Source: Thiohalorhabdus sp. Cl-TMA (lineage in GTDB: Bacteria > Pseudomonadota > Gammaproteobacteria > Thiohalorhabdales > Thiohalorhabdaceae). From it: a DNA stretch of 64,000 bases. Made by a program: the position numbers and the translations under genes. The DNA lies in NCBI RefSeq assembly GCF_041821045.1, contig NZ_JBGUAW010000004.1, positions 186,001 to 250,000 on the forward strand, in the 5' to 3' direction. Positions within the stretch are counted from its first letter, which is position 1, and the number at the start of each line of letters is the position of its first letter. Below, one piece after another: positions 1 through 64,000 of this stretch. Under the pieces are notes generated by a model. The model saw only the letters and a program-made list of their open reading frames with translations, searched no databases and was not told where the DNA came from.

Positions 1-570
1 CAGGTGGACGAGGTCTTCAAGGAGCTGGAAAGCCGATGGGGCGGCCTCGACGTCCTGGTGCACTCCCTCGCCTTCGCGCCCAAGGAGGAGCTGCGGGGCA
101 GCTATATGGAGTCCACCACGCGGGACGGCTTCATGACGGCCCATGACATCAGCAGCTGGAGCCTCACCCGCCTCGCCCAGGGCGCCCATCCGCTCATGAA
201 GGACCGGGAGGACGCCGCCATCCTGACCCTGAGCTACCTGGGCGCCGAGCGCACCTTCCCGCACTACAACGTCATGGGCGTGGCCAAGGCCAGCCTGGAG
301 GCGAGCGTCCGCTACCTGGCCGCCAGCATGGGTCCGGAAGGCGTCCGCGTGAACGCGGTGAGTGCCGGCCCCATAAAGACCCTGGCCGCCAGCGGCATCG
401 GCGACATGCGCACCATCCTCCAGCACAACGAGGAGCGCGCGCCCTTGCGCCGCAACACCACCATCGAGGAAGTGGGCAACACCGCCGCCTTCCTGGCGAG
501 CCCGCTGGCTTCCGGCATCACCGGCGAGGTGCTGCACGTGGACAGCGGCTACCACAGCATCGCCATGTAG
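1..570 (+). CDS. fabI: Enoyl-[acyl-carrier-protein] reductase, 3' part
   Basis: NADH-dependent enoyl-ACP reductase, the last step of each type II fatty acid elongation cycle, cytoplasmic. The frame is open to the first base, so the start and the Rossmann dinucleotide-binding glycines lie outside the window. The visible part has the SDR catalytic pair in YNVMGVAK (Tyr at bases 265-267, Lys at 286-288) and the C-terminal segments typical of FabI ([26 protein letters not shown]). It is convergent with the betaine methyltransferase genes and followed by a shared hairpin terminator. In Pseudomonas fabI directly follows ppiD; here betaine and sulfotransferase genes lie between them. Confidence 0.97.
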
Positions 571-616
571 CGGCCCCGGCAAAAGGGTAGCCGCACCCCG
601 CAAGGCGGTACCAAGC

Positions 617-644
617 AAAGAGCCCCCGATCGGGGGCTCTTTTG
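617..644. terminator. Bidirectional rho-independent terminator between fabI and the betaine operon
   Basis: A perfect GC-rich hairpin (AGAGCCCCC / GGGGGCTCT, bases 619-640) is flanked by an A-run on the left and a T-run on the right. It can therefore stop transcription from both convergent genes. Confidence 0.9.
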
Positions 645-665
645 CGTCCGGCAGTCCGAAGCGGG

Positions 666-1490
666 CTACTTGTCGGCCACGTAGTAGACCCAGCCGATGC
701 GGTTGGCCCGGGCCTGATCCACCCAGAACCGCAGGGCATCGGAGGTGGCATCCACCACCTCCCGGCCCACCCGGTCCTCGAATTCCGCCCGCCGCCGTTC
801 CAGCTCCTCGCGGACCCAGCCGTAGGACAGGGCCACGTTCTCCGACCAGTCCTGGTGGCTGCGGATGGTGAAGCCGAGATCGGCCAGGGCCTCGAGGTAA
901 TCGCCGTCGTCCCACATCTCGGGGGCGCCGACGCGCTCATAGATCCGCGCCCGGATGTCCTCGGGAGTCCCGCCGCGTACCAGCAGCTCCGAGAACACCA
1001 GCCGGCCGCCGGGCCGCAGGACCCGGTGGGCCTCCTCCAGCACCCGGCGCTTGTCGGCGGCGTGCAGAAAGGCCTCCTGGGACCAGTACACGTGGAAGCG
1101 GTTGGCGCGGTAGGGCAGCTCGTGGAAATCCGCCCACTCGAAGGCCACGCGGTGGCTCATGCCCGCCTGGCTGGTGAGCCGGCGTCCCCGCTCCAGCTCT
1201 TTTTCGGAGATGTTGGTGGCGAGCACCTGGCAGCCGTAATGCTCCGCCAGGAAGCGCGCCAGGGCGCCGTATCCGCATCCCACGTCCAGCACCTCCTGGG
1301 CGGGGGTGAGGCCCACATTGCGGCTCATGATCTCGTTGGTGCGGGCCATGGCCGTGGGCAGGTCCTCGTCGGGCGACTCGAACAACCCCATGTGGATGTT
1401 CTCGCCCCAGATATCCTTGTAGATCTCGTTGGCCGCGCCGTCGTAGTAGCTCCGCGCTTCCGAGACCACGTCGCTAATGGCATCGCGCAT
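666..1490 (-). CDS. sdmt: Sarcosine/dimethylglycine N-methyltransferase (betaine synthesis)
   Basis: SAM-dependent methyltransferase of 274 aa that converts sarcosine and dimethylglycine to glycine betaine, the second enzyme of the glycine methylation route. The SAM-binding motif I is VLDVGCGYGALARFLAEHYG, followed by WSQEAFLHAADKRRVL and the VLRPGGRLVFSE strand. Start is ATG with GGGGAGGAG just upstream. It lies 63 bp downstream of the glycine/sarcosine methyltransferase gene on the same strand, so the two form the classical halophile betaine operon. Family assignment is by sequence feel to the Halorhodospira/Aphanothece SDMT group; a generic SAM methyltransferase is the only alternative. 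Confidence 0.9.
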   Translation of the reverse strand: MRDAISDVVSEARSYYDGAANEIYKDIWGENIHMGLFESPDEDLPTAMARTNEIMSRNVGLTPAQEVLDVGCGYGALARFLAEHYGCQVLATNISEKELERGRRLTSQAGMSHRVAFEWADFHELPYRANRFHVYWSQEAFLHAADKRRVLEEAHRVLRPGGRLVFSELLVRGGTPEDIRARIYERVGAPEMWDDGDYLEALADLGFTIRSHQDWSENVALSYGWVREELERRRAEFEDRVGREVVDATSDALRFWVDQARANRIGWVYYVADK

Positions 1491-1506
1491 GTCTGCTCCT
1501 CCCCGG

Positions 1507-1542
1507 CATCCCGCGCCCGCGTACGCGGCGGGCGCCGGGATG
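1507..1542 (-). other. Stem-loop between the two betaine methyltransferase genes
   Basis: The arms CATCCCGCGCCCGC and GCGGGCGCCGGGATG pair with one bulge. The hairpin sits in the 63 bp gap and has no T-run, so it is more likely an mRNA stability or processing element than a terminator (inference). Confidence 0.5.
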
Positions 1543-1553
1543 TCTCGGCCGCT

Positions 1554-2324
1554 TCAGGCCTTGGGCTTGTAGGCCACCTGCTGGATGAAATCCACGTTCT
1601 CGCGGTCGTAGGGCTTCTCGAAGTCGCCGTAGCGCTCGACGTTGATGAAGCCGGCATCCTCGAACAGGTGGGAGACATAATCCTGCCGCAGCGGATACAT
1701 GTTGAGCTGGAACTGGGCCCCGTCCGTGAACTTGTACTCGAAGCGCGCCAGATAGCGGGTCAGCTCCGCGGGATAGGCGTCCACGCCCTTGCCGGTGTAG
1801 TAGTGCTGATGCTTGGAGCTGTAGCCGTGATCCAGCATGGAGTCGTAGTTGCGGTGATCGACGATCACCATGCCGCCGGGCCGCACCACCTTGAAGAAGG
1901 CCTCCATGGCGTCCCGCCGGGCTTCATGCTCGAACAGGTGGGTGAAGGAGTTACCCAGGCAGACCAGGGCATCGAACCGCTCCGCGCCCAGCTCCTTGTC
2001 CAGCTTTACCCAGTCGGCGGTCCGGGTATCGGCGAAGGTGACGCCCATCTGCGCGGCGTTGTCGCGGGTCTTGGCCAGCATGTTCTCCGAGCCGTCGGTG
2101 GCCGTGACCACCAGGCCCGACTTGGCCAGGTTGATGGCGTTGAAGCCCGTTCCGCAGGCCACGTCCGCCACCTCGCGCACTCCGGAGCCCTTGAGCAGGC
2201 GCTCGTAGAAGCCGCCCTCGGAAGCTGCCCGGGCCTCCCAGCCCACGAGCTGGTCCCAGTAGTCCACGAAGTCCGGGGTGTATTGGCCGTACTGGTTGCC
2301 GGTGTTCAGGTTGCGAATGGTCAT
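1554..2324 (-). CDS. gsmt: Glycine/sarcosine N-methyltransferase (betaine synthesis)
   Basis: SAM-dependent methyltransferase of 256 aa that methylates glycine to sarcosine and then dimethylglycine, the entry step of betaine synthesis from glycine. Near the N-terminus it has NTGNQYGQYTPDFVDYWDQL. SAM motif I is VADVACGTGFNAINLAKSG, and VDHRNYDSML is typical of GSMTs. The start at 2324 (MTIRNLN) is chosen because AGGAG lies 6 bases upstream; the open frame continues 26 codons further without such a site. First gene of the operon with the sarcosine/dimethylglycine enzyme. The upstream region holds a large inverted repeat that may control it. Confidence 0.92.
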   Translation of the reverse strand: MTIRNLNTGNQYGQYTPDFVDYWDQLVGWEARAASEGGFYERLLKGSGVREVADVACGTGFNAINLAKSGLVVTATDGSENMLAKTRDNAAQMGVTFADTRTADWVKLDKELGAERFDALVCLGNSFTHLFEHEARRDAMEAFFKVVRPGGMVIVDHRNYDSMLDHGYSSKHQHYYTGKGVDAYPAELTRYLARFEYKFTDGAQFQLNMYPLRQDYVSHLFEDAGFINVERYGDFEKPYDRENVDFIQQVAYKPKA

Positions 2325-2428
2325 GGATGCTCCTGTTGGCTGTTTGGCGGCGGCCGCAATGCCGCGATACGCCACACAGCTTAGCCAGCCGGGGCCACCC
2401 ATTACAGAAGCAGTTCTGTTTGAATTTT

Positions 2429-2465
2429 ACCGGTACAGTTTTTCCGAGCGAAAAACTGTACCGGT
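2429..2465. promoter_or_regulatory. Perfect inverted repeat upstream of the betaine operon, candidate operator
   Basis: Two 15-base arms, ACCGGTACAGTTTTT (2429-2443) and AAAAACTGTACCGGT (2451-2465), are separated by 7 bases. On the minus strand the distal arm runs straight into TAAAAT, a possible -10 box about 100 bases before the gsmt start. There is no T-run after the hairpin in either direction, so a terminator is unlikely. Operator function and the regulator are inferred, not shown. Confidence 0.5.
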
Positions 2466-2595
2466 TTCGCCGGACCATATCTGTACGGGAATGGCGGAGA
2501 CCGCCCATTCGGAACAGCGGCCGTCCCGGCTGGATCCGGTTCGCTCGGTTCTTGGAGGGAAGCCCGGAAAGGGAATGGGGGGATACCGGGCCCGG

Positions 2596-3342
2596 TCAGA
2601 GGTAGATGCGGTCCTGCTTTTCCCGCAGGAATTCCTGGTAGAGGGCCTGGTCGTCATCACCCACCAGGTCCGCGTTCACGAAGGGCTCCATGCGGCTGTC
2701 CGCGATTCCGAGGCCCTCAAAGGCGTCATCGATCTTCTGCAGGTGGCCTTCCTTCCAGTTCTTCTGCGCCTCCCGCTTCGCCGGGGCCCTTTCCAGGCCA
2801 AGCCGGTCGCATAGGAAGTCGAAGGCCCCTTCCCGCTCTATGTTCACCACCAGGAAATTGCCCCCGTCGGCGAAGAGCCGGACGAAATCCATGAAGAAGG
2901 CGTTCCGCGCCAGGATCTCGTTCTGGATGTTCTTCACGCCGGGATTCAGCCAGCCCGTGCCCTTCTTCTTGCCCTTGCCGAACCAGTGGTTCATGGCGCT
3001 ACGGATGTACTTGTAGGCGGGGCGGGTATTGAGGATGAAGGTGCTGTTCACGTAGTAGGCGCGCATCAGGCCCAGGGGCTGGTAGTTGCCCCGGTCCGAG
3101 AAGCAGTCGTACTTCCGCGTGTTCCAGTTGCCCGGAAAGTGCAGGCTCCGCAGGCCGTTCTCGGTGAAGAGCTTGTGCAGGGACTTGGTGCCGGAGCGCG
3201 GATGCCCCACCACGAAGATCTTTTCCTTTTGCGGATCGTCCTTGCGGTGGAGCCGGAAATACACGTGATTCCGGGCCCGCACGATCGCCGCTTCCAGCCG
3301 GTATATGTCCAAGATTCCCACCCGTTCGCCCTTTTTCCGCAC
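2596..3342 (-). CDS. Sulfotransferase-like P-loop protein
   Basis: 248 aa protein with the PAPS-binding P-loop of sulfotransferases, VGHPRSGTKSLHKLF (about residues 45-59), preceded by a short basic N-terminus. Expected to transfer sulfate from PAPS to an unknown acceptor; no acceptor can be read from the sequence. No signal peptide or membrane segment is seen. It lies between ppiD and the betaine operon, downstream of ppiD on the same strand with a 42 bp gap. Start is GTG at 3342 with GGGAG almost touching it; a GTG at 3321 (VGILDIYR) preceded by an AAGGG is an equally good start. Confidence 0.7.
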   Translation of the reverse strand: MRKKGERVGILDIYRLEAAIVRARNHVYFRLHRKDDPQKEKIFVVGHPRSGTKSLHKLFTENGLRSLHFPGNWNTRKYDCFSDRGNYQPLGLMRAYYVNSTFILNTRPAYKYIRSAMNHWFGKGKKKGTGWLNPGVKNIQNEILARNAFFMDFVRLFADGGNFLVVNIEREGAFDFLCDRLGLERAPAKREAQKNWKEGHLQKIDDAFEGLGIADSRMEPFVNADLVGDDDQALYQEFLREKQDRIYL

Positions 3343-3384
3343 CTCCCGCGCCTTTCCGGCGCGGGGGCGCGCTGCCTTCCGGAA

Positions 3385-4983
3385 TCAGCCCTGCCCCGAG
3401 GAGAAGTCCTTCAGGATCCGGACCTCGAAACGCTGACGGAGATGATTCAGGACGGCCTGCAGGCGGGCCTGGCCGCGGCTTTGACGGATCTGGCTCCGGA
3501 TGCGCTGCCGCGCCTGGTCGGTGAGCTGGTCCCGCTGCGGATGAATCACCTCCTCCACCCGGAAGACGGCATAGTCGGTCCGGGAAACGTGCGCCGTTCC
3601 CGCGGCCTCTTCCTCCGCCGCGAACACCGGGCCCGCCATACCGCTGGGGAGCTGTTCGCGGGCCTCTTCCCGGGTTACCGGACCGGCCCCCTGAACCGAA
3701 ATGCCCAGATCCTCGAGCTGCTTGTCCAGGGAGGCGCCTCCCGCCACGGCCTGGCGGGCCTCCTCCGCCTTCTTCTTGGCCAGCTCGCGGGCGCGCTTAC
3801 GCCGCAGATCCTGACGCACCGCCTCCTTGACCGCCTCGAAGGGCTCCACCGTCGATGGCTGCCGTTCCAGGACGTGCATTCCGGCAAAACGGCCGTCGCC
3901 GAGCTCCACCCCTTCGGAATTGCGGCCCACGTCGGTCTGGAAGGCCGCCTCCCGGAACGCCTCCGCGCTGGGCGAGCCCGAAGGCATGGCCCCCTCCTGC
4001 GGAATCCAGGAGGAGGTCCGAACCTCCAGGCCGAACTCCTCGGCGGCCGCCTTCAGGGTGTCCCGGGTATACAAGAGATCGTTGAAGGTGGGCAGGCGGT
4101 CATAGATAAGGTCCACCGCCCGGTCCCGGCGCCAGTCCGATGCGGCCTGCTTCCGGATCTCGGCAAACTCCCGCGGCTCTCCGGAGTCGCCGGTATAACG
4201 GTCCGCGTTCTCCTCGTAATAGGTCCGCAGCTCCTCGGTGCCCGGCTCCTCGATCTGCTCGGCCACGGCTTGAGGATCGAGGACCACGTAGCGCACCTTG
4301 CTCCGCGCCGGCCGCCGATACTGCTCCTTGTTCTTCTCATAGGAATCGCGCAGGGCCTGTTCGTTCAGGGAAACCTGATCGGCGAAGGCGGAAGGCGCGA
4401 GGCTGCCGTAGCGGATGCGACGCTCCTGGTTCTGGCGCCGGAAGGTCTTCCAGACCTCCTCCTCCGCCACCAGGGTGCCCCCCTGCAGGAAGCGGCGATA
4501 GTCCTGGACCGCCAGGTCCTGCCGCACCCGGTTTTCATACTCGCCCGGCGCCATTCCCATGCGGCCGAGGATGCTCTGGTATTGGCTGGTGCTGAATTCG
4601 CCGCCCTGCTGGAAGACCGGCTGGCCCTGAATGGCCATCCGCACCGACTGGTCGGAGGCCGTCAGATTCAGGCGCTGGGCCTCCAGGTCGAGGAGCCGCT
4701 CCCGGATCATCTGCCGCAGGACCGCCCGCCGCAGCCGCTGTGGATCGATCTGATCCATGGAGAACCGGCTTCCCAGCTGCTGACGCAGGCGCTGCCGTTG
4801 GTTCCGGACACGGCTCTCCAGGGCCTGCTGGGTGATTTCCTGGTCCCCCACCTTGGCCACCGCCACTGACGTATCGCCTGAGAAGTAATCCCCCATCCCC
4901 CAAAAGACGAAACTCAGGACGATCAAGGAGAACAGCACCTTGACGATCCAGCCCTGGGCTTGGCGACGCATGAAATCGAGCAT
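3385..4983 (-). CDS. ppiD: PpiD-like periplasmic chaperone lacking the parvulin domain
   Basis: 532 aa. The N-terminal inner-membrane anchor (about residues 12-31) and SurA-type N-terminal region (MLDFMRRQAQGWIVKVLF, VGDQEITQQALESRVRNQR) match PpiD, the Sec-associated periplasmic folding factor. PpiD proteins are usually about 620 aa with a central parvulin-type PPIase domain. Here TEELRTYYEENADRYT (about 249-264) is joined almost directly to EFAEIRKQAASDWRRDRAVD, which normally follows that domain, so the PPIase core (VRHILV-like motif) is absent. The frame is intact, so this looks like a clean domain loss. Position after hupB and two tRNAs is the usual one for ppiD. Start ATG with GAGGA upstream. 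Confidence 0.85.
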   Translation of the reverse strand: MLDFMRRQAQGWIVKVLFSLIVLSFVFWGMGDYFSGDTSVAVAKVGDQEITQQALESRVRNQRQRLRQQLGSRFSMDQIDPQRLRRAVLRQMIRERLLDLEAQRLNLTASDQSVRMAIQGQPVFQQGGEFSTSQYQSILGRMGMAPGEYENRVRQDLAVQDYRRFLQGGTLVAEEEVWKTFRRQNQERRIRYGSLAPSAFADQVSLNEQALRDSYEKNKEQYRRPARSKVRYVVLDPQAVAEQIEEPGTEELRTYYEENADRYTGDSGEPREFAEIRKQAASDWRRDRAVDLIYDRLPTFNDLLYTRDTLKAAAEEFGLEVRTSSWIPQEGAMPSGSPSAEAFREAAFQTDVGRNSEGVELGDGRFAGMHVLERQPSTVEPFEAVKEAVRQDLRRKRARELAKKKAEEARQAVAGGASLDKQLEDLGISVQGAGPVTREEAREQLPSGMAGPVFAAEEEAAGTAHVSRTDYAVFRVEEVIHPQRDQLTDQARQRIRSQIRQSRGQARLQAVLNHLRQRFEVRILKDFSSGQG

Positions 4984-5324
4984 CTACGGGGTCCTCGGTC
5001 GGTACATGGTGATCGAAGCGGCAAGCGCGCTAGCGGCCGGCGGCCATCGCCGCCTACGGGAGGGCCGGCCCCTCAGGGCGCGCGGTCAACAGCGGAGGGG
5101 ATAAAATAAAGGTGCAAGGTGCGGAGCGGAACCCCCCTGCCCGCCCTGGAGAAGGAATATTCCCCGGTGCGCATCGGGCGGACGGCCAAAGCCGTCCTGA
5201 TCCCCGGAAGATTCCCGCGTGGGCGGGGGCGGCGGCGCGCCTTGCCGGGCAAGTCCGGATATGGGCCCTGGACGGCCGCAATGCCGTTTTTGGCCACTTT
5301 CCGTTTGCAAGCGACCACAAACAC
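4984..5324. other. Intergenic region without a recognisable gene
   Basis: About 340 bases between the ppiD start and the terminator behind tRNA-Asp. It should carry the ppiD promoter on the minus strand, but I see no convincing -35/-10 pair. Short open frames here show no family features. Confidence 0.6.
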
Positions 5325-5356
5325 AAAAAAAGCGAACCTCGAAAGGTTCGCTTTTC
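5325..5356 (-). terminator. Rho-independent terminator after tRNA-Asp
   Basis: Arms AAAGCGAACC and GGTTCGCTTT with a 6-base loop. On the minus strand the stem is followed by a run of T, 7 bases past the tRNA 3' end. It ends the hupB-tRNA-Val-tRNA-Asp transcript. Confidence 0.88.
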
Positions 5357-5362
5357 AGAATA

Positions 5363-5440
5363 TGGCGGGGCGGACGAGACTCGAACTCGCGACCTCTGGC
5401 GTGACAGGCCAGCGCTCTAACCAAACTGAGCTACCGCCCC
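5363..5440 (-). tRNA. tRNA-Asp (GTC)
   Basis: Full cloverleaf on the minus strand: acceptor GGGGCGG/CCGCCCC, anticodon loop CTGTCAC with anticodon GTC, T-loop TTCGAGT, and an encoded CCA end at 5363-5365. It lies 27 bases after tRNA-Val and just before a terminator. Confidence 0.97.
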
Positions 5441-5467
5441 TAACTGAAAACGGATTATAACGAGTTT

Positions 5468-5543
5468 TGGTGGGCGGTACAAGGTTCGAACTTGTGACCT
5501 CCGGTGTGTAAGACCGGCGCTCTCCCAACTGAGCTAACCGCCC
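5468..5543 (-). tRNA. tRNA-Val (TAC)
   Basis: Cloverleaf on the minus strand: acceptor GGGCGGT/ACCGCCC, anticodon loop CTTACAC with anticodon TAC, T-loop TTCGAAC, encoded CCA at 5468-5470. It starts 11 bases after the hupB stop, so it is probably cut from the same transcript. Confidence 0.97.
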
Positions 5544-5554
5544 CCGAAAACTCC

Positions 5555-5827
5555 TTATTTTACGGAATCCTTCAGATTCTTGCCAGCCTTGAACTTCGGC
5601 ACCTTGGTCGCGGCGATCTGGATCGGCTTCCCGGTCTGCGGGTTGCGACCCTGGCGCGCCGGACGCTCGGACACGGAGAAGGTCCCGAAACCGACAATGC
5701 CGACTTCTTCGCCCTTGGACAGGGAATCGGAGATGCCCTCGAAAACTGCGTTTACGGCCCGCCCAGCCGCAGCCTTGGACAGATCCGCGTCTTTCGCCAC
5801 CTTCTCGATCAGGTCGGTCTTGTTCAC
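5555..5827 (-). CDS. hupB: DNA-binding protein HU-beta
   Basis: 90 aa nucleoid protein that bends DNA as a dimer. It shows the HU fold from N-terminal [20 protein letters not shown] through [21 protein letters not shown] (the DNA-minor-groove beta arm) to the C-terminal [15 protein letters not shown]. The GTG start at 5827 is chosen because GGGGAG lies upstream and it gives the standard HU length. A strong sigma-70 promoter lies upstream at 5864-5893. Two tRNA genes follow in the same direction, as in Pseudomonas. Confidence 0.97.
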
Positions 5828-5863
5828 AGTACTCCCCTTTCTTCCGGTGAGTGACCCTGATTT

Positions 5864-5893
5864 CTTATACGAGCCCTTGCGCGACAATGTCAA
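5864..5893 (-). promoter_or_regulatory. Sigma-70 promoter of hupB and the tRNA pair
   Basis: On the minus strand TTGACA (5888-5893) and TATAAG (5864-5869) are separated by 18 bases, about 40 bases before the hupB start. Confidence 0.75.
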
Positions 5894-6034
5894 CCATGAA
5901 AAACACCGCGCTGAAGGCCCCCTGACAAAAAAACCATTAAATTTTCGAAACTCGGCGGACTGTCGAGCTTCGCGCAAGGAACCCCGGACACTGGAAATGC
6001 AACATACCAGCGTTCTTTCCGTTGCTCAACACAA

Positions 6035-6064
6035 AAAAACCGGGTCGGAATCCGACCCGGTTTT
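6035..6064 (-). terminator. Rho-independent terminator of lon
   Basis: Arms AAAACCGGGTCGGA and TCCGACCCGGTTTT, followed on the minus strand by a T-run, 17 bases past the lon stop codon. Confidence 0.92.
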
Positions 6065-6080
6065 CCGTTTTTAGAATTTT

Positions 6081-8501
6081 CTAATGCGCTGTTGGCCGTT
6101 CCTGAGTGGAGTCCCGATCCTCTCCCTTGGGGCTCGGCCCCGCCTCGGGGAGCGGCTCCGGCAGGTACTCCAGGGCGATCTTCAGCACCTCGTCGATGGT
6201 ATCCACCGTATGGATCGTCAGCGGATCCTTGATATTCGCCGGGATCTCGGTGAGGTCCTTCTCGTTCTCCCGGGGGATGGCCACCTCCTTGAGGCCGCTG
6301 CGGCGCGCCGCGAGGAGCTTCTCCTTCAGCCCGCCGATGGGTAGCACCCGGCCCCGCAGGGTCAGCTCACCGGTCATGCCCACATCCGCCCGCACGGGAA
6401 TGCCCGTAAAGGAGGAGATGATCGAGGTGCACATGCCGATGCCCGCGGAGGGACCGTCCTTGGGCGTGGCGCCCTCGGGGACGTGCACGTGGATGTCGTG
6501 CTTCTGGTAGAAGTCCGGCTCCAGGCCCAGCCAGCGCGAGCGGGCACGGACCACGCTCATGGCCGCCTGGATGGACTCCTGCATGACGTCGCCGAGCTGG
6601 CCGGTGATGGTCAGCTTGCCCTTGCCGGGCACCACGGTTGCCTCGATGGTAAGGATGTCGCCTCCCACCTCCGTCCAGGCCAAGCCGGTGGCGGCACCCA
6701 CCTGGTTCTCCTCCTCGGCCTGCCCGTAGCGGTAGCGCGGCACCCCGAGGTACTTCTCCAGGTTCTTGTGGGTGATCTGGACCTTCTTGCGCTTGTTGTC
6801 CGTGAGCAGCTCCTTGGCCGCCTTGCGGCACAGGGTGCCCATCTCCCGCTCCAGGTTCCGGACGCCGGCCTCGCGGGTGTAGCGCCGGATGATGTCCAGC
6901 ACCGCATTCTGGGAGACGGTGAGCTCGTCCTTCTTGAGCCCGTTGGCCTCCTTCTGCTTGGGCAGGAGGTACTGCTCGGCGATGTGGAGCTTCTCCTCCT
7001 CGGTGTAGCCGGGGAGCTGGATGATCTCCATGCGGTCCCGCAGCGCCGGGGGGATGTTCATGCTGTTGGCAGTGGTGATGAACATGACCTGCGACAGGTC
7101 CACCTCCGCCTCCAGGTAGTGGTCCTGGAAGTGGTAGTTCTGCTCCGGGTCCAGCACCTCCAGCAGCGCGGAGGCCGGATCGCCCCGGAAGTCCATGCCC
7201 ATCTTGTCCACCTCGTCCAGGAGCATGAGCGGGTTGCGGGTCCCGGTCTTGGAGAGGTTCTGGACGATCTTGCCGGGCAGCGCGCCGATGTAGGTGCGCC
7301 GGTGGCCCCGGATCTCCGCCTCGTCGCGCACGCCGCCCAGGCTCATGCGGATGAACTTGCGGTTCGTGGCACGGGCGATGGACTTGCCGAGCGAGGTCTT
7401 GCCCACGCCCGGCGGTCCGACGAGGCACAGGATGGGGCCCTTGAGCTTCTTGGACCGCTGCTGCACGGCCAAGTACTCGAGGATCCGCTCCTTGATCTTC
7501 TCCAGGCCGTAGTGGTCCTCGTCCAGCACCCGCTGGGCCTTGCCCAGGTCGCGGGTGAGCCGGGACTTCTTCTTCCACGGCACGGCCACCAGCCAGTCGA
7601 TGTAGTTGCGGACCACGGTGGCCTCGGCGGACATGGGGCTCATCATGCGCAGCTTCTTGAGCTCCTTGTCGGCCTTCTCCTTGACCTCCTTGGGCATGCC
7701 CGCGTTCTCGACCTTCTCCTCCAGCTCGTCGGCCTCGTTGCCGCCGTCCTCCAGCTCGCCGAGCTCCTTCTGAATGGCCTTCATCTGCTCATTCAGGTAG
7801 TACTCGCGCTGGGACTTCTCCATCTGCGACTTCACGCGGCCGCGGATGCGCTTCTCCACCTGCAGGAGGTCGATCTCAGACTCCATCATGGAGTACAGAT
7901 GCTCCAGCCGCTCGCGGAGGTCCTCCATCTCCAGGACCTCCTGCTTCTCCTCCACCTTCAGCGAGAGGTGCGCGGCGATGGTGTCGGCGAGGCGCGCCGG
8001 GTCCTCAATGGAGGAGAGGCTGGTGAGCACCTCCGGCGGCGTCTTCTTGGAGAGCTTGACGTACTGCTCGAACTGGTTGATCACCGAGCGCATGAGGGCA
8101 TCCATCTCCTTGTCCTCGAACGGACCCTCGGAGAGGAGCTCCACCTGCGCGGTATAGTATTCGCCTTCCGCCTGGAAGTCGGCGACCTTGGCCCGCTTGC
8201 CGCCTTCCACGAGCACCTTCACGGTGCCATCGGGCAGCTTGAGCAGCTGCAGGATGGTGGAGAGCGTGCCCACCTGATGCACGCCTTCCGCCTCCGGCTC
8301 GTCCACGGAGGCGTCCTTCTGCGCCACGAGCAGGATCTGCTTGTCGTTGGCCATCGCCTCCTCGAGGGCGGCGATGGACTTTTCCCGGCCCACGAACAGC
8401 GGGATCACCATGTGCGGGAAGATCACCACGTCCCGCAGCGGCAGGACGGGCACCACGTCCCCGGTTTGCGCGGTAATCGGATTCTGTTCCTGTTCGGCCA
8501 T
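6081..8501 (-). CDS. lon: ATP-dependent protease Lon (La)
   Basis: 806 aa serine protease that unfolds and degrades damaged and regulatory proteins, forming cytoplasmic hexamers. It has the Lon substrate-binding N-domain ([20 protein letters not shown]), a coiled helical middle, the AAA+ module with Walker A GPPGVGKT (about 355-362) and Walker [10 protein letters not shown]. The S16 protease domain has the Ser in PKDGPSAG and the Lys in [11 protein letters not shown] (Ser-Lys dyad). ATG at 8501 is preferred over an upstream frame start because GAGGAAGG lies upstream and the family starts here. Third protease gene in the clpP-clpX-lon series; terminator follows. Confidence 0.98.
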
Positions 8502-8588
8502 ATCGTGCTTTACCTTCCTCGGCGCTCGGAGGCGCCCGCCCGGCGGAAAGCCGGCCAGGCGCCGCCGCACGCCTGTAGCGCCGGGGCC

Positions 8589-9881
8589 TCAGCGCTGGGC
8601 GTCGCCCCCGGCGTATCGGTTCTCTTCCTCGTCCTCGTAGATCAGCAGCGGATCCCCGCCCTCCTCGATCACGGAGGCGTCGATGACGCACTTCTTGACA
8701 CCGCTCATGGAGGGCAGCTCGTACATGATCTCGAGCATGGCGGACTCCAGGATGGAGCGCAGGCCCCGAGCCCCGGTTCCCCGCTCGATGGCCTTGCGGG
8801 CCACCGCGTGCAAGGCGTCGTCGCGCAGCTCCAGCTCCACGCCGTCCATCTCGAACAGCCGCTCGTACTGCTTCACGAGGGAGTTCTTGGGCTCGGTGAG
8901 GATGGAGATCAGGGCCTCCTCGTCGAGCTCGTCCAGCGTGGCGAGCACCGGCAGCCGGCCCACGAACTCGGGGATCAGGCCGTACTTGATCAGGTCGTCC
9001 GGCTCCACCTTGCGCAGCAGCTCGTCGCGCTTGCCCTTCTCCTCCTCGCTGCGCACCTCGGCGGCGAAGCCGATGCCGCCGGTCTCGCTGCGCCGCCGGA
9101 TCACGTCCTCCAGGCCGTTGAAGGCGCCGCCAGCGATGAAGAGCATATTGGTGGTATCCACCTGCAGGGTCTCCTGCTGGGGATGCTTGCGCCCCCCCTG
9201 CGGCGGCACCGAAGCGGTCGTGCCCTCGATGAGCTTGAGCAGGGCCTGCTGCACCCCCTCGCCCGACACGTCGCGGGTTATGGAGGGGTTCTCCGACTTG
9301 CGGGTGACCTTGTCGATCTCGTCGATGTAGATGATCCCGCGCTGCGCCTTCTCCACGTCGTAGTCGCAGTTCTGGAGGATCTTCTGAATGATGTTCTCCA
9401 CGTCCTCGCCGACGTAGCCCGCCTCCGTGAGGGTAGTGGCGTCGGCGATGGCGAAGGGAACGTTCAGGATCCGGGCCAGCGTCTGCGCGAGCAGCGTCTT
9501 GCCGGAGCCGGTGGGCCCCATGAGGAGGATGTTGCTCTTGGAGAGCTCCACCTCGTCCTCCTGCTCGCGGGACTCCAGCCGCTTGTAGTGGTTGTAGACG
9601 GCCACGGAGAGCACCCGTTTGGCCAGATCCTGGCCCACCACGTAATCATCGAGGGTATCGAAGATCTCCCGCGGCCGGGGCAGACCCTCGAGGCCGGACA
9701 GGGAGGAAGGCTCCTCCTCTTCCTCGGCGGTAATCTCGTTGCAGAGATCCACGCACTCGTCGCAGATGAATACCGACGGGCCCGCGATCAGCTTGCGGAC
9801 CTCGTGCTGACTCTTCCCGCAGAAGGAACAGTAGAGAAGCTGTTCCCCGCCGTTGTTGCGGCCTTCCTTGTCATCGCTCAT
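8589..9881 (-). CDS. clpX: ClpXP protease ATP-binding subunit ClpX
   Basis: 430 aa AAA+ unfoldase that feeds tagged proteins to ClpP. The N-terminal zinc-binding domain has Cys18, Cys21, Cys40 and Cys43. Walker A is GPTGSGKT (122-129), Walker B is IIYIDEIDK, and the pore and sensor motifs are in place. Length is normal for the family. It starts 12 bases after the clpP stop, so the two genes are one transcriptional unit and should share the heat-shock promoter upstream of clpP. Confidence 0.98.
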
Positions 9882-9893
9882 CGCTGGATACCT

Positions 9894-10538
9894 TTAGCCG
9901 GTCCCTCCGGAGGGACGATTCTCCAGGACCGAATCAACGAGTCCATAGTCCACCGCTTCGTTGCTCGACATGAAGAAGTCGCGCTCGGTGTCCTCTTGAA
10001 TTCGCTCGTAACTCTGACCCGTGTGCTCCTGCATGATCTTGTTGAGGGTCTCGCGGGTCTTCAGGATCTCGCGGGCGTGGATGTCCACGTCCGTGGCCTG
10101 CCCCTGGAAGCCGCCCAACGGCTGATGGATCATGGCCCGGGAGTGGGGAAGCATATGCCGCTTGCCTTCCGCCCCCGCGGTAAGCAGCAGCGCCCCCATG
10201 CTGGCCGCCTGCCCCACGCAGAGCGTGGAAACGTCGGGCCGGATGAAGCGCATGGTGTCGTAGATGGCCAGGCCGGCCGTCACCGAACCCCCGGGGCTGT
10301 TGATGTAGAGGTAGATATCCTTGTCGGGGTTATCCGCCTCCAGGAACAGGAGCTGGGCCACCACCACATTGGCCATGTGGTCCTCCACCGGGCCCACCAG
10401 AAAGACGATTCGCTCCTTGAGGAGGCGGGAGTAGATGTCATAGGCACGCTCGCCGCGGCCGGTCTGCTCCACGACCATGGGCACGTAGCCCAGCGCCTGT
10501 GTATCGACCGCTCCGTGCTGACTCGGTTCCCAATCCAA
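9894..10538 (-). CDS. clpP: ATP-dependent Clp protease proteolytic subunit
   Basis: 214 aa serine peptidase that assembles as a tetradecamer and works with ClpX. The catalytic Ser is in [10 protein letters not shown] (Ser113), His in [11 protein letters not shown] (His138), and the Asp region is TERDFF. The start is taken as TTG at 10538 with AGGA about 8 bases upstream; this gives the short propeptide before [12 protein letters not shown] seen in the E. coli enzyme. An ATG at 10478 (MVVEQT) would remove it and lacks a ribosome site. Cotranscribed with clpX. Confidence 0.96.
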
Positions 10539-10588
10539 TTGCGGTGTCCTGGTCTTATCGGTTGTTTGAAGGTATCGGGTAATCCCTT

Positions 10589-10617
10589 AGATGGGGACGA
10601 TGCCCCGGGGTTTCAAG
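10589..10617 (-). promoter_or_regulatory. Sigma-32 heat-shock promoter of clpPX
   Basis: On the minus strand CTTGAAA (10611-10617) and CCCCATCT (10589-10596) are spaced by 14 bases. Both boxes match the RpoH consensus (CTTGAAA-N11-16-CCCCATNT) exactly, about 50 bases before the clpP TTG start. Confidence 0.88.
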
Positions 10618-10647
10618 CTCGGCATCCGTCCCCACCCGGCCCGGGCG

Positions 10648-11991
10648 CTACTGCCCCTCGCCGTCGCCCGATTCCTCGTCCCAGCCCAACAGGGTGCTGA
10701 CGGGCACATTTTCCTCGTTCACCTGGGCATTCTCGACGATCCAATCTATCACCTTGGTTTCGAGCGCTCTACCTTCGACCTCCTGCATCTGCTCCTGGTT
10801 CTGGGCCACGTACTGCATGAACTGGTCCCGCTGGGAGCCGTACTGATCGGCCATGCGCTCGAGCTCTTCCCGGACCTCGTCCTGGGTGGTCTCGATCTCC
10901 TCGGCGCTAGCGATCTCCGGTATGGTCAGGCCGATCTTGACCTGATTGGCGGCGTTCTCCCGGAACTGCTCGCGCATCGCGTCGGAATCCAGGCCGAGGG
11001 TGTCGGGGTCCAGGCCCTGCTGGCGGTACTGGTTCTTCTGCGATTCCACCAGGCGGTCGATCTGGCGCTCCACGAGCTGCTCCGGAACCTGGAAGTCGTT
11101 GGCCTCGCCCAGCTTCTCGAAGATCTGGCGGCGCAGCTCCTCGCGGCCCCGTTCCGAGACCTCCCGCTCCAGGCCTTCGCGGATGTCGGAGCGTAGGGTC
11201 TCCAGGGAGCCGTCCTCCACGCCGAAGCCCTTGATGAACTCCTCGTTCACCTCGGGCAGCGCCTTCTCGCGGACCTGCTTGACGGTCACCTCGAACTGGG
11301 CCGTCTTACCAGCCAGCTCTTCGTTGGGGTAATCCTCCGGGAAGGGTACGTCGATGGTGCGGGTCTCCCCGGCGGAGGCGCCCACCAGGCCCTCCTCCAT
11401 CTCCTTCAGGTGGCGGCCCTCGCCAAGCTCCATGGGATAGTCGGAGGCCTCGCCCCCCTCGAAGGCCTCGCCGTCGATGCGGCCGATGAAGTCCACCACC
11501 ACCTGATCGCCCTCGGCGGCGGCGCGCTCCACCTCCTGGAAGTCGGCGCGCATCTGGCGCAGCCGTTCGATGGTGTCGTCGATATCGGAGTCGGCCACCT
11601 CGGCCGTCTTCTTCTCCAGCTCCAGGCCCTTGTAGCCGGTGGGCTCGATCTCCGGATAGACATCGAAGGTGGCCGTGTAGGAGAAATCCTGCCCCCGCTG
11701 CAGCTCGCCGGGCTGGAGGTCGGGCTGGGCCACGGGGTTCAGGGAGTGCTCCTCCAGCGCGCTGCTGTAGGTCTCGGAGACCAGGGCGTTGAGCACCTCG
11801 CCGTAAACCTCGTCCCGGTACTTGCTCTCCACCACCGACAGGGGGACCTTGCCGGGCCGGAAACCGGGGAGCTTCACGTTCTTGGCGAGCTGGCTCAGGC
11901 GCTGATCGAGCTCCTGGTTCACCCGCTCCGCGGGGACCGTCACGGTTACCTGGCGCTGCAGCCCAGAACCCTCGTTGACCGAAACTTCCAT
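10648..11991 (-). CDS. tig: Trigger factor, ribosome-associated chaperone
   Basis: 447 aa chaperone that binds the ribosome at the polypeptide exit and protects nascent chains. The ribosome-docking signature GFRPGKVP lies near residue 45, followed by an FKBP-type PPIase domain (VVVDFIGRIDGEAFEGGEA) and a long helical C-terminal domain. The acidic tail ends in WDEESGDGEGQ. ATG at 11991 is used because the family begins MEVSVNEGSGLQRQV; the frame runs 20 codons further without support. It is the first gene of the tig-clpP-clpX-lon block; clpP has its own promoter in the 109-base gap. Confidence 0.97.
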   Translation of the reverse strand: MEVSVNEGSGLQRQVTVTVPAERVNQELDQRLSQLAKNVKLPGFRPGKVPLSVVESKYRDEVYGEVLNALVSETYSSALEEHSLNPVAQPDLQPGELQRGQDFSYTATFDVYPEIEPTGYKGLELEKKTAEVADSDIDDTIERLRQMRADFQEVERAAAEGDQVVVDFIGRIDGEAFEGGEASDYPMELGEGRHLKEMEEGLVGASAGETRTIDVPFPEDYPNEELAGKTAQFEVTVKQVREKALPEVNEEFIKGFGVEDGSLETLRSDIREGLEREVSERGREELRRQIFEKLGEANDFQVPEQLVERQIDRLVESQKNQYRQQGLDPDTLGLDSDAMREQFRENAANQVKIGLTIPEIASAEEIETTQDEVREELERMADQYGSQRDQFMQYVAQNQEQMQEVEGRALETKVIDWIVENAQVNEENVPVSTLLGWDEESGDGEGQ

Positions 11992-12180
11992 GTTCTGCCC
12001 CTCGTTCTCTGATTCCTGGTTACAAATCGGGCCGAATACCGGACCCCCCACACCCGCCGCCCCGTGGTCTGCCGCATCGGGAATCGGAGCTGGATCGCAG
12101 CAGTGACGACAACGAACGGGCCCTGTTCACTCCGGGGATTTCAAACGGGATGATTGCAGGAGGGATTTGCGGGTCGCGTT

Positions 12181-12266
<86 letters not shown>

Positions 12267-12336
12267 CGGCGGTCAAGCGAGGCAGGCTACCACATGCCCC
12301 GATACCTGCCTAGACCGCTGGTTTCGCGCGCCGTGC

Positions 12337-12591
12337 TCAAGTCGTGGCTACCGCCGGGGCGAGACGCACGCAGTCGAACAGCGTCACCCCGGCGCTGGGG
12401 ATGCGATCGAACTGGTGGCCGCCCACCCGCGCCCCGGTGCTGTCGAACCAGTGGCCCTCCCGGTCGCGGTAGGCCACCAACCGGCAATAGAAGGCAACCG
12501 CATCGGCATCGCACCACCAGTCCCACTCCGTGGTTTCGGGACATTCGCAGACGATGCGGCAGCCGCAATGGGTCCGGATCACACGTCGCAT
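12337..12591 (-). CDS. Small cysteine-rich hypothetical protein
   Basis: 84 aa, not recognised. A cluster of cysteines near the N-terminus (HCGCRIVCEC, about residues 8-17) and two later ones (CDADAVAFYC) suggest metal binding or a disulfide-rich fold. It is also rich in Trp and Asp (WDWWCD) and has no signal peptide. GGGAGG lies 7 bases before the ATG, which supports translation. It stands alone between tRNA-Leu and a REP-bounded element. Confidence 0.55.
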   Translation of the reverse strand: MRRVIRTHCGCRIVCECPETTEWDWWCDADAVAFYCRLVAYRDREGHWFDSTGARVGGHQFDRIPSAGVTLFDCVRLAPAVATT

Positions 12592-12708
12592 GGGCCGCCC
12601 TCCCGGCTGCCAGGAGCCGCCCCTCCTTCATACCGTGCGGACTCCGGAAACGCAATGGCTCCGGGCATTTTCCGGGGTCGGTCGCGCGGAGCGCCGGGCC
12701 GCATGCCC

Positions 12709-12732
12709 GTGGGAGCGGCCTCCGGCCGCGAC
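12709..12732 (+). repeat. REP element
   Basis: Forward copy with the core GGAGCGGCCTCCGGCCGC; left end of composite element copy 1. Confidence 0.9.
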
Positions 12733-12869
12733 TTGACGCGGTGCAATCGTAAAAAGCATTCCCCGAAGGGCGGGGCGAGGTCGGAGGGCGACTGAAGGGA
12801 AGTCGGAAGGACAGGGTCCCCTTGGAGCCCGGAGGCCTCGCCCCGCCCTTCGGGCCCACCGGCACCTCT

Positions 12870-12893
12870 GTCGCGGCCGGAGGCCGCTCCCAC
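12870..12893 (-). repeat. REP element
   Basis: Inverse copy; right end of composite element copy 1. Confidence 0.9.
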
Positions 12894-12925
12894 GGCGTGT
12901 TTCTCCGGCCCGGGGCGCCGCCTCC

Positions 12926-13879
12926 TCAGGCCCCGCGGGCCCGGCCGCTCCGCAGCCCGGCTTCCCCGCCGGGCGCCCGCCGCGACCAGTAGGCCGCCAG
13001 CGCCGAGCCCGACAGGTTGTGCCAGACGCTGAAAACCGCGCCGGGAAGGGCCGCCGCGGCGGGCAGGTACTTGGCCGCCAGGGCCACGCCGAGCCCGGAG
13101 TTCTGCATGCCCACCTCGATGGCCAGGGTGCGGGCGCGGCGCGCGTCGAGCCCCAGCAGCCGGGCGGCCCCGTACCCCGCCCCCAGGCCGATGCCGTTGT
13201 GCAGCACCACCGCCGCCACCAGGGCGGGGGCCAGCCCGGCGAGGGTGGCACGGTTCAGCGCCACCACGATGGCGATGATGAGGACAATGGCCGCCACCGA
13301 AACCGCCGGGAACACCCGCTTCAGCCCGTGCAGGCGCCCGCCGGCCAGGACGTTCGCCGCCACGCCCAGGGCCACGGGCACCAGCACCACCTCGGCGATG
13401 GTGACCAGCATGCTGCCCACCGGCACGGGCACGGTGCGGCCCACGTAAAGCCAGGTGAGCGCGGGGGTCAGGAGCACGGCCAGCAGGGTGGATACGGCGG
13501 TGAGGGTGATGGAGAGGGCCACGTCGCCCCGCCCCAGGTAGCAGATGACGTTGGAGGCGGTGCCGCCGGGGCAGCTCCCCACCAGCACCATGCCCGCCAC
13601 CAGCGCCGGCGGCAGGTCCAGGAGCCGCCCCGCGGCGAAGGCGGCGGCGGGCATGATGCCGTACTGGAGCACCACCCCCAGCCCCACCATACCGGGCCGG
13701 CGCAGCACCTCGGCGAAATTGGCCGGTGTCAGGGTCATGCCCATGCCGAACATGACCAAGCCCAGAAGCGGCAGGATGGCCGGACTGGCGGGCGCGAAGG
13801 CCCCGGGCGCGGCGTAGGCGGCCACCGCGCCCACCAGGGCCCACAGCGGGAACAGCCCCGTCACGGCGCGCAGGATCAT
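12926..13879 (-). CDS. Bile acid:sodium symporter family (BASS) transporter
   Basis: 317 aa inner-membrane protein with about ten hydrophobic segments. BASS family hallmarks are present: GLVMFGMGMTLTPANF near the N-terminus, VGSCPGGTASNVICYLGRGD in the middle and IEVGMQNSGLGVALA late. Probably a Na+-coupled carrier of an organic anion; BASS members carry pyruvate, pantothenate, ketopantoate or bile acids and the substrate cannot be told here. ATG at 13879 has GGAGGGG upstream. It overlaps the kinase gene by four bases (ATGA), so translation of the two is coupled and their roles are probably linked. Confidence 0.9.
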   Translation of the reverse strand: MILRAVTGLFPLWALVGAVAAYAAPGAFAPASPAILPLLGLVMFGMGMTLTPANFAEVLRRPGMVGLGVVLQYGIMPAAAFAAGRLLDLPPALVAGMVLVGSCPGGTASNVICYLGRGDVALSITLTAVSTLLAVLLTPALTWLYVGRTVPVPVGSMLVTIAEVVLVPVALGVAANVLAGGRLHGLKRVFPAVSVAAIVLIIAIVVALNRATLAGLAPALVAAVVLHNGIGLGAGYGAARLLGLDARRARTLAIEVGMQNSGLGVALAAKYLPAAAALPGAVFSVWHNLSGSALAAYWSRRAPGGEAGLRSGRARGA

Positions 13880-14757
13880 GCCGGCCCCTCCGCCAGGCCG
13901 CCCAGGCCCTCCTGGCCGCACTTGCGCCCCGCCAGCCGCACCGCGGCCTCCAGCGCCTCGTCCAGGGACCGGCCGCGCGCCATGGCGTCGATGAGTCCGG
14001 CGTTGAAGGTATCCCCGGCCCCCACCGTATCCACCACCCGGGCGGGCGGATGCGCCGGGCGATGGTGGAGGCGGCCGGCGTTATCCAGCGCCATCGCCCC
14101 CTCGGCGCCCCAGGTGCACACCTTGAGCCCCGGAACCGCCGCCGGGTCCAGGCTCCGCAGGAAGGCCTCCGGCCCCGCATGCCCCTGGCGGCGGGCATAG
14201 TCCCCCGAGAACAGCAGCACGTCGGGGTCGTGCAGGCAGTGCGCCAGACCGTCGCGGGCCTTCTCCACCTCCAGGGAGATCCAGGCCCGCGGGTTGTGGC
14301 GGCGCACGTGGCGGATCATCCGTAGCACATCGGACGTGTTGGGCCGCGCCTCCACGTGCACCCACCGGTACGGGGTCACGTCCAGCGCCTCGAAGGTCGC
14401 CGCGTCCAGCTCCGGCAGGTCCCGGCAGTGGATGATGGTGCGGCTGCCGTTGGCCCGGCTCAGGGTGATGTAGCTGGTGGGCGACTTGCCCGCCGGCAGA
14501 CCCCGGGCCGGATCCGTGCGCACGCCGCAGGCCTCCAGATCGGCGACGATGCGCCGGCCGTCCGGCTCGTCGGCCCACACCCCGGACCAGGCGCACCGGT
14601 GGCCGAGCTGGGCGAGAACCGCCAGCGTGTTGGCCACGTTGCCGCCGAGCCGCACCCGCTGGTGCTCGGCGCGCACCTCGCTGTCCTCCTCCGGATAGGC
14701 GGCCACCACGTTGACTATGTCCAGGGTGGCGCCGCCCACGCCCAGGATCTCGGCCAT
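13876..14757 (-). CDS. PfkB-family carbohydrate kinase
   Basis: 293 aa ribokinase-fold sugar or nucleoside kinase. It shows the N-terminal substrate region (GGNVANTLAVLAQLG) and the C-terminal PfkB signature VVDTVGAGDTFNAGL with the catalytic Asp and anion hole. Overall it resembles the ketohexokinase-like branch, but the substrate is not certain. ATG at 14757 is chosen for AAGGAGG 6 bases upstream. The stop overlaps the start of the BASS transporter, which suggests uptake and phosphorylation of, or exchange linked to, one metabolite (inference). Confidence 0.88.
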   Translation of the reverse strand: MAEILGVGGATLDIVNVVAAYPEEDSEVRAEHQRVRLGGNVANTLAVLAQLGHRCAWSGVWADEPDGRRIVADLEACGVRTDPARGLPAGKSPTSYITLSRANGSRTIIHCRDLPELDAATFEALDVTPYRWVHVEARPNTSDVLRMIRHVRRHNPRAWISLEVEKARDGLAHCLHDPDVLLFSGDYARRQGHAGPEAFLRSLDPAAVPGLKVCTWGAEGAMALDNAGRLHHRPAHPPARVVDTVGAGDTFNAGLIDAMARGRSLDEALEAAVRLAGRKCGQEGLGGLAEGPA

Positions 14758-14773
14758 TCCTGCCTCCTTATCC

Positions 14774-14797
14774 GTCGCGGCCGGAGGCCGCTCCCAC
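14774..14797 (-). repeat. REP element
   Basis: Inverse copy just upstream of the kinase gene; forms an inverted pair with 14825-14848. Confidence 0.9.
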
Positions 14798-14824
14798 AGG
14801 GGCCCTACCGTTGGCGCCTGGTTT

Positions 14825-14848
14825 GTGGGAGCGGCCTCCGGCCGCGAC
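14825..14848 (+). repeat. REP element
   Basis: Forward copy, inverted pair with 14774-14797. Confidence 0.9.
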
Positions 14849-15016
14849 ACCAAAATCCGGCAACCCCCGGCACGAAATGCCCCCGCCGGAGTGTACCGCG
14901 TCATGGGACACCGGGCAGTCCCGGGACGGCCTGTCCCGGAGACACGGGACATCCCCCCCTGGCCAGCAACGGCTCGACCGCTATACTGCCGGGGTGAATA
15001 CCATTGGGGAGCAGGC

Positions 15017-17248
15017 ATGATCCGGGGCAAGCTGAAGGCGCACTACATTCCCATCCTCCTGGGCGCGGCCCTGGTCGTCCTGACCCTCTGGGCCCAGCAG
15101 ACCAATGCTCCGGTGGTCCAGGACCTGCGCAAGCGTCTCGAAGGGGTGGCCTACGACCTGCGCTTCCGCGTCACCCTGCCCTTCTCCACGGAGAAACGGG
15201 AGCCGGTGGCCATCGTGGACATCGACGAGAAGTCCCTGGACGCCGAAGGGCGCTGGCCCTGGCCCCGCGACAAGGTGGCGCAGCTCGTCGACCGCCTGTT
15301 CGAGGCCGGCGCCGTGGTGGTGGGCATGGACATGGTCTTCGCCGAGCCGCAGCGCAATCTGGCCGCCACCACGGCCCGCCACCTGGAGCAGGCGCCCGGC
15401 GTGGACCCCTCGGCGGAGGTGCTCGCCACCCTGTCCGCCGCCGCCCCCGCCCTGGACGACGACCGCGCCCTGGCGCGCGCCCTGGACGGCCACGACGTGG
15501 TGATGGGCTACATGCTGAGCCGCGAGGGCCCCAAGAAGGGCGCCCTGGGACCGCCGCTCCCCACCGCCGAGCTCCAGGGCCCCGAGGGCACCTCCATCCA
15601 GGTCATGGACCACCACCTGGGCAACCTGCCCATGCTGCAGGAGGCCGCCGCCTCCGGCGGCTTCTTCTCCATCTTCCCGGATCGCGACGGCATCCTGCGC
15701 CGCTACCACCTGATCCTGGCCCATAATGACACCCTGTACCCGTCGCTGGCACTGGAGATGGCGCGCCTCTACCTCCTGGCCGAGCGGGTGCGGGTGGTGA
15801 CCGCCCCGGTGGGCGAGGTGCAGACCGTGGACCACCTCGACATGGGCGGCCTGCGCATCCCCACCGGGGGCCACGGCGACGTGCTGGTGCCCTACCGCGG
15901 CGCGGCGGGCAGCTTCCCCTACATCTCCGCCACCGACGTACTCTCCGGGGAGGTGAGCGCCGACAAGCTGGCCGGCAAGCTGGTGCTCATCGGCACCACG
16001 GCGCGCGGCCTCTACGACCTGCGGGCCACCCCGGTACAGAGCGTCTACCCCGGCGTGGAGGTGCACGCCAACGTCCTGCGCGGCCTGCTGAACCGCTCGT
16101 TCCCGCGCAGCCCCGCCTGGGCCGAGGGCGCCAACTTCATCTTCATGCTGGTCATGGGCCTGCTGCTGGCGGTGGCGCTGCCCCTGCTGCGCCCCCTGAC
16201 CCTCTCCCTGCTCACCGGCGCCCTGGGCCTCGCCCTGGTGGCCGGCAACGTGCTGGTGTGGAGCCAGTGGCACTGGGTCATTCCCATCGCCCTGCCGCTG
16301 TTCCTGGTGCTCGGGCTGGGCACCCTGAACATGGCCTACGGCTTCCTGTTCGCCGAGCGCGGCCGGCGGCGCCTCAAGGACATGTTCGGCCAGTACGTGC
16401 CGCCGGAGCTGGTGGACGAGATGACCCAGGACCCGGAAAGCGCCTCCAGCATGGAAGGCGAGCGCCGGGACATGACCGTGCTGTTCGCCGACATCCGCGG
16501 CTTCACGGCCATCTCCGAGCAGCTCTCCGCCGCCGAGCTCAAGGACCTCCTCAACCGCTTCTTCACGCCCATGACGCGGGTGATCTTCGAGCACCGCGGC
16601 ACCATCGACAAGTACGTGGGCGACATGATCATGGCCTTCTGGGGCGCGCCGCTGGAGGACCCCGAGCACGCCCGCAACGGCGTCAAGGCGGCCCTGGCCA
16701 TGCGCGGCGAGGCCGAGCGCCTGCGCTTCCAGTTCCAAAAGGAGGGACTGCCCGACGTGGACATCGGCGTGGGCCTCAACTCCGGCGCCATGAACGTGGG
16801 CAACATGGGCTCCGAGTACCGGCGCAGCTACACCGTACTCGGCGACGCCGTGAACCTGGGCTCCCGCCTGGAGGGGCTTACCAAGCACTACGGCGCGTCG
16901 ATCGTGGTCAGCGACGTGACCCGGGAGGGCCTGGAGGACGAGATCCTGTTCCGGCGCCTGGACCGGGTGCAGGTGAAGGGCCGCGACGAGCCCCTGACCA
17001 TCTTCGAGCCGCTCTGCCCGCGCGAGGAGGCCAGCGCCGAGCTGCTGGCGGAGGTGGACAAGCTCGAGCAGGCACTTTCAGCTTACTGGCGGCGGGAGTG
17101 GGCAGAGGCCGAGGAGCTGTTCACCGAGCTGTCCCGGGCCAAGCCCGACGAGCGCCTCTACGAGCTCTACCTGGAGCGCATCGAAAGCATCGACCCCACC
17201 CGGATGCCGGCGGATTGGGACGGGGTGTACCGGCACGAGAGCAAGTAG
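15017..17248 (+). CDS. CHASE2-domain class III adenylate cyclase
   Basis: 743 aa inner-membrane sensor enzyme making cAMP from ATP. Order: one TM helix (about 10-26), periplasmic CHASE2 domain (about 30-370; VAIVDIDEKSLDAEGRWPWPR is its usual opening), a bundle of hydrophobic helices (about 375-445), then the class III cyclase domain. The metal-binding Asp492 is in FADIRGF and Asp536 in KYVGDMIMAF; LGDAVNLGSRLEGL follows. ATG at 15017 is chosen for GGGGAG upstream and the TM start; TATACT at 14982-14987 may be its -10. It faces the minus-strand operon holding a phosphodiesterase and FecR proteins and is a plausible cAMP source for it. Confidence 0.93.
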   Translation: MIRGKLKAHYIPILLGAALVVLTLWAQQTNAPVVQDLRKRLEGVAYDLRFRVTLPFSTEKREPVAIVDIDEKSLDAEGRWPWPRDKVAQLVDRLFEAGAVVVGMDMVFAEPQRNLAATTARHLEQAPGVDPSAEVLATLSAAAPALDDDRALARALDGHDVVMGYMLSREGPKKGALGPPLPTAELQGPEGTSIQVMDHHLGNLPMLQEAAASGGFFSIFPDRDGILRRYHLILAHNDTLYPSLALEMARLYLLAERVRVVTAPVGEVQTVDHLDMGGLRIPTGGHGDVLVPYRGAAGSFPYISATDVLSGEVSADKLAGKLVLIGTTARGLYDLRATPVQSVYPGVEVHANVLRGLLNRSFPRSPAWAEGANFIFMLVMGLLLAVALPLLRPLTLSLLTGALGLALVAGNVLVWSQWHWVIPIALPLFLVLGLGTLNMAYGFLFAERGRRRLKDMFGQYVPPELVDEMTQDPESASSMEGERRDMTVLFADIRGFTAISEQLSAAELKDLLNRFFTPMTRVIFEHRGTIDKYVGDMIMAFWGAPLEDPEHARNGVKAALAMRGEAERLRFQFQKEGLPDVDIGVGLNSGAMNVGNMGSEYRRSYTVLGDAVNLGSRLEGLTKHYGASIVVSDVTREGLEDEILFRRLDRVQVKGRDEPLTIFEPLCPREEASAELLAEVDKLEQALSAYWRREWAEAEELFTELSRAKPDERLYELYLERIESIDPTRMPADWDGVYRHESK

Positions 17249-17271
17249 GCGTCGAGACGGATTTCCGGGTC

Positions 17272-17295
17272 GTCGCGGCCGGAGGCCGCTCCCAC
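17272..17295 (-). repeat. REP element
   Basis: Inverse copy directly after the cyclase gene; left end of the array. Confidence 0.9.
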
Positions 17296-17433
17296 AACGG
17301 CCCTTCCGGCCCGGGAGCCGGGTCCAGGGGCTTTGTAGCGACCGGCAATGGCGCCTGCGGAAACGACAGCCCGGTTTGGTTTGCCCGGCTGGAGAGCGCT
17401 CCACAGAACGCGCTCCCGGCCCGAAAGGCACTT

Positions 17434-17457
17434 GTAGGAGCGGCCTCCGGCCGCGAC
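17434..17457 (+). repeat. REP element
   Basis: Forward copy inside the left array. Confidence 0.9.
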
Positions 17458-17512
17458 AAAACCTCGGCCCTACGCCCCAAAACCCAGGCCATCCCCATCC
17501 GAAAAGGGCCCC

Positions 17513-17536
17513 GTGGGAGCGGCCTCCGGCCGCGAC
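17513..17536 (+). repeat. REP element
   Basis: Forward copy ending 2 bases from the RAYT stop codon. Confidence 0.9.
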
Positions 17537-17538
17537 TT

Positions 17539-18048
17539 TCAGACCAGCCCGCCAGCCGGGTCGCCCCCGTCCAGCCAGACCGCGTCCCAGTGGGGATAAT
17601 CCCCGATTTTTTCCGCCAGACCGGCACGGAGCGGATTGGCCACGATGTAGCGGGCCAGAGCCCTGAAATCCTCTTCCCGTCGAACCGCCCGGTCATGGAA
17701 GCCCGTCTGCCAGAACCTCCCCCCGCTCGGGGCCATTTCGCACCGGGACTGGATTTTCCGGGCTGAATAGGTCTTCACCGATCGCATCACTTTGGAAAGC
17801 TCCCCGGAGTCCCGCAGGGCCACCAGCCAATGCAGGTGGTCGGGCATGACAACGAAAGCCAGGGAGTCCACCTGGCCGGACTCATGCTGGTGGCGAAGGG
17901 TCCGGATAAGAATGCGGGCGTCGTTAAGGCTGGAAAAGACCGGACGGCGGAGATGGGTGACGGTGGTGAGAATATATACCTGTCCGGGGATGGAGGTTCG
18001 GCCTTTGCAAAGCTGCCTGTATCCTTTCGGGGGATCGTCCGGGGGCAT
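17539..18048 (-). CDS. REP-associated tyrosine transposase (RAYT)
   Basis: 169 aa IS200/IS605-related (TnpA-REP) single-strand transposase thought to spread REP elements. It has the HUH-type metal motif in VVMPDHLHWLVAL, a Tyr candidate in SVKTYSARKIQ, and the family segments GQVYILTTVTHLRRPVF and ARYIVANPLRAGL. ATG at 18048 is chosen for the AAGAGG upstream; a longer frame would read into a REP. It is bracketed by direct copies of a REP array, the usual arrangement for RAYT genes, and is very likely the enzyme matching the REP family of this window. Confidence 0.93.
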   Translation of the reverse strand: MPPDDPPKGYRQLCKGRTSIPGQVYILTTVTHLRRPVFSSLNDARILIRTLRHQHESGQVDSLAFVVMPDHLHWLVALRDSGELSKVMRSVKTYSARKIQSRCEMAPSGGRFWQTGFHDRAVRREEDFRALARYIVANPLRAGLAEKIGDYPHWDAVWLDGGDPAGGLV

Positions 18049-18070
18049 GTGCGGCCTCTTCAGGAACGGC

Positions 18071-18094
18071 GTCTCGGCCGGAGGCCGCTCCCAC
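18071..18094 (-). repeat. REP element
   Basis: Inverse copy, one substitution in the first bases, 22 bases upstream of the RAYT start. Confidence 0.85.
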
Positions 18095-18177
18095 AACGGC
18101 CCTTCCAGCCCGGGAGCCGGGCCCAGGGGCTTTGTAGCGACCGACAACGGCGCCTGAGGGAACGACTGAGCGGTTCA

Positions 18178-18198
18178 CCCGGCCGGAGGCCGCTCCAC
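18178..18198 (-). repeat. Degenerate REP element
   Basis: Shortened inverse copy within the right array. Confidence 0.6.
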
Positions 18199-18227
18199 AG
18201 AACGCGCTCCCGGCCCGAAAGACACTT

Positions 18228-18251
18228 GTAGGAGCGGCCCCTGGCCGCGAC
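18228..18251 (+). repeat. REP element
   Basis: Forward copy with two changes in the loop region. Confidence 0.8.
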
Positions 18252-18306
18252 AAAGCCTCAGCCCCTACGCCCCAAAACCCAGGCATCCCCATCCGAAAAG
18301 GGCCCT

Positions 18307-18330
18307 GTGGGAGCGGCCTCCGGCCGCGAC
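18307..18330 (+). repeat. REP element
   Basis: Forward copy, 26 bases past the HD-GYP stop codon. Confidence 0.9.
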
Positions 18331-18356
18331 ACCGCTGTAGATCCCCCAATTCCCGC

Positions 18357-20006
18357 TCAGGGCTGGTAGCCGGGGATGACGCTTTCGTCCACCTCATCGA
18401 TCTGCTCCGGCTTCAGGAAGCGCTCGGCGTAGTCCATGTAGACCCGCTCGCGGATGAAGAGGTCGAATAGGTCCGGGTCGAAGTGGCTGTCCTCGCACAT
18501 GCGGCCCATGATGGTGAGGGCCTGGGACAGCGGCATGGGGGTCTTGTAGGGGCGGTCGGCGGCGGTGAGGGCCTCGAAGACATCGGCGATGGCCATCATG
18601 CGGGCGCCGTCGGGGTTCTCGTAGCCCACCAGGCCGCGGGGGTAGCCCTGGCCGTCCATGCGCTCGTGGTGGCCGCCGGCGAGGTCCGGCACCCGGCGCA
18701 GGTGGCGGGGATAGGGCAGCGCCTCGAGCATGTCCATGGTCACCCGCATGTGGTCCTTCATGACCTCCCGCTCCTCGGGGGTCAGGGTGCCCTTGGCGAT
18801 GGACAGGTTATGGATCTCGTCCTCGTCCAGCAGCGGCCACTCCGCGCCGTCCGGCCCCCGCCAGCGGCGCTCCGTGCCGATGGCGCGCACCCGCTCCTGC
18901 TCCTCCGGCGGCATGAACTCGCCGCCGACGTTGGCCCGGCGCAGGAAATCCCGCTCCTCGTCCAGGGTGCGCCGCTGTTCCGCCACGGCGGCCTCGGAGG
19001 CCTCCGCCGCCGGCTCCCGCCCCGCCTCGGCCGCCGCCAGGCGCTCGCGCAGGGCGGCGATCTCCGCGTCGCGCTTCAGCACCTCGAAACGGGTGTCCAC
19101 GGCATTGATGCGGTCGTACATGGCGTGGAGCTTGGTCTCCTTGTCCATGACCGGCTCGGGCGTGGTCACCTTGCCGCAGTCGTGCAGCCAGGCGGCGATC
19201 TCCAGCTCGTAGCGCTCCTCCGAAGAGAAGCCGTACTCGGCCAGGCTGCCGTACTCCGCCCGCTGAGCGGCGTCGGCGATCATCATGGTGAGCTCGGGCA
19301 CCCGCTGGCAGTGGCCGCTGGTGTGCTTGGACTTCTCGTCGATGGCCTTGGCGATGAGGCGGATGAAGGACTCGAACAGCTCGCGCTGGGCGTCGATGAG
19401 CTGCTGCTGGGAGAGCGCCACCGCCGCCTGGGAGGCCAGGGACTCGGCGAGGCGCTGGTCCTCGGGGGAGAACTCGGTGACCGCGCCGTCGGCCTCGGAC
19501 TTGGCGTTGAGGAGCTGCAGCACCCCCAGCATCTCGCCCTCGTGGCTCACCAGCGGCAGGGTCAGGAAGGAGCGCGAGCGATAGCCGGTCTGCTCGTCGA
19601 AGGCGCGGGTCCCGGAGAAATCGTAGCCCTCCGCCGTGTAGGCGTCGGCGATGTTCACGGTGTTGCCGGTGAGGGCGGCATAGGCGGCCACGTTGTGGTA
19701 GTTGGGCGCCCCCGCGCCGTCGTGGAGGGGCACCGCGCCCAGGGAAACCGTCTCGCCGCTGGTGCCGCCCATGGCGATGCCCAGGGAATCGTTGCGGACG
19801 ATGCGGAAGTCCAGGGCGTCCCCGGCCTCGTTCTTCAGGTACAGGGTGCCGCCGTCGGCGCCGGTGAGCTCCTTGGCGCCCACCAGGATCTGCTCCAGGA
19901 GCCGCGTGGTGTCCCGCTCGGCGGACAGCGCGGTGCCGATGGCGTTGAGGCGCTCCAGGCGTTCGAGAAGGGCTTCTACCGATCTATTGCTTTGGACTTC
20001 CGTCAT
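18357..20006 (-). CDS. GAF/HD-GYP domain protein, probable c-di-GMP phosphodiesterase
   Basis: 549 aa cytoplasmic protein. GAF sensor domain about 20-200 (ELTGADGGTLYL, RSRSFLTLPLVSHEGEMLGVLQLLN), then the HD module with GHCQRV (231-236), the HD pair in WLHDCGKV (His275-Asp276), and after a ~110-residue coiled insertion the MKDH helix (His419), HHERMDGQGYP (446-456) and AIADVFEALTAADRPYK. Expected to hydrolyse c-di-GMP. The insertion between the two halves of the HD domain is rich in Glu, Arg and Ala. Start ATG at 20006 has AGGAG upstream and lies 15 bases after the stop of the FecR gene, so it is the last gene of the operon. Confidence 0.9.
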   Translation of the reverse strand: MTEVQSNRSVEALLERLERLNAIGTALSAERDTTRLLEQILVGAKELTGADGGTLYLKNEAGDALDFRIVRNDSLGIAMGGTSGETVSLGAVPLHDGAGAPNYHNVAAYAALTGNTVNIADAYTAEGYDFSGTRAFDEQTGYRSRSFLTLPLVSHEGEMLGVLQLLNAKSEADGAVTEFSPEDQRLAESLASQAAVALSQQQLIDAQRELFESFIRLIAKAIDEKSKHTSGHCQRVPELTMMIADAAQRAEYGSLAEYGFSSEERYELEIAAWLHDCGKVTTPEPVMDKETKLHAMYDRINAVDTRFEVLKRDAEIAALRERLAAAEAGREPAAEASEAAVAEQRRTLDEERDFLRRANVGGEFMPPEEQERVRAIGTERRWRGPDGAEWPLLDEDEIHNLSIAKGTLTPEEREVMKDHMRVTMDMLEALPYPRHLRRVPDLAGGHHERMDGQGYPRGLVGYENPDGARMMAIADVFEALTAADRPYKTPMPLSQALTIMGRMCEDSHFDPDLFDLFIRERVYMDYAERFLKPEQIDEVDESVIPGYQP

Positions 20007-20021
20007 GACGGACTCCTGCGC

Positions 20022-21587
20022 TTATCGTTTTAGCAGGCCCGCACCTGTCACAGTTGAACCAAGTTCGATTGCATCTTTCACTGAGAAAATCACCATGCTT
20101 CCCTCGGCAGAGGGACCCACAAATTGTCCATATATAGTACCCTGCGCCCCTGAAGCGCCCATTGTTATTCTAAAATTTGAAGATAGTTCCACAGAAGAGT
20201 ATTCATTTACGATGAAGGAATCGCCGGATGTTCCCTTATGAGGAGAAAGCTCCAAACTTGCCCCGGAAATCTGCCTATCTCCAAAGTTCACATCCATAGA
20301 AAAAGAATCTACCTGCCAAGTGCCAGTGCTACTAGTAGGAGTGGTTCCTCCACCCCAATTATATGTGGCGGTTCCAGTTAGACTTCCCAACTGTTCCGCG
20401 GCGGTAGGATCTGTGACATATGCATAATGAAAGTCGCCTGCAGGCTCACCGGGAACTGTATTCTTCAGACTGAAATCGCCCGCGGCCCATCTCCCCCAAT
20501 AAACTCCAAGATCCAAATTCCTCCCGGTCCCAGCGGGTTCCGCACCCTGATTAGCCTGAAAATCCATTATTACTAGATTTTCGGTTGCGGTTATTGTTTG
20601 GGCTTTCAGTACACCCTCATCATCGATGCTTACAGTAGCCCCAGACTCCGGGTAGCCCATTCCAGAATACCCCGAGTATAAGGTTTCCTGGGCAAGCAAA
20701 TGGGAGGCACCCCAAATTTCAGGTTCTGGTGTAGGATCCGATTCCAGCCCTGTGGGCTGTCCTTCGTTATTGGATTCCTCCGAAGCCTCGAAGTCCTCCT
20801 CCGGCACCTCGAATACCTGCATGGAGTCGTCCTGGTCCGCCAGGGCATTGAGGGCGCTGCCCAGGTTTTCCCCGGACGCGTCTTCCCCGCTCTCCCCAGC
20901 GTCCCCTTCCCCGTCACCGCCTTCACCGTCCTCGCCGCCGCCCCGGCCGCCGGTGGCGGCCACCAGGTCGGTAGGGGGCTGGAGGATGCCGCGCGGCAGG
21001 TCGCCCCGGGAGGCCACGTGGAAGTAGCGGTCGCCGCCGAAGGTCTTGCTGCCGGCGTCGTTGGAGACGGCGATGCGGCCCTGGGTCACGCCGCCGTAGA
21101 GGCCGCCGGGCACGTCGCCACAGGCGCCGTCGCAGAGGCGCAGGAGGTACTGGGTGCCGCGCACGCCGATGCTGGCCACGGGGGTCTCCACCTCGTACTC
21201 CTGCCCCTCGCCGCCGCCCACGGCGCCGGTGATGGTGCGCATGCCGCCCTTGAGCAGGCCCATGACGGCGCTGTCCTCCTCGTCGCCGGCCTCCTCGGAG
21301 CGGTAGCGCTTCACGGCGAAGGCGGAGTCGGGCTTGATGTCCACCAGGGCGCCGTCCTTGAAGCGCACCTGGGCCCGACCGCCCTCGCCGGTGACAACCC
21401 GCTCGCCCTCGCGGATCTCGGAGCGCCGTCGCAGCGGGCGCCGCTCGCCGTCGGGGCCCACGGCCACCACCTCGCCCACCTGGGTAATGACCCGTCCCAC
21501 CGTCTCGGCGGCCACCGCCGGGCCCATACCGGACAGGTACACGGCCACACCGAGGACATACAGCCCGATTGCCCGAACCCCTGTCAT
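20022..21587 (-). CDS. Secreted FecR-domain protein with C-terminal TbpB-like beta domain
   Basis: 521 aa. Signal peptide ends near residue 27 (GPAVAAETVG). FecR domain about 60-190 (RVVTGEGGRAQVRFKDGALV, TPVASIGVRGTQYLLR). A Gly/Glu-rich linker (about 205-290) leads to a C-terminal half with alternating beta pattern: YWGRWAAGDF, GSLTGTATYNWGGG, SMDVNFGDRQISGASLEL, GTIYGQFVGPSAEG. The last part resembles the barrel of TbpB-type and Slam-exported proteins. No lipobox. Bases 20022 to about 20800 are clearly poorer in GC than the FecR half and neighbours, suggesting the C-terminal part was acquired separately. It lies 43 bases after the other FecR gene and two genes after a Slam-like gene, which may export it (inference). 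Confidence 0.75.
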   Translation of the reverse strand: MTGVRAIGLYVLGVAVYLSGMGPAVAAETVGRVITQVGEVVAVGPDGERRPLRRRSEIREGERVVTGEGGRAQVRFKDGALVDIKPDSAFAVKRYRSEEAGDEEDSAVMGLLKGGMRTITGAVGGGEGQEYEVETPVASIGVRGTQYLLRLCDGACGDVPGGLYGGVTQGRIAVSNDAGSKTFGGDRYFHVASRGDLPRGILQPPTDLVAATGGRGGGEDGEGGDGEGDAGESGEDASGENLGSALNALADQDDSMQVFEVPEEDFEASEESNNEGQPTGLESDPTPEPEIWGASHLLAQETLYSGYSGMGYPESGATVSIDDEGVLKAQTITATENLVIMDFQANQGAEPAGTGRNLDLGVYWGRWAAGDFSLKNTVPGEPAGDFHYAYVTDPTAAEQLGSLTGTATYNWGGGTTPTSSTGTWQVDSFSMDVNFGDRQISGASLELSPHKGTSGDSFIVNEYSSVELSSNFRITMGASGAQGTIYGQFVGPSAEGSMVIFSVKDAIELGSTVTGAGLLKR

Positions 21588-21630
21588 TGGCTTCTCCTAT
21601 CGGCCGCCCGCGGCCGGTTCCCGATTCCGG

Positions 21631-22845
21631 TTATTTGTTGTGGCCCTTGCCCGGGCTGTCCTTGTCGCCCCCGTTGCCGCCGCCGTTGGACTGCGGCGGC
21701 AGGGGCTTCGGATTGCCCGAGGCGCGCACCCGCTCGTTGGGCCGGGGCGGGCCGTTGTCCACCGCCGGGGCATTACCGGGGCCCTTCTCCAGGGCGTCGA
21801 TGGGCCGGGCCTTGCGTCCCCGGTCTCTGCCCTTCGCCTCGCCCTTGCCCGGGGGGCCGGCGGCGTCCGGCCGCCGGCGCCACTCCTCGGGGGACTCGGC
21901 CTTGCCTTGGCCGCGCAGCTCCCCGCGCCATCCCTTCAGGAGCGGGCGCGGCGGCTCCATGAGCTGTTCGGGCGCCACGGTGGGCGCCGCAACGTGGAAG
22001 TAGGTGCCCGCCTCCACCAGGGCCGCGCCGGCCTGGTTGCGGACCTCGATGCGGCCCTGCTGCACGCCGCCGTGCAGGCCCGCCTCGCCCACCGCCAGGG
22101 CGTAGACGGTGCCGCGGATGCCGATGGAGGCCGCCGGGGTCTCCATGCGGTAGCCGTCCCGGTTGGTGTCGGAGACCGTGCCGGTGATGGTGCGCAGGCC
22201 GCCCTCCAGCAGCTCCAGCACCGCCTCGGGCTCCTCGGCCTTGCCGGGCTCGGCGGTGTAGCGCTTCACCCGCAGACGGGAGCCGGGGCGCAGGGCCACC
22301 AGGCCGCGGTCGGCGAAGCGCACCTGGGCCCGGCCCTCGGCACCGGTGACCAGGGTCTCGCCCTGGTGGATCGGGGAGCGGCGCTCCAGGGCCCGCTCGG
22401 GGCCCTCCGGGACCACGGCGGTCACGGGGCCCACGGCGCTCAGCACCCGGCCCACCACCTCGGCGGCGTGCGCGCCCGGGGCGGCCAGCAGCAGGGCCGC
22501 CAGGGGGAGGAGCCTCCGGGCCGGGGAACGGCGTCGCGGCCGGAGGCCGCTCCCACGGGAGCCGCCACGGGCCGGGGCGGCTTCTCGGTCAGAACTCTCC
22601 CGCCGCGCTGGCTGGACCGGGGAGGATTCGGAATCGACGGTGGCCCCTTCCAGGAGTCGCGGCCGGAGGCCGCTTCCACAATCCCGGCTCCCACCAGCGA
22701 GGCCCCCCGTGGGAGCGGCCTCCGGCCGCGACAGCGCCGAATCGGGCCAGGCGGGGGCGGTGCCACGCGCCGCTCGGGCGGGCCTGTTTCCCCGGCGGGG
22801 CGCGCCGGTAAGGCGGAATGGATTTTCGGGCGGCACTGCGATCAT
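21631..22845 (-). CDS. FecR-domain protein with REP-derived N-terminal extension
   Basis: 404-codon frame. Residues 111-127 form a signal-like stretch (RRLLPLAALLLAAPGAHA), followed by a FecR domain (about 150-265; GETLVTGAEGRAQVRFADRG, TPAASIGIRGTVYAL) and a Gly/Pro/Lys-rich tail. Three REPs lie inside the first 105 codons and are read as SGLRPR or SRPEAAPT peptides. No ATG, GTG or TTG lies in frame between codon 4 and the hydrophobic stretch, so the only canonical start is ATG 22845 with a strong GGAGGGAGGG site, 12 bases after the upstream stop. Either the long leader is made and hides the signal peptide, or a non-standard start is used. Possibly a damaged gene. Confidence 0.7.
   Translation of the reverse strand: MIAVPPENPFRLTGAPRRGNRPARAARGTAPAWPDSALSRPEAAPTGGLAGGSRDCGSGLRPRLLEGATVDSESSPVQPARRESSDREAAPARGGSRGSGLRPRRRSPARRLLPLAALLLAAPGAHAAEVVGRVLSAVGPVTAVVPEGPERALERRSPIHQGETLVTGAEGRAQVRFADRGLVALRPGSRLRVKRYTAEPGKAEEPEAVLELLEGGLRTITGTVSDTNRDGYRMETPAASIGIRGTVYALAVGEAGLHGGVQQGRIEVRNQAGAALVEAGTYFHVAAPTVAPEQLMEPPRPLLKGWRGELRGQGKAESPEEWRRRPDAAGPPGKGEAKGRDRGRKARPIDALEKGPGNAPAVDNGPPRPNERVRASGNPKPLPPQSNGGGNGGDKDSPGKGHNK
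22533..22556 (-). repeat. REP element inside the fecR frame
   Basis: Inverse copy covering codons 97-105, immediately before the signal-like segment. Confidence 0.9.
22656..22679 (-). repeat. REP element inside the fecR frame
   Basis: Inverse copy with one substitution, covering codons 56-64. Confidence 0.88.
22709..22732 (+). repeat. REP element inside the fecR frame
   Basis: Forward copy covering codons 38-46; inverted pair with 22656-22679. Confidence 0.9.
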
Positions 22846-22857
22846 GGGCCCTCCCTC

Positions 22858-24183
22858 CTAGAAGTAGTCGTACCGGACCTGCACCCAGAGCTGGGTGCGC
22901 TGGTACTCGTAGAGGGCGATGTTGGCGTCGTTGCGGCTGTGGCGCAGACGGGGGCCGGCGCTCCAGTGCCGGTCGTACCGCCAGTCCAGGGCCACGTCGG
23001 CCTGGTAGTAGGTTTCCTTACGGGTCTCGCCGAACAGAGCATGCTCCTCCCCGTATCCGCTATAACGCGCCTGGCCGTTGACACGCAATGTCCAATCGGG
23101 ATCGAGGACGAAGCGCAGTCCCGCTTGCAGGCCGTAGAGGGTCCGCTCGGCGATGGCCTCGGCGGCGTCGGAATTGTCGTCGGCCAATTCCCGCCCGGCG
23201 TACAGGGAAGCGGACACCGCCGGCTGGTAGGCGCCGAGGAACAGGTGGGAGCCGCCGACACCGACGGTCAGCATCTTGGAGTCGCGGATGGACTGTCCGG
23301 TGTACTCGATGCGGTTGACCCGGGCGAAGCCGGTTCCCGCCGTGGTGTCGGTCAAGGTGTAGCGCAGGTCACCGCCCAGGCCGTAGCTGTCGCGGTAGGG
23401 GCCGGCGTCCAGGAAGAAGCGCTGGGCGCGCGCCGTTAGGCGCAGCCGGGTGTCGATGCCGCGCCACTCCCAGCCGGCGCGGCCGGCCAGCAGCCCGGTG
23501 TCGAAGTCGCTCTCGTCGGGATGAAAGCGGCCGCGGACGTCGATGCCGCCGTAGACGCCGGTGTCGGGGCTCAGCGGATGGCGGACGGTGCCGCCGGCGG
23601 CGGAGCGCAGGAAGAGGTCCGCCTGCTCCTGGCTGGAATCGCTCAGCTCGAGCTGCAGGGCGCCGTCGAAGATGGCGACGCTGTCGGCGTCGGTGGCGCT
23701 GTTGACGTTGGTGTCGTAGCCGGCGCCCATCTCGGCGTAGGCGGTGAGGACGGTCTCGTAGCGGTCGGCGCGGCGGCGGATGGCCTCCAGGAAGCGCTCC
23801 ACGGTGGCCACCACCGCCTGGGGCGGGTCATGGGCGAGGACGGTGCGGAATTCCTCCCGGGCCCGCCGGTCCTCGCCGAGCAGGAAGTAGCCGCGCGCCA
23901 GCTCCAGGCGCGCCCGGTCCAGGCCCGGCTTCCGCATGAGGACGCGCTCCAGGGCGAAGATGCCCTCGGCCACGTGGCCGGTGTCGATGGCCGCGGTGCC
24001 GTAGTAGAAGTCGAAGCCGGACCGCCCCTCGTACTCGGCGCGGTGCTCCAGGGCCCACTGGTAGGCGGCCTCCATCCGCCCCTGCTGGACCATCTCCCGC
24101 AGGGGCGCCAGCTCCGACTGCGCGTGGACCGCCGAGGAAGCCCCCAGAAGTCCCGCCAAAATCCAGTTCCGCCATCCCCGCAT
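22858..24183 (-). CDS. Slam/DUF560-like outer-membrane protein (TPR plus beta barrel)
   Basis: 441 aa. Signal peptide ends near residue 20 (ASSAVHAQSE). An N-terminal helical repeat region with TPR character (about 24-135; VAEGIFALERVLMRKPGLDRAR, LARGYFLLGEDRRAREEF) is followed by a beta barrel that opens with GAGYDTNVNSATD and ends in aromatic RYDYF, as expected of an outer-membrane barrel. This architecture matches Slam (surface lipoprotein assembly modifier, SlpAM/DUF560) proteins, which move TbpB-like cargo across the outer membrane. ATG at 24183 is chosen for GGGAG upstream and the signal peptide. Second gene of the operon, followed 12 bases later by fecR. A TPR-porin of unknown role is the alternative. 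Confidence 0.75.
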   Translation of the reverse strand: MRGWRNWILAGLLGASSAVHAQSELAPLREMVQQGRMEAAYQWALEHRAEYEGRSGFDFYYGTAAIDTGHVAEGIFALERVLMRKPGLDRARLELARGYFLLGEDRRAREEFRTVLAHDPPQAVVATVERFLEAIRRRADRYETVLTAYAEMGAGYDTNVNSATDADSVAIFDGALQLELSDSSQEQADLFLRSAAGGTVRHPLSPDTGVYGGIDVRGRFHPDESDFDTGLLAGRAGWEWRGIDTRLRLTARAQRFFLDAGPYRDSYGLGGDLRYTLTDTTAGTGFARVNRIEYTGQSIRDSKMLTVGVGGSHLFLGAYQPAVSASLYAGRELADDNSDAAEAIAERTLYGLQAGLRFVLDPDWTLRVNGQARYSGYGEEHALFGETRKETYYQADVALDWRYDRHWSAGPRLRHSRNDANIALYEYQRTQLWVQVRYDYF

Positions 24184-24284
24184 AGGCACGCTCCCGCCCG
24201 TTGGCACAGCCCGACCCGGGGCCGCGCCATGGCGCCCCGGAGCATAACGAAATCCCCCCTTGCACTGACAGTCCGACTCCGGCG

Positions 24285-25052
24285 CTATCCCTCCGGAAGC
24301 ACCTTCCCCGACTCCAGGGGACGCACGTCGCGATCGCCGATGGCCCGTTGGCACTCAGCGAAAATGCGCTCCTCCTCGCCCGGCATGCGATGTGTGATCC
24401 AGATCACAGGCCGGTGGCGAAGCCGGCGCAGGTCCTCGGCCAGCAGGTCCGGCGTGTAGTGGCCGGCTTGCTGGGCCAGCTCCGTGCTCTCGTTGGGGAA
24501 GGCGGCCTCCACCAGCAGGTGGTCCAGGCGCGGCCCGCTGTTGAGGGCGTCCCAGAGGACCTCGTTGGTGGAGCAGTCGCCGCTGAAGGCCAGCACGGAA
24601 GCGCCGTCGCTCAGGCGGAAGCCCGCGGCCGGCACCACGTGGCGGACGGGCAGCATCTCCACGCGCCGGCCCTCCAGCTCCCGGACCTCGCCGGGCTCCA
24701 TGGGCTCGAAGCGCACCACGGGCCGCTCCGGGGTGGGCAGGACGGTGAAGTCCGGCCAGATCACCCAGTTGAATATGTACTCGTGCAGGGCCTGCAGGGT
24801 GGCCTCGCGGGCGTGGACCACCAGCGGCTCGCGGATGCGCTCGAAGATGGTGTCGATAAGGAGCGGCAGGAAGCCGATGTGATCGAGATGGGAATGGGAC
24901 AGAAAGATATGGCGGATCCCGGCCATGGAATCGAGGTCCAGCTCCCCCACGCCGGAACCCGCGTCCACCAGGATGTCGTCGTCCAACAGAAAGGATGTGG
25001 TATGCGCGCCGTGCTGCACCCCGCCGCTGCAACCGAGCACCCGCAGCTGCAT
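24285..25052 (-). CDS. Metallo-beta-lactamase-fold protein, class II-like cyclic nucleotide phosphodiesterase
   Basis: 255 aa soluble protein. The metal site HSHLDH lies in LSHSHLDHIGFLPLLID (about residues 52-69), with further ligands likely in VRHVVPAAGF, AFSGDCST and WITHRM. The N-terminal VLGCSGGVQHGAHTTSFLLDD and overall layout fit the class II 3',5'-cyclic nucleotide phosphodiesterases (CpdP type) better than hydrolases of the glyoxalase group, but specificity is unproven. ATG at 25052 has GGGGAG 6 bases upstream. First gene of the minus-strand operon; with the CHASE2 cyclase at 15.0-17.2 kb it could set local cAMP. Confidence 0.75.
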   Translation of the reverse strand: MQLRVLGCSGGVQHGAHTTSFLLDDDILVDAGSGVGELDLDSMAGIRHIFLSHSHLDHIGFLPLLIDTIFERIREPLVVHAREATLQALHEYIFNWVIWPDFTVLPTPERPVVRFEPMEPGEVRELEGRRVEMLPVRHVVPAAGFRLSDGASVLAFSGDCSTNEVLWDALNSGPRLDHLLVEAAFPNESTELAQQAGHYTPDLLAEDLRRLRHRPVIWITHRMPGEEERIFAECQRAIGDRDVRPLESGKVLPEG

Positions 25053-25242
25053 ACGGTTCTCCCCGCCCTTGTCGGCCCCCTCTTTCCCGCGACAGGAACC
25101 ATACCCGGATGCCGCCATGGGGTCTACCCCGCAACGGATCAGGGCACTCCCCAAAAGGACGTGTGGCGGCTACGATAGGCGGGGGCTCCCGGGTTTCGGA
25201 CCCCCGCCCCCAGTTTCCCTGCGGACATTACCGAGGACGTCC

Positions 25243-27531
25243 ATGGCTGCCTCCACCCAGAAGGAATCCGCGCCGGCCCAGGCGCCCGCCAACAAGCAGG
25301 AGTACGAGCGGCGGCTGAACGCCATCTTCCGGCAGATCCACGACGCCAGCAGCTTCGACGAGGCCCTGCCGCACTTGCAGGAGGAGATGCTGGCCCTGCT
25401 GCGGGCGGAGCGCATGACGGTCTACCAGCGCGGCCGGCACAACCGCGAGATCGTCTCGCGCTTCAAGACCGGGGACGAGGTGCAGGAGATCCGCGTTCCG
25501 GTGGGACCCAGCTCGGTGGCCGGCTACGTGGCCCTCACCAAGAGCCCGCTGCTCATCAGCGACGTCTACGACGCCGACGAGCTCAAGGCCGTCCACGAGG
25601 AGCTGGGCTTCGACGCCAGCGTGGACGCGCGCACCGGCTTCCGTACCCGCTCCATGGTGGTGGTGCCCATCATCCACGGCGACGTGCTGCTCGGCGTGCT
25701 GCAGATCCTCAACCGCCAGGGCGGCGGCAGCTTCAACAAGACCGACCTGGGCCGCTGTCAGGACCTGGCGCGCATCATCGGCCAGAAGTACCGCTACGAT
25801 TTCCGCGGCACCCGCGGGCCCTTCGACCACCTGGTGAGCCGCCGCCACATCACCCAGGAGCGCCTGCAGGAGATCCAGCAGGAGGCGGCCAACCGCAAGA
25901 GCCCGGTGGTGCAGCTGCTGCTGGAGGAGGAAGAGCTGCCGCCGGCGGTGGTGGGGGAATCCCTGGAGCACTACTACCAGGTGCCCTACATGCCCTACGA
26001 CCCGGACATCGAGCCCCCCGAGGAGCTGCTCGGCCGGTTCAAGCGGAGCTACCTGCGCAACAACCTCATCGCGCCGGTGGCGGTGGAGGGCAGCACCGTC
26101 ACGCTGCTCCTGGACAACCCCAACGACACCAACCGCATCCTGGAGCTGCAGTCCTTCCTCTCCGGCTACAACTTCGACATCCGCGTCAGCCTCCCCGACG
26201 AGATCCTCCGCTACCTGGGCGCCAAGGTGGAGACCAAGGGGCCCGACCACAACCTGGAGGCTCTGGTCGGCCGACTCGCCGAAGGGGACGTGGAGGACGA
26301 CCTGGACGAGGCGGGCGACGAGGGGCTGGTGGACGAGAACGAGCCCACCGTGGTCCAGGTGGTGAACCGGCTCATCGTCGACGCCCACCAGCTCGGCGCC
26401 AGCGACATCCACATCGAGCCGGGCAAGGGCAACGACCCGGCGGCGGTGCGCATGCGCGTGGACGGGGTCTGCCGCACGGTGCTCAACATCCCGGCCAGCC
26501 ACATCCAAGCGGTGCTGGCCCGCATCAAGATCATGTCGCGCCTGGACATCGCCGAGCGGCGCAAGCCGCAGGACGGCAAGATCTCCGTGAAGCTCCAGGG
26601 CCAGCCCCTGGAGCTGCGTGTGGCCACCGTGCCCACCGTGAACGGCGAGAGCGCCGTGATGCGGCTGCTGGCCTCGGGCGGCGCCCTGCCCTTCGACAAG
26701 CTGAACTTCCAGCCCTGGAACCACGAGCACATCCAGGAGCTGATCTCCCATCCGCACGGGCTGTTCCTGGTGGTGGGCCCCACCGGCTCCGGCAAGACCA
26801 CCACGCTCCACGGCGTGCTCGGCGAGCTGAACACGCCCGAGCGCAAGATCTGGACCGCCGAGGACCCGGTGGAGATCACGCAGAAGGGCCTGCAGCAGGT
26901 GCAGGTGCAGCCCAAGATCGGCTTCGACTTCGCGGCCGCCCTGCGCTCCTTCCTGCGCGCCGACCCCGACGTCATCCTCATCGGCGAGGTGCGCGACAAA
27001 GAGACCGCGGAGAGCGCGGTGGAGGCCTCGCTCACCGGCCACATGGTGTTCTCCACCCTGCACACCAACTCCGCCCCGGAGACCATCACGCGGCTCCTGG
27101 ACCTGGAGCTGGACCCCATGAACTTCGCCGACTCCCTGCTCGGGGTGCTGGCCCAGCGGCTCATGCGCACCCTGTGCGGCGAGTGCAAGGAGCCCTACAC
27201 GCCGGACGAGAAGGAGTACGCCAATCTCTCCCACGCCTACGGCGACGAGGCCTTCGAGGAGCTGGGTCTGAAGCGCGAGGAGATCACGCTCTACCGCGCG
27301 GTGGGCTGCTCCAAGTGCGGCAACACCGGCTACAAGGGCCGGACCGGCATCCACGAGCTGCTGGTGAGCTCGCCCGACATGCAGAAGACCATCGCCCGCT
27401 CCGCCCCGGTGGCGGAGATCCGCGACCTGGCCATGCAGCAGGGCATGCGGACCCTCATGCAGGACGGCATCGCCAAGGTGCTGGCCGGTCAGGCCGACTT
27501 CACGCAGCTCCGCAAGGTCACCGCCGAATAG
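25243..27531 (+). CDS. GAF-domain GspE/PilB-type secretion ATPase
   Basis: 762 aa. GAF domain about 20-185 (GFRTRSMVVVPIIHGDVLLGVLQILN), a T2SSE_N/MshEN-like domain about 200-330 and the GspE ATPase 365-760. Walker A is GPTGSGKT (512-519), Asp box DPDVILIGEVRDKET, and the zinc motif has Cys645/648 and Cys689/692. Such ATPases power type II secretion or type IV pilus extension; the N-terminal GAF fusion is unusual for GspE and suggests ligand control. No other T2SS or pilus gene is in the window, so its machine is elsewhere. Start ATG 25243 with GAGGA upstream. Divergent from the phosphodiesterase across 190 bases. Confidence 0.92.
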   Translation: MAASTQKESAPAQAPANKQEYERRLNAIFRQIHDASSFDEALPHLQEEMLALLRAERMTVYQRGRHNREIVSRFKTGDEVQEIRVPVGPSSVAGYVALTKSPLLISDVYDADELKAVHEELGFDASVDARTGFRTRSMVVVPIIHGDVLLGVLQILNRQGGGSFNKTDLGRCQDLARIIGQKYRYDFRGTRGPFDHLVSRRHITQERLQEIQQEAANRKSPVVQLLLEEEELPPAVVGESLEHYYQVPYMPYDPDIEPPEELLGRFKRSYLRNNLIAPVAVEGSTVTLLLDNPNDTNRILELQSFLSGYNFDIRVSLPDEILRYLGAKVETKGPDHNLEALVGRLAEGDVEDDLDEAGDEGLVDENEPTVVQVVNRLIVDAHQLGASDIHIEPGKGNDPAAVRMRVDGVCRTVLNIPASHIQAVLARIKIMSRLDIAERRKPQDGKISVKLQGQPLELRVATVPTVNGESAVMRLLASGGALPFDKLNFQPWNHEHIQELISHPHGLFLVVGPTGSGKTTTLHGVLGELNTPERKIWTAEDPVEITQKGLQQVQVQPKIGFDFAAALRSFLRADPDVILIGEVRDKETAESAVEASLTGHMVFSTLHTNSAPETITRLLDLELDPMNFADSLLGVLAQRLMRTLCGECKEPYTPDEKEYANLSHAYGDEAFEELGLKREEITLYRAVGCSKCGNTGYKGRTGIHELLVSSPDMQKTIARSAPVAEIRDLAMQQGMRTLMQDGIAKVLAGQADFTQLRKVTAE

Positions 27532-27635
27532 CCGCGGCCTTCCCGGGGGACAACGGCTTTCCGGGAGCGGAGCGCCGCCCCCGTTGTCCAATACAGGGTA
27601 AGCCCATGCGGGACATACCCGAGGGGAGGCCGGCA

Positions 27636-27830
27636 ATGCGACCGAACGTCCTGGAGATGAGCATCACGGAGCGACTGGAGGCCTGCCGCGAGCTGCAGGC
27701 GCACACTCCCGGCGCCGCCCAGGCGGACTGCGACGAGTGCGCGGAATATCGGCAGGCGGTGTGTAACTTCCCCGACTGGCTGGGCTATCCCTACGAGGTG
27801 GAGGAGGAGCGGATCAGCCCGGAGCGCTGA
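27636..27830 (+). CDS. Small hypothetical protein
   Basis: 64 aa, not recognised. Acidic and rich in Glu, with a Cys pair (CDEC, about 32-35) and another Cys at 43. GGGGAGG stands 7 bases before the ATG. It lies 104 bases after the GAF/GspE gene on the same strand and could be its last cistron. An in-frame ATG at 27606 is possible but has a poorer site. Confidence 0.6.
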   Translation: MRPNVLEMSITERLEACRELQAHTPGAAQADCDECAEYRQAVCNFPDWLGYPYEVEEERISPER

Positions 27831-27856
27831 GGCGCGCTAGGTACGGAAGCGCCTTT

Positions 27857-27880
27857 GTGGTAGCGGCCTCCGGCCGCGAC
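27857..27880 (+). repeat. REP element
   Basis: Forward copy with one change; left end of composite copy 3. Confidence 0.87.
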
Positions 27881-28015
27881 AGGATGCCGGTGGGGCCCGA
27901 AGGCGGGACGAGGCCTCCGGGCTCCAAGGGGACCCTGTCCTTCGGACATCCCTTCAGTCGCCCTCCGACCCCGCCCCGCCTTCGAGCACGGCTCTTTCCG
28001 GGCCCCACCAGCACG

Positions 28016-28040
28016 GTCGCGGCCACCGGCTACCCCCCAC
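28016..28040 (-). repeat. Degenerate REP element
   Basis: Inverse copy with several changes; right end of composite copy 3. Confidence 0.55.
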
Positions 28041-28061
28041 GGGGCCGCCGCCGAGCGGCCC

Positions 28062-28682
28062 CTAGCGCACGCCCACGATCCGGCTGACGTCGGCGTAGAA
28101 GCGCGCCGCGTCGTCCAGCATGGCCGCCGCCACCCGCGCAACGTGCTCGGGCTCCGGGCTTTCCTCGCCCTCGGCGAGCATGTAGGTGTCCGTGGCGCCG
28201 ATGGCCAGGACGAAGGGGAAGACCTCCTGGTCGGGGAAATCCTTCCAGGCCGACAGGTATTCGGTGGCCATGCCCAGGAAGTCCTCCAGCTCCTGCTCCG
28301 GCAGGGCTTCGCCGCGCAGCCGCCCCCACTGCTCCATGATGTCGCGCAGGTGGTCAACGCCGGACTCGCCGCTGTTCAGGGTCTCGTCCAGGGCGATGAG
28401 AATCAGGCCGGCATCCAGGTTGAGGGCATTGCCCAGCTCCTCGGGCGGCTCCCCCTGGTAGGCGTAGAGCCGACCCTGGGCCATGGATTCGAGCCGCTGG
28501 TCGAGGGTCTGGGCGATGGTCTCCACCTGATCGGGATAGAGGGGCTCCACCGGCGCCGCTCCCGGAACGTCCTCCTCGTCGCTGACCCGGGTGCGCACCG
28601 GAATTTCGGCACCCTGCTCGGTGTGCTCGCCGTACCAGCTGCGCAGGAGGTCGGCGGCTTTGTGCAGGAACGACGTGTCCAT
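28062..28682 (-). CDS. Hypothetical protein, mainly helical
   Basis: 206 aa, not recognised. Acidic, no signal peptide or membrane segment; predicted largely alpha-helical from its pattern (AADLLRSWYGEHTEQ, VETIAQTLDQRLESMAQG, AMLDDAARFYADVSRIVG). GGGGAG 6 bases before the ATG supports the start. It is a single gene divergent from the small membrane protein at 28839. Confidence 0.7.
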   Translation of the reverse strand: MDTSFLHKAADLLRSWYGEHTEQGAEIPVRTRVSDEEDVPGAAPVEPLYPDQVETIAQTLDQRLESMAQGRLYAYQGEPPEELGNALNLDAGLILIALDETLNSGESGVDHLRDIMEQWGRLRGEALPEQELEDFLGMATEYLSAWKDFPDQEVFPFVLAIGATDTYMLAEGEESPEPEHVARVAAAMLDDAARFYADVSRIVGVR

Positions 28683-28838
28683 CGGCTGCTCCCCTTGCTA
28701 AGGTCGGAATGGTGAGGCCCCCGCCGGGTGCCCTCACCCCACAGAATGAACCCTTTGCCCCGCCCGCCAAAGAGGTGGCCTCCCCGGCCCGGGCCGCTCG
28801 GCAAGACAACGCCATTACCAGGACCGGAGCAAGAAACC

Positions 28839-29003
28839 ATGAGCGAGACCTTCTGGCTCCTTCTGCTGGCCGCCGTAGTGCTCGCCGTCGCGGTGGGCCC
28901 CCTGGCCACGCTGCGCTGCATGGCGCGCATCGAGGCGGCCAAGGCCGCCCGCCGCGAGAAGCAACGGCGTGACGGCGAAAGCGGCGGCGGACCCCCGGGC
29001 TGA
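28839..29003 (+). CDS. Small single-pass membrane protein
   Basis: 54 aa. One N-terminal hydrophobic helix (FWLLLLAAVVLAVAVGPLA, residues 5-23) followed by a basic tail (ARREKQRR) that should face the cytoplasm. GGAGC precedes the ATG. Function unknown; 92 bases upstream of the O-methyltransferase in the same direction. Confidence 0.55.
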   Translation: MSETFWLLLLAAVVLAVAVGPLATLRCMARIEAAKAARREKQRRDGESGGGPPG

Positions 29004-29094
29004 ACGTCCGGGGCCCGGTCCGAACGGCCTTCCCCGCAGCAGGCCCTACCGGGTAGGGTATTCCGTTTATACAAGTTTTTCATGGAGATCGGAA

Positions 29095-29763
29095 ATGTCC
29101 AACCGCACCTTCGGACTGGATGACCGGATACACGAGTACCTGCTGGCCCACAACCCCGCCGAGCCGGAGATCCTCACCCGGCTGCGCGAGGAAACGGCGA
29201 AGGACCCCAAGCACAACATGCAGATCGCGCCGGAGCAGGGCCACTTCATGGCGCTGCTGGCCAGGCTTATCGGGGTGCGCAGGTACCTGGAGGTGGGCGT
29301 CTTCACGGGCTACAGCGCCCTGGCGGTGGGCCTCGCCCTGCCGGAGGACGGCGAGGTGGTGGCCCTGGACAGCAGCCCGGAGTGGACGGACGTGGCGCGC
29401 CGCTACTGGGACGAGGCGGGCGTGGGCCACAAGATGCACCTGTACCTCGACGAGGCGGACCGCAGCATGGACACGCTGGTGAATACCGAGGGGCGCTCCA
29501 ACAGCTTCGACTATGCCTTCATCGACGCCGACAAGGAGAGCTACCCGGTCTACTGGGAGTACTGCCTGGAGCTGGTGCGGCCGGGCGGCCTGATCGCCGT
29601 GGACAACGTGCTCCGCTACGGCCGGGTGGCCGATCCGGAATGGGCGGGCGACCCCACCACCGACGCCATCAAGCACTTCAACGAAAAGGTGGCCGCCGAC
29701 GACCGCGTTGATTTCGCCATGCTGCCCGTGGCCGACGGCATCACCCTGGCCGTCAAGCGCTAG
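29095..29763 (+). CDS. O-methyltransferase family 3 (COG4122)
   Basis: 222 aa SAM-dependent O-methyltransferase related to catechol and caffeoyl-CoA O-methyltransferases, cytoplasmic. SAM motif I is YLEVGVFTGYSALAVGLAL, and the metal and substrate region is FIDADKESYPVYWEYC with RPGGLIAVDNVLRYGRV after it. ATG at 29095 is chosen for GGAGA 6-7 bases upstream. The physiological acceptor is unknown; no pathway partner is adjacent. Confidence 0.9.
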   Translation: MSNRTFGLDDRIHEYLLAHNPAEPEILTRLREETAKDPKHNMQIAPEQGHFMALLARLIGVRRYLEVGVFTGYSALAVGLALPEDGEVVALDSSPEWTDVARRYWDEAGVGHKMHLYLDEADRSMDTLVNTEGRSNSFDYAFIDADKESYPVYWEYCLELVRPGGLIAVDNVLRYGRVADPEWAGDPTTDAIKHFNEKVAADDRVDFAMLPVADGITLAVKR

Positions 29764-29781
29764 GAGCCCGCCGGACCGCCC

Positions 29782-29805
29782 GTGGGGGCGGCCTCCGGCC
29801 GCGAC
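29782..29805 (+). repeat. REP element
   Basis: Forward copy, one change; left end of composite copy 2. Confidence 0.88.
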
Positions 29806-29940
29806 TTGACGCGGTGCAATCGTAAAAAGCATTCCCCGAAGGGCGGGGCGAGGTCGGAGGGCGACTGAAGGGAAGTCCGAAGGACAGGGTCCCCTTGGAG
29901 CCCGGAGGCCTCGCCCCGCCTTTCGGGCCCCGCAAGCATT

Positions 29941-29964
29941 GTCCCGGCCGGAGACCGCTCCCAC
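29941..29964 (-). repeat. REP element
   Basis: Inverse copy with two changes; right end of composite copy 2. Confidence 0.8.
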
Positions 29965-29980
29965 GGGGCCTGGCCGGAAC

Positions 29981-30014
29981 AAAAAGGAGCACCCCCGGCC
30001 GAGAGGTGCTCCTT
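29981..30014 (-). terminator. Rho-independent terminator of the LpoB/FecR operon
   Basis: Arms AAGGAGCACC and GGTGCTCCTT with an 11-base loop; a T-run follows on the minus strand, 22 bases past the FecR stop codon. Confidence 0.87.
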
Positions 30015-30036
30015 CATTCGGCGTCAGCCGGCGCCC

Positions 30037-30666
30037 TCAGTCGAAGGCGACGCTGCCCGCGGCCCGCTGGAGGCGCTCGGGGGCGATAAGCGCCGGCCGC
30101 TCCGGGGCCCGGTCCGGACCGCGCACGGTGGTCATCTCCTTGGGCCGGTTCAGCCGCACGGTACCCGCCCCGTTGCGGATGAACACCCCGGACCCCTCCA
30201 GCAGGATCACGTCCAGGGCCTCGGAGAAGTAGAAGCCGCCCCAGAAGTCCGTGCCCCGCACGCCCACCGTGGCGACCCGGGTCTTCATCAGGATCTGGCC
30301 GCCCTTGTCCGTGATGGCCCCGGTAACCGCCCGGAACACGCCCTCCAGCAGGCGGAAGACCCCTTCGGGCGGCTTTTCCCCGTCCCGCCCGGTACGGTAC
30401 CGCTCGACCCGGAATACGGTATCCGCCCCGAGCGTCAGGACGGTGCCGTCGCGCATCCGGATCTTGGCGCGCGCCCCGGGGCCGGTGCGGAGGGCGGCGC
30501 CCCGGTTCACGGCGTCCCCCCGGGAGAGGGCTCGCGCGCCGTCCTCCCCGTCCAGGGTGACGGTACCCTGGGTGCGCAGGACCACGCCGTCGGGCTCTGC
30601 CTGGGCCCAGGCGGGAACCAGCATCAGCAGGAGCAGCGCGGCGCGCCACAGCATGCCGGGCTTCAT
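30037..30666 (-). CDS. Periplasmic FecR-domain protein
   Basis: 209 aa. Signal peptide ends near residue 23 (LLLLMLVPAWAQAEPDG). The rest is one FecR domain: GDAVNRGAALRTGPGARAKIRM, TVFRVERYRTG, RVATVGVRGTDFWGG. No anti-sigma transmembrane region is present, so it is a secreted FecR-fold protein rather than a sigma regulator. ATG at 30666 has AAGGAAG upstream. Last gene of a four-gene envelope operon (COG3014, LpoB, LPP20, FecR) with its own terminator. It is the third FecR protein in 11 kb. Confidence 0.85.
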   Translation of the reverse strand: MKPGMLWRAALLLLMLVPAWAQAEPDGVVLRTQGTVTLDGEDGARALSRGDAVNRGAALRTGPGARAKIRMRDGTVLTLGADTVFRVERYRTGRDGEKPPEGVFRLLEGVFRAVTGAITDKGGQILMKTRVATVGVRGTDFWGGFYFSEALDVILLEGSGVFIRNGAGTVRLNRPKEMTTVRGPDRAPERPALIAPERLQRAAGSVAFD

Positions 30667-30706
30667 GGGCTCTTCCTTTGGGGGCGGCGCGATTGCACGG
30701 GGCGGA

Positions 30707-31774
30707 CTAGCCGCGTCCGGCGGCCCGCTCGAAGCTCTCCAGCAGGCTGGAGCCCAGCTTCTTGCCGAGGCCCTCGGCGAGCTTGCCCACGGCACGGTCG
30801 GAGGCCACGCCGGCATCCACGGAGCCGGCCTTGACCCGCTCCTGGAACTCGTCGATGACGTTTCCGCCGCGGTCCAGAACAGTGACGTTGCCGTCGGCGA
30901 AGACGAAGGTGCGATCGTCCCGGTTCACCGTTCGCAGGCCAGCCTCGTAGCGCAGGGTAAGGTCGCCGCTGCCGCCTTCCCGCACCTGGACCCCCTCGTT
31001 GCTGAGCGCCTTGCGCAGCGTGGAATCCATCTTGCGGGTGCTCTCGCCCCGCGGCTGCAGCACCACCACCAGGGAGTCCAGCAGGCCCGCGATGCGGCTT
31101 TCCAGGTCCCGGAACTCCGCCGGCAGCCGGTGCCCGGGGTCCATGGTGGCCACAAGCTGCAGCTTGCGCAGGAGCTCCTTACGCTCCGCCAGCAGGGGCA
31201 GCGCCGGCATGAGCGCCTTGAGCCGGTCCAGGCGCGCGCCGCCGCTATCGCGCTCGGCCACCTCGGCGATGCGGGCGTCCAGGTCCTCGATGCGGCTGGC
31301 CAGGTTCAGCTCCGCCTGGCTGCGGTTGAGCTTCACCAGGGCGTAGGCCATGCCCTCGGACCGGTTTACGTGGGTCTCGGCCACCTTGATGTTGGTGAGC
31401 TCCGTCTCGCGGACCTTGCTGCGGGCGGTATCCATCACCGAGCGGGTGATGCTGCTGTCGCCGTCGGCGGTGGTGCGGCTGGCCTTGGTGACCGTCTCCC
31501 CGGACACGGTCACCTCCAGGCGCTTGAGCAGCTCGCGCCGGGCCTGGTCCTGGGCCTGCGTCAGGGCGGAGGCGGGGTCCGCGTAGACGCGCGCCGAGCC
31601 CACGCCGTAGGCGAAGCCGTCGCCGCTCGGCGGGGAGGTCACCCACTGCGGAAGCTCCGAGGATCCCCCGGAAGAGGCGGAGCCGCCCACATCGGGACCA
31701 CCGCCGAAACAGCCCGCCAGGACCAGGGCCGACAGGCCCGCCGCCAGCGTGCCCAGAAACGTTCTGACCTGCAT
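30707..31774 (-). CDS. LPP20-family lipoprotein
   Basis: 355 aa envelope lipoprotein. Lipobox LAGC ends the signal peptide at about residue 22. The LPP20-like region follows (LPQWVTSPPSGDGFAYGVGSA, ALTQAQDQARRELLKRLEV), and the C-terminal half has beta-rich segments (FVFADGNVTVLDRGGNVIDEF). ATG at 31774 is chosen for AAGGGGA 7 bases upstream. It sits between lpoB and fecR in the operon; in other gammaproteobacteria similar lipoproteins accompany lpoB, so a role in envelope or peptidoglycan assembly is likely but untested. Confidence 0.8.
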   Translation of the reverse strand: MQVRTFLGTLAAGLSALVLAGCFGGGPDVGGSASSGGSSELPQWVTSPPSGDGFAYGVGSARVYADPASALTQAQDQARRELLKRLEVTVSGETVTKASRTTADGDSSITRSVMDTARSKVRETELTNIKVAETHVNRSEGMAYALVKLNRSQAELNLASRIEDLDARIAEVAERDSGGARLDRLKALMPALPLLAERKELLRKLQLVATMDPGHRLPAEFRDLESRIAGLLDSLVVVLQPRGESTRKMDSTLRKALSNEGVQVREGGSGDLTLRYEAGLRTVNRDDRTFVFADGNVTVLDRGGNVIDEFQERVKAGSVDAGVASDRAVGKLAEGLGKKLGSSLLESFERAAGRG

Positions 31775-31912
31775 GCGAATCCCCTTTTCCGGGCTCCCGC
31801 CCGGATTGCCGGCCGGCGGCGTCATTCCGCGCCGGCCTCGCCGAACCAAAACGGTTGGAGTCTCCTCGGACCCCAACCGCCTGTTTTCAGCCGATTCCGA
31901 TTCCACCCGGCG

Positions 31913-32530
31913 CTAGAAGAAGCCACCCTTCTCGGCGACCTTCTTGATCTTCTTCTGGCCGTACCAGACCTCCTGGGTGGTGGTCATGTCCACCAGATTG
32001 AGGTCCACCTGGTAGAAGGTCACCCGGGTGCCGTCGGCCTGCTGCACCGTGGAGTTGATGCTGCCGGCCAGGGCGAAGTCGGCGCCGGTCTCGGCGCCCA
32101 TCTCGGCGCGGGTGTCCTCGGAGGCGTAGATGTCCTGCTCCTTGCGCTCCTCGCGGACCTCCTCCCGGGCGGCGCCGCCGGACACGAACTCCACCTGGCC
32201 GTTGCGCAGCATGGCGCGCTTCAGGTCGTTGATGAAGGTGTCCGTGGGAATGTGCTCATGGGACTTGTTGCGGACGGTCTTGATGATCACCCGCGGCATC
32301 CGGTCGTGCTTCTGGTTCCACTTCTCCAGCCAGGGGAAGCTGACCATGTCCTTGATCATCTGCTTGGCCACCAGCTTGGAGTCGGTGGAGTTCCACTTGT
32401 CGGTGACGTCGATCTGCTTGTTGGCGCCCACCCGGGAGACCTGGGTGCCGCCGCAGGCGGTCAGGCCAGTGGCCACCACGGCGGCCATCAGGAGGCCGGC
32501 GGCGGTTTTATAGGCGTGCTCTTTGTTCAT
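31913..32530 (-). CDS. lpoB: Penicillin-binding protein activator LpoB family lipoprotein
   Basis: 205 aa outer-membrane lipoprotein with lipobox LTAC at about residue 26. The LpoB fold signature starts at VDVTDKWN-like VTDKWNSTDSKLVAKQMI, with the later ADFALAGSINSTVQQADG and YQVDLNLVDMTTTQEVWYGQ strands. In E. coli LpoB crosses the periplasm to stimulate PBP1b. GC-rich ATG start at 32530; the gene lies 20 bases after the COG3014 gene. Confidence 0.9.
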   Translation of the reverse strand: MNKEHAYKTAAGLLMAAVVATGLTACGGTQVSRVGANKQIDVTDKWNSTDSKLVAKQMIKDMVSFPWLEKWNQKHDRMPRVIIKTVRNKSHEHIPTDTFINDLKRAMLRNGQVEFVSGGAAREEVREERKEQDIYASEDTRAEMGAETGADFALAGSINSTVQQADGTRVTFYQVDLNLVDMTTTQEVWYGQKKIKKVAEKGGFF

Positions 32531-32550
32531 CTGAGAAATCCCCTCTTGGA

Positions 32551-34293
32551 TCAGTTGGAAGCCGTTTTCATGTCGGATTCGCGGTCCGGCCGCTCCTGGG
32601 TGCGGTCGATGGTGCGGCGCACCCAGACGCGGACCTCCCCGGGCGCCAGCTCGAAGTCACGGCCGGTCCGGGCCATCCTGCTGCCGTTCTGAGTCAGGGT
32701 GGTCAGCTCCAGGTGATGCTTGCCGGGCTCAACCGCCACGCGCATGAGCCGGATGCCGTAGGGCAGCGTCAGCCAGTTGCGGGTCTCCGCGGCGCTGCTC
32801 CCGGAGGCCAGGAGCTTGCCGGCCAGGCTGCCCAGGCCTTCTCCGCCGCCCAGGGCCGAGCTCACCATGCCGCCCGCCTCGGACCCGGCCACGTTCTTCA
32901 GGGTAGCGCGGGCCAGGGCGTTGTAGAGGTCGCTGCTGGCGTTGAGAAGCTGCTCCTGCATGGTGAGCTGCGCCAGGGACTCCGCATCCAGGAGCTGTCC
33001 GGCGTCCTCGCCGTCCACCAGCAGCCGGGTGCCGTTGGCGGCGGTTCGGAGCGGCGAGTAGTAGGGCACGGTAACCCGGATACCGGTGCTGCCCAGGGTC
33101 TGGGGAATCTTGAGCTGCTCCGCCACGTCCCAGGCCGGGCCGAGGGGCACGGTCTTGCTGGTGAAATTGCGCGCCACCCCGTAGAGGCCGCCCTCCCGGT
33201 AGCCGTTCAGCAGGTCCAGCACCCCCTTGTCGCCGTAGAGGAGGAAGAACCAGCTGAGCTGGTCCTTCTCCTCCATGCCGTCGCCGGTGAGCACCGGCCG
33301 CAGCAGCAGCGACTGCTGCTGGGGAAGGGCCGTGAGCCGCAGGTTCAGCTCCTTGCGCTGGGGCACCATGCCCAGGTGCTGGATCACCAGGATCTGGGCG
33401 GTCTCGTCGTCGTAGCGGTCCAGCCGGGCCCGGCGCGACTCGGACAGCTTTTCCTCGGCGAGGCGCGGCCACTCGCCCTCCCAGCCGCCGCTGCGCCGCA
33501 TCATGCGGATGGCGTCGAACCAGGCCTGCTCCGCCATGCCGCCGCCCAGGTGGTACTGCTTGGTGTAGCCCTCCTCGTACAGCTCGGCGGCCTTCTGGTA
33601 GGAGATGCGCGCGTCGTCGAGGTTGCCGCGCTTCTCGTACAGCACCCCGGCCAGGTAGCGGGCGTAGGCGTCCTCGCGGAAGACCAGCCACTCCTCGTCC
33701 AGCCAGTTGCCCTGGAACTTCTGGAAGAGATCGAGGAGCTTGGTGAAGGTCTTCTCCTCCTTGTCCTTGACGTCCTTGTAGTTGCCCTTGTCGAAGGAGA
33801 TGGTGGACAGGGTGTTATCCAGGCGCCGGACCTCCACCCCGGCCTTCTCCAGGTGCTCGTCCCGGACCCGCTCCTGCTTCGCCTGCTGGGCGAGCATCAG
33901 GTAGTTGAGGGCCTTGTAGTAGCTGATGTAGACGCGCTCCACATCGCTGCCCATGTAGGTCATTTCGCGGGGGCTGACCATGGCGGCGGCCAGATAGTCC
34001 TCGGCCTGCTTGGAGCGCAGACTGTCCGCCAGGTCGTGGGCCTGCTCCAGGTGCTTGTTGCTCTTCTCGTAGCTGCCCGCCAGGTGGTGGATGGTGCCGA
34101 GCTCCAGGTGGTAGAGGAGCTGGTCGTCTCCGGTGGGATCGAGGCTCTTCTGTACGCTCTTGTCGGCTTTCTCGTACTTGCCCTGCTCAACCTGGACCAG
34201 GGCCTTGTTCATTCCCTCTCCGTAGGTCGCACAGCCAGCCAGCAGTGTCATGGCCGCCCATGCCAACCCCAGACGGAGCGCCCGTGCCGTCAT
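32551..34293 (-). CDS. COG3014-type TPR lipoprotein
   Basis: 580 aa. Lipobox LAGC at about residue 20 (TLLAGCATYGEG). Helical repeats with TPR character fill the N-terminal half (QVEQGKYEKADKSVQKSL, YHLELGTIHHLAGSYEKSNKH, LAGVLYEKRGNLDDARISYQKA). The C-terminal part is beta-rich and ends in ELAPGEVRVWVRRTI. The family is usually found next to lpoB and a YcfL/LPP20 lipoprotein, as here, but its function is not established. ATG at 34293 has GGGGAA upstream. First gene of the operon. Confidence 0.85.
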   Translation of the reverse strand: MTARALRLGLAWAAMTLLAGCATYGEGMNKALVQVEQGKYEKADKSVQKSLDPTGDDQLLYHLELGTIHHLAGSYEKSNKHLEQAHDLADSLRSKQAEDYLAAAMVSPREMTYMGSDVERVYISYYKALNYLMLAQQAKQERVRDEHLEKAGVEVRRLDNTLSTISFDKGNYKDVKDKEEKTFTKLLDLFQKFQGNWLDEEWLVFREDAYARYLAGVLYEKRGNLDDARISYQKAAELYEEGYTKQYHLGGGMAEQAWFDAIRMMRRSGGWEGEWPRLAEEKLSESRRARLDRYDDETAQILVIQHLGMVPQRKELNLRLTALPQQQSLLLRPVLTGDGMEEKDQLSWFFLLYGDKGVLDLLNGYREGGLYGVARNFTSKTVPLGPAWDVAEQLKIPQTLGSTGIRVTVPYYSPLRTAANGTRLLVDGEDAGQLLDAESLAQLTMQEQLLNASSDLYNALARATLKNVAGSEAGGMVSSALGGGEGLGSLAGKLLASGSSAAETRNWLTLPYGIRLMRVAVEPGKHHLELTTLTQNGSRMARTGRDFELAPGEVRVWVRRTIDRTQERPDRESDMKTASN

Positions 34294-34518
34294 GGTGTTC
34301 CCCGTGTTCAGACCGATGTGCCCCCTTTTTGGCCGGTGGCCCCGCCTGTCTGTCCCGAAATTTCGCAATTCCCCGGGCCAGGGCGGGATTGTCCGGCATC
34401 CCCGGCAAGAATACTGACAATTCTCTTATGGATGCGCAATAGCTTCCCGTGGCGCCGAGGACGCGGGAGTGACGCACCGCACACGGAACGGGAGCGGAAG
34501 GGCTTGCGGGGAAGTAGC

Positions 34519-34824
34519 TCAGGCGTTAACCCGGGCGGACCACTGGACGATGTGGCCCGGACCGAACCAGCCGCCGATGTGGTCGAGCACCGCCTCCACG
34601 CGCTCCGGGGCGTCGAAGAACTCCACCACCAGGGGCAGATCGAAGGCGATGTCCACCAGGGACTGGCCGTGGACCTTCCCCGACCGCCCGAAGCCGGCGG
34701 TGCCGCGGAAGACGGTCACGCCCATGACCTGCTCGCGGTCGTGGAGGTGCTCCAGCAGGCGGTCGAGGAGGCGGTCGCCCTCGGTCAGGTAGATGCGGAC
34801 CATGGTGACATCGGTATGGGTCAT
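34519..34824 (-). CDS. DUF190 (PII-like) protein
   Basis: 101 aa small protein of the DUF190 family, structurally PII-like and commonly encoded next to crcB. Hallmarks: LTEGDRLLDRLLEHLHDREQVMGVTVFRGTAGFG, and LPLVVEFFDAPERVEAVLDHI. The ATG overlaps the crcB stop (ATGA), so translation is coupled and a regulatory role in fluoride export is likely (inference). Confidence 0.9.
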   Translation of the reverse strand: MTHTDVTMVRIYLTEGDRLLDRLLEHLHDREQVMGVTVFRGTAGFGRSGKVHGQSLVDIAFDLPLVVEFFDAPERVEAVLDHIGGWFGPGHIVQWSARVNA

Positions 34825-35195
34825 AGCTTGCGCCCCGCGGAGACACCGATCCAGACGGCGAGCAGGCAGAGGGCCAGGTTGGCGGCCAGGTTCCCCGCCG
34901 CCTTCAGACGGGAGCCGCCCTCCAGGAGGTTCAGGGTCTCCATGGAGAAGGTGGAGAAGGTGGTGAAGGCGCCGAGCAGCCCCACCAGCACCGCCGCCCG
35001 GACCTCGGGGCCCATCCCGGCGCGGTCCAGCAGCACCACGGAGAGGAAGCCCATGAGCAGGCTGCCGAGCGCGTTCACGGCGAGGGTGCCGTAGGGGAAG
35101 CCGGTGCCCAGCAGGCCGTGCATGCCCGCTGCCACCCAGTAGCGGAGCAGGGCGCCGACGGCGCCGCCGGCGGCGATGGCGAGGGAGTGGGTCAA
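34821..35195 (-). CDS. crcB: Fluoride channel FluC/CrcB
   Basis: 124 aa inner-membrane protein with four hydrophobic helices that exports fluoride as a dual-topology dimer. Motifs: AAGGAVGALLRYWV, GTLAVNALGSLLMGFL and GLLGAFTTFSTFSMETLNLL (the Phe box region). The start is taken as TTG at 35195 with AGGA 7 bases upstream, which gives the usual family length; the longer frame would include REP sequence. No fluoride riboswitch is seen upstream. Confidence 0.92.
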   Translation of the reverse strand: MTHSLAIAAGGAVGALLRYWVAAGMHGLLGTGFPYGTLAVNALGSLLMGFLSVVLLDRAGMGPEVRAAVLVGLLGAFTTFSTFSMETLNLLEGGSRLKAAGNLAANLALCLLAVWIGVSAGRKL

Positions 35196-35269
35196 GAGGC
35201 GTTCCTGTATCGCGGTTTCCGATGCGCCGGGCGCGGCGGACGTCCCTCGCCGGGAGGAAGCCGGCGCCC

Positions 35270-35293
35270 GTCGCGGCCGGAGGCCGCTCTCAC
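35270..35293 (-). repeat. REP element
   Basis: Inverse copy between crcB and pgeF, one change. Confidence 0.88.
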
Positions 35294-35333
35294 AAAGGCC
35301 CGGCACCCCTTGCGGGTGGCGGCTGGAGGTTTT

Positions 35334-35353
35334 GTCGTGGCAGCCGCTCCCAC
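35334..35353 (-). repeat. Degenerate REP element
   Basis: Shortened inverse copy. Confidence 0.5.
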
Positions 35354-35379
35354 TAGGGGCCGGGTGGCAAGGGAGCCCT

Positions 35380-35404
35380 GTGGGAGGGGCCTCCCGGCCG
35401 CGAC
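35380..35404 (+). repeat. REP element (diverged)
   Basis: Forward copy with changes in the loop, 3 bases past the pgeF stop. Confidence 0.7.
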
Positions 35405-35407
35405 ATC

Positions 35408-36160
35408 TCAGGCCCCGCCCTCCTCCAGCCAGACCAGGGTGGCCATGCGGCCGGTCTGTCCATCCCGGCGGTGGCTGAAGAAGCGGTCCCCGTCCGAGAA
35501 GGTACAGAATCCGCCGCCGGAGATACAGTGCGGCGGGACGCCGAGGCGCTTGAGCCGCTGGCTGGCCAGGATGTAGAGGTTGGCGAGCCAGCGGTCGTTC
35601 CGGGCGTGGAAAGCGCGGCGGTCCTCGTCCGCGCCGGCCAGGAAGGCCTCGCGCACCTCCGCGCCCACCTCGAAGGCGTCCGGACCGATGGCCGGGCCGA
35701 GATAGGCGTGGATCCGCTCCGGGCTCCCCAGCGCGCGCACCGCCTCGTCCACCACTCCGGCGGCGAGACCGCGCCAGCCGGCATGGGCCACCGCCGCGGC
35801 GGCGCCGTCGGCCCTAGCCAGCACCACCGGCAGGCAGTCGGCGGTGAGCACCACCCCCACCGCGCCGGGGCCCTCCACCACCGCCGCGTCGGCCTCCGCG
35901 TCGGCGGCGCCTTCCGGCTCGGCGCGGGTGCAGCGGGTACCATGGACCTGCGCCGTCCAGGCGGGCTCCGCGGGCAAGCACAGCCCTTCCCGGAGACGGC
36001 GTCGGTTCTCCGCCACCGCCTCCGCATCGTCGCCCACGTGAAGCGCCAGATTGAAGGATTCGAAGGGCGGCGCGCTAACCCCGCCGGTCCGCGTGGTGAC
36101 GAAGGTGCGGACATTGGGCGGCGCGGTCCAGTGGGGCTCGAATCCGGATACGGCGGTCAT
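35408..36160 (-). CDS. pgeF: Peptidoglycan editing factor PgeF (YfiH, LACC1-type)
   Basis: 250 aa cytoplasmic enzyme of the YfiH family, reported as a purine nucleoside phosphorylase/laccase-like enzyme and as an editor of peptidoglycan precursors. The metal ligands lie in QVHGTRC, LTADCLPVVLA and AHAGWRGLAAGVV; LGPAIGPDAFEVG is also typical. Its ATG overlaps the rluD stop by four bases, the common rluD-pgeF arrangement in gammaproteobacteria. Confidence 0.94.
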   Translation of the reverse strand: MTAVSGFEPHWTAPPNVRTFVTTRTGGVSAPPFESFNLALHVGDDAEAVAENRRRLREGLCLPAEPAWTAQVHGTRCTRAEPEGAADAEADAAVVEGPGAVGVVLTADCLPVVLARADGAAAAVAHAGWRGLAAGVVDEAVRALGSPERIHAYLGPAIGPDAFEVGAEVREAFLAGADEDRRAFHARNDRWLANLYILASQRLKRLGVPPHCISGGGFCTFSDGDRFFSHRRDGQTGRMATLVWLEEGGA

Positions 36161-37146
36161 GTTGCGCTGTCCTCCAGGATGGCCAGCAGCCGTGCCATAT
36201 CCGCCGGGGGCGGCTGCTCCCAGGTCAGCTGCTGGCCGGTGACGGGGTGGCTGAGGGTGAGGCGGCCGGCATGCAGGGCCTGCCGCGAGAATCCGCCCAC
36301 GAAGGCCCGCCCCGCCTCGTCGAGCCCGCCCGGGAACCGGCGCTTGCCGCCGTACAGGGGGTCGCCGAGCACCGGATGGCCGATGTGCGCCATGTGCACC
36401 CGGACCTGGTGGGTACGGCCGGTCTCCAGGCGTGCCTCGATGCGCGTGGCGCCGGCATAGCGCCGCTCGACACGGTAATGGGTGAGCGCGTGCTTGCCCG
36501 CTTCCACCACGGCGAATTTGGTGCGGTGGCGGGGATGGCGGCCTATCGGGGCCTCCACGTGGCCGCCGCTGGTGATCTCCCCCTGCACCACCGCCAGATA
36601 GCGGCGGTCCACGGCGTGCTCCTTGAACTGTGCCACCAGGCGCTCCCGGGCATGAGGCGTACGCGCCACCACCAGCAGCCCGGAGGTGTCGCGGTCCAGG
36701 CGGTGGACGATGCCCGCCCGCTCCACCCCGGCCAGCTCCGGAAAGCGGTACAGCAGGCCGTTGACCAGGGTGTCCTCCATGTGCCCCGCCGCGGGGTGAA
36801 CCACCCGCCCGGGGTCCTTGGCCAGGACGATCAGGTGCTCGTCGGCGTGGACCACGTCCAGGGGGACCGGACGGGCCACCCAGGCCTCGTCGCGGTCCTC
36901 CGCGGCGGGGGGATCGACCACCACCCACTCGCCGCCCGCCACCCTGGTCTTGGCGGCGGGGCGGCGGCCCTCCAGCACCACGCGGCCCGCCGCCAGCCAC
37001 TCCTGGATCTCGGCGCGGGAATGGCCGCCGAACAGCCGGGTCAGGGCGCGGTCCAGGCGCTCGCCCCGCCACTCCCGGGGGAGCTGGATGCGGTGCGGAG
37101 AAGGGGCGGTTTCGTCGAGGTTTTCCGGGACGTCCACTTTTTCCAT
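36157..37146 (-). CDS. rluD: 23S rRNA pseudouridine synthase RluD
   Basis: 329 aa enzyme that makes pseudouridines in helix 69 of 23S rRNA (1911/1915/1917 in E. coli). An N-terminal S4 RNA-binding domain (RLDRALTRLFGGHSRAEIQEWL) precedes the catalytic domain with HRLDRDTSG (catalytic Asp151). ATG at 37146 fits the family start. Overlaps pgeF downstream and is divergent from bamD, with only 76 bases between the two starts, the conserved bamD-rluD layout. Confidence 0.95.
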   Translation of the reverse strand: MEKVDVPENLDETAPSPHRIQLPREWRGERLDRALTRLFGGHSRAEIQEWLAAGRVVLEGRRPAAKTRVAGGEWVVVDPPAAEDRDEAWVARPVPLDVVHADEHLIVLAKDPGRVVHPAAGHMEDTLVNGLLYRFPELAGVERAGIVHRLDRDTSGLLVVARTPHARERLVAQFKEHAVDRRYLAVVQGEITSGGHVEAPIGRHPRHRTKFAVVEAGKHALTHYRVERRYAGATRIEARLETGRTHQVRVHMAHIGHPVLGDPLYGGKRRFPGGLDEAGRAFVGGFSRQALHAGRLTLSHPVTGQQLTWEQPPPADMARLLAILEDSAT

Positions 37147-37222
37147 GGGCAGGATTCTCGTAAACTGGCCGCTTTCGCCGCTTGCCGGCGGCGTCTTTCC
37201 CTGGAGGTTGCACGAGCTCGTC

Positions 37223-37993
37223 ATGCGCCGACTCACGCGAAATCTGGCCGCCCTCCTCGCCGCCCTCCTGCTGGCGGCCGGCTGTAACACCCTGGAAGTC
37301 GCCGAAGGGGATTCCCCGGAGGAGATCCTGGCCAAGGCCCGGGAGGCCATGGAGCAGAGGCTCTACTCCCAGGCCATCGACAATTACCAGCGCCTGGAGT
37401 CCCTGTACCCCTACAGCCGGCGGGCCATCCAGGCGCAGATCATGACGGCCTACGCCTATTACCTAAAGGGCGACTCGCTGGCGGCGGTGAACGCCGCGGA
37501 GCGCTTCATCCGCCTGCACCCCAGCAATCCACACGTGGACTACGCCCTTTACCTCAAGGGCATCGCCCAGTACCAGAAGATCGGCAAGTCGGACCGCGAT
37601 CCGGAGCCGGCGCGCAAGGCCCTGGAGGCGCTCTCCCAGCTGATCCGCCAGCATCCGGAATCGGAGTACGTGCCCGACGCCCACGCCCGCCTCCGCAAGG
37701 TGGACGAGATCCTGGCCGCCCACGAGCTGCACGTGGCCCGATTCTACATGGACCGCGAGGCCTTCCTGGCCGTGGCCAACCGCACCCAGACCATCCTCAC
37801 CGAGCATCCGGGCACCCCCTCCGTGGAGCCGGCCCTGGCCCTGCTGACGCGCAGCTACGCTGAGCTGCGCCTCGAGGACCTGGCTCGGGACACTCTCGCC
37901 ATCCTGTCGGAGAACTACCCGGACAGCAGCTATCTGTCCGGGGCCCGCTCCGCGGTGAGCGACCGATTCGGCGAAAGCGCCAACGACAACTGA
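37223..37993 (+). CDS. bamD: Outer membrane protein assembly factor BamD
   Basis: 256 aa lipoprotein of the BAM complex, inner leaflet of the outer membrane. Lipobox LAAGC at about residue 21 (LLLAAGCNTLE), then TPR repeats (YSQAIDNYQRLESLYPYSRRAIQAQI, AERFIRLHPSNPHVDYALYL). It ends SDRFGESANDN. The ATG at 37223 has only a weak site (GAG 6 bases upstream), but it fits the signal peptide. Followed by a nitroreductase in the same direction. Confidence 0.95.
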   Translation: MRRLTRNLAALLAALLLAAGCNTLEVAEGDSPEEILAKAREAMEQRLYSQAIDNYQRLESLYPYSRRAIQAQIMTAYAYYLKGDSLAAVNAAERFIRLHPSNPHVDYALYLKGIAQYQKIGKSDRDPEPARKALEALSQLIRQHPESEYVPDAHARLRKVDEILAAHELHVARFYMDREAFLAVANRTQTILTEHPGTPSVEPALALLTRSYAELRLEDLARDTLAILSENYPDSSYLSGARSAVSDRFGESANDN

Positions 37994-38029
37994 GCGCCCT
38001 GCGGGGCCAACGAGGAGACGCCCGACACC

Positions 38030-38548
38030 ATGTGGGACTTCTTCCAGACCGTCCGCCACCGTCACAGCATCCGTCGCTACCAGAGCGACGTCACCATCGA
38101 GCCCGCGGCCCTGCACGGCGTTCTGGAAATGGCCCTGGCCGGGCCGTCCGCCGGCGACAAGCAGGCCTACCACCTGGTGGTGGTCCAGGACGCCGGGCTG
38201 CGGCAGCGCATCGCCGAACATTCCGGGGAAGACTTCCTGGCCAAGGCCCCGGTCAACATCGTGGTCTGCTCCGACCCCGAGCTTTCCGCCACCCAATTCG
38301 GCGAGCGGGGCCGGGACCTCTTCGCCCTGCAGGACGCCACCATCGCCGCCACCTACATCCAGCTGGCGGCCGTGGCCGAGGGGCTGGGATCGGCCTGGGC
38401 CGGGGGCTTCGTGGAGGAGACGCTGCGGGAGATCCTGGAGATTCCCGACCATCTCCATCCCGTGGCGGTGCTGGCGCTCGGTTATCCCGCCGAAATCCCG
38501 GAGCCCACGCCGCGCCGCAAGCTGAACGAGCTGGTCTCCTACCGCTAG
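38030..38548 (+). CDS. Nitroreductase family protein (FMN)
   Basis: 172 aa FMN-dependent oxidoreductase. The N-terminal RHSIRRYQSDVTIEPAAL is the typical FMN-phosphate-binding start of the family. Further on are LAGPSAGDKQAYHLVVVQD and a C-terminal AVLALGYPAE. Substrate unknown. It starts 36 bases after bamD with GAGGAG rather far upstream. Confidence 0.88.
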   Translation: MWDFFQTVRHRHSIRRYQSDVTIEPAALHGVLEMALAGPSAGDKQAYHLVVVQDAGLRQRIAEHSGEDFLAKAPVNIVVCSDPELSATQFGERGRDLFALQDATIAATYIQLAAVAEGLGSAWAGGFVEETLREILEIPDHLHPVAVLALGYPAEIPEPTPRRKLNELVSYR

Positions 38549-38664
38549 GAGCCGGCCGGACGCCATTTCCAACCGGGGAGCGAACGGGGAGGCTTGTTTC
38601 CGTCCCCCGCCCGGCGGTCGCAGGTCTCCGGTAAAAGCGGTTGCCGGCCGTGCGTTTCCGGATC

Positions 38665-38688
38665 GTCGCGGCCGGAGGCCGCTCCCAC
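38665..38688 (-). repeat. REP element
   Basis: Inverse copy in the 272-base gap between the nitroreductase and glnB; no gene is seen in this gap. Confidence 0.9.
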
Positions 38689-38820
38689 GGAAGCCCCAGG
38701 CATCATCCAGCCTTGCGGGAACCATCCGCTTCTTCGGGCTCCGTTCCGGCGGGGCCCGCCGGCACCATTCCCTCTGGTCAGTAACGCGGACCGGAGGGCG
38801 CGGAGCCGGATTCCGCCGCC

Positions 38821-39183
<363 letters not shown>

Positions 39184-39190
39184 TTAAAGA

Positions 39191-39345
39191 AAACGCCAAG
39201 GCGCCAAGAAGCCAGGAATACGATTAAAACACTTCCATTGGTCCGGCCATTCCGGGGCCCGGGAAGCACCTTCACCAACCCGCCCCCCATTCGGAGAGGT
39301 CCGGGCCTTCCCTGACCTTCTCGGTGTCTTGGCGCCTTGGCGTTT
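39191..39345. repeat. 18-base inverted repeat pair, second repeat family
   Basis: AAACGCCAAGGCGCCAAG (39191-39208) is perfectly repeated in inverse at 39328-39345, with 119 bases between. It lies between the glnB start and the nadE stop. Similar CGCCAAGGCGCCAAG strings occur as dispersed repeats in other proteobacteria; no gene lies inside. Confidence 0.75.
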
Positions 39346-39363
39346 TTCCGCCGTTCCTATCCT

Positions 39364-40992
39364 CTAGAACCTATACTTGTTCGTGATCGGATAGCGCCGA
39401 TCGGTTCCGAAGCCGCGCGGACTGATGCGCACCCCCGGCGGGGCCTGGCGCCGCTTGTACTCGTTGTTCTCCACCCGGTTCAGCACCTGGCGGACCAGCG
39501 CCGGATCGTGGCCGCGTGCGGCGATGGTCTCGGGGGCCAGATCCTCCTCCACGTAGGCGAACAGGATGGCGTCGAGCACCTCGTAGGGCGGCAGGGTGTC
39601 GGAGTCCTTCTGGTCCGGGGCCAGCTCGGCCGAGGGCGGCCGGTCGATGATGCGCCGGGGCAGGATCTCCACGTCGCGGTTCACCAGCTCCGCCAGCCGG
39701 TACACCACGGTCTTGGGCACGTCCTTGAGCGCCGAGAATCCGCCCACCATGTCCCCGTACAGGGTGGCGTAGCCCATGGACATCTCGCTCTTGTTACCCG
39801 TGGCGAGCACCATGAGGTTGCGCTCGTTGGAGATGGCCATGAGCAGGATGCCGCGGGCGCGCGCCTGGATGTTCTCCGCGGCGACGCCGTGCGGGTCGGA
39901 GCCGAGCTCCCCGCGCAGGCCGTCCAGGAAGGCCTGGTGGATGTGGTCGATGGAAAGCTCGTGGAGGGCCACGCCGAGGTTGGCCGCCAGGTCGCGCGAA
40001 TCCTCGCCGGACATATCCGAGGTATAGCGGGAGGGCATGAACACCGCTTCCACCCGGTCCGGCCCCAGGGCATCCACCGCCAGGCACAGGGTCAGGGCGG
40101 AGTCGATGCCGCCGGACAGCCCCACCACCACGCCGGGGAAGCCGTTCTTCTCCACGTAATCCCGGATGCCGGTGGTCAGGGCGCCGTAGATACCCTCCTC
40201 CTGGCTTTCCGAGGCCAGCACCTCCCGACCGGCGGTCAGCAGGGCGTCCCCCGCGCGCTCCCACTCCGTGACCTGGAGCACCGTCTCGAAGGCCGGCGCC
40301 CGATCCACCACGTAGCCCCCGGCATCCACGGCGAAGGAGGCGCCGTCGAACACCAGCTCGTCCTGGCCGCCCACCATGTTCACGTAGGCGACGGGCACCC
40401 CCGTCTCGCGGGCGCGGTGGCCGATCTCCTGCTCCCGCTTGTGCAGCTTGGTGTAGTCGTAGGGCGAGGCGTTGAGGTTCACCAGGATGCGGGCGCCGGC
40501 GGAAACCGCCCGGGTCATGGGACCGTCGGTCTCCCAGGCGTCCTCGCAGATGGTGACGCCCACCGGCACGCCGTCCAGCTCCACCACGCAGGGCTCGGAG
40601 CCGGTAAGGAAATAGCGCTTCTCGTCGAAGACGCCGTAGTTGGGCAGGCGCTGCTTGCGGTAGCGCGCCCGCACCGCCCCAGCCCGCACCCAGCTGGCGG
40701 CGTTGTACAGGCCTTCCGCGGCGACTTCGGGATGGCCCACCACCAGGTCCACGTCCTGCACCTGCTGCACCAGCCGGCCCATGGCGCTCTCGCAATCCTC
40801 CACGAACTGGCGGTGCAGGAGCAGGTCCTGCGGCGGATACCCCGTGAGGGCCAGCTCCGGGGTCACCACCAGGTCCACTCCCGCCTCCCGGGCACCCTCC
40901 AAGGCACCCAGGATGCGGTTCACGTTCCCTTCCAGATCGCCCACCACGGGATCGATCTGGGCCAGGGCGATGCGCAGGGGACGGTCGGTCAC
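39364..40992 (-). CDS. nadE: Glutamine-dependent NAD+ synthetase
   Basis: 542 aa fusion enzyme for the last step of NAD synthesis. The N-terminal nitrilase-type glutaminase has Glu46 (VVTPELALTGYPP), Lys in RKQRLPNYG (about 113) and Cys149 (GVTICEDAW). The C-terminal synthetase has the ATP-pyrophosphatase loop GLSGGIDSAL and the GNKSEMSMGYATLYGD segment. GTG start at 40992 has GGAGC 7 bases upstream. It follows sucD after a 120-base gap. Confidence 0.96.
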   Translation of the reverse strand: MTDRPLRIALAQIDPVVGDLEGNVNRILGALEGAREAGVDLVVTPELALTGYPPQDLLLHRQFVEDCESAMGRLVQQVQDVDLVVGHPEVAAEGLYNAASWVRAGAVRARYRKQRLPNYGVFDEKRYFLTGSEPCVVELDGVPVGVTICEDAWETDGPMTRAVSAGARILVNLNASPYDYTKLHKREQEIGHRARETGVPVAYVNMVGGQDELVFDGASFAVDAGGYVVDRAPAFETVLQVTEWERAGDALLTAGREVLASESQEEGIYGALTTGIRDYVEKNGFPGVVVGLSGGIDSALTLCLAVDALGPDRVEAVFMPSRYTSDMSGEDSRDLAANLGVALHELSIDHIHQAFLDGLRGELGSDPHGVAAENIQARARGILLMAISNERNLMVLATGNKSEMSMGYATLYGDMVGGFSALKDVPKTVVYRLAELVNRDVEILPRRIIDRPPSAELAPDQKDSDTLPPYEVLDAILFAYVEEDLAPETIAARGHDPALVRQVLNRVENNEYKRRQAPPGVRISPRGFGTDRRYPITNKYRF

Positions 40993-41112
40993 AAGCAGCT
41001 CCGTTCAGAGGACAGGATCAGATGCGGGAGCGGCGGCCTCGCCGCCATCCGGGGAAGCCGCTCAGGGAAATGCCGCGGCCGGCGACCGCCCTCCGCGGCG
41101 ATTCGCGCCGTA

Positions 41113-41991
41113 TCAGGCCGTTGCCTCCAGGGCCTCCTTGGCCCGCTGGCCGATCTCCGCCGGGGAGCGGGCGATGGCGATGCCCGCCGCCTCCATGGCG
41201 GCGAACTTCTCCTCCGCCGTGCCCTTGCCGCCGGAGATCACCGCGCCGGCATGGCCCATGCGCCGCCCCGGCGGCGCGGTCATGCCGGCGATGTAGCCCA
41301 CCACGGGCTTGGTCATGCGGGCGCGCACGAACTCGGCGGCCTCCTCCTCGGCGGTGCCGCCGATCTCGCCCACCATGATCACCACCTCCGTCTGCGGATC
41401 GGCCTCGAACATGGCCAGCATGTCCACGAAGTCCGATCCGCTGATGGGATCGCCGCCGATGCCCACGCAGGTGGACTGGCCCAGGCCGAGCTGGGTGGTC
41501 TGGTAGACCGCCTCGTAGGTGAGCGTCCCCGAGCGCGACACCACGCCCACGCCGCCCGGCGTGTGGATGGCCGCGGGCATGATGCCCACCTTGGACTGGC
41601 CGGGGGTGATCACGCCGGGGCAATTCGGGCCGATCAGGCGCGTGGGGCGGTCCTTGAGGTAGGCCTTCACCCGCGTCATGTCCAGCACGGGAATGCCCTC
41701 GGTGATGGTGACCACCAGCTCGATGCCGGCGTCCGCCGCCTCCATGACGGCGTCGGCGGCCATGGCGGCGGGGACGTACTGCATGGAAACCGAGGCCCCG
41801 GTCTCGCGCACCGCCTGCTCCACGGTGTCGAACACCGGCAGATCCAGGTGGGTCTGGCCGCCCTTGCCGGGGGTCACGCCGCCCACCATGCGGGTGCCGT
41901 AGTCGATGGCCTGCCGCGAGTGGAAGGTCCCCTGCTCGCCGGTGAAGCCCTGGCAGATGACCTTGCTGTCCTTGTCGACGAGGATGCTCAT
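41113..41991 (-). CDS. sucD: Succinyl-CoA ligase, alpha subunit
   Basis: 292 aa CoA-binding subunit of the TCA enzyme. The Rossmann CoA site is [20 protein letters not shown] and the phosphorylated His lies in [12 protein letters not shown]. Its ATG overlaps the sucC stop by four bases, coupling the two subunits one to one. Confidence 0.97.
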
Positions 41992-43157
41992 GCCGCGCCC
42001 TTTCCGGCGGTAACCGCCTTCTCCGCCGCGTCCGCCAGGGTGGTGGCGGTGATCAGGTCGAGGCCGCTGTCCTGGAGCAGCTTGCGGCCCTGCTCCACGT
42101 TGGTGCCCTCCAGCCGCACCACCAGCGGCACGTTCAGGGCCACCTCCTGGACCGCGGCGATGATGCCTTCGGCGATGACGTCGCAGCGGACGATGCCGCC
42201 GAAGATGTTGATGAGGATGGCCTCCACGTTCTCGTCGGAGAGCAGGATCTTGAAGGCCGCGGTCACCCGCTCCACGGAGGTCCCGCCGCCCACGTCGAGG
42301 AAGTTAGCCGGCTCGCCGCCGTAGAGCTTGATGATGTCCATGGTGGCCATGGCCAGGCCGGCACCGTTGACCATGCAGCCGATGTTGCCCTCCAGGGCGA
42401 TGTAGTTGAGCCCGTGGGCGGTGGCCTCGTGCTCCTTGGGCTCCTCCTCGTTGGGATCGCGCAGCTCGGTGAGGTCCTTGTGGCGGATCAGCCCGTTGTC
42501 GTCGAGGTTGAACTTGGCGTCCAGGGCCAGCAGATTGCCCTCGTCGGTGAGCACCAGGGGGTTGAGCTCCACCAGCGAGGCGTCCTTGTCCACGAAGGCG
42601 CGGTACAGGGCCATCAGGATCTTGGTGAACTGGCGCACCTGGGCCCAGTCCATGCCGAGCCCGAAGCCCAGCTTGCGCGCCTGGAAGGGCTGCAGGCCCA
42701 CGGCGGGGTCCACGGTCACCCGGAGGATCTTCTCCGGATTGGTACGGGCCACCTCCTCGATCTCCACGCCGCCCTCGCTGGAGACCATGAAGACGATGGA
42801 GTCCACGTGACGGTCCACCACCGCGCCCACGTAGAACTCCTGGGTGAAGCCGTAGGCCTTCTCCACCAGCAGCCGGCGCACCAGCCGGCCCTTGGCCCCG
42901 GTCTGCTCGGTGACCAGGGTGTGCTCCATGAGGCCGTCGGCGCGCTCGCGCACCTCGTCCAGGGAATCGGCGAGCTGCACCCCGCCCGCCTTGCCCCGAC
43001 CCCCGGCATGGACCTGGGCCTTCACCGCCCAGCGGTCGCCGCCCAGATGCTCGGCGGCGTCCACCGCCTCGGCGACGGTGAAGGCCGGCCGCCCGGCAGG
43101 CACGGGCACGCCGTGCTCCTCCAGGATGGCCTTGGCTTGGTATTCGTGAATCAGCAT
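41988..43157 (-). CDS. sucC: Succinyl-CoA ligase [ADP-forming], beta subunit
   Basis: 389 aa ATP-grasp subunit that binds nucleotide and succinate. Opens [20 protein letters not shown]; nucleotide loop [31 protein letters not shown] and the C-terminal [14 protein letters not shown] are characteristic. Overlaps sucD. A REP lies between it and mdh. Confidence 0.97.
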
Positions 43158-43235
43158 CTAGCACCCCGGTTTGCAATTTCGGGAATCATTCCATCCGTCC
43201 GGCGGATGCGAAAGCCCTGTAAAAACATAGCCCCT

Positions 43236-43259
43236 GTGGGAGCGGCCTCCGGCCGCGCC
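43236..43259 (+). repeat. REP element
   Basis: Forward copy (last bases altered) between mdh and sucC. Confidence 0.88.
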
Positions 43260-43346
43260 ACTGTATGGGGACGCGGCGGCGCTGAGCGGAGTCCGCGCCC
43301 CCGGAGGGCGCTTCCGGCCAGGAAGGCCTGGGCGCCCGCCGCCCCG

Positions 43347-44297
43347 CTAGGCTCCTCCGGGCCCGCTCACGGCGCGCGCCTCGGCGATCAGCTTGCGCAC
43401 CGACTCCACGGAGGCGTCGAACTGCTCCCGCTCGGCCTCGGTGAGGTGGATCTCCACCACCTGCTCCACGCCGCCGGAGCCGATGATGGCCGGCACCCCG
43501 ATATAGAGATCGGAAACGCCGTACTCCCCCTGCAGGTAGGCGGCCACCGGCCGGATGCGGCGCTGATCGCGGACGATGGACTCCACCATCTCGGTGATGC
43601 TCGCCCCAGGCGCGTAGTAGGCGGAGCCGGTCTTCAGCAGCTCCACCACCTCGCCGCCACCGTGGCGGGTGCGCTCGACGATGGCCTCCAGCCGCTCGGC
43701 GGAGAGCAGCTCGGTGATGGGAATGCCGCCCACCGTGGAGCTGCCCCGCACCGGCACCATGCGGTCGCCGTGGCTGCCCAGCACCATGGCCGTAACGTCC
43801 TTGCCGGAGACCCGCAGCTCCTGGGAGATGAAGCGCCGCATGCGGGCGGAGTCGAGGACGCCCGCCATGCCCATGACCCGGTTGGGCGGGAAGCCGGTCA
43901 CCTCCTTCACCGTGCACACCATGGCATCCAGGGGGTTGGTGACCACGATGACATAGGCCTCGGGGGCATGCTCGGCCACCTGCCGGGCGATGCCGGAGAC
44001 GATCTCGACATTCTTGCGCAGCAGCTCGGAGCGGTCCATTCCGGGCTTGCGGGCCATGCCGGCGGTGATCACCACCACCTCGGAGCCGGCGATGTCGGCG
44101 TAGTCGTCGGTGCCGGACACCGCCACGTCGAAGCCGGCCACGGGACCGGACTCGGCAATGTCCAGGGCCTTGCCGCGGGCCATGCCGGCGTCGACATCCA
44201 CCAGCACCAGGTTGCCCAGCTCCTTCTTGGCGATCAGGTGGGCGGCGGTGGCGCCCACCTGCCCGGCGCCGATCATGGCGATCTTGGGGAGATGCAT
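43347..44297 (-). CDS. mdh: Malate dehydrogenase
   Basis: 316 aa LDH-like malate dehydrogenase of the TCA cycle. The NAD-binding loop is IAMIGAGQVGATAAHL. The substrate loop GMARKPGMDR carries the Arg that selects malate/oxaloacetate over lactate, and the catalytic His is in GSHGDRMVP. ATG at 44297 gives the usual length. Same strand as icd and sucCD. Confidence 0.95.
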   Translation of the reverse strand: MHLPKIAMIGAGQVGATAAHLIAKKELGNLVLVDVDAGMARGKALDIAESGPVAGFDVAVSGTDDYADIAGSEVVVITAGMARKPGMDRSELLRKNVEIVSGIARQVAEHAPEAYVIVVTNPLDAMVCTVKEVTGFPPNRVMGMAGVLDSARMRRFISQELRVSGKDVTAMVLGSHGDRMVPVRGSSTVGGIPITELLSAERLEAIVERTRHGGGEVVELLKTGSAYYAPGASITEMVESIVRDQRRIRPVAAYLQGEYGVSDLYIGVPAIIGSGGVEQVVEIHLTEAEREQFDASVESVRKLIAEARAVSGPGGA

Positions 44298-44311
44298 CGG
44301 GCCTGCTCCGT

Positions 44312-44968
44312 TCAGTGCTTCGCCCCGCTCGCCCGTAGCACGGCGCGGCGGAGCCGGAAAATGGAATACCCCAGGGAAAGTCCCAGCAGCGCCCCCTTCA
44401 GGGCCGCATAGGCCAGGACCACCCCGGCGCCCAGCCACACGGGATGGTCGAAGACCCGCTCGTAGGCCCGCATCCATTCGAGCCGCACCAGCAGGCGGTC
44501 GAGCCCGTGGAACAGCGCCGAGATCCGGTCCAGCACGGCATGGACCGGCGCCTCGCCGAACCAGGCCGCCGCCCCCGCATAGAGGGCGGGGAGCCGGAGG
44601 CCGCGCACGGCCACCGCCCAGACCAGCGCCCCGACGAGGAGGGCGTCGAGGGGCGTGAGCGGGCGCCAGGCAAGGCGCAGGCGCCGCGCCAGGGCGGCCG
44701 GACGCGTGATCCATTCCCGGAGCCCCGAGCCGGGATCGCTCCAGAGGGCCCAGGCGCGACGGCGTCCCCTGCCCCGGTAGACCGCCACCAGGGAAAGCCG
44801 CTGCCCGTCGCGGAAGAACCTGCCGGGAATGCGGAGCGGCAGGCGGCGCGAGCCGGTATCCAGAGAGAGGCCGTCCCGGGACGATTCCCCGTCCTGGCGC
44901 ACCCAGCCGTCCACCCGCTTCAGGTGGACCCGCTTGCCCAGGACCCGGGTACGCAGCCGGGAGGCCAT
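44312..44968 (-). CDS. Hypothetical membrane protein
   Basis: 218 aa, not recognised. A soluble basic N-terminal part (about 1-95) is followed by hydrophobic segments around 105-135 and 175-200 and an Arg-rich C-terminus. It lies 6 bases after icd and 14 bases before mdh, so it is read with these TCA genes. The ribosome site is weak (TAGGGCGGC). Function unknown. Confidence 0.65.
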   Translation of the reverse strand: MASRLRTRVLGKRVHLKRVDGWVRQDGESSRDGLSLDTGSRRLPLRIPGRFFRDGQRLSLVAVYRGRGRRRAWALWSDPGSGLREWITRPAALARRLRLAWRPLTPLDALLVGALVWAVAVRGLRLPALYAGAAAWFGEAPVHAVLDRISALFHGLDRLLVRLEWMRAYERVFDHPVWLGAGVVLAYAALKGALLGLSLGYSIFRLRRAVLRASGAKH

Positions 44969-44974
44969 GCCGCC

Positions 44975-46270
<1,296 letters not shown>

Positions 46271-46427
46271 CGAGTGTTGCACTCCGTCTGCTTTCACCAT
46301 GACCCCGCGCCCCGGATGTCCGGCACCCGGGGAAAGCGGCTGTACTTGCGCGTCAATTCGGGGGAGAAGGCTAACCCGATCTGGCGGCCGGCGCAATTTG
46401 CCCGGAGCGCCCCGGATCCGCCGGTCG

Positions 46428-47921
46428 CTAGCCCGGCCCTCGCAGGTACCGAGCCTCCAGGTGCCTCCGGAAGGCCCCGGTGTCCAGCGGTTTGCCGGTG
46501 GCGTCACTGATCAGCGCCTCGAATTCCTCCAGGCTGCCCCGGGCCCACACCCGCTCGGCAAGCCACCGGCGCGGCGGGGCCAGATCCCCCGCCGCCAGCT
46601 GGTGGTCCAGCGCCGGCAGATCCAGACGCAGGGCTTCCATGAGCTGGGCGGCGATCAGGGCACCCAGGGCATAACAGGGGAAATAACCGAAGAGGCCGGC
46701 GGCCCAGTGCGGGTCCTGCATGACGCCGTTGCCATGGTCGCCCTCCGGGGCGACGCCGAGGTGCTCGCGCATGCTGGCCTCCCAGGCCTCGGGCAGGTCC
46801 GCCACCGCCAGTTCGCCGGTGACCAGCCGCTGCTCCAGCAGGTGGCGCAGGCGGATGTGCAGGGGATAAGTGCACTCGTCGGCCTCTACCCGGATCAGCC
46901 CCGGCGCTACCCGGGTCAGGCGCCGGAAAAGGGCCGCTCCGGACCCTTGCCGCCGGTCCGGGTCCGCCCCCCGCGCCTCGGCGAGCATCCCGTCCACCTG
47001 CGCCAGGAAGCCGGGGTGAAGGCCCACCTGGTTCTCCATGAACAGGCTCTGACCCTCGTGGACCGCCATGCCGCGCGCCCGGCCAGCGGGCTGGTGGCGC
47101 CAGCGCGCCGGCAGGTGCTGCTCGTAGAGCGCGTGGCCGGCCTCGTGGACGGCGGCCAAGAGGCCGGGGGCGAAGTCGCGCTCTTCGAACCGCGTGGTGA
47201 TACGGATATCGGCCGGCGCCCCGCCGGTGAAGGGATGGGCCGCCCGGTCCAGCCGCCCATGATGGAAATCGTAGCCGAGCAGCCCCGTAACGCGCCGGGC
47301 GAGATCCTCCTGGAGATCCGCCGCGAAGGGGCCACCCGGATCGGGGGCGGCTTCCCCCTCCCGCTCCGCCCGCGCCACCAGGCCGGGAAGGAAGTCCTCC
47401 AGCTCGCCGAGCAGTCCTTCCGCCCGGTCCGCGGTGAGGCCCGGCTGGAAGCCGGCAAGGAGCGCCCCGTAGCGGGTCACTCTCTCTGTCTCGGCCAGGG
47501 CGGCGGCCTGCTCCCGCACCCGCTCCACCACCGTTTCCAGATGAGGCCGGAAAGCCGCCCAGTCGCCCGCCGGGCGGCAGGCCGCCCAGGCGGACTCGGC
47601 CCGGGCGGCGGCCTCGGCCAGGGCCCCGGTCAGTCCCTCCGGGACCGCCGCCGCCCGCCTATGGAGCCGGGCCATCTCGCGGAGATTGGCGCGGTCCTCG
47701 ACCGCAAGCGATCCGGGCTCCACCGCCTCCAGCCATTCACCCACGCGCGGATCGGCGAGCCGGGCGCGCCGCCAGCGGGCCACGGCCGCCTGGGCCCGCG
47801 CCCGCTCCTCGGCGCCCCCGGCGGGCATGACCACCCGGCGGTCCCAGTCGAGGATGCCCCGGACGTGGTCCAGGGCCGCCAGCTCCTCGAAATGCCCGTA
47901 CAGGGCCTGATAGGCGTCCAC
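46428..47921 (-). CDS. M32 metallocarboxypeptidase (Taq type)
   Basis: 497 aa zinc carboxypeptidase, cytoplasmic. The metal motif HEAGH is in [14 protein letters not shown], with [33 protein letters not shown] and AFQPGL-like helical segments of the family. The GTG start at 47921 has a GGGGGG run upstream and lies 9 bases after the Lon-N protein stop, so the two are probably cotranscribed. Confidence 0.92.
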
Positions 47922-47930
47922 GGCGCCCCC

Positions 47931-48605
47931 CTATTGCAAGGGCGTATCCGAATCGTCCTCCGAGCCCCGGGAGCGGTCCATCTCCAGCAGGGTCACGAGC
48001 AGCTGGGCGCGCTGGTTGAGCGTCTCCGCCAGCAGCAGTCCCTGCTTCTCCCGCGCCCCCAGGGGGAGCATCATGGCCAGGGTGTTCACCAGTCCTTCGG
48101 AGCCCGCTCCCTCCAGGGAATCCCAGTCCACCTCCAGCTCCCTGTTCTGCAGATAGGCTTCCAGGGCGCCGAGCAGGCGTCGCCGGTCCAGATCGGGCTC
48201 GGGTGCGGGCTTCAGGTCGCCGCTGTAGTGGCCGTACTCCATGCGGACCTGCCGGAACGGGGTATCCACCTCCAGCTCCGCGCCCACCGAGAACCGGCAC
48301 AGACCGGTCAGGGTGATGAGGTAGCGACCGTCCTCGGTCTCGCTGAAGGCGCTGAGCCGCCCCAGACAGCCCACCCGGGCCAGATCCGGGCTCATGGACT
48401 CCCCTTCCGCGCCGGCCGTGGCGGGCTGGATCATGCCGATCACCCGGTCACCCGCGAGCGCGGCATCCACCATGGCCAGGTAGCGGGGCTCGAAGATATT
48501 GAGCGGCAGCCGCACCCGCGGCAGGAGCACCGCGCCGGTCAGGGGAAATACCGGGGCGGAGGAAGGGAGTGCGTCGATATCGGGATAGCGTCCCCGGGTG
48601 CCCAT
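47931..48605 (-). CDS. Lon N-terminal (substrate-binding) domain protein
   Basis: 224 aa stand-alone Lon N-domain (PUA-like fold): VFPLTGAVLLPRVRLPLNIFEPRYLAMVDAALAG, then VGCLGRLSAFSETEDGRYLITLTGLCRF. No ATPase or protease domain follows, so it is not a broken lon. Role unknown. GAGG precedes the ATG. Upstream of the M32 peptidase. Confidence 0.9.
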   Translation of the reverse strand: MGTRGRYPDIDALPSSAPVFPLTGAVLLPRVRLPLNIFEPRYLAMVDAALAGDRVIGMIQPATAGAEGESMSPDLARVGCLGRLSAFSETEDGRYLITLTGLCRFSVGAELEVDTPFRQVRMEYGHYSGDLKPAPEPDLDRRRLLGALEAYLQNRELEVDWDSLEGAGSEGLVNTLAMMLPLGAREKQGLLLAETLNQRAQLLVTLLEMDRSRGSEDDSDTPLQ

Positions 48606-48710
48606 AGAGACCTCGCGGTGGGGCGTTGCCGCCCTGGGTTATCCTCTCACTCTCCCAGGCCGCGGGCCGCTCGCCAAGGAGGGCGAGCGACGCGGCCCGT
48701 TCCCGGAAGG

Positions 48711-49007
48711 CTAGCCGCCGTTTCCCAGCAGGGCGGCGGCGATCTCCTCCCATTCCGCGGCCAGGGAGGACTGGGACATCTTGCGGCCGGCCCGGCTGTA
48801 CCAGTACTGCGCGTTGCCGCGATCCCCCTCCTCGCGGTGCAGGTAGGCGTGCACCCAGGCGCCGCTGCGGCCGGGCTCGGCCTGGGCCAGACGGTGGGCG
48901 CCGTCCCAGTCGCCCTGGGCGTCCCACCAGAGTGCCTGCAGGGGACGTCCCACCCCGTCGGGGGGGCCGTCGTCGGACAAGCTCGCCTTGAAGGATTCCA
49001 GATCCAT
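48711..49007 (-). CDS. Conserved-looking hypothetical protein
   Basis: 98 aa, acidic and Trp-rich (ALWWDAQGDWDGAHRLAQ, AWVHAYLHREEGD, AQYWYSRAG), resembling small helical proteins predicted in many proteobacteria. A strong GGAGGAGGAG site precedes the ATG. No domain name can be given. A 48664-48698 stem-loop follows it. Confidence 0.7.
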   Translation of the reverse strand: MDLESFKASLSDDGPPDGVGRPLQALWWDAQGDWDGAHRLAQAEPGRSGAWVHAYLHREEGDRGNAQYWYSRAGRKMSQSSLAAEWEEIAAALLGNGG

Positions 49008-49151
49008 GGCTCCTCCTCCGCGCTCCCGGGCGGTGCCCGCCGGGAAGCCCTAGGTTGCCGTGCAGATGCGGAACTAAATTTTCCTCACCAAATCAGATTT
49101 TTATAGGGGGGCAGCAATGGGAGCCGGCCCGGCTCCAGGGAGCAAGCCGCC

Positions 49152-49259
49152 ATGTTGCATCCTGAAGACAGCTTTATGGTCAAGAACTTGGCCGTGATCC
49201 TCATCGGGCTCATGGGAATCACCCTGGCCCTGATCATCGTCGCCAACTACGTGGTCTGA
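49152..49259 (+). CDS. 35-aa single-pass membrane protein
   Basis: Short frame MLHPEDSFMVKNL followed by one hydrophobic helix (AVILIGLMGITLALIIVANY, residues 14-33). GGGAG lies 9 bases before the ATG. The next upstream stretch is AT-richer (TTTTTATAGG), which could be a promoter. Too short for ordinary gene calling. Function unknown; a partner of a larger membrane protein is possible. Confidence 0.55.
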   Translation: MLHPEDSFMVKNLAVILIGLMGITLALIIVANYVV

Positions 49260-49307
49260 ACCACATGGCCTGACTACCACGCGCGGGCCGGCGGTCTAGC
49301 CGGCGGC

Positions 49308-49661
49308 CTATAGGATGGCGCGCACATTCTCCGGAGGCCGGCCGATGGCCGCGCGATCGCCGTTGACCACGATGGGCCGCTCGATGAGCTTGGGGTTCTC
49401 GGTGAGCAGCCGCAGCCATTCGGCCCGGCTCCGCTCGTCCTGCTTGGACAATCCCAGCTCCTTGAACAGCTTTTCCTGGGTCCGGGTAACCTCCAGGGGA
49501 CCCTTGTCCAGCATGGTGCAGATGCGGTCCAGCTCCTCCGCCGCGGGGGGCGTCTTCTGGTAGTCGATCACCACCGGGTCCAGGCCCTCCTCCTTGAGCA
49601 GGTCCAGGGTCTGGCGGCTCTTGGAGCAACGGGGATTGTGGTAGATGGTTATGTCCGACAT
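49308..49661 (-). CDS. arsC: ArsC-family (glutaredoxin-type) arsenate reductase
   Basis: 117 aa thioredoxin-fold protein. The catalytic Cys12 is in YHNPRCSKSRQTLDLL, and RPIVVNGDRAAIGRPPENV is the C-terminal Arg-containing loop. Length and motifs fit arsenate reductase ArsC; a YffB/Spx-like role is possible since no other ars gene is nearby. Confidence 0.88.
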   Translation of the reverse strand: MSDITIYHNPRCSKSRQTLDLLKEEGLDPVVIDYQKTPPAAEELDRICTMLDKGPLEVTRTQEKLFKELGLSKQDERSRAEWLRLLTENPKLIERPIVVNGDRAAIGRPPENVRAIL

Positions 49662-49697
49662 GGCGCCTCCCTGTCATGCTGGATGTCCGGCGCCGGA

Positions 49698-49955
49698 CTA
49701 TAGCATTCCTGGCGGCCCGCTGCCCGCTCCCCTAGCCTTCCGCGCGGACATAGCCGTGGGGCGTGTTGCGGCTGGGTCGCTCATCGCCCGCATGGCGCGC
49801 TTCACGGGACCGTCCGCCGGACCCAGCGGCCCGAAGCCGAACCGCGCCCGCAAATCCTCCGGGATCTCCGCCAGGTCGCTAACCCACTGGATGCGTCCGG
49901 CGCGCTCCGCCGGCTCCAGCCGGGCCCGCTCCCGTCGGCTAAGCAGGCTGCTCAT
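49698..49955 (-). CDS. Small hypothetical protein
   Basis: 85 aa, Arg-rich, no membrane segment (MSSLLSRRERARLEPAE, IPEDLRARFGFGPLGPADG). AAGGAG 7 bases before the ATG supports it. It lies between gpmA and arsC on the same strand. Not recognised. Confidence 0.55.
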   Translation of the reverse strand: MSSLLSRRERARLEPAERAGRIQWVSDLAEIPEDLRARFGFGPLGPADGPVKRAMRAMSDPAATRPTAMSARKARGAGSGPPGML

Positions 49956-49982
49956 GGGCGCGCTCCTTCCGGGTGCCGGAGC

Positions 49983-50693
49983 TCAAAGCTCCTCCTCGCC
50001 TTCCTCACGCAGGTAAAAGCAGCGGCGAATGGCGCCGTCGTCGCCGAATTCGTAGATCCGCGGCACGGCCAGCGGGATGTCGAGATGGGGGATGGCGTCG
50101 TCGGCGATCCCCTCCAGGTACTTCACCAGACCGCGCAGGCTGTTGCCGTGCGCGGCCACCACCAGATCCGAGCCCGCGCGCAGACGGGGCTGGAGCTGCT
50201 CGCGCCAGCACGGCAGCACCCGGTGTACGGTGTCGGCCAGGGATTCCGCAGCGGGAATCTCCCCGGGCTCCAGGCCGCGGTATTTGGGCTCGAAGCGCGC
50301 ATGGCGGGGATCGTCGGGCTCGAGCTGGGGCGGGCGGACCGCATAGGAGCGCCGCCACTGGTGCACCTGCTCCTTGCCGTAGATCTCCTGGAAGGCAGCC
50401 TTGTCCTCCCCCTGCAGGGCGCCGTAGTGGCGCTCGTTGAGCCGCCAGTCCTTGAATTCCGGGATCCACATCTGGTCCATGTGGTCCTGAACGATCCACA
50501 GGGTGCGGATGGCCCGGCGCAGGTAGGAGGTGAAGGCGGTGTCGAAGGTGTATCCGGATCCATGCAGCCGCCGACCGGCTTCCCGGGACTGCTGCACTCC
50601 CTTTTCCGAAAGGTCCACGTCCGTCCAGCCGGTGAACCGGTTTTCCAGGTTCCACTGGCTCTCGCCGTGCCGGATAAGGGCGAGGTAGGGCAT
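49983..50693 (-). CDS. gpmA: 2,3-bisphosphoglycerate-dependent phosphoglycerate mutase
   Basis: 236 aa glycolytic enzyme. The phospho-His is in LIRHGESQWNLENRFTGW; LNERHYGALQGEDKA carries the catalytic Glu and VVAAHGNSLRGL the second His. ATG at 50693 gives the family length; the frame runs further upstream without support. Confidence 0.95.
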   Translation of the reverse strand: MPYLALIRHGESQWNLENRFTGWTDVDLSEKGVQQSREAGRRLHGSGYTFDTAFTSYLRRAIRTLWIVQDHMDQMWIPEFKDWRLNERHYGALQGEDKAAFQEIYGKEQVHQWRRSYAVRPPQLEPDDPRHARFEPKYRGLEPGEIPAAESLADTVHRVLPCWREQLQPRLRAGSDLVVAAHGNSLRGLVKYLEGIADDAIPHLDIPLAVPRIYEFGDDGAIRRCFYLREEGEEEL

Positions 50694-50824
50694 AGGAGAA
50701 GGGCTCCATGGCGGATGAATTGATCTTCCACTTTCCCCCATTTGGTCCCGCCCTGGCCAGGCTCGGTTCACCGCTGGCGGCCGCGGCGCGCGGACCGGCA
50801 ACCCCGGCGGGCGTTCCGCTGTCC

Positions 50825-50830
50825 TATAAT
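50825..50830 (+). promoter_or_regulatory. Possible -10 box of the YugP-type gene
   Basis: TATAAT stands 33 bases before the start codon in otherwise GC-rich DNA; no good -35 box at the usual distance. Confidence 0.4.
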
Positions 50831-50862
50831 GCGAGGGTGCAACCGTTCCGCGGGGGTCTCCC

Positions 50863-51546
50863 ATGCATCTCCTGATCGCTACCGCCGGCCTGCTCGCCCT
50901 GCTCTTCGGTCCCCAGTTCTGGGTCCGCAGCGTCATGGCGCGCTACGGCAAGGACCGCCCCGACTATCCGGGCACGGGCGGCGAGCTGGCGGACCACCTC
51001 CGCGAGCACCTGGGCCTCGACGGCGTCCGCGTGGAGGCCTCGGAGAAGGGCGACCACTACGACCCGGACCGCAAGGTGGTGGCCCTCCAGCCCGAGCACT
51101 ACCACGGACGCTCCCTGACGGCAGTGGCGGTGGCCGCCCACGAGATCGGCCACGCCCTGCAGGACCACGCCAACTACCGGCCGCTGCGCATGCGCACCCG
51201 CCTGGTGCAGATCGCCCAGGGCTTGCAGCGCACCGGTACCGTGGTGGTTATGACCGCCCCGCTCGTGCTGCTCGCCAGCCGCTCCCCCACGGGACTGCTG
51301 GTGCCCCTGCTGGCGGGGGTCGTCAGCGTGGGCGCGGCGGCCGTGGTCCATCTGGTGACCCTGCCGGTGGAGCTGGACGCCAGCTTCAAGCGCGCCCTGC
51401 CCGTCCTCGAACGGGGCGGCTATCTCCCCGAGGCCGATCGCCGCCCCGCCCGGCGCATCCTGTCCGCGGCCGCCCTCACCTATGTCGCCGCCTCCCTGTC
51501 CGGAATGCTCAACCTCTGGTACTGGCTGCGGCTGCTGCGGCGCTAA
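50863..51546 (+). CDS. YugP-type neutral zinc metallopeptidase (COG2738)
   Basis: 227 aa inner-membrane protein. One N-terminal helix, the zinc motif HEIGH in AVAAHEIGHALQDHANYRPL (about residue 93), then two to three more helices (VVVMTAPLVLLA, LLVPLLAGVVSVGAAAVVHLVTL) and a conserved VELDASFKRALPVL. Substrate unknown. ATG at 50863. Confidence 0.9.
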   Translation: MHLLIATAGLLALLFGPQFWVRSVMARYGKDRPDYPGTGGELADHLREHLGLDGVRVEASEKGDHYDPDRKVVALQPEHYHGRSLTAVAVAAHEIGHALQDHANYRPLRMRTRLVQIAQGLQRTGTVVVMTAPLVLLASRSPTGLLVPLLAGVVSVGAAAVVHLVTLPVELDASFKRALPVLERGGYLPEADRRPARRILSAAALTYVAASLSGMLNLWYWLRLLRR

Positions 51547-51570
51547 CGGACCCTCGGGAGCCCACCGATG

Positions 51571-51594
51571 AAGGGCGGCCCGAATGCCGCCCTT
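51571..51594. terminator. Candidate terminator hairpin
   Basis: AAGGGCGGC and GCCGCCCTT with a 6-base loop, 24 bases past the YugP-type gene and facing the convergent small membrane genes; no strong T-run. Confidence 0.5.
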
Positions 51595-51624
51595 GTCGTA
51601 CATCAACCGTCTTGGCGCCGCCGA

Positions 51625-51732
51625 TCAGCCGCGACGCCGGACCCGGCGGAACTCCAATACCGTCAGCGCCAGGCCGATCACCAGCATGAAGAACACGAAG
51701 ACCGCTACGGCCAGATGGAGGTTACTACTCAT
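51625..51732 (-). CDS. 35-aa single-pass membrane protein
   Basis: Frame with one hydrophobic helix (residues 7-26, LAVAVFVFFMLVIGLALTVL) and a very basic end (EFRRVRRRG). GGAGCG precedes the ATG. Its start overlaps the stop of the next small membrane gene by eight bases (ATGAGTAG), so translation is coupled. Function unknown. Confidence 0.6.
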   Translation of the reverse strand: MSSNLHLAVAVFVFFMLVIGLALTVLEFRRVRRRG

Positions 51733-51913
51733 GGTCTTCGCTCCGGGCCACCAGGGCCGCCAGCTTGAAATAGATCCCGAAGCACAGGATCGCCGGGACC
51801 CAGATGGCGGTGAAGATGCCCTGGCTCTGGTTTCCGGAGTACCAGAGAAAACCGGATACCGCGAAGGAAACGATGACGGCGAGCAGGATGAAGAAATCGG
51901 AAAGCTTGAACAT
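51725..51913 (-). CDS. 62-aa two-helix membrane protein
   Basis: Two hydrophobic segments (FFILLAVIVSFAVSGFLWY and FTAIWVPAILCFGIYFKLAA). AAGGAGG 6 bases before the ATG is a strong site. Coupled to the 35-aa gene that follows; 50 bases downstream of another two-helix protein. The set may be subunits of a membrane complex, but no family is recognised. Confidence 0.65.
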   Translation of the reverse strand: MFKLSDFFILLAVIVSFAVSGFLWYSGNQSQGIFTAIWVPAILCFGIYFKLAALVARSEDHE

Positions 51914-51963
51914 GCAGGGCCTCCTTCTGAAACCGGTACCCGACCGGAGATAGGATCCGGGAG

Positions 51964-52239
51964 CTAGAAATCGGCGAAGGCCAGGCTGGCCACCAGCAGC
52001 CCCGCCACGATCACCGCGGCGACCGCCCGCAATCCGCCCGGTCCCGACGCCCCCGGGACCGGGGGAAACCCCGGCAGGAAGCCCAGCAAAACCCACAGCA
52101 GGAGCACGCCGGCGACACCGGCGCTCAGGATTCCAAGCAACAGCCGCCAGCGGGGCAGGGGACGGCCGCGGAACCGCAGGCCCAGCCGAAACACTGGGGG
52201 CGGTCGATTCCGGGAACGGGGACGCTGACGCTGCCGCAT
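51964..52239 (-). CDS. 91-aa membrane protein
   Basis: Basic Arg/Pro-rich N-terminus (RQRQRPRSRNRPPP) then two hydrophobic segments (LLLGILSAGVAGVLLLWVLL and AVAAVIVAGLLVASLAFA). Weak site CGAGGT before the ATG. First of three small membrane genes on this strand. Not recognised. Confidence 0.5.
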   Translation of the reverse strand: MRQRQRPRSRNRPPPVFRLGLRFRGRPLPRWRLLLGILSAGVAGVLLLWVLLGFLPGFPPVPGASGPGGLRAVAAVIVAGLLVASLAFADF

Positions 52240-52559
52240 GTAACCTCGCTGCCGGGAAAGTCGGATCGACGGAAGATCGCCCGGTATTCTTTCCCGAGTA
52301 ACACCCGGGGAAGAATCGTGTATATAGGGCTACCAAGCAGCTTCGGGAGGGGAAGCCTACAGGTCGGGATGATCAGACCCCGTCCGCCTATCCAACAACA
52401 AGCAACGAGTCTGGGCTTGTCCTAATTGCATTATCCGCCCGATCCCCTTAACGCTCTTCCTACCAGACCTTTCCTAACGGCCTGCGGATGCACGAAGACC
52501 TGAAAGATCCGAATCAATTCCAACAGAGCGTTAAGCCATCCGTCACCGAGCAGTAATCC
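52240..52559. other. Intergenic region without a recognisable gene
   Basis: About 320 bases between divergent genes, less GC-rich than its surroundings. It should hold promoters for both sides, but no convincing box pair is seen. Confidence 0.55.
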
Positions 52560-53393
52560 ATGCTAGAAGCCGTATTCTTCGGCCTTGACCCCCGCCTCCT
52601 GGGTCTGATCGTCCTGATCGTGCTATTCCTAGCCACCGAGGCCGGATTTCGGCTCGGGCGTCCATACGCGGGGCAAATAGAAAGCTCACAGCGGTCCCAG
52701 GCCACCACCCTCCAGGCCGCGATCCTCGGTTTCCTGGCCCTGGTGCTCAGCTTCACCTACTCCGGTTCCTACAACCGCTTCGACACCCGCCGCCAGCTCG
52801 TCATCCAGGAGGCCAACGCCATCGAGACCACCTACCTGCGGGCGGGCACCATGCCCGAGAAGATGCGGGAGCGCACGCGGGCCTTACTGCGCGACTACGT
52901 CATTACCCGGACACCGACGCCCATGCCAAAGGCAGTTGAGCGGGCCATTGCCAAGGCGGAACGGCTGCATGAAGCACTGTGGAAGCAGGCCGAGCAGTTT
53001 TCCCGCAGCGGCGCCGATCCGGCGCGCAAGACGCTGTTCATCAGCTCCCTCAACGAAACCATCGACCTGCACACCAGCCGGGTCGCCGCCTATCTGTACC
53101 GTGCCCCGCCGGCGCTGCTGTTCGTACTCCACGTCGGCGCGGTGATCGCGGTGCTTTTCATGGGCTACGTGACAGGGCTGGACAACCGCCGGTTCTATAT
53201 CGGCCTGGGCGCCATGGTCGTGCTCATCACCATCCTGCTGACCGTGATCGTGGACCTGGAGAATGCGCGGATGGGATTCATCACAGCGAGCCAGCAGCCC
53301 CTTCTGGACGTGCAGGAGAACATCGGTGCGGTGGGCCCGGAAGGCCCTCCGAGGGGTTTTCAACCGGGTAGCCGTCTTCCAGGCACCGAGTAG
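52560..53393 (+). CDS. DUF4239 (bestrophin-like) membrane protein
   Basis: 277 aa. Two N-terminal TM segments (about 11-30 and 50-70), a soluble helical middle with the family motif IQEANAIETTYLRAGTMPE, and two C-terminal TM segments (about 185-235). The layout fits the DUF4239 bestrophin-like family, of unknown function. The ribosome site is weak. No partner is evident. Confidence 0.75.
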   Translation: MLEAVFFGLDPRLLGLIVLIVLFLATEAGFRLGRPYAGQIESSQRSQATTLQAAILGFLALVLSFTYSGSYNRFDTRRQLVIQEANAIETTYLRAGTMPEKMRERTRALLRDYVITRTPTPMPKAVERAIAKAERLHEALWKQAEQFSRSGADPARKTLFISSLNETIDLHTSRVAAYLYRAPPALLFVLHVGAVIAVLFMGYVTGLDNRRFYIGLGAMVVLITILLTVIVDLENARMGFITASQQPLLDVQENIGAVGPEGPPRGFQPGSRLPGTE

Positions 53394-53444
53394 CTCACCC
53401 GGGCCCGAGACTGACCGCGGGAGGCACCATTCTGCGGAAAGACC

Positions 53445-53588
53445 GTGGAAGAGGCGCTTATCCAAGCGGTGTCCTGGCTGCAGGTGGCGGCCGTCGCGGC
53501 GATCCGGACGGCCCTGAACTTGTTCCTCCAACGGGAGCTAAGGGAGATGGAAAGCCAGCCGAACCAGAAAATTGCCGATACGACATAA
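53445..53588 (+). pseudogene. Probable internally deleted DUF1622 remnant
   Basis: 47-codon frame from GTG. The start (EEALIQAVSWLQV) resembles the N-terminus of DUF1622 membrane proteins and AVAAIRTALNLFLQRELREME resembles their C-terminus. The ~60 residues with two membrane helices that normally lie between are missing. Could be an expressed short peptide, but a deletion remnant is more likely. Confidence 0.4.
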
Positions 53589-53639
53589 GCATCTAGTGTC
53601 CTGTCTCAGGACAGGCCACTAAAAGACGCCCACCTGCCT

Positions 53640-55118
53640 TTAGTGAAGACCCCCGTCCACGGCGGTCTGCATCTTCTCGATCACCGCATCCAGATTGAAG
53701 GCCGCCGGTTTCTGGCGCGGCGGGAACTCGCGGAAGGATTGGAGCTGCTCCGCCGCCAGGGCCTGCATGGGATAGATCACGAAGGCGTGCTCGATGACCC
53801 AGTTCCAGTACCCGTTGGCGTTCTCGTCGGCCTGCTCGAAGGGGTCCTGGCGCAGGTTGAAGAGCTTGGGCAGGCGCAGGTCCACGAAGGGCTCCGCCCA
53901 CAGCTGCATGGTCTTGGCCCGCTGCTCGGCGAACACCGCCTTCCAGTCGCCGTAGCGGATGGCAACAACCTTGCCGTCGTCGTTGGTGTAGAAGAACCAC
54001 TTGCGGGGACTCTCGTCGGTCTCGCCGCTCAGGTAGGGCAGCAGGTTGTAGCCGTCGATGTGCACCTTGAAATGCTTCTCCCCCGCCTCGTGCCCCTTGC
54101 GGAGCTTGTCCACGATATCGGGCTCCCCGACGGCCGCCAGCAGGGTGGGCAGCCATTCCTGGTGGGTGGCGATGCCGTTCAGGACCGCCCCGGAGCGCCA
54201 CTTGCCGGGCCAGCGGGCCAGGGAGGGCACGCGGTAGGCGCCTTCCCAGTTGGTGTTCTTCTCGCTGCGCCAGGGGCTGATGGCGGCGTCGGGCCAGCTG
54301 TTGTAGTGGGGGCCGTTGTCGGTGCTGTAGAGGACGATGGTGTCCTCGGCGATGCCGAGCTCGTCCAGGAGGTCGAGGAGCTGGCCCACGTGGCCGTCGT
54401 GCTCGACCATGGCGTCATTGTAGAAGCCCTGGCCGCTCAGGCCCCGGGATTCCTCCTTGAGATAGGTCCACAGGTGCATGCGCGTGGCGTTCCACCAGAT
54501 AAAGAACGGCTTGCCCGCCTCGTGGGCCTGCCGGATGAAGCCCTTGGTACGGTCGGTGACATCGTCGTCGATGGTCTCCATGCGCTCCTTGGTCAGCGGG
54601 CCGGTATCCTCCATGGCTCCGCCGGCGAAGGCGTGGATCACGCCCCGGGGACCGAAGCGCTTGCGGAATTCGGGGTCCTCGGGGTAGTCCGGATGCTCCG
54701 GCTCCTCCTCGGCGTTCAGGTGGTAGAGGTTGCCGTAGAACTCGTCGAAACCGTGGTTGTGCGGCAGGAACTTGTCCAGGTCGCCGAAGTGGTTCTTGCC
54801 GAACTGCCCGGTGACGTAGCCCAGGGGCTTGAGCAGCTCGGCGATGGTGGGGTCCTCGGCCTGCAGACCCACATCCGCCCCGGGGATGCCCACCTTGGTC
54901 AGGCCGGTGCGGACCGGGTTCTGGCCGGTGATAAAGGCGGCCCGGCCGGCGGTGCAGCTCTGCTGGCCGTAGTAGTCGGTGAAATCGATCCCCTCGCGGG
55001 CGAGGCGATCGAGGTTGGGCGTTTCGTAGCCCATGGCGCCGTGGTTGTGACAGCTCAGGTTGTACCAGCCGATGTCGTCGCCCCACAGGACCAGGATGTT
55101 CGGTTTTCCTTCGGGCAT
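53640..55118 (-). CDS. Arylsulfatase-type sulfatase
   Basis: 492 aa alkaline phosphatase-superfamily sulfatase. The metal-binding start is PNILVLWGDDIGWYNLS. The formylglycine site is Cys55 in QQSCTAGRAAFITGQ, and FGKNHFGD and YSTDNGPH complete the active site. No signal peptide, so it should be cytoplasmic unless another start is used. No maturase (FGE) is in the window. GGAGAAGG precedes the ATG. A BASS transporter and an outer-membrane barrel lie upstream on the same strand and might import a sulfate ester (inference). Confidence 0.9.
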   Translation of the reverse strand: MPEGKPNILVLWGDDIGWYNLSCHNHGAMGYETPNLDRLAREGIDFTDYYGQQSCTAGRAAFITGQNPVRTGLTKVGIPGADVGLQAEDPTIAELLKPLGYVTGQFGKNHFGDLDKFLPHNHGFDEFYGNLYHLNAEEEPEHPDYPEDPEFRKRFGPRGVIHAFAGGAMEDTGPLTKERMETIDDDVTDRTKGFIRQAHEAGKPFFIWWNATRMHLWTYLKEESRGLSGQGFYNDAMVEHDGHVGQLLDLLDELGIAEDTIVLYSTDNGPHYNSWPDAAISPWRSEKNTNWEGAYRVPSLARWPGKWRSGAVLNGIATHQEWLPTLLAAVGEPDIVDKLRKGHEAGEKHFKVHIDGYNLLPYLSGETDESPRKWFFYTNDDGKVVAIRYGDWKAVFAEQRAKTMQLWAEPFVDLRLPKLFNLRQDPFEQADENANGYWNWVIEHAFVIYPMQALAAEQLQSFREFPPRQKPAAFNLDAVIEKMQTAVDGGLH

Positions 55119-55261
55119 GGCCCTTCTCCGATCGGTTTGGTCAAAACAAAAGCACCAGTCCTCAGCCCCGCTTACAACAGCAACGGTCCTTACTGTTTTG
55201 ACCTTTCTAGCTGATAAGGGATCGAAAATAGGGGCTCACCCGGGGGTTACGCTGCGGCTAC

Positions 55262-56116
55262 CTAGCTGGCTTGGCCTTCACCCCGCCGCCCCTTCAGCAG
55301 CGTCACCAGGAAGAAAACCAGATTCGGCGGGATCATGAGGGCGCTGAAGGCCACCAACGGCACCTCGATGTTTATTCCGGGGGGGCTGTGCTGAGCCACG
55401 GCAAGGCAAAAGGGCACATTGCGCATGCTGCTGGCGGTGGCCAGCACCCTGCGGGTAGGAGCTTCGGGGCCGCCCAGAAGCCACCCAATGGCCAGGGATG
55501 CCAGGATGAAGCCGAACATCGCCAGCAAGGCCCAGGGCTCCAAGGCCGCCATATTGGCTTGGCGCCGGGCGAGGGTGAAGCCGATAAAGGCGACGAACGC
55601 CAAGGTACCGGTAATCACTGCGGGCGGGGCGAGCCTGGTGGCCAGCCCGGGCACCTGCGAGCGCAGGAGTAGGCCGAGCCCCAGCGGTAGCACCAGGAGA
55701 AGCAGGAACACCCAGAACGCCCGGGCATAGGGAACGGCCAGGGGCATGCTCCCCGAAAGGGCTAGCTCCATCAAAAAGGGCGAAAGGAATACCGCGACGA
55801 GGGAAAGTGCGAAAGCCGTGGTCCCGGCATGGGCCAGCGCCGCCTTTTGTTTGCCCGTAAACTGCAAGGCGCTCGGCCCGCCGGGCGCGCAAGCCAGCAG
55901 CAATAATGCCACCGCCAACTCCGGCTTCATGGGCACCAGGCGCACCAGCGCCACGCCCATCAGCGGTATCACCAGGAAGTTCGCAACCAGGGCGCGGCCG
56001 AGAAAACCTCGCAGACGCAATGCTTCTCGCATCGCCCCCGTGGTCACCTGCAGGCCGATACCCACCATGGAGGCTGCGACGAAAACAATCAGGGAAACGG
56101 TTGCACTGGCACCCAT
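55262..56116 (-). CDS. BASS-family transporter, second copy
   Basis: 284 aa with about nine hydrophobic segments. GLQVTTGAMREALR near the N-terminus, LLLLACAPGGPSALQFTGK in the middle and TASSMRNVPFCLAVAQ late fit the bile acid:sodium symporter superfamily, though it differs clearly from the one at 12926. AAGGG precedes the ATG. It lies 140 bases upstream of the sulfatase gene. Confidence 0.8.
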   Translation of the reverse strand: MGASATVSLIVFVAASMVGIGLQVTTGAMREALRLRGFLGRALVANFLVIPLMGVALVRLVPMKPELAVALLLLACAPGGPSALQFTGKQKAALAHAGTTAFALSLVAVFLSPFLMELALSGSMPLAVPYARAFWVFLLLLVLPLGLGLLLRSQVPGLATRLAPPAVITGTLAFVAFIGFTLARRQANMAALEPWALLAMFGFILASLAIGWLLGGPEAPTRRVLATASSMRNVPFCLAVAQHSPPGINIEVPLVAFSALMIPPNLVFFLVTLLKGRRGEGQAS

Positions 56117-56237
56117 GAAACCCTTCCCCCGGAGAGCAACTGCTTCCCACCGGGATGGATAAGCACCGCCGGCTGCTCGAATACATGTCCGTGGTCTACA
56201 GGGTGGGTACGCTCAAGCTGGTTCCCGCCGGCAGACG

Positions 56238-57056
56238 TCAGAACCGGACCCCGACATACCCGAGGTAGCCCCGATAGGCGTTATCCAGCTGGCCCCGCCA
56301 GTCCGGCTCGTCCACCCGGGCATTCAGGGTAAACCGGTTGGTCCCCAGGCCGAAGTGCACGTGCTGGATGGGCCGCCACTCGATAGCTAGCCGCATGTCG
56401 TTGTAGGAGCCCCGGATATCCTCGCCCAGCTCCACATAGAGGGATTCGGTGGTGAAAAGCACATGCCAATTGCGGCTGATGGCATAGTCCAGACGCAGCC
56501 CCAGCAGGGGTAGCGGCGCCTTCACCTCCTCCTTCTCGGAAACCGCCCCACCGGTCGTCTTCAGCTCCGCTTCATAGCGGGTCACCCGCGCGCCGGCAGT
56601 GAAGCCCAGCTCCAACGTTTTCGTGTGATAGAAGGACCAGGTATAGGCGAGCTTCCAGACCTCGTTCTCCAGCGAGCCCTTCACCCGGGCCTCGACGTCG
56701 AAGGTCTGGTCCCGGAAGTCGATCTCCCGGCCGATGGTCTTCTTCCCGTCCCGTTCATACTGGAAATAGGAGAAATCGATGCGGTGGTGGGGATTGAACC
56801 GGAAATAACCCTGCAGGCGCGGTACGGTCACCCGCTCCTCCACATCCAGGTCGCGCTCCAGGCTGATGCTGGTCCCAAGCAGCCCCGCCGGCCGGTTGGC
56901 GCTGATGGTGGAATCCGCATCATCGATGTAGAAAGCTCCCAGGTTCAGGACGAAGGTATCCGGACGTTCCTCTTCCGGGTCGGCGGTCTGCGCCAGTGCG
57001 GGTGGAGCCCCCAGGCCCAGTAGGGCTGCCAGGGTACCCGTGGTCACCTTATTCAT
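56238..57056 (-). CDS. Outer-membrane beta-barrel protein
   Basis: 272 aa. Signal peptide ends near residue 22 (GAPPALAQTADP). The rest alternates polar and hydrophobic residues in barrel-like strands (LQGYFRFNPHHRIDFSYFQYE, KLAYTWSFYHTKTLELGFTAG) and ends in YVGVRF with the terminal Phe of outer-membrane barrels. ATG at 57056 has GGAAGGG upstream. No specific family; a porin or OmpW-like receptor is possible. Confidence 0.75.
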   Translation of the reverse strand: MNKVTTGTLAALLGLGAPPALAQTADPEEERPDTFVLNLGAFYIDDADSTISANRPAGLLGTSISLERDLDVEERVTVPRLQGYFRFNPHHRIDFSYFQYERDGKKTIGREIDFRDQTFDVEARVKGSLENEVWKLAYTWSFYHTKTLELGFTAGARVTRYEAELKTTGGAVSEKEEVKAPLPLLGLRLDYAISRNWHVLFTTESLYVELGEDIRGSYNDMRLAIEWRPIQHVHFGLGTNRFTLNARVDEPDWRGQLDNAYRGYLGYVGVRF

Positions 57057-57466
57057 GAGTATTACCCTTCCATTTCCCGTTCTTTCTGCATTCCTGTCTT
57101 CAAAAACCGGAATAACGGTTTTCCGCTCCTCCCAAAAGGGCACAACAAATCGCCCCGGCTCAAGGAGCCGGGCATCATTTGGCGCCGTAAATTGGAGCAA
57201 AGAGGGATCTTCAGGAGAAAAAGCGGGGAATTTCCTTAAATGAAAATGGAACAGGTCGGCGGGCCAACAGCACTATCCCTCCACCCCATATTGCGGATTC
57301 CGAACCTCTCCGGATTCTTCCATGGCGAAAGGAGAAGCGGCGGCCCACCTCGGCGGGTCCCGCAAAGCCTTTACGGATAGTGGGATGCCCCTTGGCCGGG
57401 ACTTTACTGAGGAACTATTCCGGCAAACCCCTCCACAAAACTATATGAAGGCGTTGATTTTTCGCC
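57057..57466. other. Intergenic region without a supported gene
   Basis: About 410 bases, less GC-rich than average. It includes a small hairpin AAAACC/GGTTTT near 57102-57122. It should carry the promoter of the barrel gene. A plus-strand frame at 57322-57588 runs antisense into the next gene and has no family features. Confidence 0.55.
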
Positions 57467-57775
57467 TCAGGTACCACGGAGCGCCCGCCCCGCCGACGGG
57501 CGCAAGATTATTACTCGGAGGCCCAGCCATTCGCCGTAGAGCCGGACGGCACCACCAGCCGCGGTGTCTTCTCCGGGGATGTCGGTGAGGTGCTGGTACA
57601 GGGCGTTGTAATCAGCCGCCAGCTTGAGGTCGTATCTTCCCAGCGAGGGGATAGTGGGCCAGACGGGCCGCGCCTTTTCCCGCGCTTTTCTGATCTCCCT
57701 GATCTGCTCAAGGACGCTGGTCGGCCCGTTGATCCCGGCCGAATCCCGCTCGCGCGGGGCCGGTTCGGACCTCAC
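57467..57775 (-). CDS. Hypothetical protein at the end of the RND/BCCT chain
   Basis: 102 aa, soluble, not recognised; charged helix (VLEQIREIRKAREKARPVWP) then YDLKLAADYNALYQHLTDIPGED. The GTG start overlaps the stop of the 43-aa frame upstream (GTGA), which suggests coupled translation. Confidence 0.5.
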   Translation of the reverse strand: MRSEPAPRERDSAGINGPTSVLEQIREIRKAREKARPVWPTIPSLGRYDLKLAADYNALYQHLTDIPGEDTAAGGAVRLYGEWLGLRVIILRPSAGRALRGT

Positions 57776-57903
57776 TCCAGCAGTTTGATCACCGGCCGTC
57801 TGCGCCAGCCCCGGACCCCTGCCTTTCCAGCATTATCCACCACCTCCTGCTCCGTCCTGGTAGCGGGAGCAAAACGGGGTCCACGCCGCCGCGAATGGTC
57901 CAC
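57772..57903 (-). CDS. 43-aa basic small protein
   Basis: GTG start with AAAGGG just upstream, 9 bases after the stop of the 30-aa membrane peptide. Arg-rich (SRRRGPRFAPATRTEQ, RGWRRRPVIKLLE). Stop overlaps the next gene. Not recognised. Confidence 0.4.
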   Translation of the reverse strand: MDHSRRRGPRFAPATRTEQEVVDNAGKAGVRGWRRRPVIKLLE

Positions 57904-57912
57904 AGTACCCTT

Positions 57913-58005
57913 TCAGTCCTCGCCCTCCCCGGGAATCCGTTTCACCCAGAGCCAGATGAGCAGTCCCACAAAGGCGAACACCATGACATTCAGGAATTTG
58001 TCCAT
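57913..58005 (-). CDS. 30-aa membrane peptide coupled to the BCCT transporter
   Basis: MDKFLN followed by one hydrophobic helix (VMVFAFVGLLIWLWV, residues 7-21) and a charged end KRIPGEGED. Its ATG shares one base with the transporter stop codon (TAATG), a typical coupling arrangement. It may be a small accessory subunit of the transporter (inference). Confidence 0.6.
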   Translation of the reverse strand: MDKFLNVMVFAFVGLLIWLWVKRIPGEGED

Positions 58006-59507
58006 TATTCCGCCCTCCGTGGGGGTTCCTGGCGCAGGGCCCGCAAGAAGGTCACCAGCAGCAGCAGGACGATGAAGACGAAGGGGCCGGCACTCAGGGC
58101 GATGATCTGGCGGACCGCTTCGGCGCTCTCGGACAGGATCATGGCCAGGCCCAGCACACCGAGGATCACCCCCCAGGTGAGCTTGACCCGCACCCGGGGG
58201 TTGGTGTCGCCGTGGCTGGAGAACATGGCCAGCACATAGGCCGCGCTCACCACGCTGGTGATGATGAACAGGAGGGCGGCGACGATGGTGGCGATGGTGG
58301 TCAGCGGCGACAGGGGGAAGTTGTCCAACAGCAGGAAGGTGGCGCGGTTCACGTCCTCACTCACCACCTCCAGGTCCAGGCGGCCCGCCCGCCCCTGGAA
58401 GAAGCCGGCGCTGCCGAGTACCCCGAACCAGAAGATGGAGAAGGCCGTGGGCACCAGAAGCACCCCGGCCACGAACTCGCGGATGGTGCGCCCCCTGGAG
58501 ATGCGGGCGATGAACACGCCGACGAAGGGCGACCATGCCAACCACCACACCATGTAGTTCAGGGTCCACTCCGCGAACCAGCCCTCCACGGACCGATCGA
58601 AAAAGGCATAGGTGCGGAACCCCTGGTGCGCCACCCGGCTCAGGTAGTTGCCGATGGAATCCACGATGGAGCCCATCAGGGTTCCCGTGGGCCCCACCAG
58701 CAGGATGTAGACCATGAGGCCGATGGTGATGGCGATGGCCGTATTGGAGAGCAGGGCCATGCCGCGGCTCAGGTCCACCGTAAGCGGGAACATATAGGCG
58801 GCGAACAGCACGGCGAACACGGCCAGCGCCAAGCCCATGCCGCCGGGCTCCATCCCCAGCATCCCGGCGAGACCGTCGGAGACCTGGAACACCCCCATGG
58901 CCACCGACCCGGCCAGGCCGATGGCGGTGGCGTAGATGCTCAGCAGATCGATCACGCCCCCGGCACCCCGGGTCCAGCGATTAGCCCCGTAGACCTGCGC
59001 CAGGGGGGCGCCCACCAGCTGCGGACCGCCCCAGCGGAAGCTGAAGTAGGCGATGACCATCCCCGTCATCCCGTATATGGCCCAGGCGTGCAGGCCCCAG
59101 TGGAAATCGGTGATGAACAGGGCGCCGTCGGAGGCCCGGGCCGGATCGAACTCCTGGCGTAGGAAGAGGAAGTGGGTTACCGGCTCAGCGGTGCCGTAGA
59201 AGAGCAGGCCCACGCCCATGCCGGCGGCGAACATCATGGTGAGCCAGCTGGGCGTGGAGAACTCCGGGCGGTCGTCATCGCCGCCGAGCCGCAGCCTGCC
59301 GTACCGGGATAGGGCCAGAGCCACCGCCGTGATGAGAAGGATGCTGGTGGTCAGCATCACGAACCAGCCCCGGCTCCGGAAAACCAGGGCCACGTGCCGC
59401 TCGGCGAGGCCGGCCAGCCCATCGGTATCGACGATGCCCCACACCGCCACTGCGGTGGTGAGCAGCAGGGCAAGCAGGGGGACGAGATTACGGGTTAGCC
59501 CCTTCAA
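58005..59507 (-). CDS. BCCT-family betaine/choline/carnitine-type transporter
   Basis: 500 aa inner-membrane carrier with about 12 TM helices, importing betaine or a related compatible solute with Na+ or H+. Signature AAGMGVGLLFYGTAEPVTHF in the first unwound helix region and WWLAWSPFVGVFIARISRGR in helix 8 with its aromatic box. The substrate is not certain. The start is taken as TTG at 59507, which overlaps the RND pump stop (TTGA) and gives the usual length; no ATG lies before the first helix. With the betaine synthesis genes it fits a salt-adapted organism. Confidence 0.92.
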   Translation of the reverse strand: MKGLTRNLVPLLALLLTTAVAVWGIVDTDGLAGLAERHVALVFRSRGWFVMLTTSILLITAVALALSRYGRLRLGGDDDRPEFSTPSWLTMMFAAGMGVGLLFYGTAEPVTHFLFLRQEFDPARASDGALFITDFHWGLHAWAIYGMTGMVIAYFSFRWGGPQLVGAPLAQVYGANRWTRGAGGVIDLLSIYATAIGLAGSVAMGVFQVSDGLAGMLGMEPGGMGLALAVFAVLFAAYMFPLTVDLSRGMALLSNTAIAITIGLMVYILLVGPTGTLMGSIVDSIGNYLSRVAHQGFRTYAFFDRSVEGWFAEWTLNYMVWWLAWSPFVGVFIARISRGRTIREFVAGVLLVPTAFSIFWFGVLGSAGFFQGRAGRLDLEVVSEDVNRATFLLLDNFPLSPLTTIATIVAALLFIITSVVSAAYVLAMFSSHGDTNPRVRVKLTWGVILGVLGLAMILSESAEAVRQIIALSAGPFVFIVLLLLVTFLRALRQEPPRRAE

Positions 59508-62500
59508 GCCTGCTTTTCCCCCGTTTCCGCCACGGTAGGGTTCGGCACCTTGAAAAAGACGGCGTAGAGCACCGGGACGATGACCAAGGTCAGCACCGTG
59601 GCGAAGCCGAGCCCGAACATGATGGTCACCGCCATGGCGACAAAGAAGGCGTCTCCCACCAGCGGGACCATGCCGAGGATGGTGGTAAGCGCCGCCATGG
59701 ACACGGGGATCAGGCGGCTGAGCCCCGCATCCACCACCGCCGGGAAGGGCGCCTTGCCGCCCCCTCGCTCGGCATCGATCTGGTCGATGAGGACCACGGC
59801 GTTCTTGATGAGCATCCCGGTAAGGCTCATTAGGCCGAGCAGGGCCATGAAGCCGAAGGGCTGGCCGAACAGCAGGAGCCCCACGGTTACGCCGATGATG
59901 GACAGGGGCACGGTGAGCCAGATCACCAGAGTCTTGCGGATGGAGTTGAACAGGATGATGACCATGAGCACCATCAAGCCGAAGAAGATGGGGATGTAGC
60001 CGGCCAGGGAGGCGTTGGCTCGGGCCGAGTCCTCCGCCTCGCCGCCCCAGGCGATGGAGTAGCCGGGCATGCCCTTCAGCGGCAGCCTGCCCATGTCCTG
60101 CACCGGGATGGTCTGCGGCCCCCACTCCGCCCGGGACACCGGATGGCCCAGTACCGCTTCCGCATCCACCCCCAGGGCCTTCTCAATGGGCGCCTTGATG
60201 CGGTTCATCATTTCGGCCGGCAGGCCCCGGTCCACGTCCGCGTGGAGCCGCAGCATGGTGGTGCGGTCGCGGCGCCAGATGTCGGTGTTCTCGAACTCAG
60301 GGCGGAAGCCGGTAACCACCTGGTCGGCGGCGATCATCTCCTCGGCCACCTCGCTCCACACCGGGATGGAGCCGAGGTTGTCGAGGTCGAAGCGCTCCGC
60401 CGAGGGCAGGCGGGCGACGATGGGCAGCAGCTCGTCCTCCTCCCGGTACACCCCCACCTGGGTACCGTCCACGGCCATCTCCATGGCCCGGCCCAGGTCG
60501 GTGCGGTCGATCCCCGCCCGGCTGGCCTGGGTCTCCGCCAGCATGGGCTTGACCACCTTGACCATGTTGCCCCATTCGTTGCGCACCCCCTTGGAGGCGG
60601 GGTCGTCCTGCATGATCCCCTGGGCCTCCTCGGCGAGCCGGCGCAGGACCCGGGGGTCCGGGCCGCTGATGCGGAGCTGGACCTTGCCGCCGGTGGAGGG
60701 TCCGAGGATGAACTGCCGGGCATTGACCACCGCATCGGGGACCTTTTCCGGCAGCTCCCGCTGGAGGCGCTGAATCATATCCGGAATCTTGCGGTAGTCG
60801 TCCACGCTCACCAGGGCCTGGGCGAAGCGCGGGTCGAGCTTCTCCACCGGGTAGGTGAGGAGGAAGCGCACCTGGCTGCCGCCCACCTGCGTGGCCACCT
60901 GGCTCACTCCTTCCTGGTCGCGCAGATACGCCTCCACCGGGCGCATACGCTCGGCGACCTCCTCGATGCGGGTGCCCTGCGGGAACCAGAAATCCACGTA
61001 GAACTGCGGCCGGGTGGAGTCGGGGAAGAAGCTCTTCGAGACCGCCCCGAAGGCGGCGAGCGCGGCCAGGAACAGGGAAAGCACCCCCAGCAGGGTAATG
61101 CCCCGGTGGCGGATGGCCAGGGTCAGGAGGCGCCGATAGCCCTGGAAGAGCCCGCCGCTGTAGGGGTCCCCGCCGCCCTGCTCGCCGCCGGACGCACCCC
61201 GCTTCAGGAAGGTTTTGCATAGCAAAGGCGTGGCGGTGACTGCGGTGACCCAGCTTAGCAGCAGGGAGATCAGCACCACCTGGAACAGGGTGCGGGTGTA
61301 CTCCCCGGTGGAGTCCTGGGACGTGCCGATGGCGGCGAAGGCGAGCACGGCGATGACCGTGGCGCCGAGCAGGGGGATGCCGGTCTGGCCCACCACCTCG
61401 CGGGCGGCCTTGTCGGCGTCCTCCCCCTGGCGCATGCGTACGCGCATGCCGTCGGTGACTACGATGGCATTGTCCACGAGCATGCCCAGGGCGATGATCA
61501 GCGCCCCCAGGGAGATGCGCTGCAAGGTGATGTCCAGGAAGTCCATGAAAATGAAGGTGCCGCAGATGGTCACCAGCAGCACGGCGCCAATGATCAAGCC
61601 GCTGCGCAGCCCCATGAACAGCAGCAGGACCAGGACCACGATCACCACCGCCTCGATCAGGTTGACCAGGAACCCCCGCACGGACTCCACCACGGCATCG
61701 CTCTGCACGGCGATGGGGTGCATCTTCATGCCGATGGGCAGCTGGCCCCGAAGCTGCTCTAGGCGCTCCTTCAAGGCATTGCCCATGTTGACCACGTTGC
61801 CGCCTTCCACCGTGGAGATGCCCAGGCCGATGGCGGGCTGGCCGTCCACCCGCAGGATGGTATCCGGGGGATCCTGGTAGCCGCGCTTGATCTCCGCCAC
61901 GTCGCGCAGCTGGATCAGGTTACCGCCTTCCCCGCCGCTCCGGATGAGCAGGTCGCCGAACTGCTCCTCGGAACGGAATCCCCCGGTGGGGTCCACGGCG
62001 ACGAGCTCGTCGCCCACGGTCAGATTGCCGGCGGGCACGGCGATATTCTTGGCCTGCAGCGCGGCGAATATGGCCTCGGGGGAGACACCGAACCGGCTCA
62101 TCTGGTCCCGCTGCATCTCCACGTAGATGGTCTCGGGGAGCGCCCCGTAAAGGGTGATGCGCTTGACGTCCTCGGCGCCTAGCAGCTCCCGCTGCAGGAA
62201 CTTGGCGACTTCGTAGCGCTCCTGCGCGCTATAGCCCTTGCCGGTGAGGGCCACGTAGACCCCGTAGACATCGCCGAAATCGTCGTTGACCACGGAAGGG
62301 CCCGCTCCCGGGGGGAGGTTGCGCTGAGCGTCGTGGACCTTGCGGCGCAGCTCGTCCCAGACCTGGGGCAGGGAGGATTTGTCGTACTGGTCTTTTATGG
62401 TGGCATTGACTTCCGAGCGACCGCGGGAGGAACGAGAAGTGACGAATTTAAGCTGGCCCATCTCCTGGACGGCCCGCTCAATGACGTTGGTGACCTCCTC

Positions 62501-62680
62501 CTCCACCTCCCGGGCCGAGGCCCCCGGATAGGGGGTGATGACCACCGCCTCCTTGATGGTGAACTCGGGGTCCTCCAGCCAGGAGAGGTTAAAGAAGGAG
62601 CTGGCACCGACCACCACCATGAGCACGGTCAGCACCCAGACCGTGATGTTGTTGCGGAGGCTCCATTCGGCGAGGTTCAT
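59504..62680 (-). CDS. RND-family efflux transporter, inner-membrane pump
   Basis: 1058 aa proton-driven pump with two TM bundles and large periplasmic loops. N-terminal NNITVWVLTVLMVVVGASSF, porter region, and the proton-relay helix with GMLVDNAIVVTDGM. It belongs to the HAE-like branch but the substrate is unknown. ATG at 62680 with GGGGTGG is preferred to the GTG four codons upstream. It follows the fusion protein by 111 bases and overlaps the BCCT gene. No outer-membrane factor is in the window. Confidence 0.94.
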   Translation of the reverse strand: MNLAEWSLRNNITVWVLTVLMVVVGASSFFNLSWLEDPEFTIKEAVVITPYPGASAREVEEEVTNVIERAVQEMGQLKFVTSRSSRGRSEVNATIKDQYDKSSLPQVWDELRRKVHDAQRNLPPGAGPSVVNDDFGDVYGVYVALTGKGYSAQERYEVAKFLQRELLGAEDVKRITLYGALPETIYVEMQRDQMSRFGVSPEAIFAALQAKNIAVPAGNLTVGDELVAVDPTGGFRSEEQFGDLLIRSGGEGGNLIQLRDVAEIKRGYQDPPDTILRVDGQPAIGLGISTVEGGNVVNMGNALKERLEQLRGQLPIGMKMHPIAVQSDAVVESVRGFLVNLIEAVVIVVLVLLLFMGLRSGLIIGAVLLVTICGTFIFMDFLDITLQRISLGALIIALGMLVDNAIVVTDGMRVRMRQGEDADKAAREVVGQTGIPLLGATVIAVLAFAAIGTSQDSTGEYTRTLFQVVLISLLLSWVTAVTATPLLCKTFLKRGASGGEQGGGDPYSGGLFQGYRRLLTLAIRHRGITLLGVLSLFLAALAAFGAVSKSFFPDSTRPQFYVDFWFPQGTRIEEVAERMRPVEAYLRDQEGVSQVATQVGGSQVRFLLTYPVEKLDPRFAQALVSVDDYRKIPDMIQRLQRELPEKVPDAVVNARQFILGPSTGGKVQLRISGPDPRVLRRLAEEAQGIMQDDPASKGVRNEWGNMVKVVKPMLAETQASRAGIDRTDLGRAMEMAVDGTQVGVYREEDELLPIVARLPSAERFDLDNLGSIPVWSEVAEEMIAADQVVTGFRPEFENTDIWRRDRTTMLRLHADVDRGLPAEMMNRIKAPIEKALGVDAEAVLGHPVSRAEWGPQTIPVQDMGRLPLKGMPGYSIAWGGEAEDSARANASLAGYIPIFFGLMVLMVIILFNSIRKTLVIWLTVPLSIIGVTVGLLLFGQPFGFMALLGLMSLTGMLIKNAVVLIDQIDAERGGGKAPFPAVVDAGLSRLIPVSMAALTTILGMVPLVGDAFFVAMAVTIMFGLGFATVLTLVIVPVLYAVFFKVPNPTVAETGEKQA

Positions 62681-62791
62681 TGCAGACGCCACCCCGCGTT
62701 AAACGGCCCCTTTTGAGGCGGCGTCCCCGCCGCGACCCGCAGGGCGGCGTCATACAGACGCCGCACGGCGGCTGAACGCCCGGTCCACGTC

Positions 62792-63883
62792 CTAATAGTC
62801 AATTTCCTCCACCGGATTCACCTTCATCCCCTCCTCCAACTGGGTCACCCCGGCAACCGCAATGCGGTCCCCCCGCTCCAGGCCCTCCAGTACGCGGATA
62901 CTGTCCGACCCAGTGAGCTCCCCCGTTTCCACCTTCCGGCGGTACACCTTGTTGGTCTTCGGATCCACCACCCACACCGAAGGGGCCCCGGACTCGGCGG
63001 CGAATACCGCCGATGCGGGAAGGACAAAGCCCTTCCTACCTGGCTGTTCCTTCTCTGCCTTGGGCCGGGCAATAAGCGAGGCGGTCATTCCGGGGAGGAG
63101 GTTGGCATTCTCCGGCTGGGGGAGCGCGAAGACGTATTCGAAGGTTTGCGTCACCGGGTCCGCCTCGGTGGCGAACTCCTTGAGGGTGACGGGGAATTCC
63201 TGCTCCGGCAGCGACTCGAACACCGCCACCATCTCCGCCCGCGGCGCCTGTCCGCGGCGGGCCACGATGCGCTCGGGGGCGTCCACCACCAGCTCGATGG
63301 TGGTGATGTCCTGGATGCTGGCCACCGGCTCCTTGGCCTGCACCTCCTGGAACTGGTCCACCATCACCCGGGCCACCACCCCCTCGAAGGGCGATCGCAG
63401 CACGGTGTCCTCCACATCCTTCCGGGCCTTTTCCAGGGCCGCCTCGGCCTTCTGCATGCGGGCCCGCGCCTGTTCGAATTCGGTTTGCGAAACGAATCCT
63501 CCCTTCACCAGCTTTCGGGCGCGCCGAAAACTGGCGCGGGCCTCCTGGTATTCCGCGCGGGCGGACTGCAAGCTGGACCGGTAACGCTGGGCGTCCAGAC
63601 GGGCCACCAGGCCACCCTTACCGATGGTCTGCCCTTCTTGAACCGGCAGCTCCACCACCTGGCCGGAGACCTGAAAGGCGATATCCACCCGCTGCGCCGC
63701 CCGCACCGTTGCCGGGAACCGCCGGCTACCCGCCACCTCCGCCCCGGTGAGCACCATGGTCTTGACCGGTCGAACCGTCCGCTCCCGCTGCGCATCCTGC
63801 TCCTCCCCCCGCTCGCAGGCGCCCAAGACCGCCACCAGGACGAGGATGAGCGCGTTTACCAGGATTCTGCGGGAGTTCGCCAT
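62792..63883 (-). CDS. RND efflux periplasmic adaptor (membrane fusion lipoprotein)
   Basis: 363 aa. Lipobox LGAC at about residue 22 anchors it to the membrane. The lipoyl-like halves are VDIAFQVSGQVVELPVQEGQTIGKG and LRSPFEGVVARVMVDQFQEV, with a helical hairpin between (about 95-155) and a C-terminal beta domain. ATG at 63883 has AAGAAGG upstream and fits the signal peptide. First gene of the chain with the RND pump. Confidence 0.94.
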   Translation of the reverse strand: MANSRRILVNALILVLVAVLGACERGEEQDAQRERTVRPVKTMVLTGAEVAGSRRFPATVRAAQRVDIAFQVSGQVVELPVQEGQTIGKGGLVARLDAQRYRSSLQSARAEYQEARASFRRARKLVKGGFVSQTEFEQARARMQKAEAALEKARKDVEDTVLRSPFEGVVARVMVDQFQEVQAKEPVASIQDITTIELVVDAPERIVARRGQAPRAEMVAVFESLPEQEFPVTLKEFATEADPVTQTFEYVFALPQPENANLLPGMTASLIARPKAEKEQPGRKGFVLPASAVFAAESGAPSVWVVDPKTNKVYRRKVETGELTGSDSIRVLEGLERGDRIAVAGVTQLEEGMKVNPVEEIDY

Positions 63884-63921
63884 GGATGCCTTCTTAGCGC
63901 CCAAACCAGGAGGGTTCATTA

Positions 63922-63941
63922 CCTGTCTGGTATCTGGCAGG
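63922..63941. promoter_or_regulatory. Imperfect palindrome upstream of the efflux operon
   Basis: CCTGTCTGGTATCTGGCAGG, with matching CCTG/CAGG ends and a TCTGG direct repeat, lies about 40 bases before the adaptor start; a TetR- or MarR-type operator is possible. Confidence 0.35.
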
Positions 63942-64000
63942 CGGGGATTCACCGAAAGGTCGGGTGCCCTGACCAACGGCATAAATGACAGTGACTATCA

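What the first reader, a model, noticed from the sequence alone, without database searches (positions are those of the whole stretch)
15017..27531. A possible undescribed cyclic-nucleotide and FecR/Slam surface system
Seen: a five-gene minus-strand operon codes for a class II-like phosphodiesterase, a TPR/beta-barrel protein of Slam (DUF560) type, two FecR-domain proteins and a GAF/HD-GYP protein. A GAF/GspE-type ATPase is divergent from it, and a CHASE2 adenylate cyclase lies just beyond the RAYT gene. Known: Slam proteins export TbpB-like cargo to the surface, and FecR-domain proteins and CHASE2 cyclases are, as far as I recall, often neighbours. Inferred: one FecR protein with a TbpB-like end is the Slam cargo, and cAMP/c-di-GMP turnover sets its display. 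I know of no described system joining these parts.
Basis: partly seen in the sequence, partly recalled or inferred. Interest (0 to 1): 0.75.

Follow-up and report, generated by a model that had tools for sequence, protein, structure and literature searches.

The report
Secreted FecR protein wired to cAMP
These genes look like a dedicated outer-membrane exporter (type XI, 'Slam' kind) that ships out a protein whose inner end is a signalling domain, with a membrane enzyme that makes cAMP beside it; the same set recurs in many distant bacteria, so cells may sense what happens at their surface through a protein they export.

Summary
The window encodes a T11SS/Slam-type outer-membrane protein (TPR plus a modelled 14-strand barrel), two FecR proteins, a class-II-like (MBL-fold) phosphodiesterase, a GAF-HD-GYP protein, a divergent GAF-GspE ATPase and a CHASE2 adenylate cyclase. 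One FecR protein ends in a barrel whose predicted fold matches the known Slam cargo (TbpB, NHBA, fHbp, hemophilin), while its N-terminus matches the FecR/PupR cell-surface-signalling domain. It recurs: 72 of 74 related exporters, a well-supported clade, have a FecR gene directly downstream, mostly with the barrel; 20 other T11SS exporters have none. At least 21 of 73 exporters in a class survey have a CHASE2 gene within 10 kb (chance about 1). The seven parts recur, in another order, in Neptuniibacter; subsets occur in Sulfuricella, Amphritea and a Paracoccus plasmid. I conclude that a dedicated T11SS clade exports a non-lipidated FecR cargo, coupled to CHASE2-cAMP signalling. The direction of signalling (surface to cyclase, or cyclase to display) is not shown. 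Prior art: FecR-CHASE2 pairs, the NsrA-CyaK pathway, and a 2022 note of CHASE2 cyclase/PDE/FecR/TPR clusters in Campylobacterota. None linked these to T11SS in the papers I could search.

The parts
15017..17248 (+). CHASE2-domain class III adenylate cyclase; likely periplasmic sensor and cAMP output
   Evidence: PF05226 E 6e-66, PF00211 E 2e-22; two metal Asp, Lys/Thr purine-specifying pair, Asn and Arg read by eye
18357..20006 (-). GAF-HD-GYP, likely c-di-GMP phosphodiesterase
   Evidence: GAF, HD_5; HD and HHExxDGxGYP motifs by eye; recurs in Neptuniibacter and Amphritea cassettes
20022..21587 (-). FecR-T11SS cargo: Sec signal, FecR/CSS domain (29-203), disordered linker, C-terminal TbpB/NHBA-like barrel (about 342-521)
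   Evidence: PF04773, NF041636 E 1.8e-4, AF2 model, Foldseek
21631..22845 (-). second FecR-domain protein without barrel, Pro/Gly/Lys-rich tail; N-terminal start uncertain
   Evidence: PF04773 39 bits; barrel HMM negative
22858..24183 (-). T11SS/Slam-type OMP: TPR plus 14-strand barrel, in the FecR-associated clade
   Evidence: PF04575 37 bits, AF2 pLDDT 95, tree
24285..25052 (-). MBL-fold class-II-like cyclic nucleotide phosphodiesterase
   Evidence: PF02112 E 8e-11, PF12706; HSHLDH motif
25243..27531 (+). GAF-(degenerate MshEN)-GspE/PilB-like ATPase, divergent from the operon
   Evidence: T2SSE E 1e-121; scores below PilB and GspE equivalog cut-offs; recurs in Neptuniibacter and Sulfuricella cassettes

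Best explanation
A cell-surface signalling and secretion module. (1) The FecR-barrel protein enters the periplasm by Sec and is not lipidated. (2) Its C-terminal TbpB/NHBA-like barrel is recognised by the dedicated T11SS OMP encoded in the same operon and carried to or through the outer membrane. (3) Its N-terminal FecR/CSS domain, joined by a long disordered linker, is the periplasmic signalling part and engages the periplasmic CHASE2 domain of the adenylate cyclase, so cAMP reports export state or surface binding. (4) The PDE ends the signal; the GAF-HD-GYP protein and GAF-GspE-like ATPase are effectors linking cAMP to c-di-GMP and to a pilus or secretion motor. Shown computationally: domains, folds, exporter clade, FecR adjacency, CHASE2 linkage. 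Inferred: step 2 as transport (about 0.85), step 3 contact (about 0.55) and its direction (about 0.45), step 4 (about 0.4).
For: Cargo fold: Foldseek top hits of the 521-aa model are TbpB C-lobe, NHBA, fHbp and hemophilin for the C-terminus and PupR CSS domain/FecR-type anti-sigma for the N-terminus. A barrel HMM seeded only from FecR-cargo finds HphA/HpuA- and fHbp-type cargo in control loci (E 2.5e-6, 7e-5). Exporter: PF04575 in 58 of 70 members, 14 strands plus TPR. Dedicated pair: FecR gene directly downstream in 72 of 74 loci, 0 of 20 other T11SS loci; the FecR-associated exporters form one clade, support 99/95. Non-lipidated: 0 of 75 with a lipobox. CHASE2: within 10 kb of at least 21 of 73 exporters in 20 genomes, chance about 1.2% each, in several orders and strands. 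Accessory genes within 10 kb only where CHASE2 is: HD-GYP 10/14, PDE 11/14, GspE 4/14 versus 0/27. Seven-part cassette in Neptuniibacter. Paracoccus pAMI5: TPR barrel, FecR plus TbpB_B_D-like end, CHASE2 cyclase in one direction.
Against: No transport, binding or cAMP was measured. Most exporters in the survey have no CHASE2 gene within 10 kb, so the cyclase link is not obligatory in cis. Sequence matches of the barrel to curated cargo families are weak (NF041636 in 5 of 48, below cut-off in the window protein; no Pfam hit); fold is the main evidence. HD-GYP, PDE and GspE are linked in about three lineages only; many counted loci are Amphritea/Neptuniibacter relatives. GAF cyclic-nucleotide binding is only suggested by partial motifs, and MshEN is degenerate or missing.
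Confidence: 0.72

Rival explanations
1. One reading: cyclic nucleotides control display. cAMP and c-di-GMP turnover regulates expression or export of the FecR-barrel protein.
For: HD-GYP and PDE genes sit in or next to the operon.
Against: The exporter needs no known cytoplasmic input; FecR and CHASE2 are both predicted periplasmic; FecR-CHASE2 pairs exist without an exporter (L054; plasmid loci).
Confidence: 0.2
2. The barrel is a receptor, not an exporter (NsrA- or FecA-like): the FecR-barrel protein stays in the periplasm, docks on the OMP and relays ligand binding to CHASE2.
For: NsrA, a beta-barrel OM protein, acts upstream of the CHASE2 cyclase CyaK in S. meliloti (PMC7529298; PMC13001267).
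Against: 14-strand plus TPR topology and PF04575 match T11SS; the partner carries a barrel like known T11SS cargo.
Confidence: 0.2
3. Two independent units that are often neighbours: an adhesin-like T11SS pair and a generic CHASE2 cyclase.
For: CHASE2 is common (202 of 369 genomes) and most exporters lack it within 10 kb.
Against: At least 21 of 73 exporters have CHASE2 within 10 kb against about 1 expected, in about 17 families and several gene orders.
Confidence: 0.1

Closest known systems
Type XI secretion system (T11SS/TXISS; Slam, HrpB-HrpC, NilB-NilC)
   Same: DUF560/SlipAM OMP with TPR and 14-strand barrel, adjacent cargo with C-terminal barrel, SPI cargo as in hemophilin
   Different: separate clade; cargo carries an N-terminal FecR/CSS domain; linked to CHASE2 cyclases rather than TonB or haem uptake
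Cell-surface signalling (FecA-FecR-FecI, PupB-PupR)
   Same: periplasmic FecR/PupR CSS domain proposed to relay an outer-membrane event
   Different: FecR domain has no TM or anti-sigma part, no sigma factor or TonB receptor among the genes examined; output would be cAMP
NsrA-CyaK/CyaD (Sinorhizobium meliloti)
   Same: OM beta-barrel needed for activation of a CHASE2 adenylate cyclase
   Different: NsrA is one large receptor protein; no T11SS exporter or FecR-barrel cargo reported in the papers read
CHASE2 cyclase/PDE/FecR/TPR gene clusters in Campylobacterota (PMC9239204)
   Same: same gene kinds clustered, suggested to form one pathway
   Different: not identified as T11SS or cargo; whether that TPR protein is an exporter was not tested here
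FecR-LysM and CHASE2 histidine kinase BiofilmReg operon (PMC5192318)
   Same: FecR-CHASE2 pairing
   Different: histidine kinase output, no exporter

Membership tests
T11SS/Slam OMP | PF04575 SlipAM domain above cut-off | tested here: met
   37 bits, cut-off 22; 58 of 70 clade members match at E 0.001
T11SS/Slam OMP | N-terminal TPR plus 14-strand barrel | tested here: met
   AF2 model, pLDDT 95
T11SS/Slam OMP | exports a cargo protein | not testable with these tools
   needs secretion assay
T11SS cargo | C-terminal eight-strand TbpB/hemophilin-like barrel | tested here: met
   Foldseek to TbpB C-lobe, NHBA, fHbp, hemophilin; sequence-family support weak
T11SS cargo (surface lipoprotein type) | lipobox signal peptide | tested here: not met
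   0 of 75; resembles soluble TXISS-1B cargo instead
FecR cell-surface-signalling regulator | FecR/CSS periplasmic domain | tested here: met
   PF04773 in 48 of 48; PupR CSSD fold match
FecR cell-surface-signalling regulator | anti-sigma domain with TM, plus FecI sigma factor and TonB receptor | tested here: not met
   Sec signal then FecR domain only; no such domains among genes scanned; flanks not exhaustively annotated
CHASE2 adenylate cyclase | CHASE2 plus intact class III catalytic residues | tested here: met
LapA retention-module adhesin | retention module above NF033682 cut-off | tested here: not met
   35.7 bits, cut-off 50; weak match in 45 of 48

The most novel reading that the evidence does not exclude
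A third kind of cell-surface signalling, in which a type XI secretion system replaces the TonB receptor, an exported FecR-domain protein is both surface effector and periplasmic messenger, and a CHASE2 cyclase replaces the anti-sigma/sigma pair, so that cAMP reports secretion or surface contact.
Probability: 0.42. Interest if true: 0.87.

Novelty: new variant of a known kind. Interest (0 to 1): 0.72.

Why it matters
Published T11SS work characterises one of ten network clusters by experiment; the remit of most environmental T11SS is unknown. This gives one clade a specific cargo class (FecR-barrel, up to four barrels) and a signalling partner. It also offers a candidate answer to two open questions: what CHASE2 domains sense, and what the many FecR proteins without a sigma factor do. 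Both become testable in non-pathogenic isolates.

Tried and rejected
phmmer against PDB sequences gave only chance hits for barrel and cargo. Pfam finds no TbpB domain in 48 FecR-cargo proteins, so sequence alone would have missed the barrel; fold showed it. MshEN as a c-di-GMP sensor was not accepted: degenerate here, not found in the Neptuniibacter homologue. LapA-type retention was considered; the retention match is below cut-off. Plasmid search with the Neptuniibacter exporter gave one ordinary T11SS locus. The NsrA paper itself is not held.

Full report
Observation. The genes are as described. On the minus strand, in order: MBL-fold class-II-like PDE, T11SS/Slam-type OMP, FecR protein, FecR protein with C-terminal barrel, GAF-HD-GYP; gaps are about 98-101, 12, 43 and 15 bp. 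A GAF-GspE-like ATPase diverges from the PDE. A RAYT gene separates the operon from a CHASE2 adenylate cyclase whose catalytic residues are intact.

Exporter. PF04575 matches above cut-off. The AF2 model (70 sequences, pLDDT 95) shows N-terminal TPR helices and 14 barrel strands, the topology the T11SS literature gives for DUF560 (PMC8406197). No Slam structure appeared among the 50 best PDB matches; the best were BcsC and PelB, with OmpG-type barrels further down.

Cargo. The 521-aa FecR protein has a Sec-type signal, FecR domain, disordered linker and C-terminal barrel (mean pLDDT 75, folded parts mostly about 80-95). Foldseek matches the C-terminus to TbpB C-lobe, NHBA, fHbp and hemophilin and the N-terminus to the PupR CSS domain and a FecR-type anti-sigma. 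By sequence the link is weaker: NF041636 in 5 of 48. But an HMM seeded only from FecR-cargo barrels recovers the cargo next to ordinary T11SS genes, which Pfam names FHBP_C and HphA/HpuA. None of 75 FecR-barrel proteins has a lipobox; 16 have two to four barrels.

Recurrence. The search used the exporter alone, so neighbours were not selected. Of 304 loci found, 80 were fetched. Where at least 600 bp lie downstream, 72 of 74 have a FecR gene within 400 bp on the same strand; of those with at least 2500 bp, 53 of 62 have the barrel too. With about six FecR genes per genome chance is negligible. Twenty lower-scoring T11SS loci have no FecR gene, and the two sets separate on a tree with 99/95 support. 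Some loci are duplicates or close relatives, so counts are not independent events.

Cyclase link. In 369 genomes of the class, 62 carry the exporter; at least 21 of 73 exporter loci have CHASE2 within 10 kb, in 20 genomes, against about 1.2% expected per locus. Genome co-occurrence is 55/62 versus 147/307 (Fisher 1e-9, not corrected for phylogeny). Gene orders differ: cyclase upstream, downstream, or convergent. In Paracoccus aminophilus pAMI5 the TPR barrel, FecR protein with TbpB_B_D-like end (22.1 bits, cut-off 26) and CHASE2 cyclase lie in a row.

Accessory genes. In Neptuniibacter the seven parts recur with the same Pfam domains in the order FecR, exporter, FecR-barrel, PDE, GAF-GspE, cyclase, GAF-HD-GYP. 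The Amphritea loci show no GspE gene and no separate FecR; Sulfuricella has cyclase, PDE, exporter, cargo and GspE. Within 10 kb, HD-GYP, PDE and GspE occur only where CHASE2 does (10/14, 11/14, 4/14 versus 0/27), but most of these are two related genera.

Mechanism. Placing a CSS-type domain on an exported protein, next to a cyclase with a periplasmic sensor, suggests that CHASE2 reads the FecR domain. FecR-CHASE2 gene pairs without exporter exist (this genome, L054; S. meliloti and Ruegeria), and published FecR-CHASE2 operons exist (PMC5192318). NsrA-CyaK shows that an OM barrel can act upstream of a CHASE2 cyclase (PMC7529298). A weak match to the LapA retention module hints that the FecR domain might hold the cargo at the outer membrane; this is speculation. 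The opposite flow, cyclic nucleotides controlling display, is not excluded.

Novelty. PMC9239204 reported CHASE2 cyclase, PDE, FecR and TPR clusters in Campylobacterota. No held paper has both DUF560 and FecR, and the main T11SS papers do not use the word FecR. The link between them, the cargo assignment and the distinct exporter clade appear new within the open literature searched; subscription papers were not covered.

Noticed in passing
window 30037-34368 (-): A third FecR gene lies in a second minus-strand cluster with LPP20-, LpoB- and TPR-domain genes.
   Followed up: no
L054:7376-10257 (same genome, contig C10): A FecR and CHASE2-cyclase gene pair overlap by 4 bp, without an exporter.
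   Followed up: partly
L067:11324-18271; L072; L078; L096: Giant FecR proteins with three or four tandem cargo barrels, up to 2315 aa, adhesin-like.
   Followed up: no
L195, L196, L198, L200, L202, L203, L206: A different T11SS clade without FecR has an HD-GYP gene (some with dCache and PAS) divergent and close by, suggesting another T11SS linked to c-di-GMP.
   Followed up: partly
L102:2783-5332: A CHASE2-protein kinase fusion lies beside the Sulfuricella cassette.
   Followed up: no
alignment A4, barrel region: Consensus of the FecR-cargo barrel holds a CxxGC motif that the window protein lacks.
   Followed up: no
window 17539-18147 (-): RAYT (Y1_Tnp) gene between the operon and the cyclase; not searched for in the other cassettes.
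   Followed up: no
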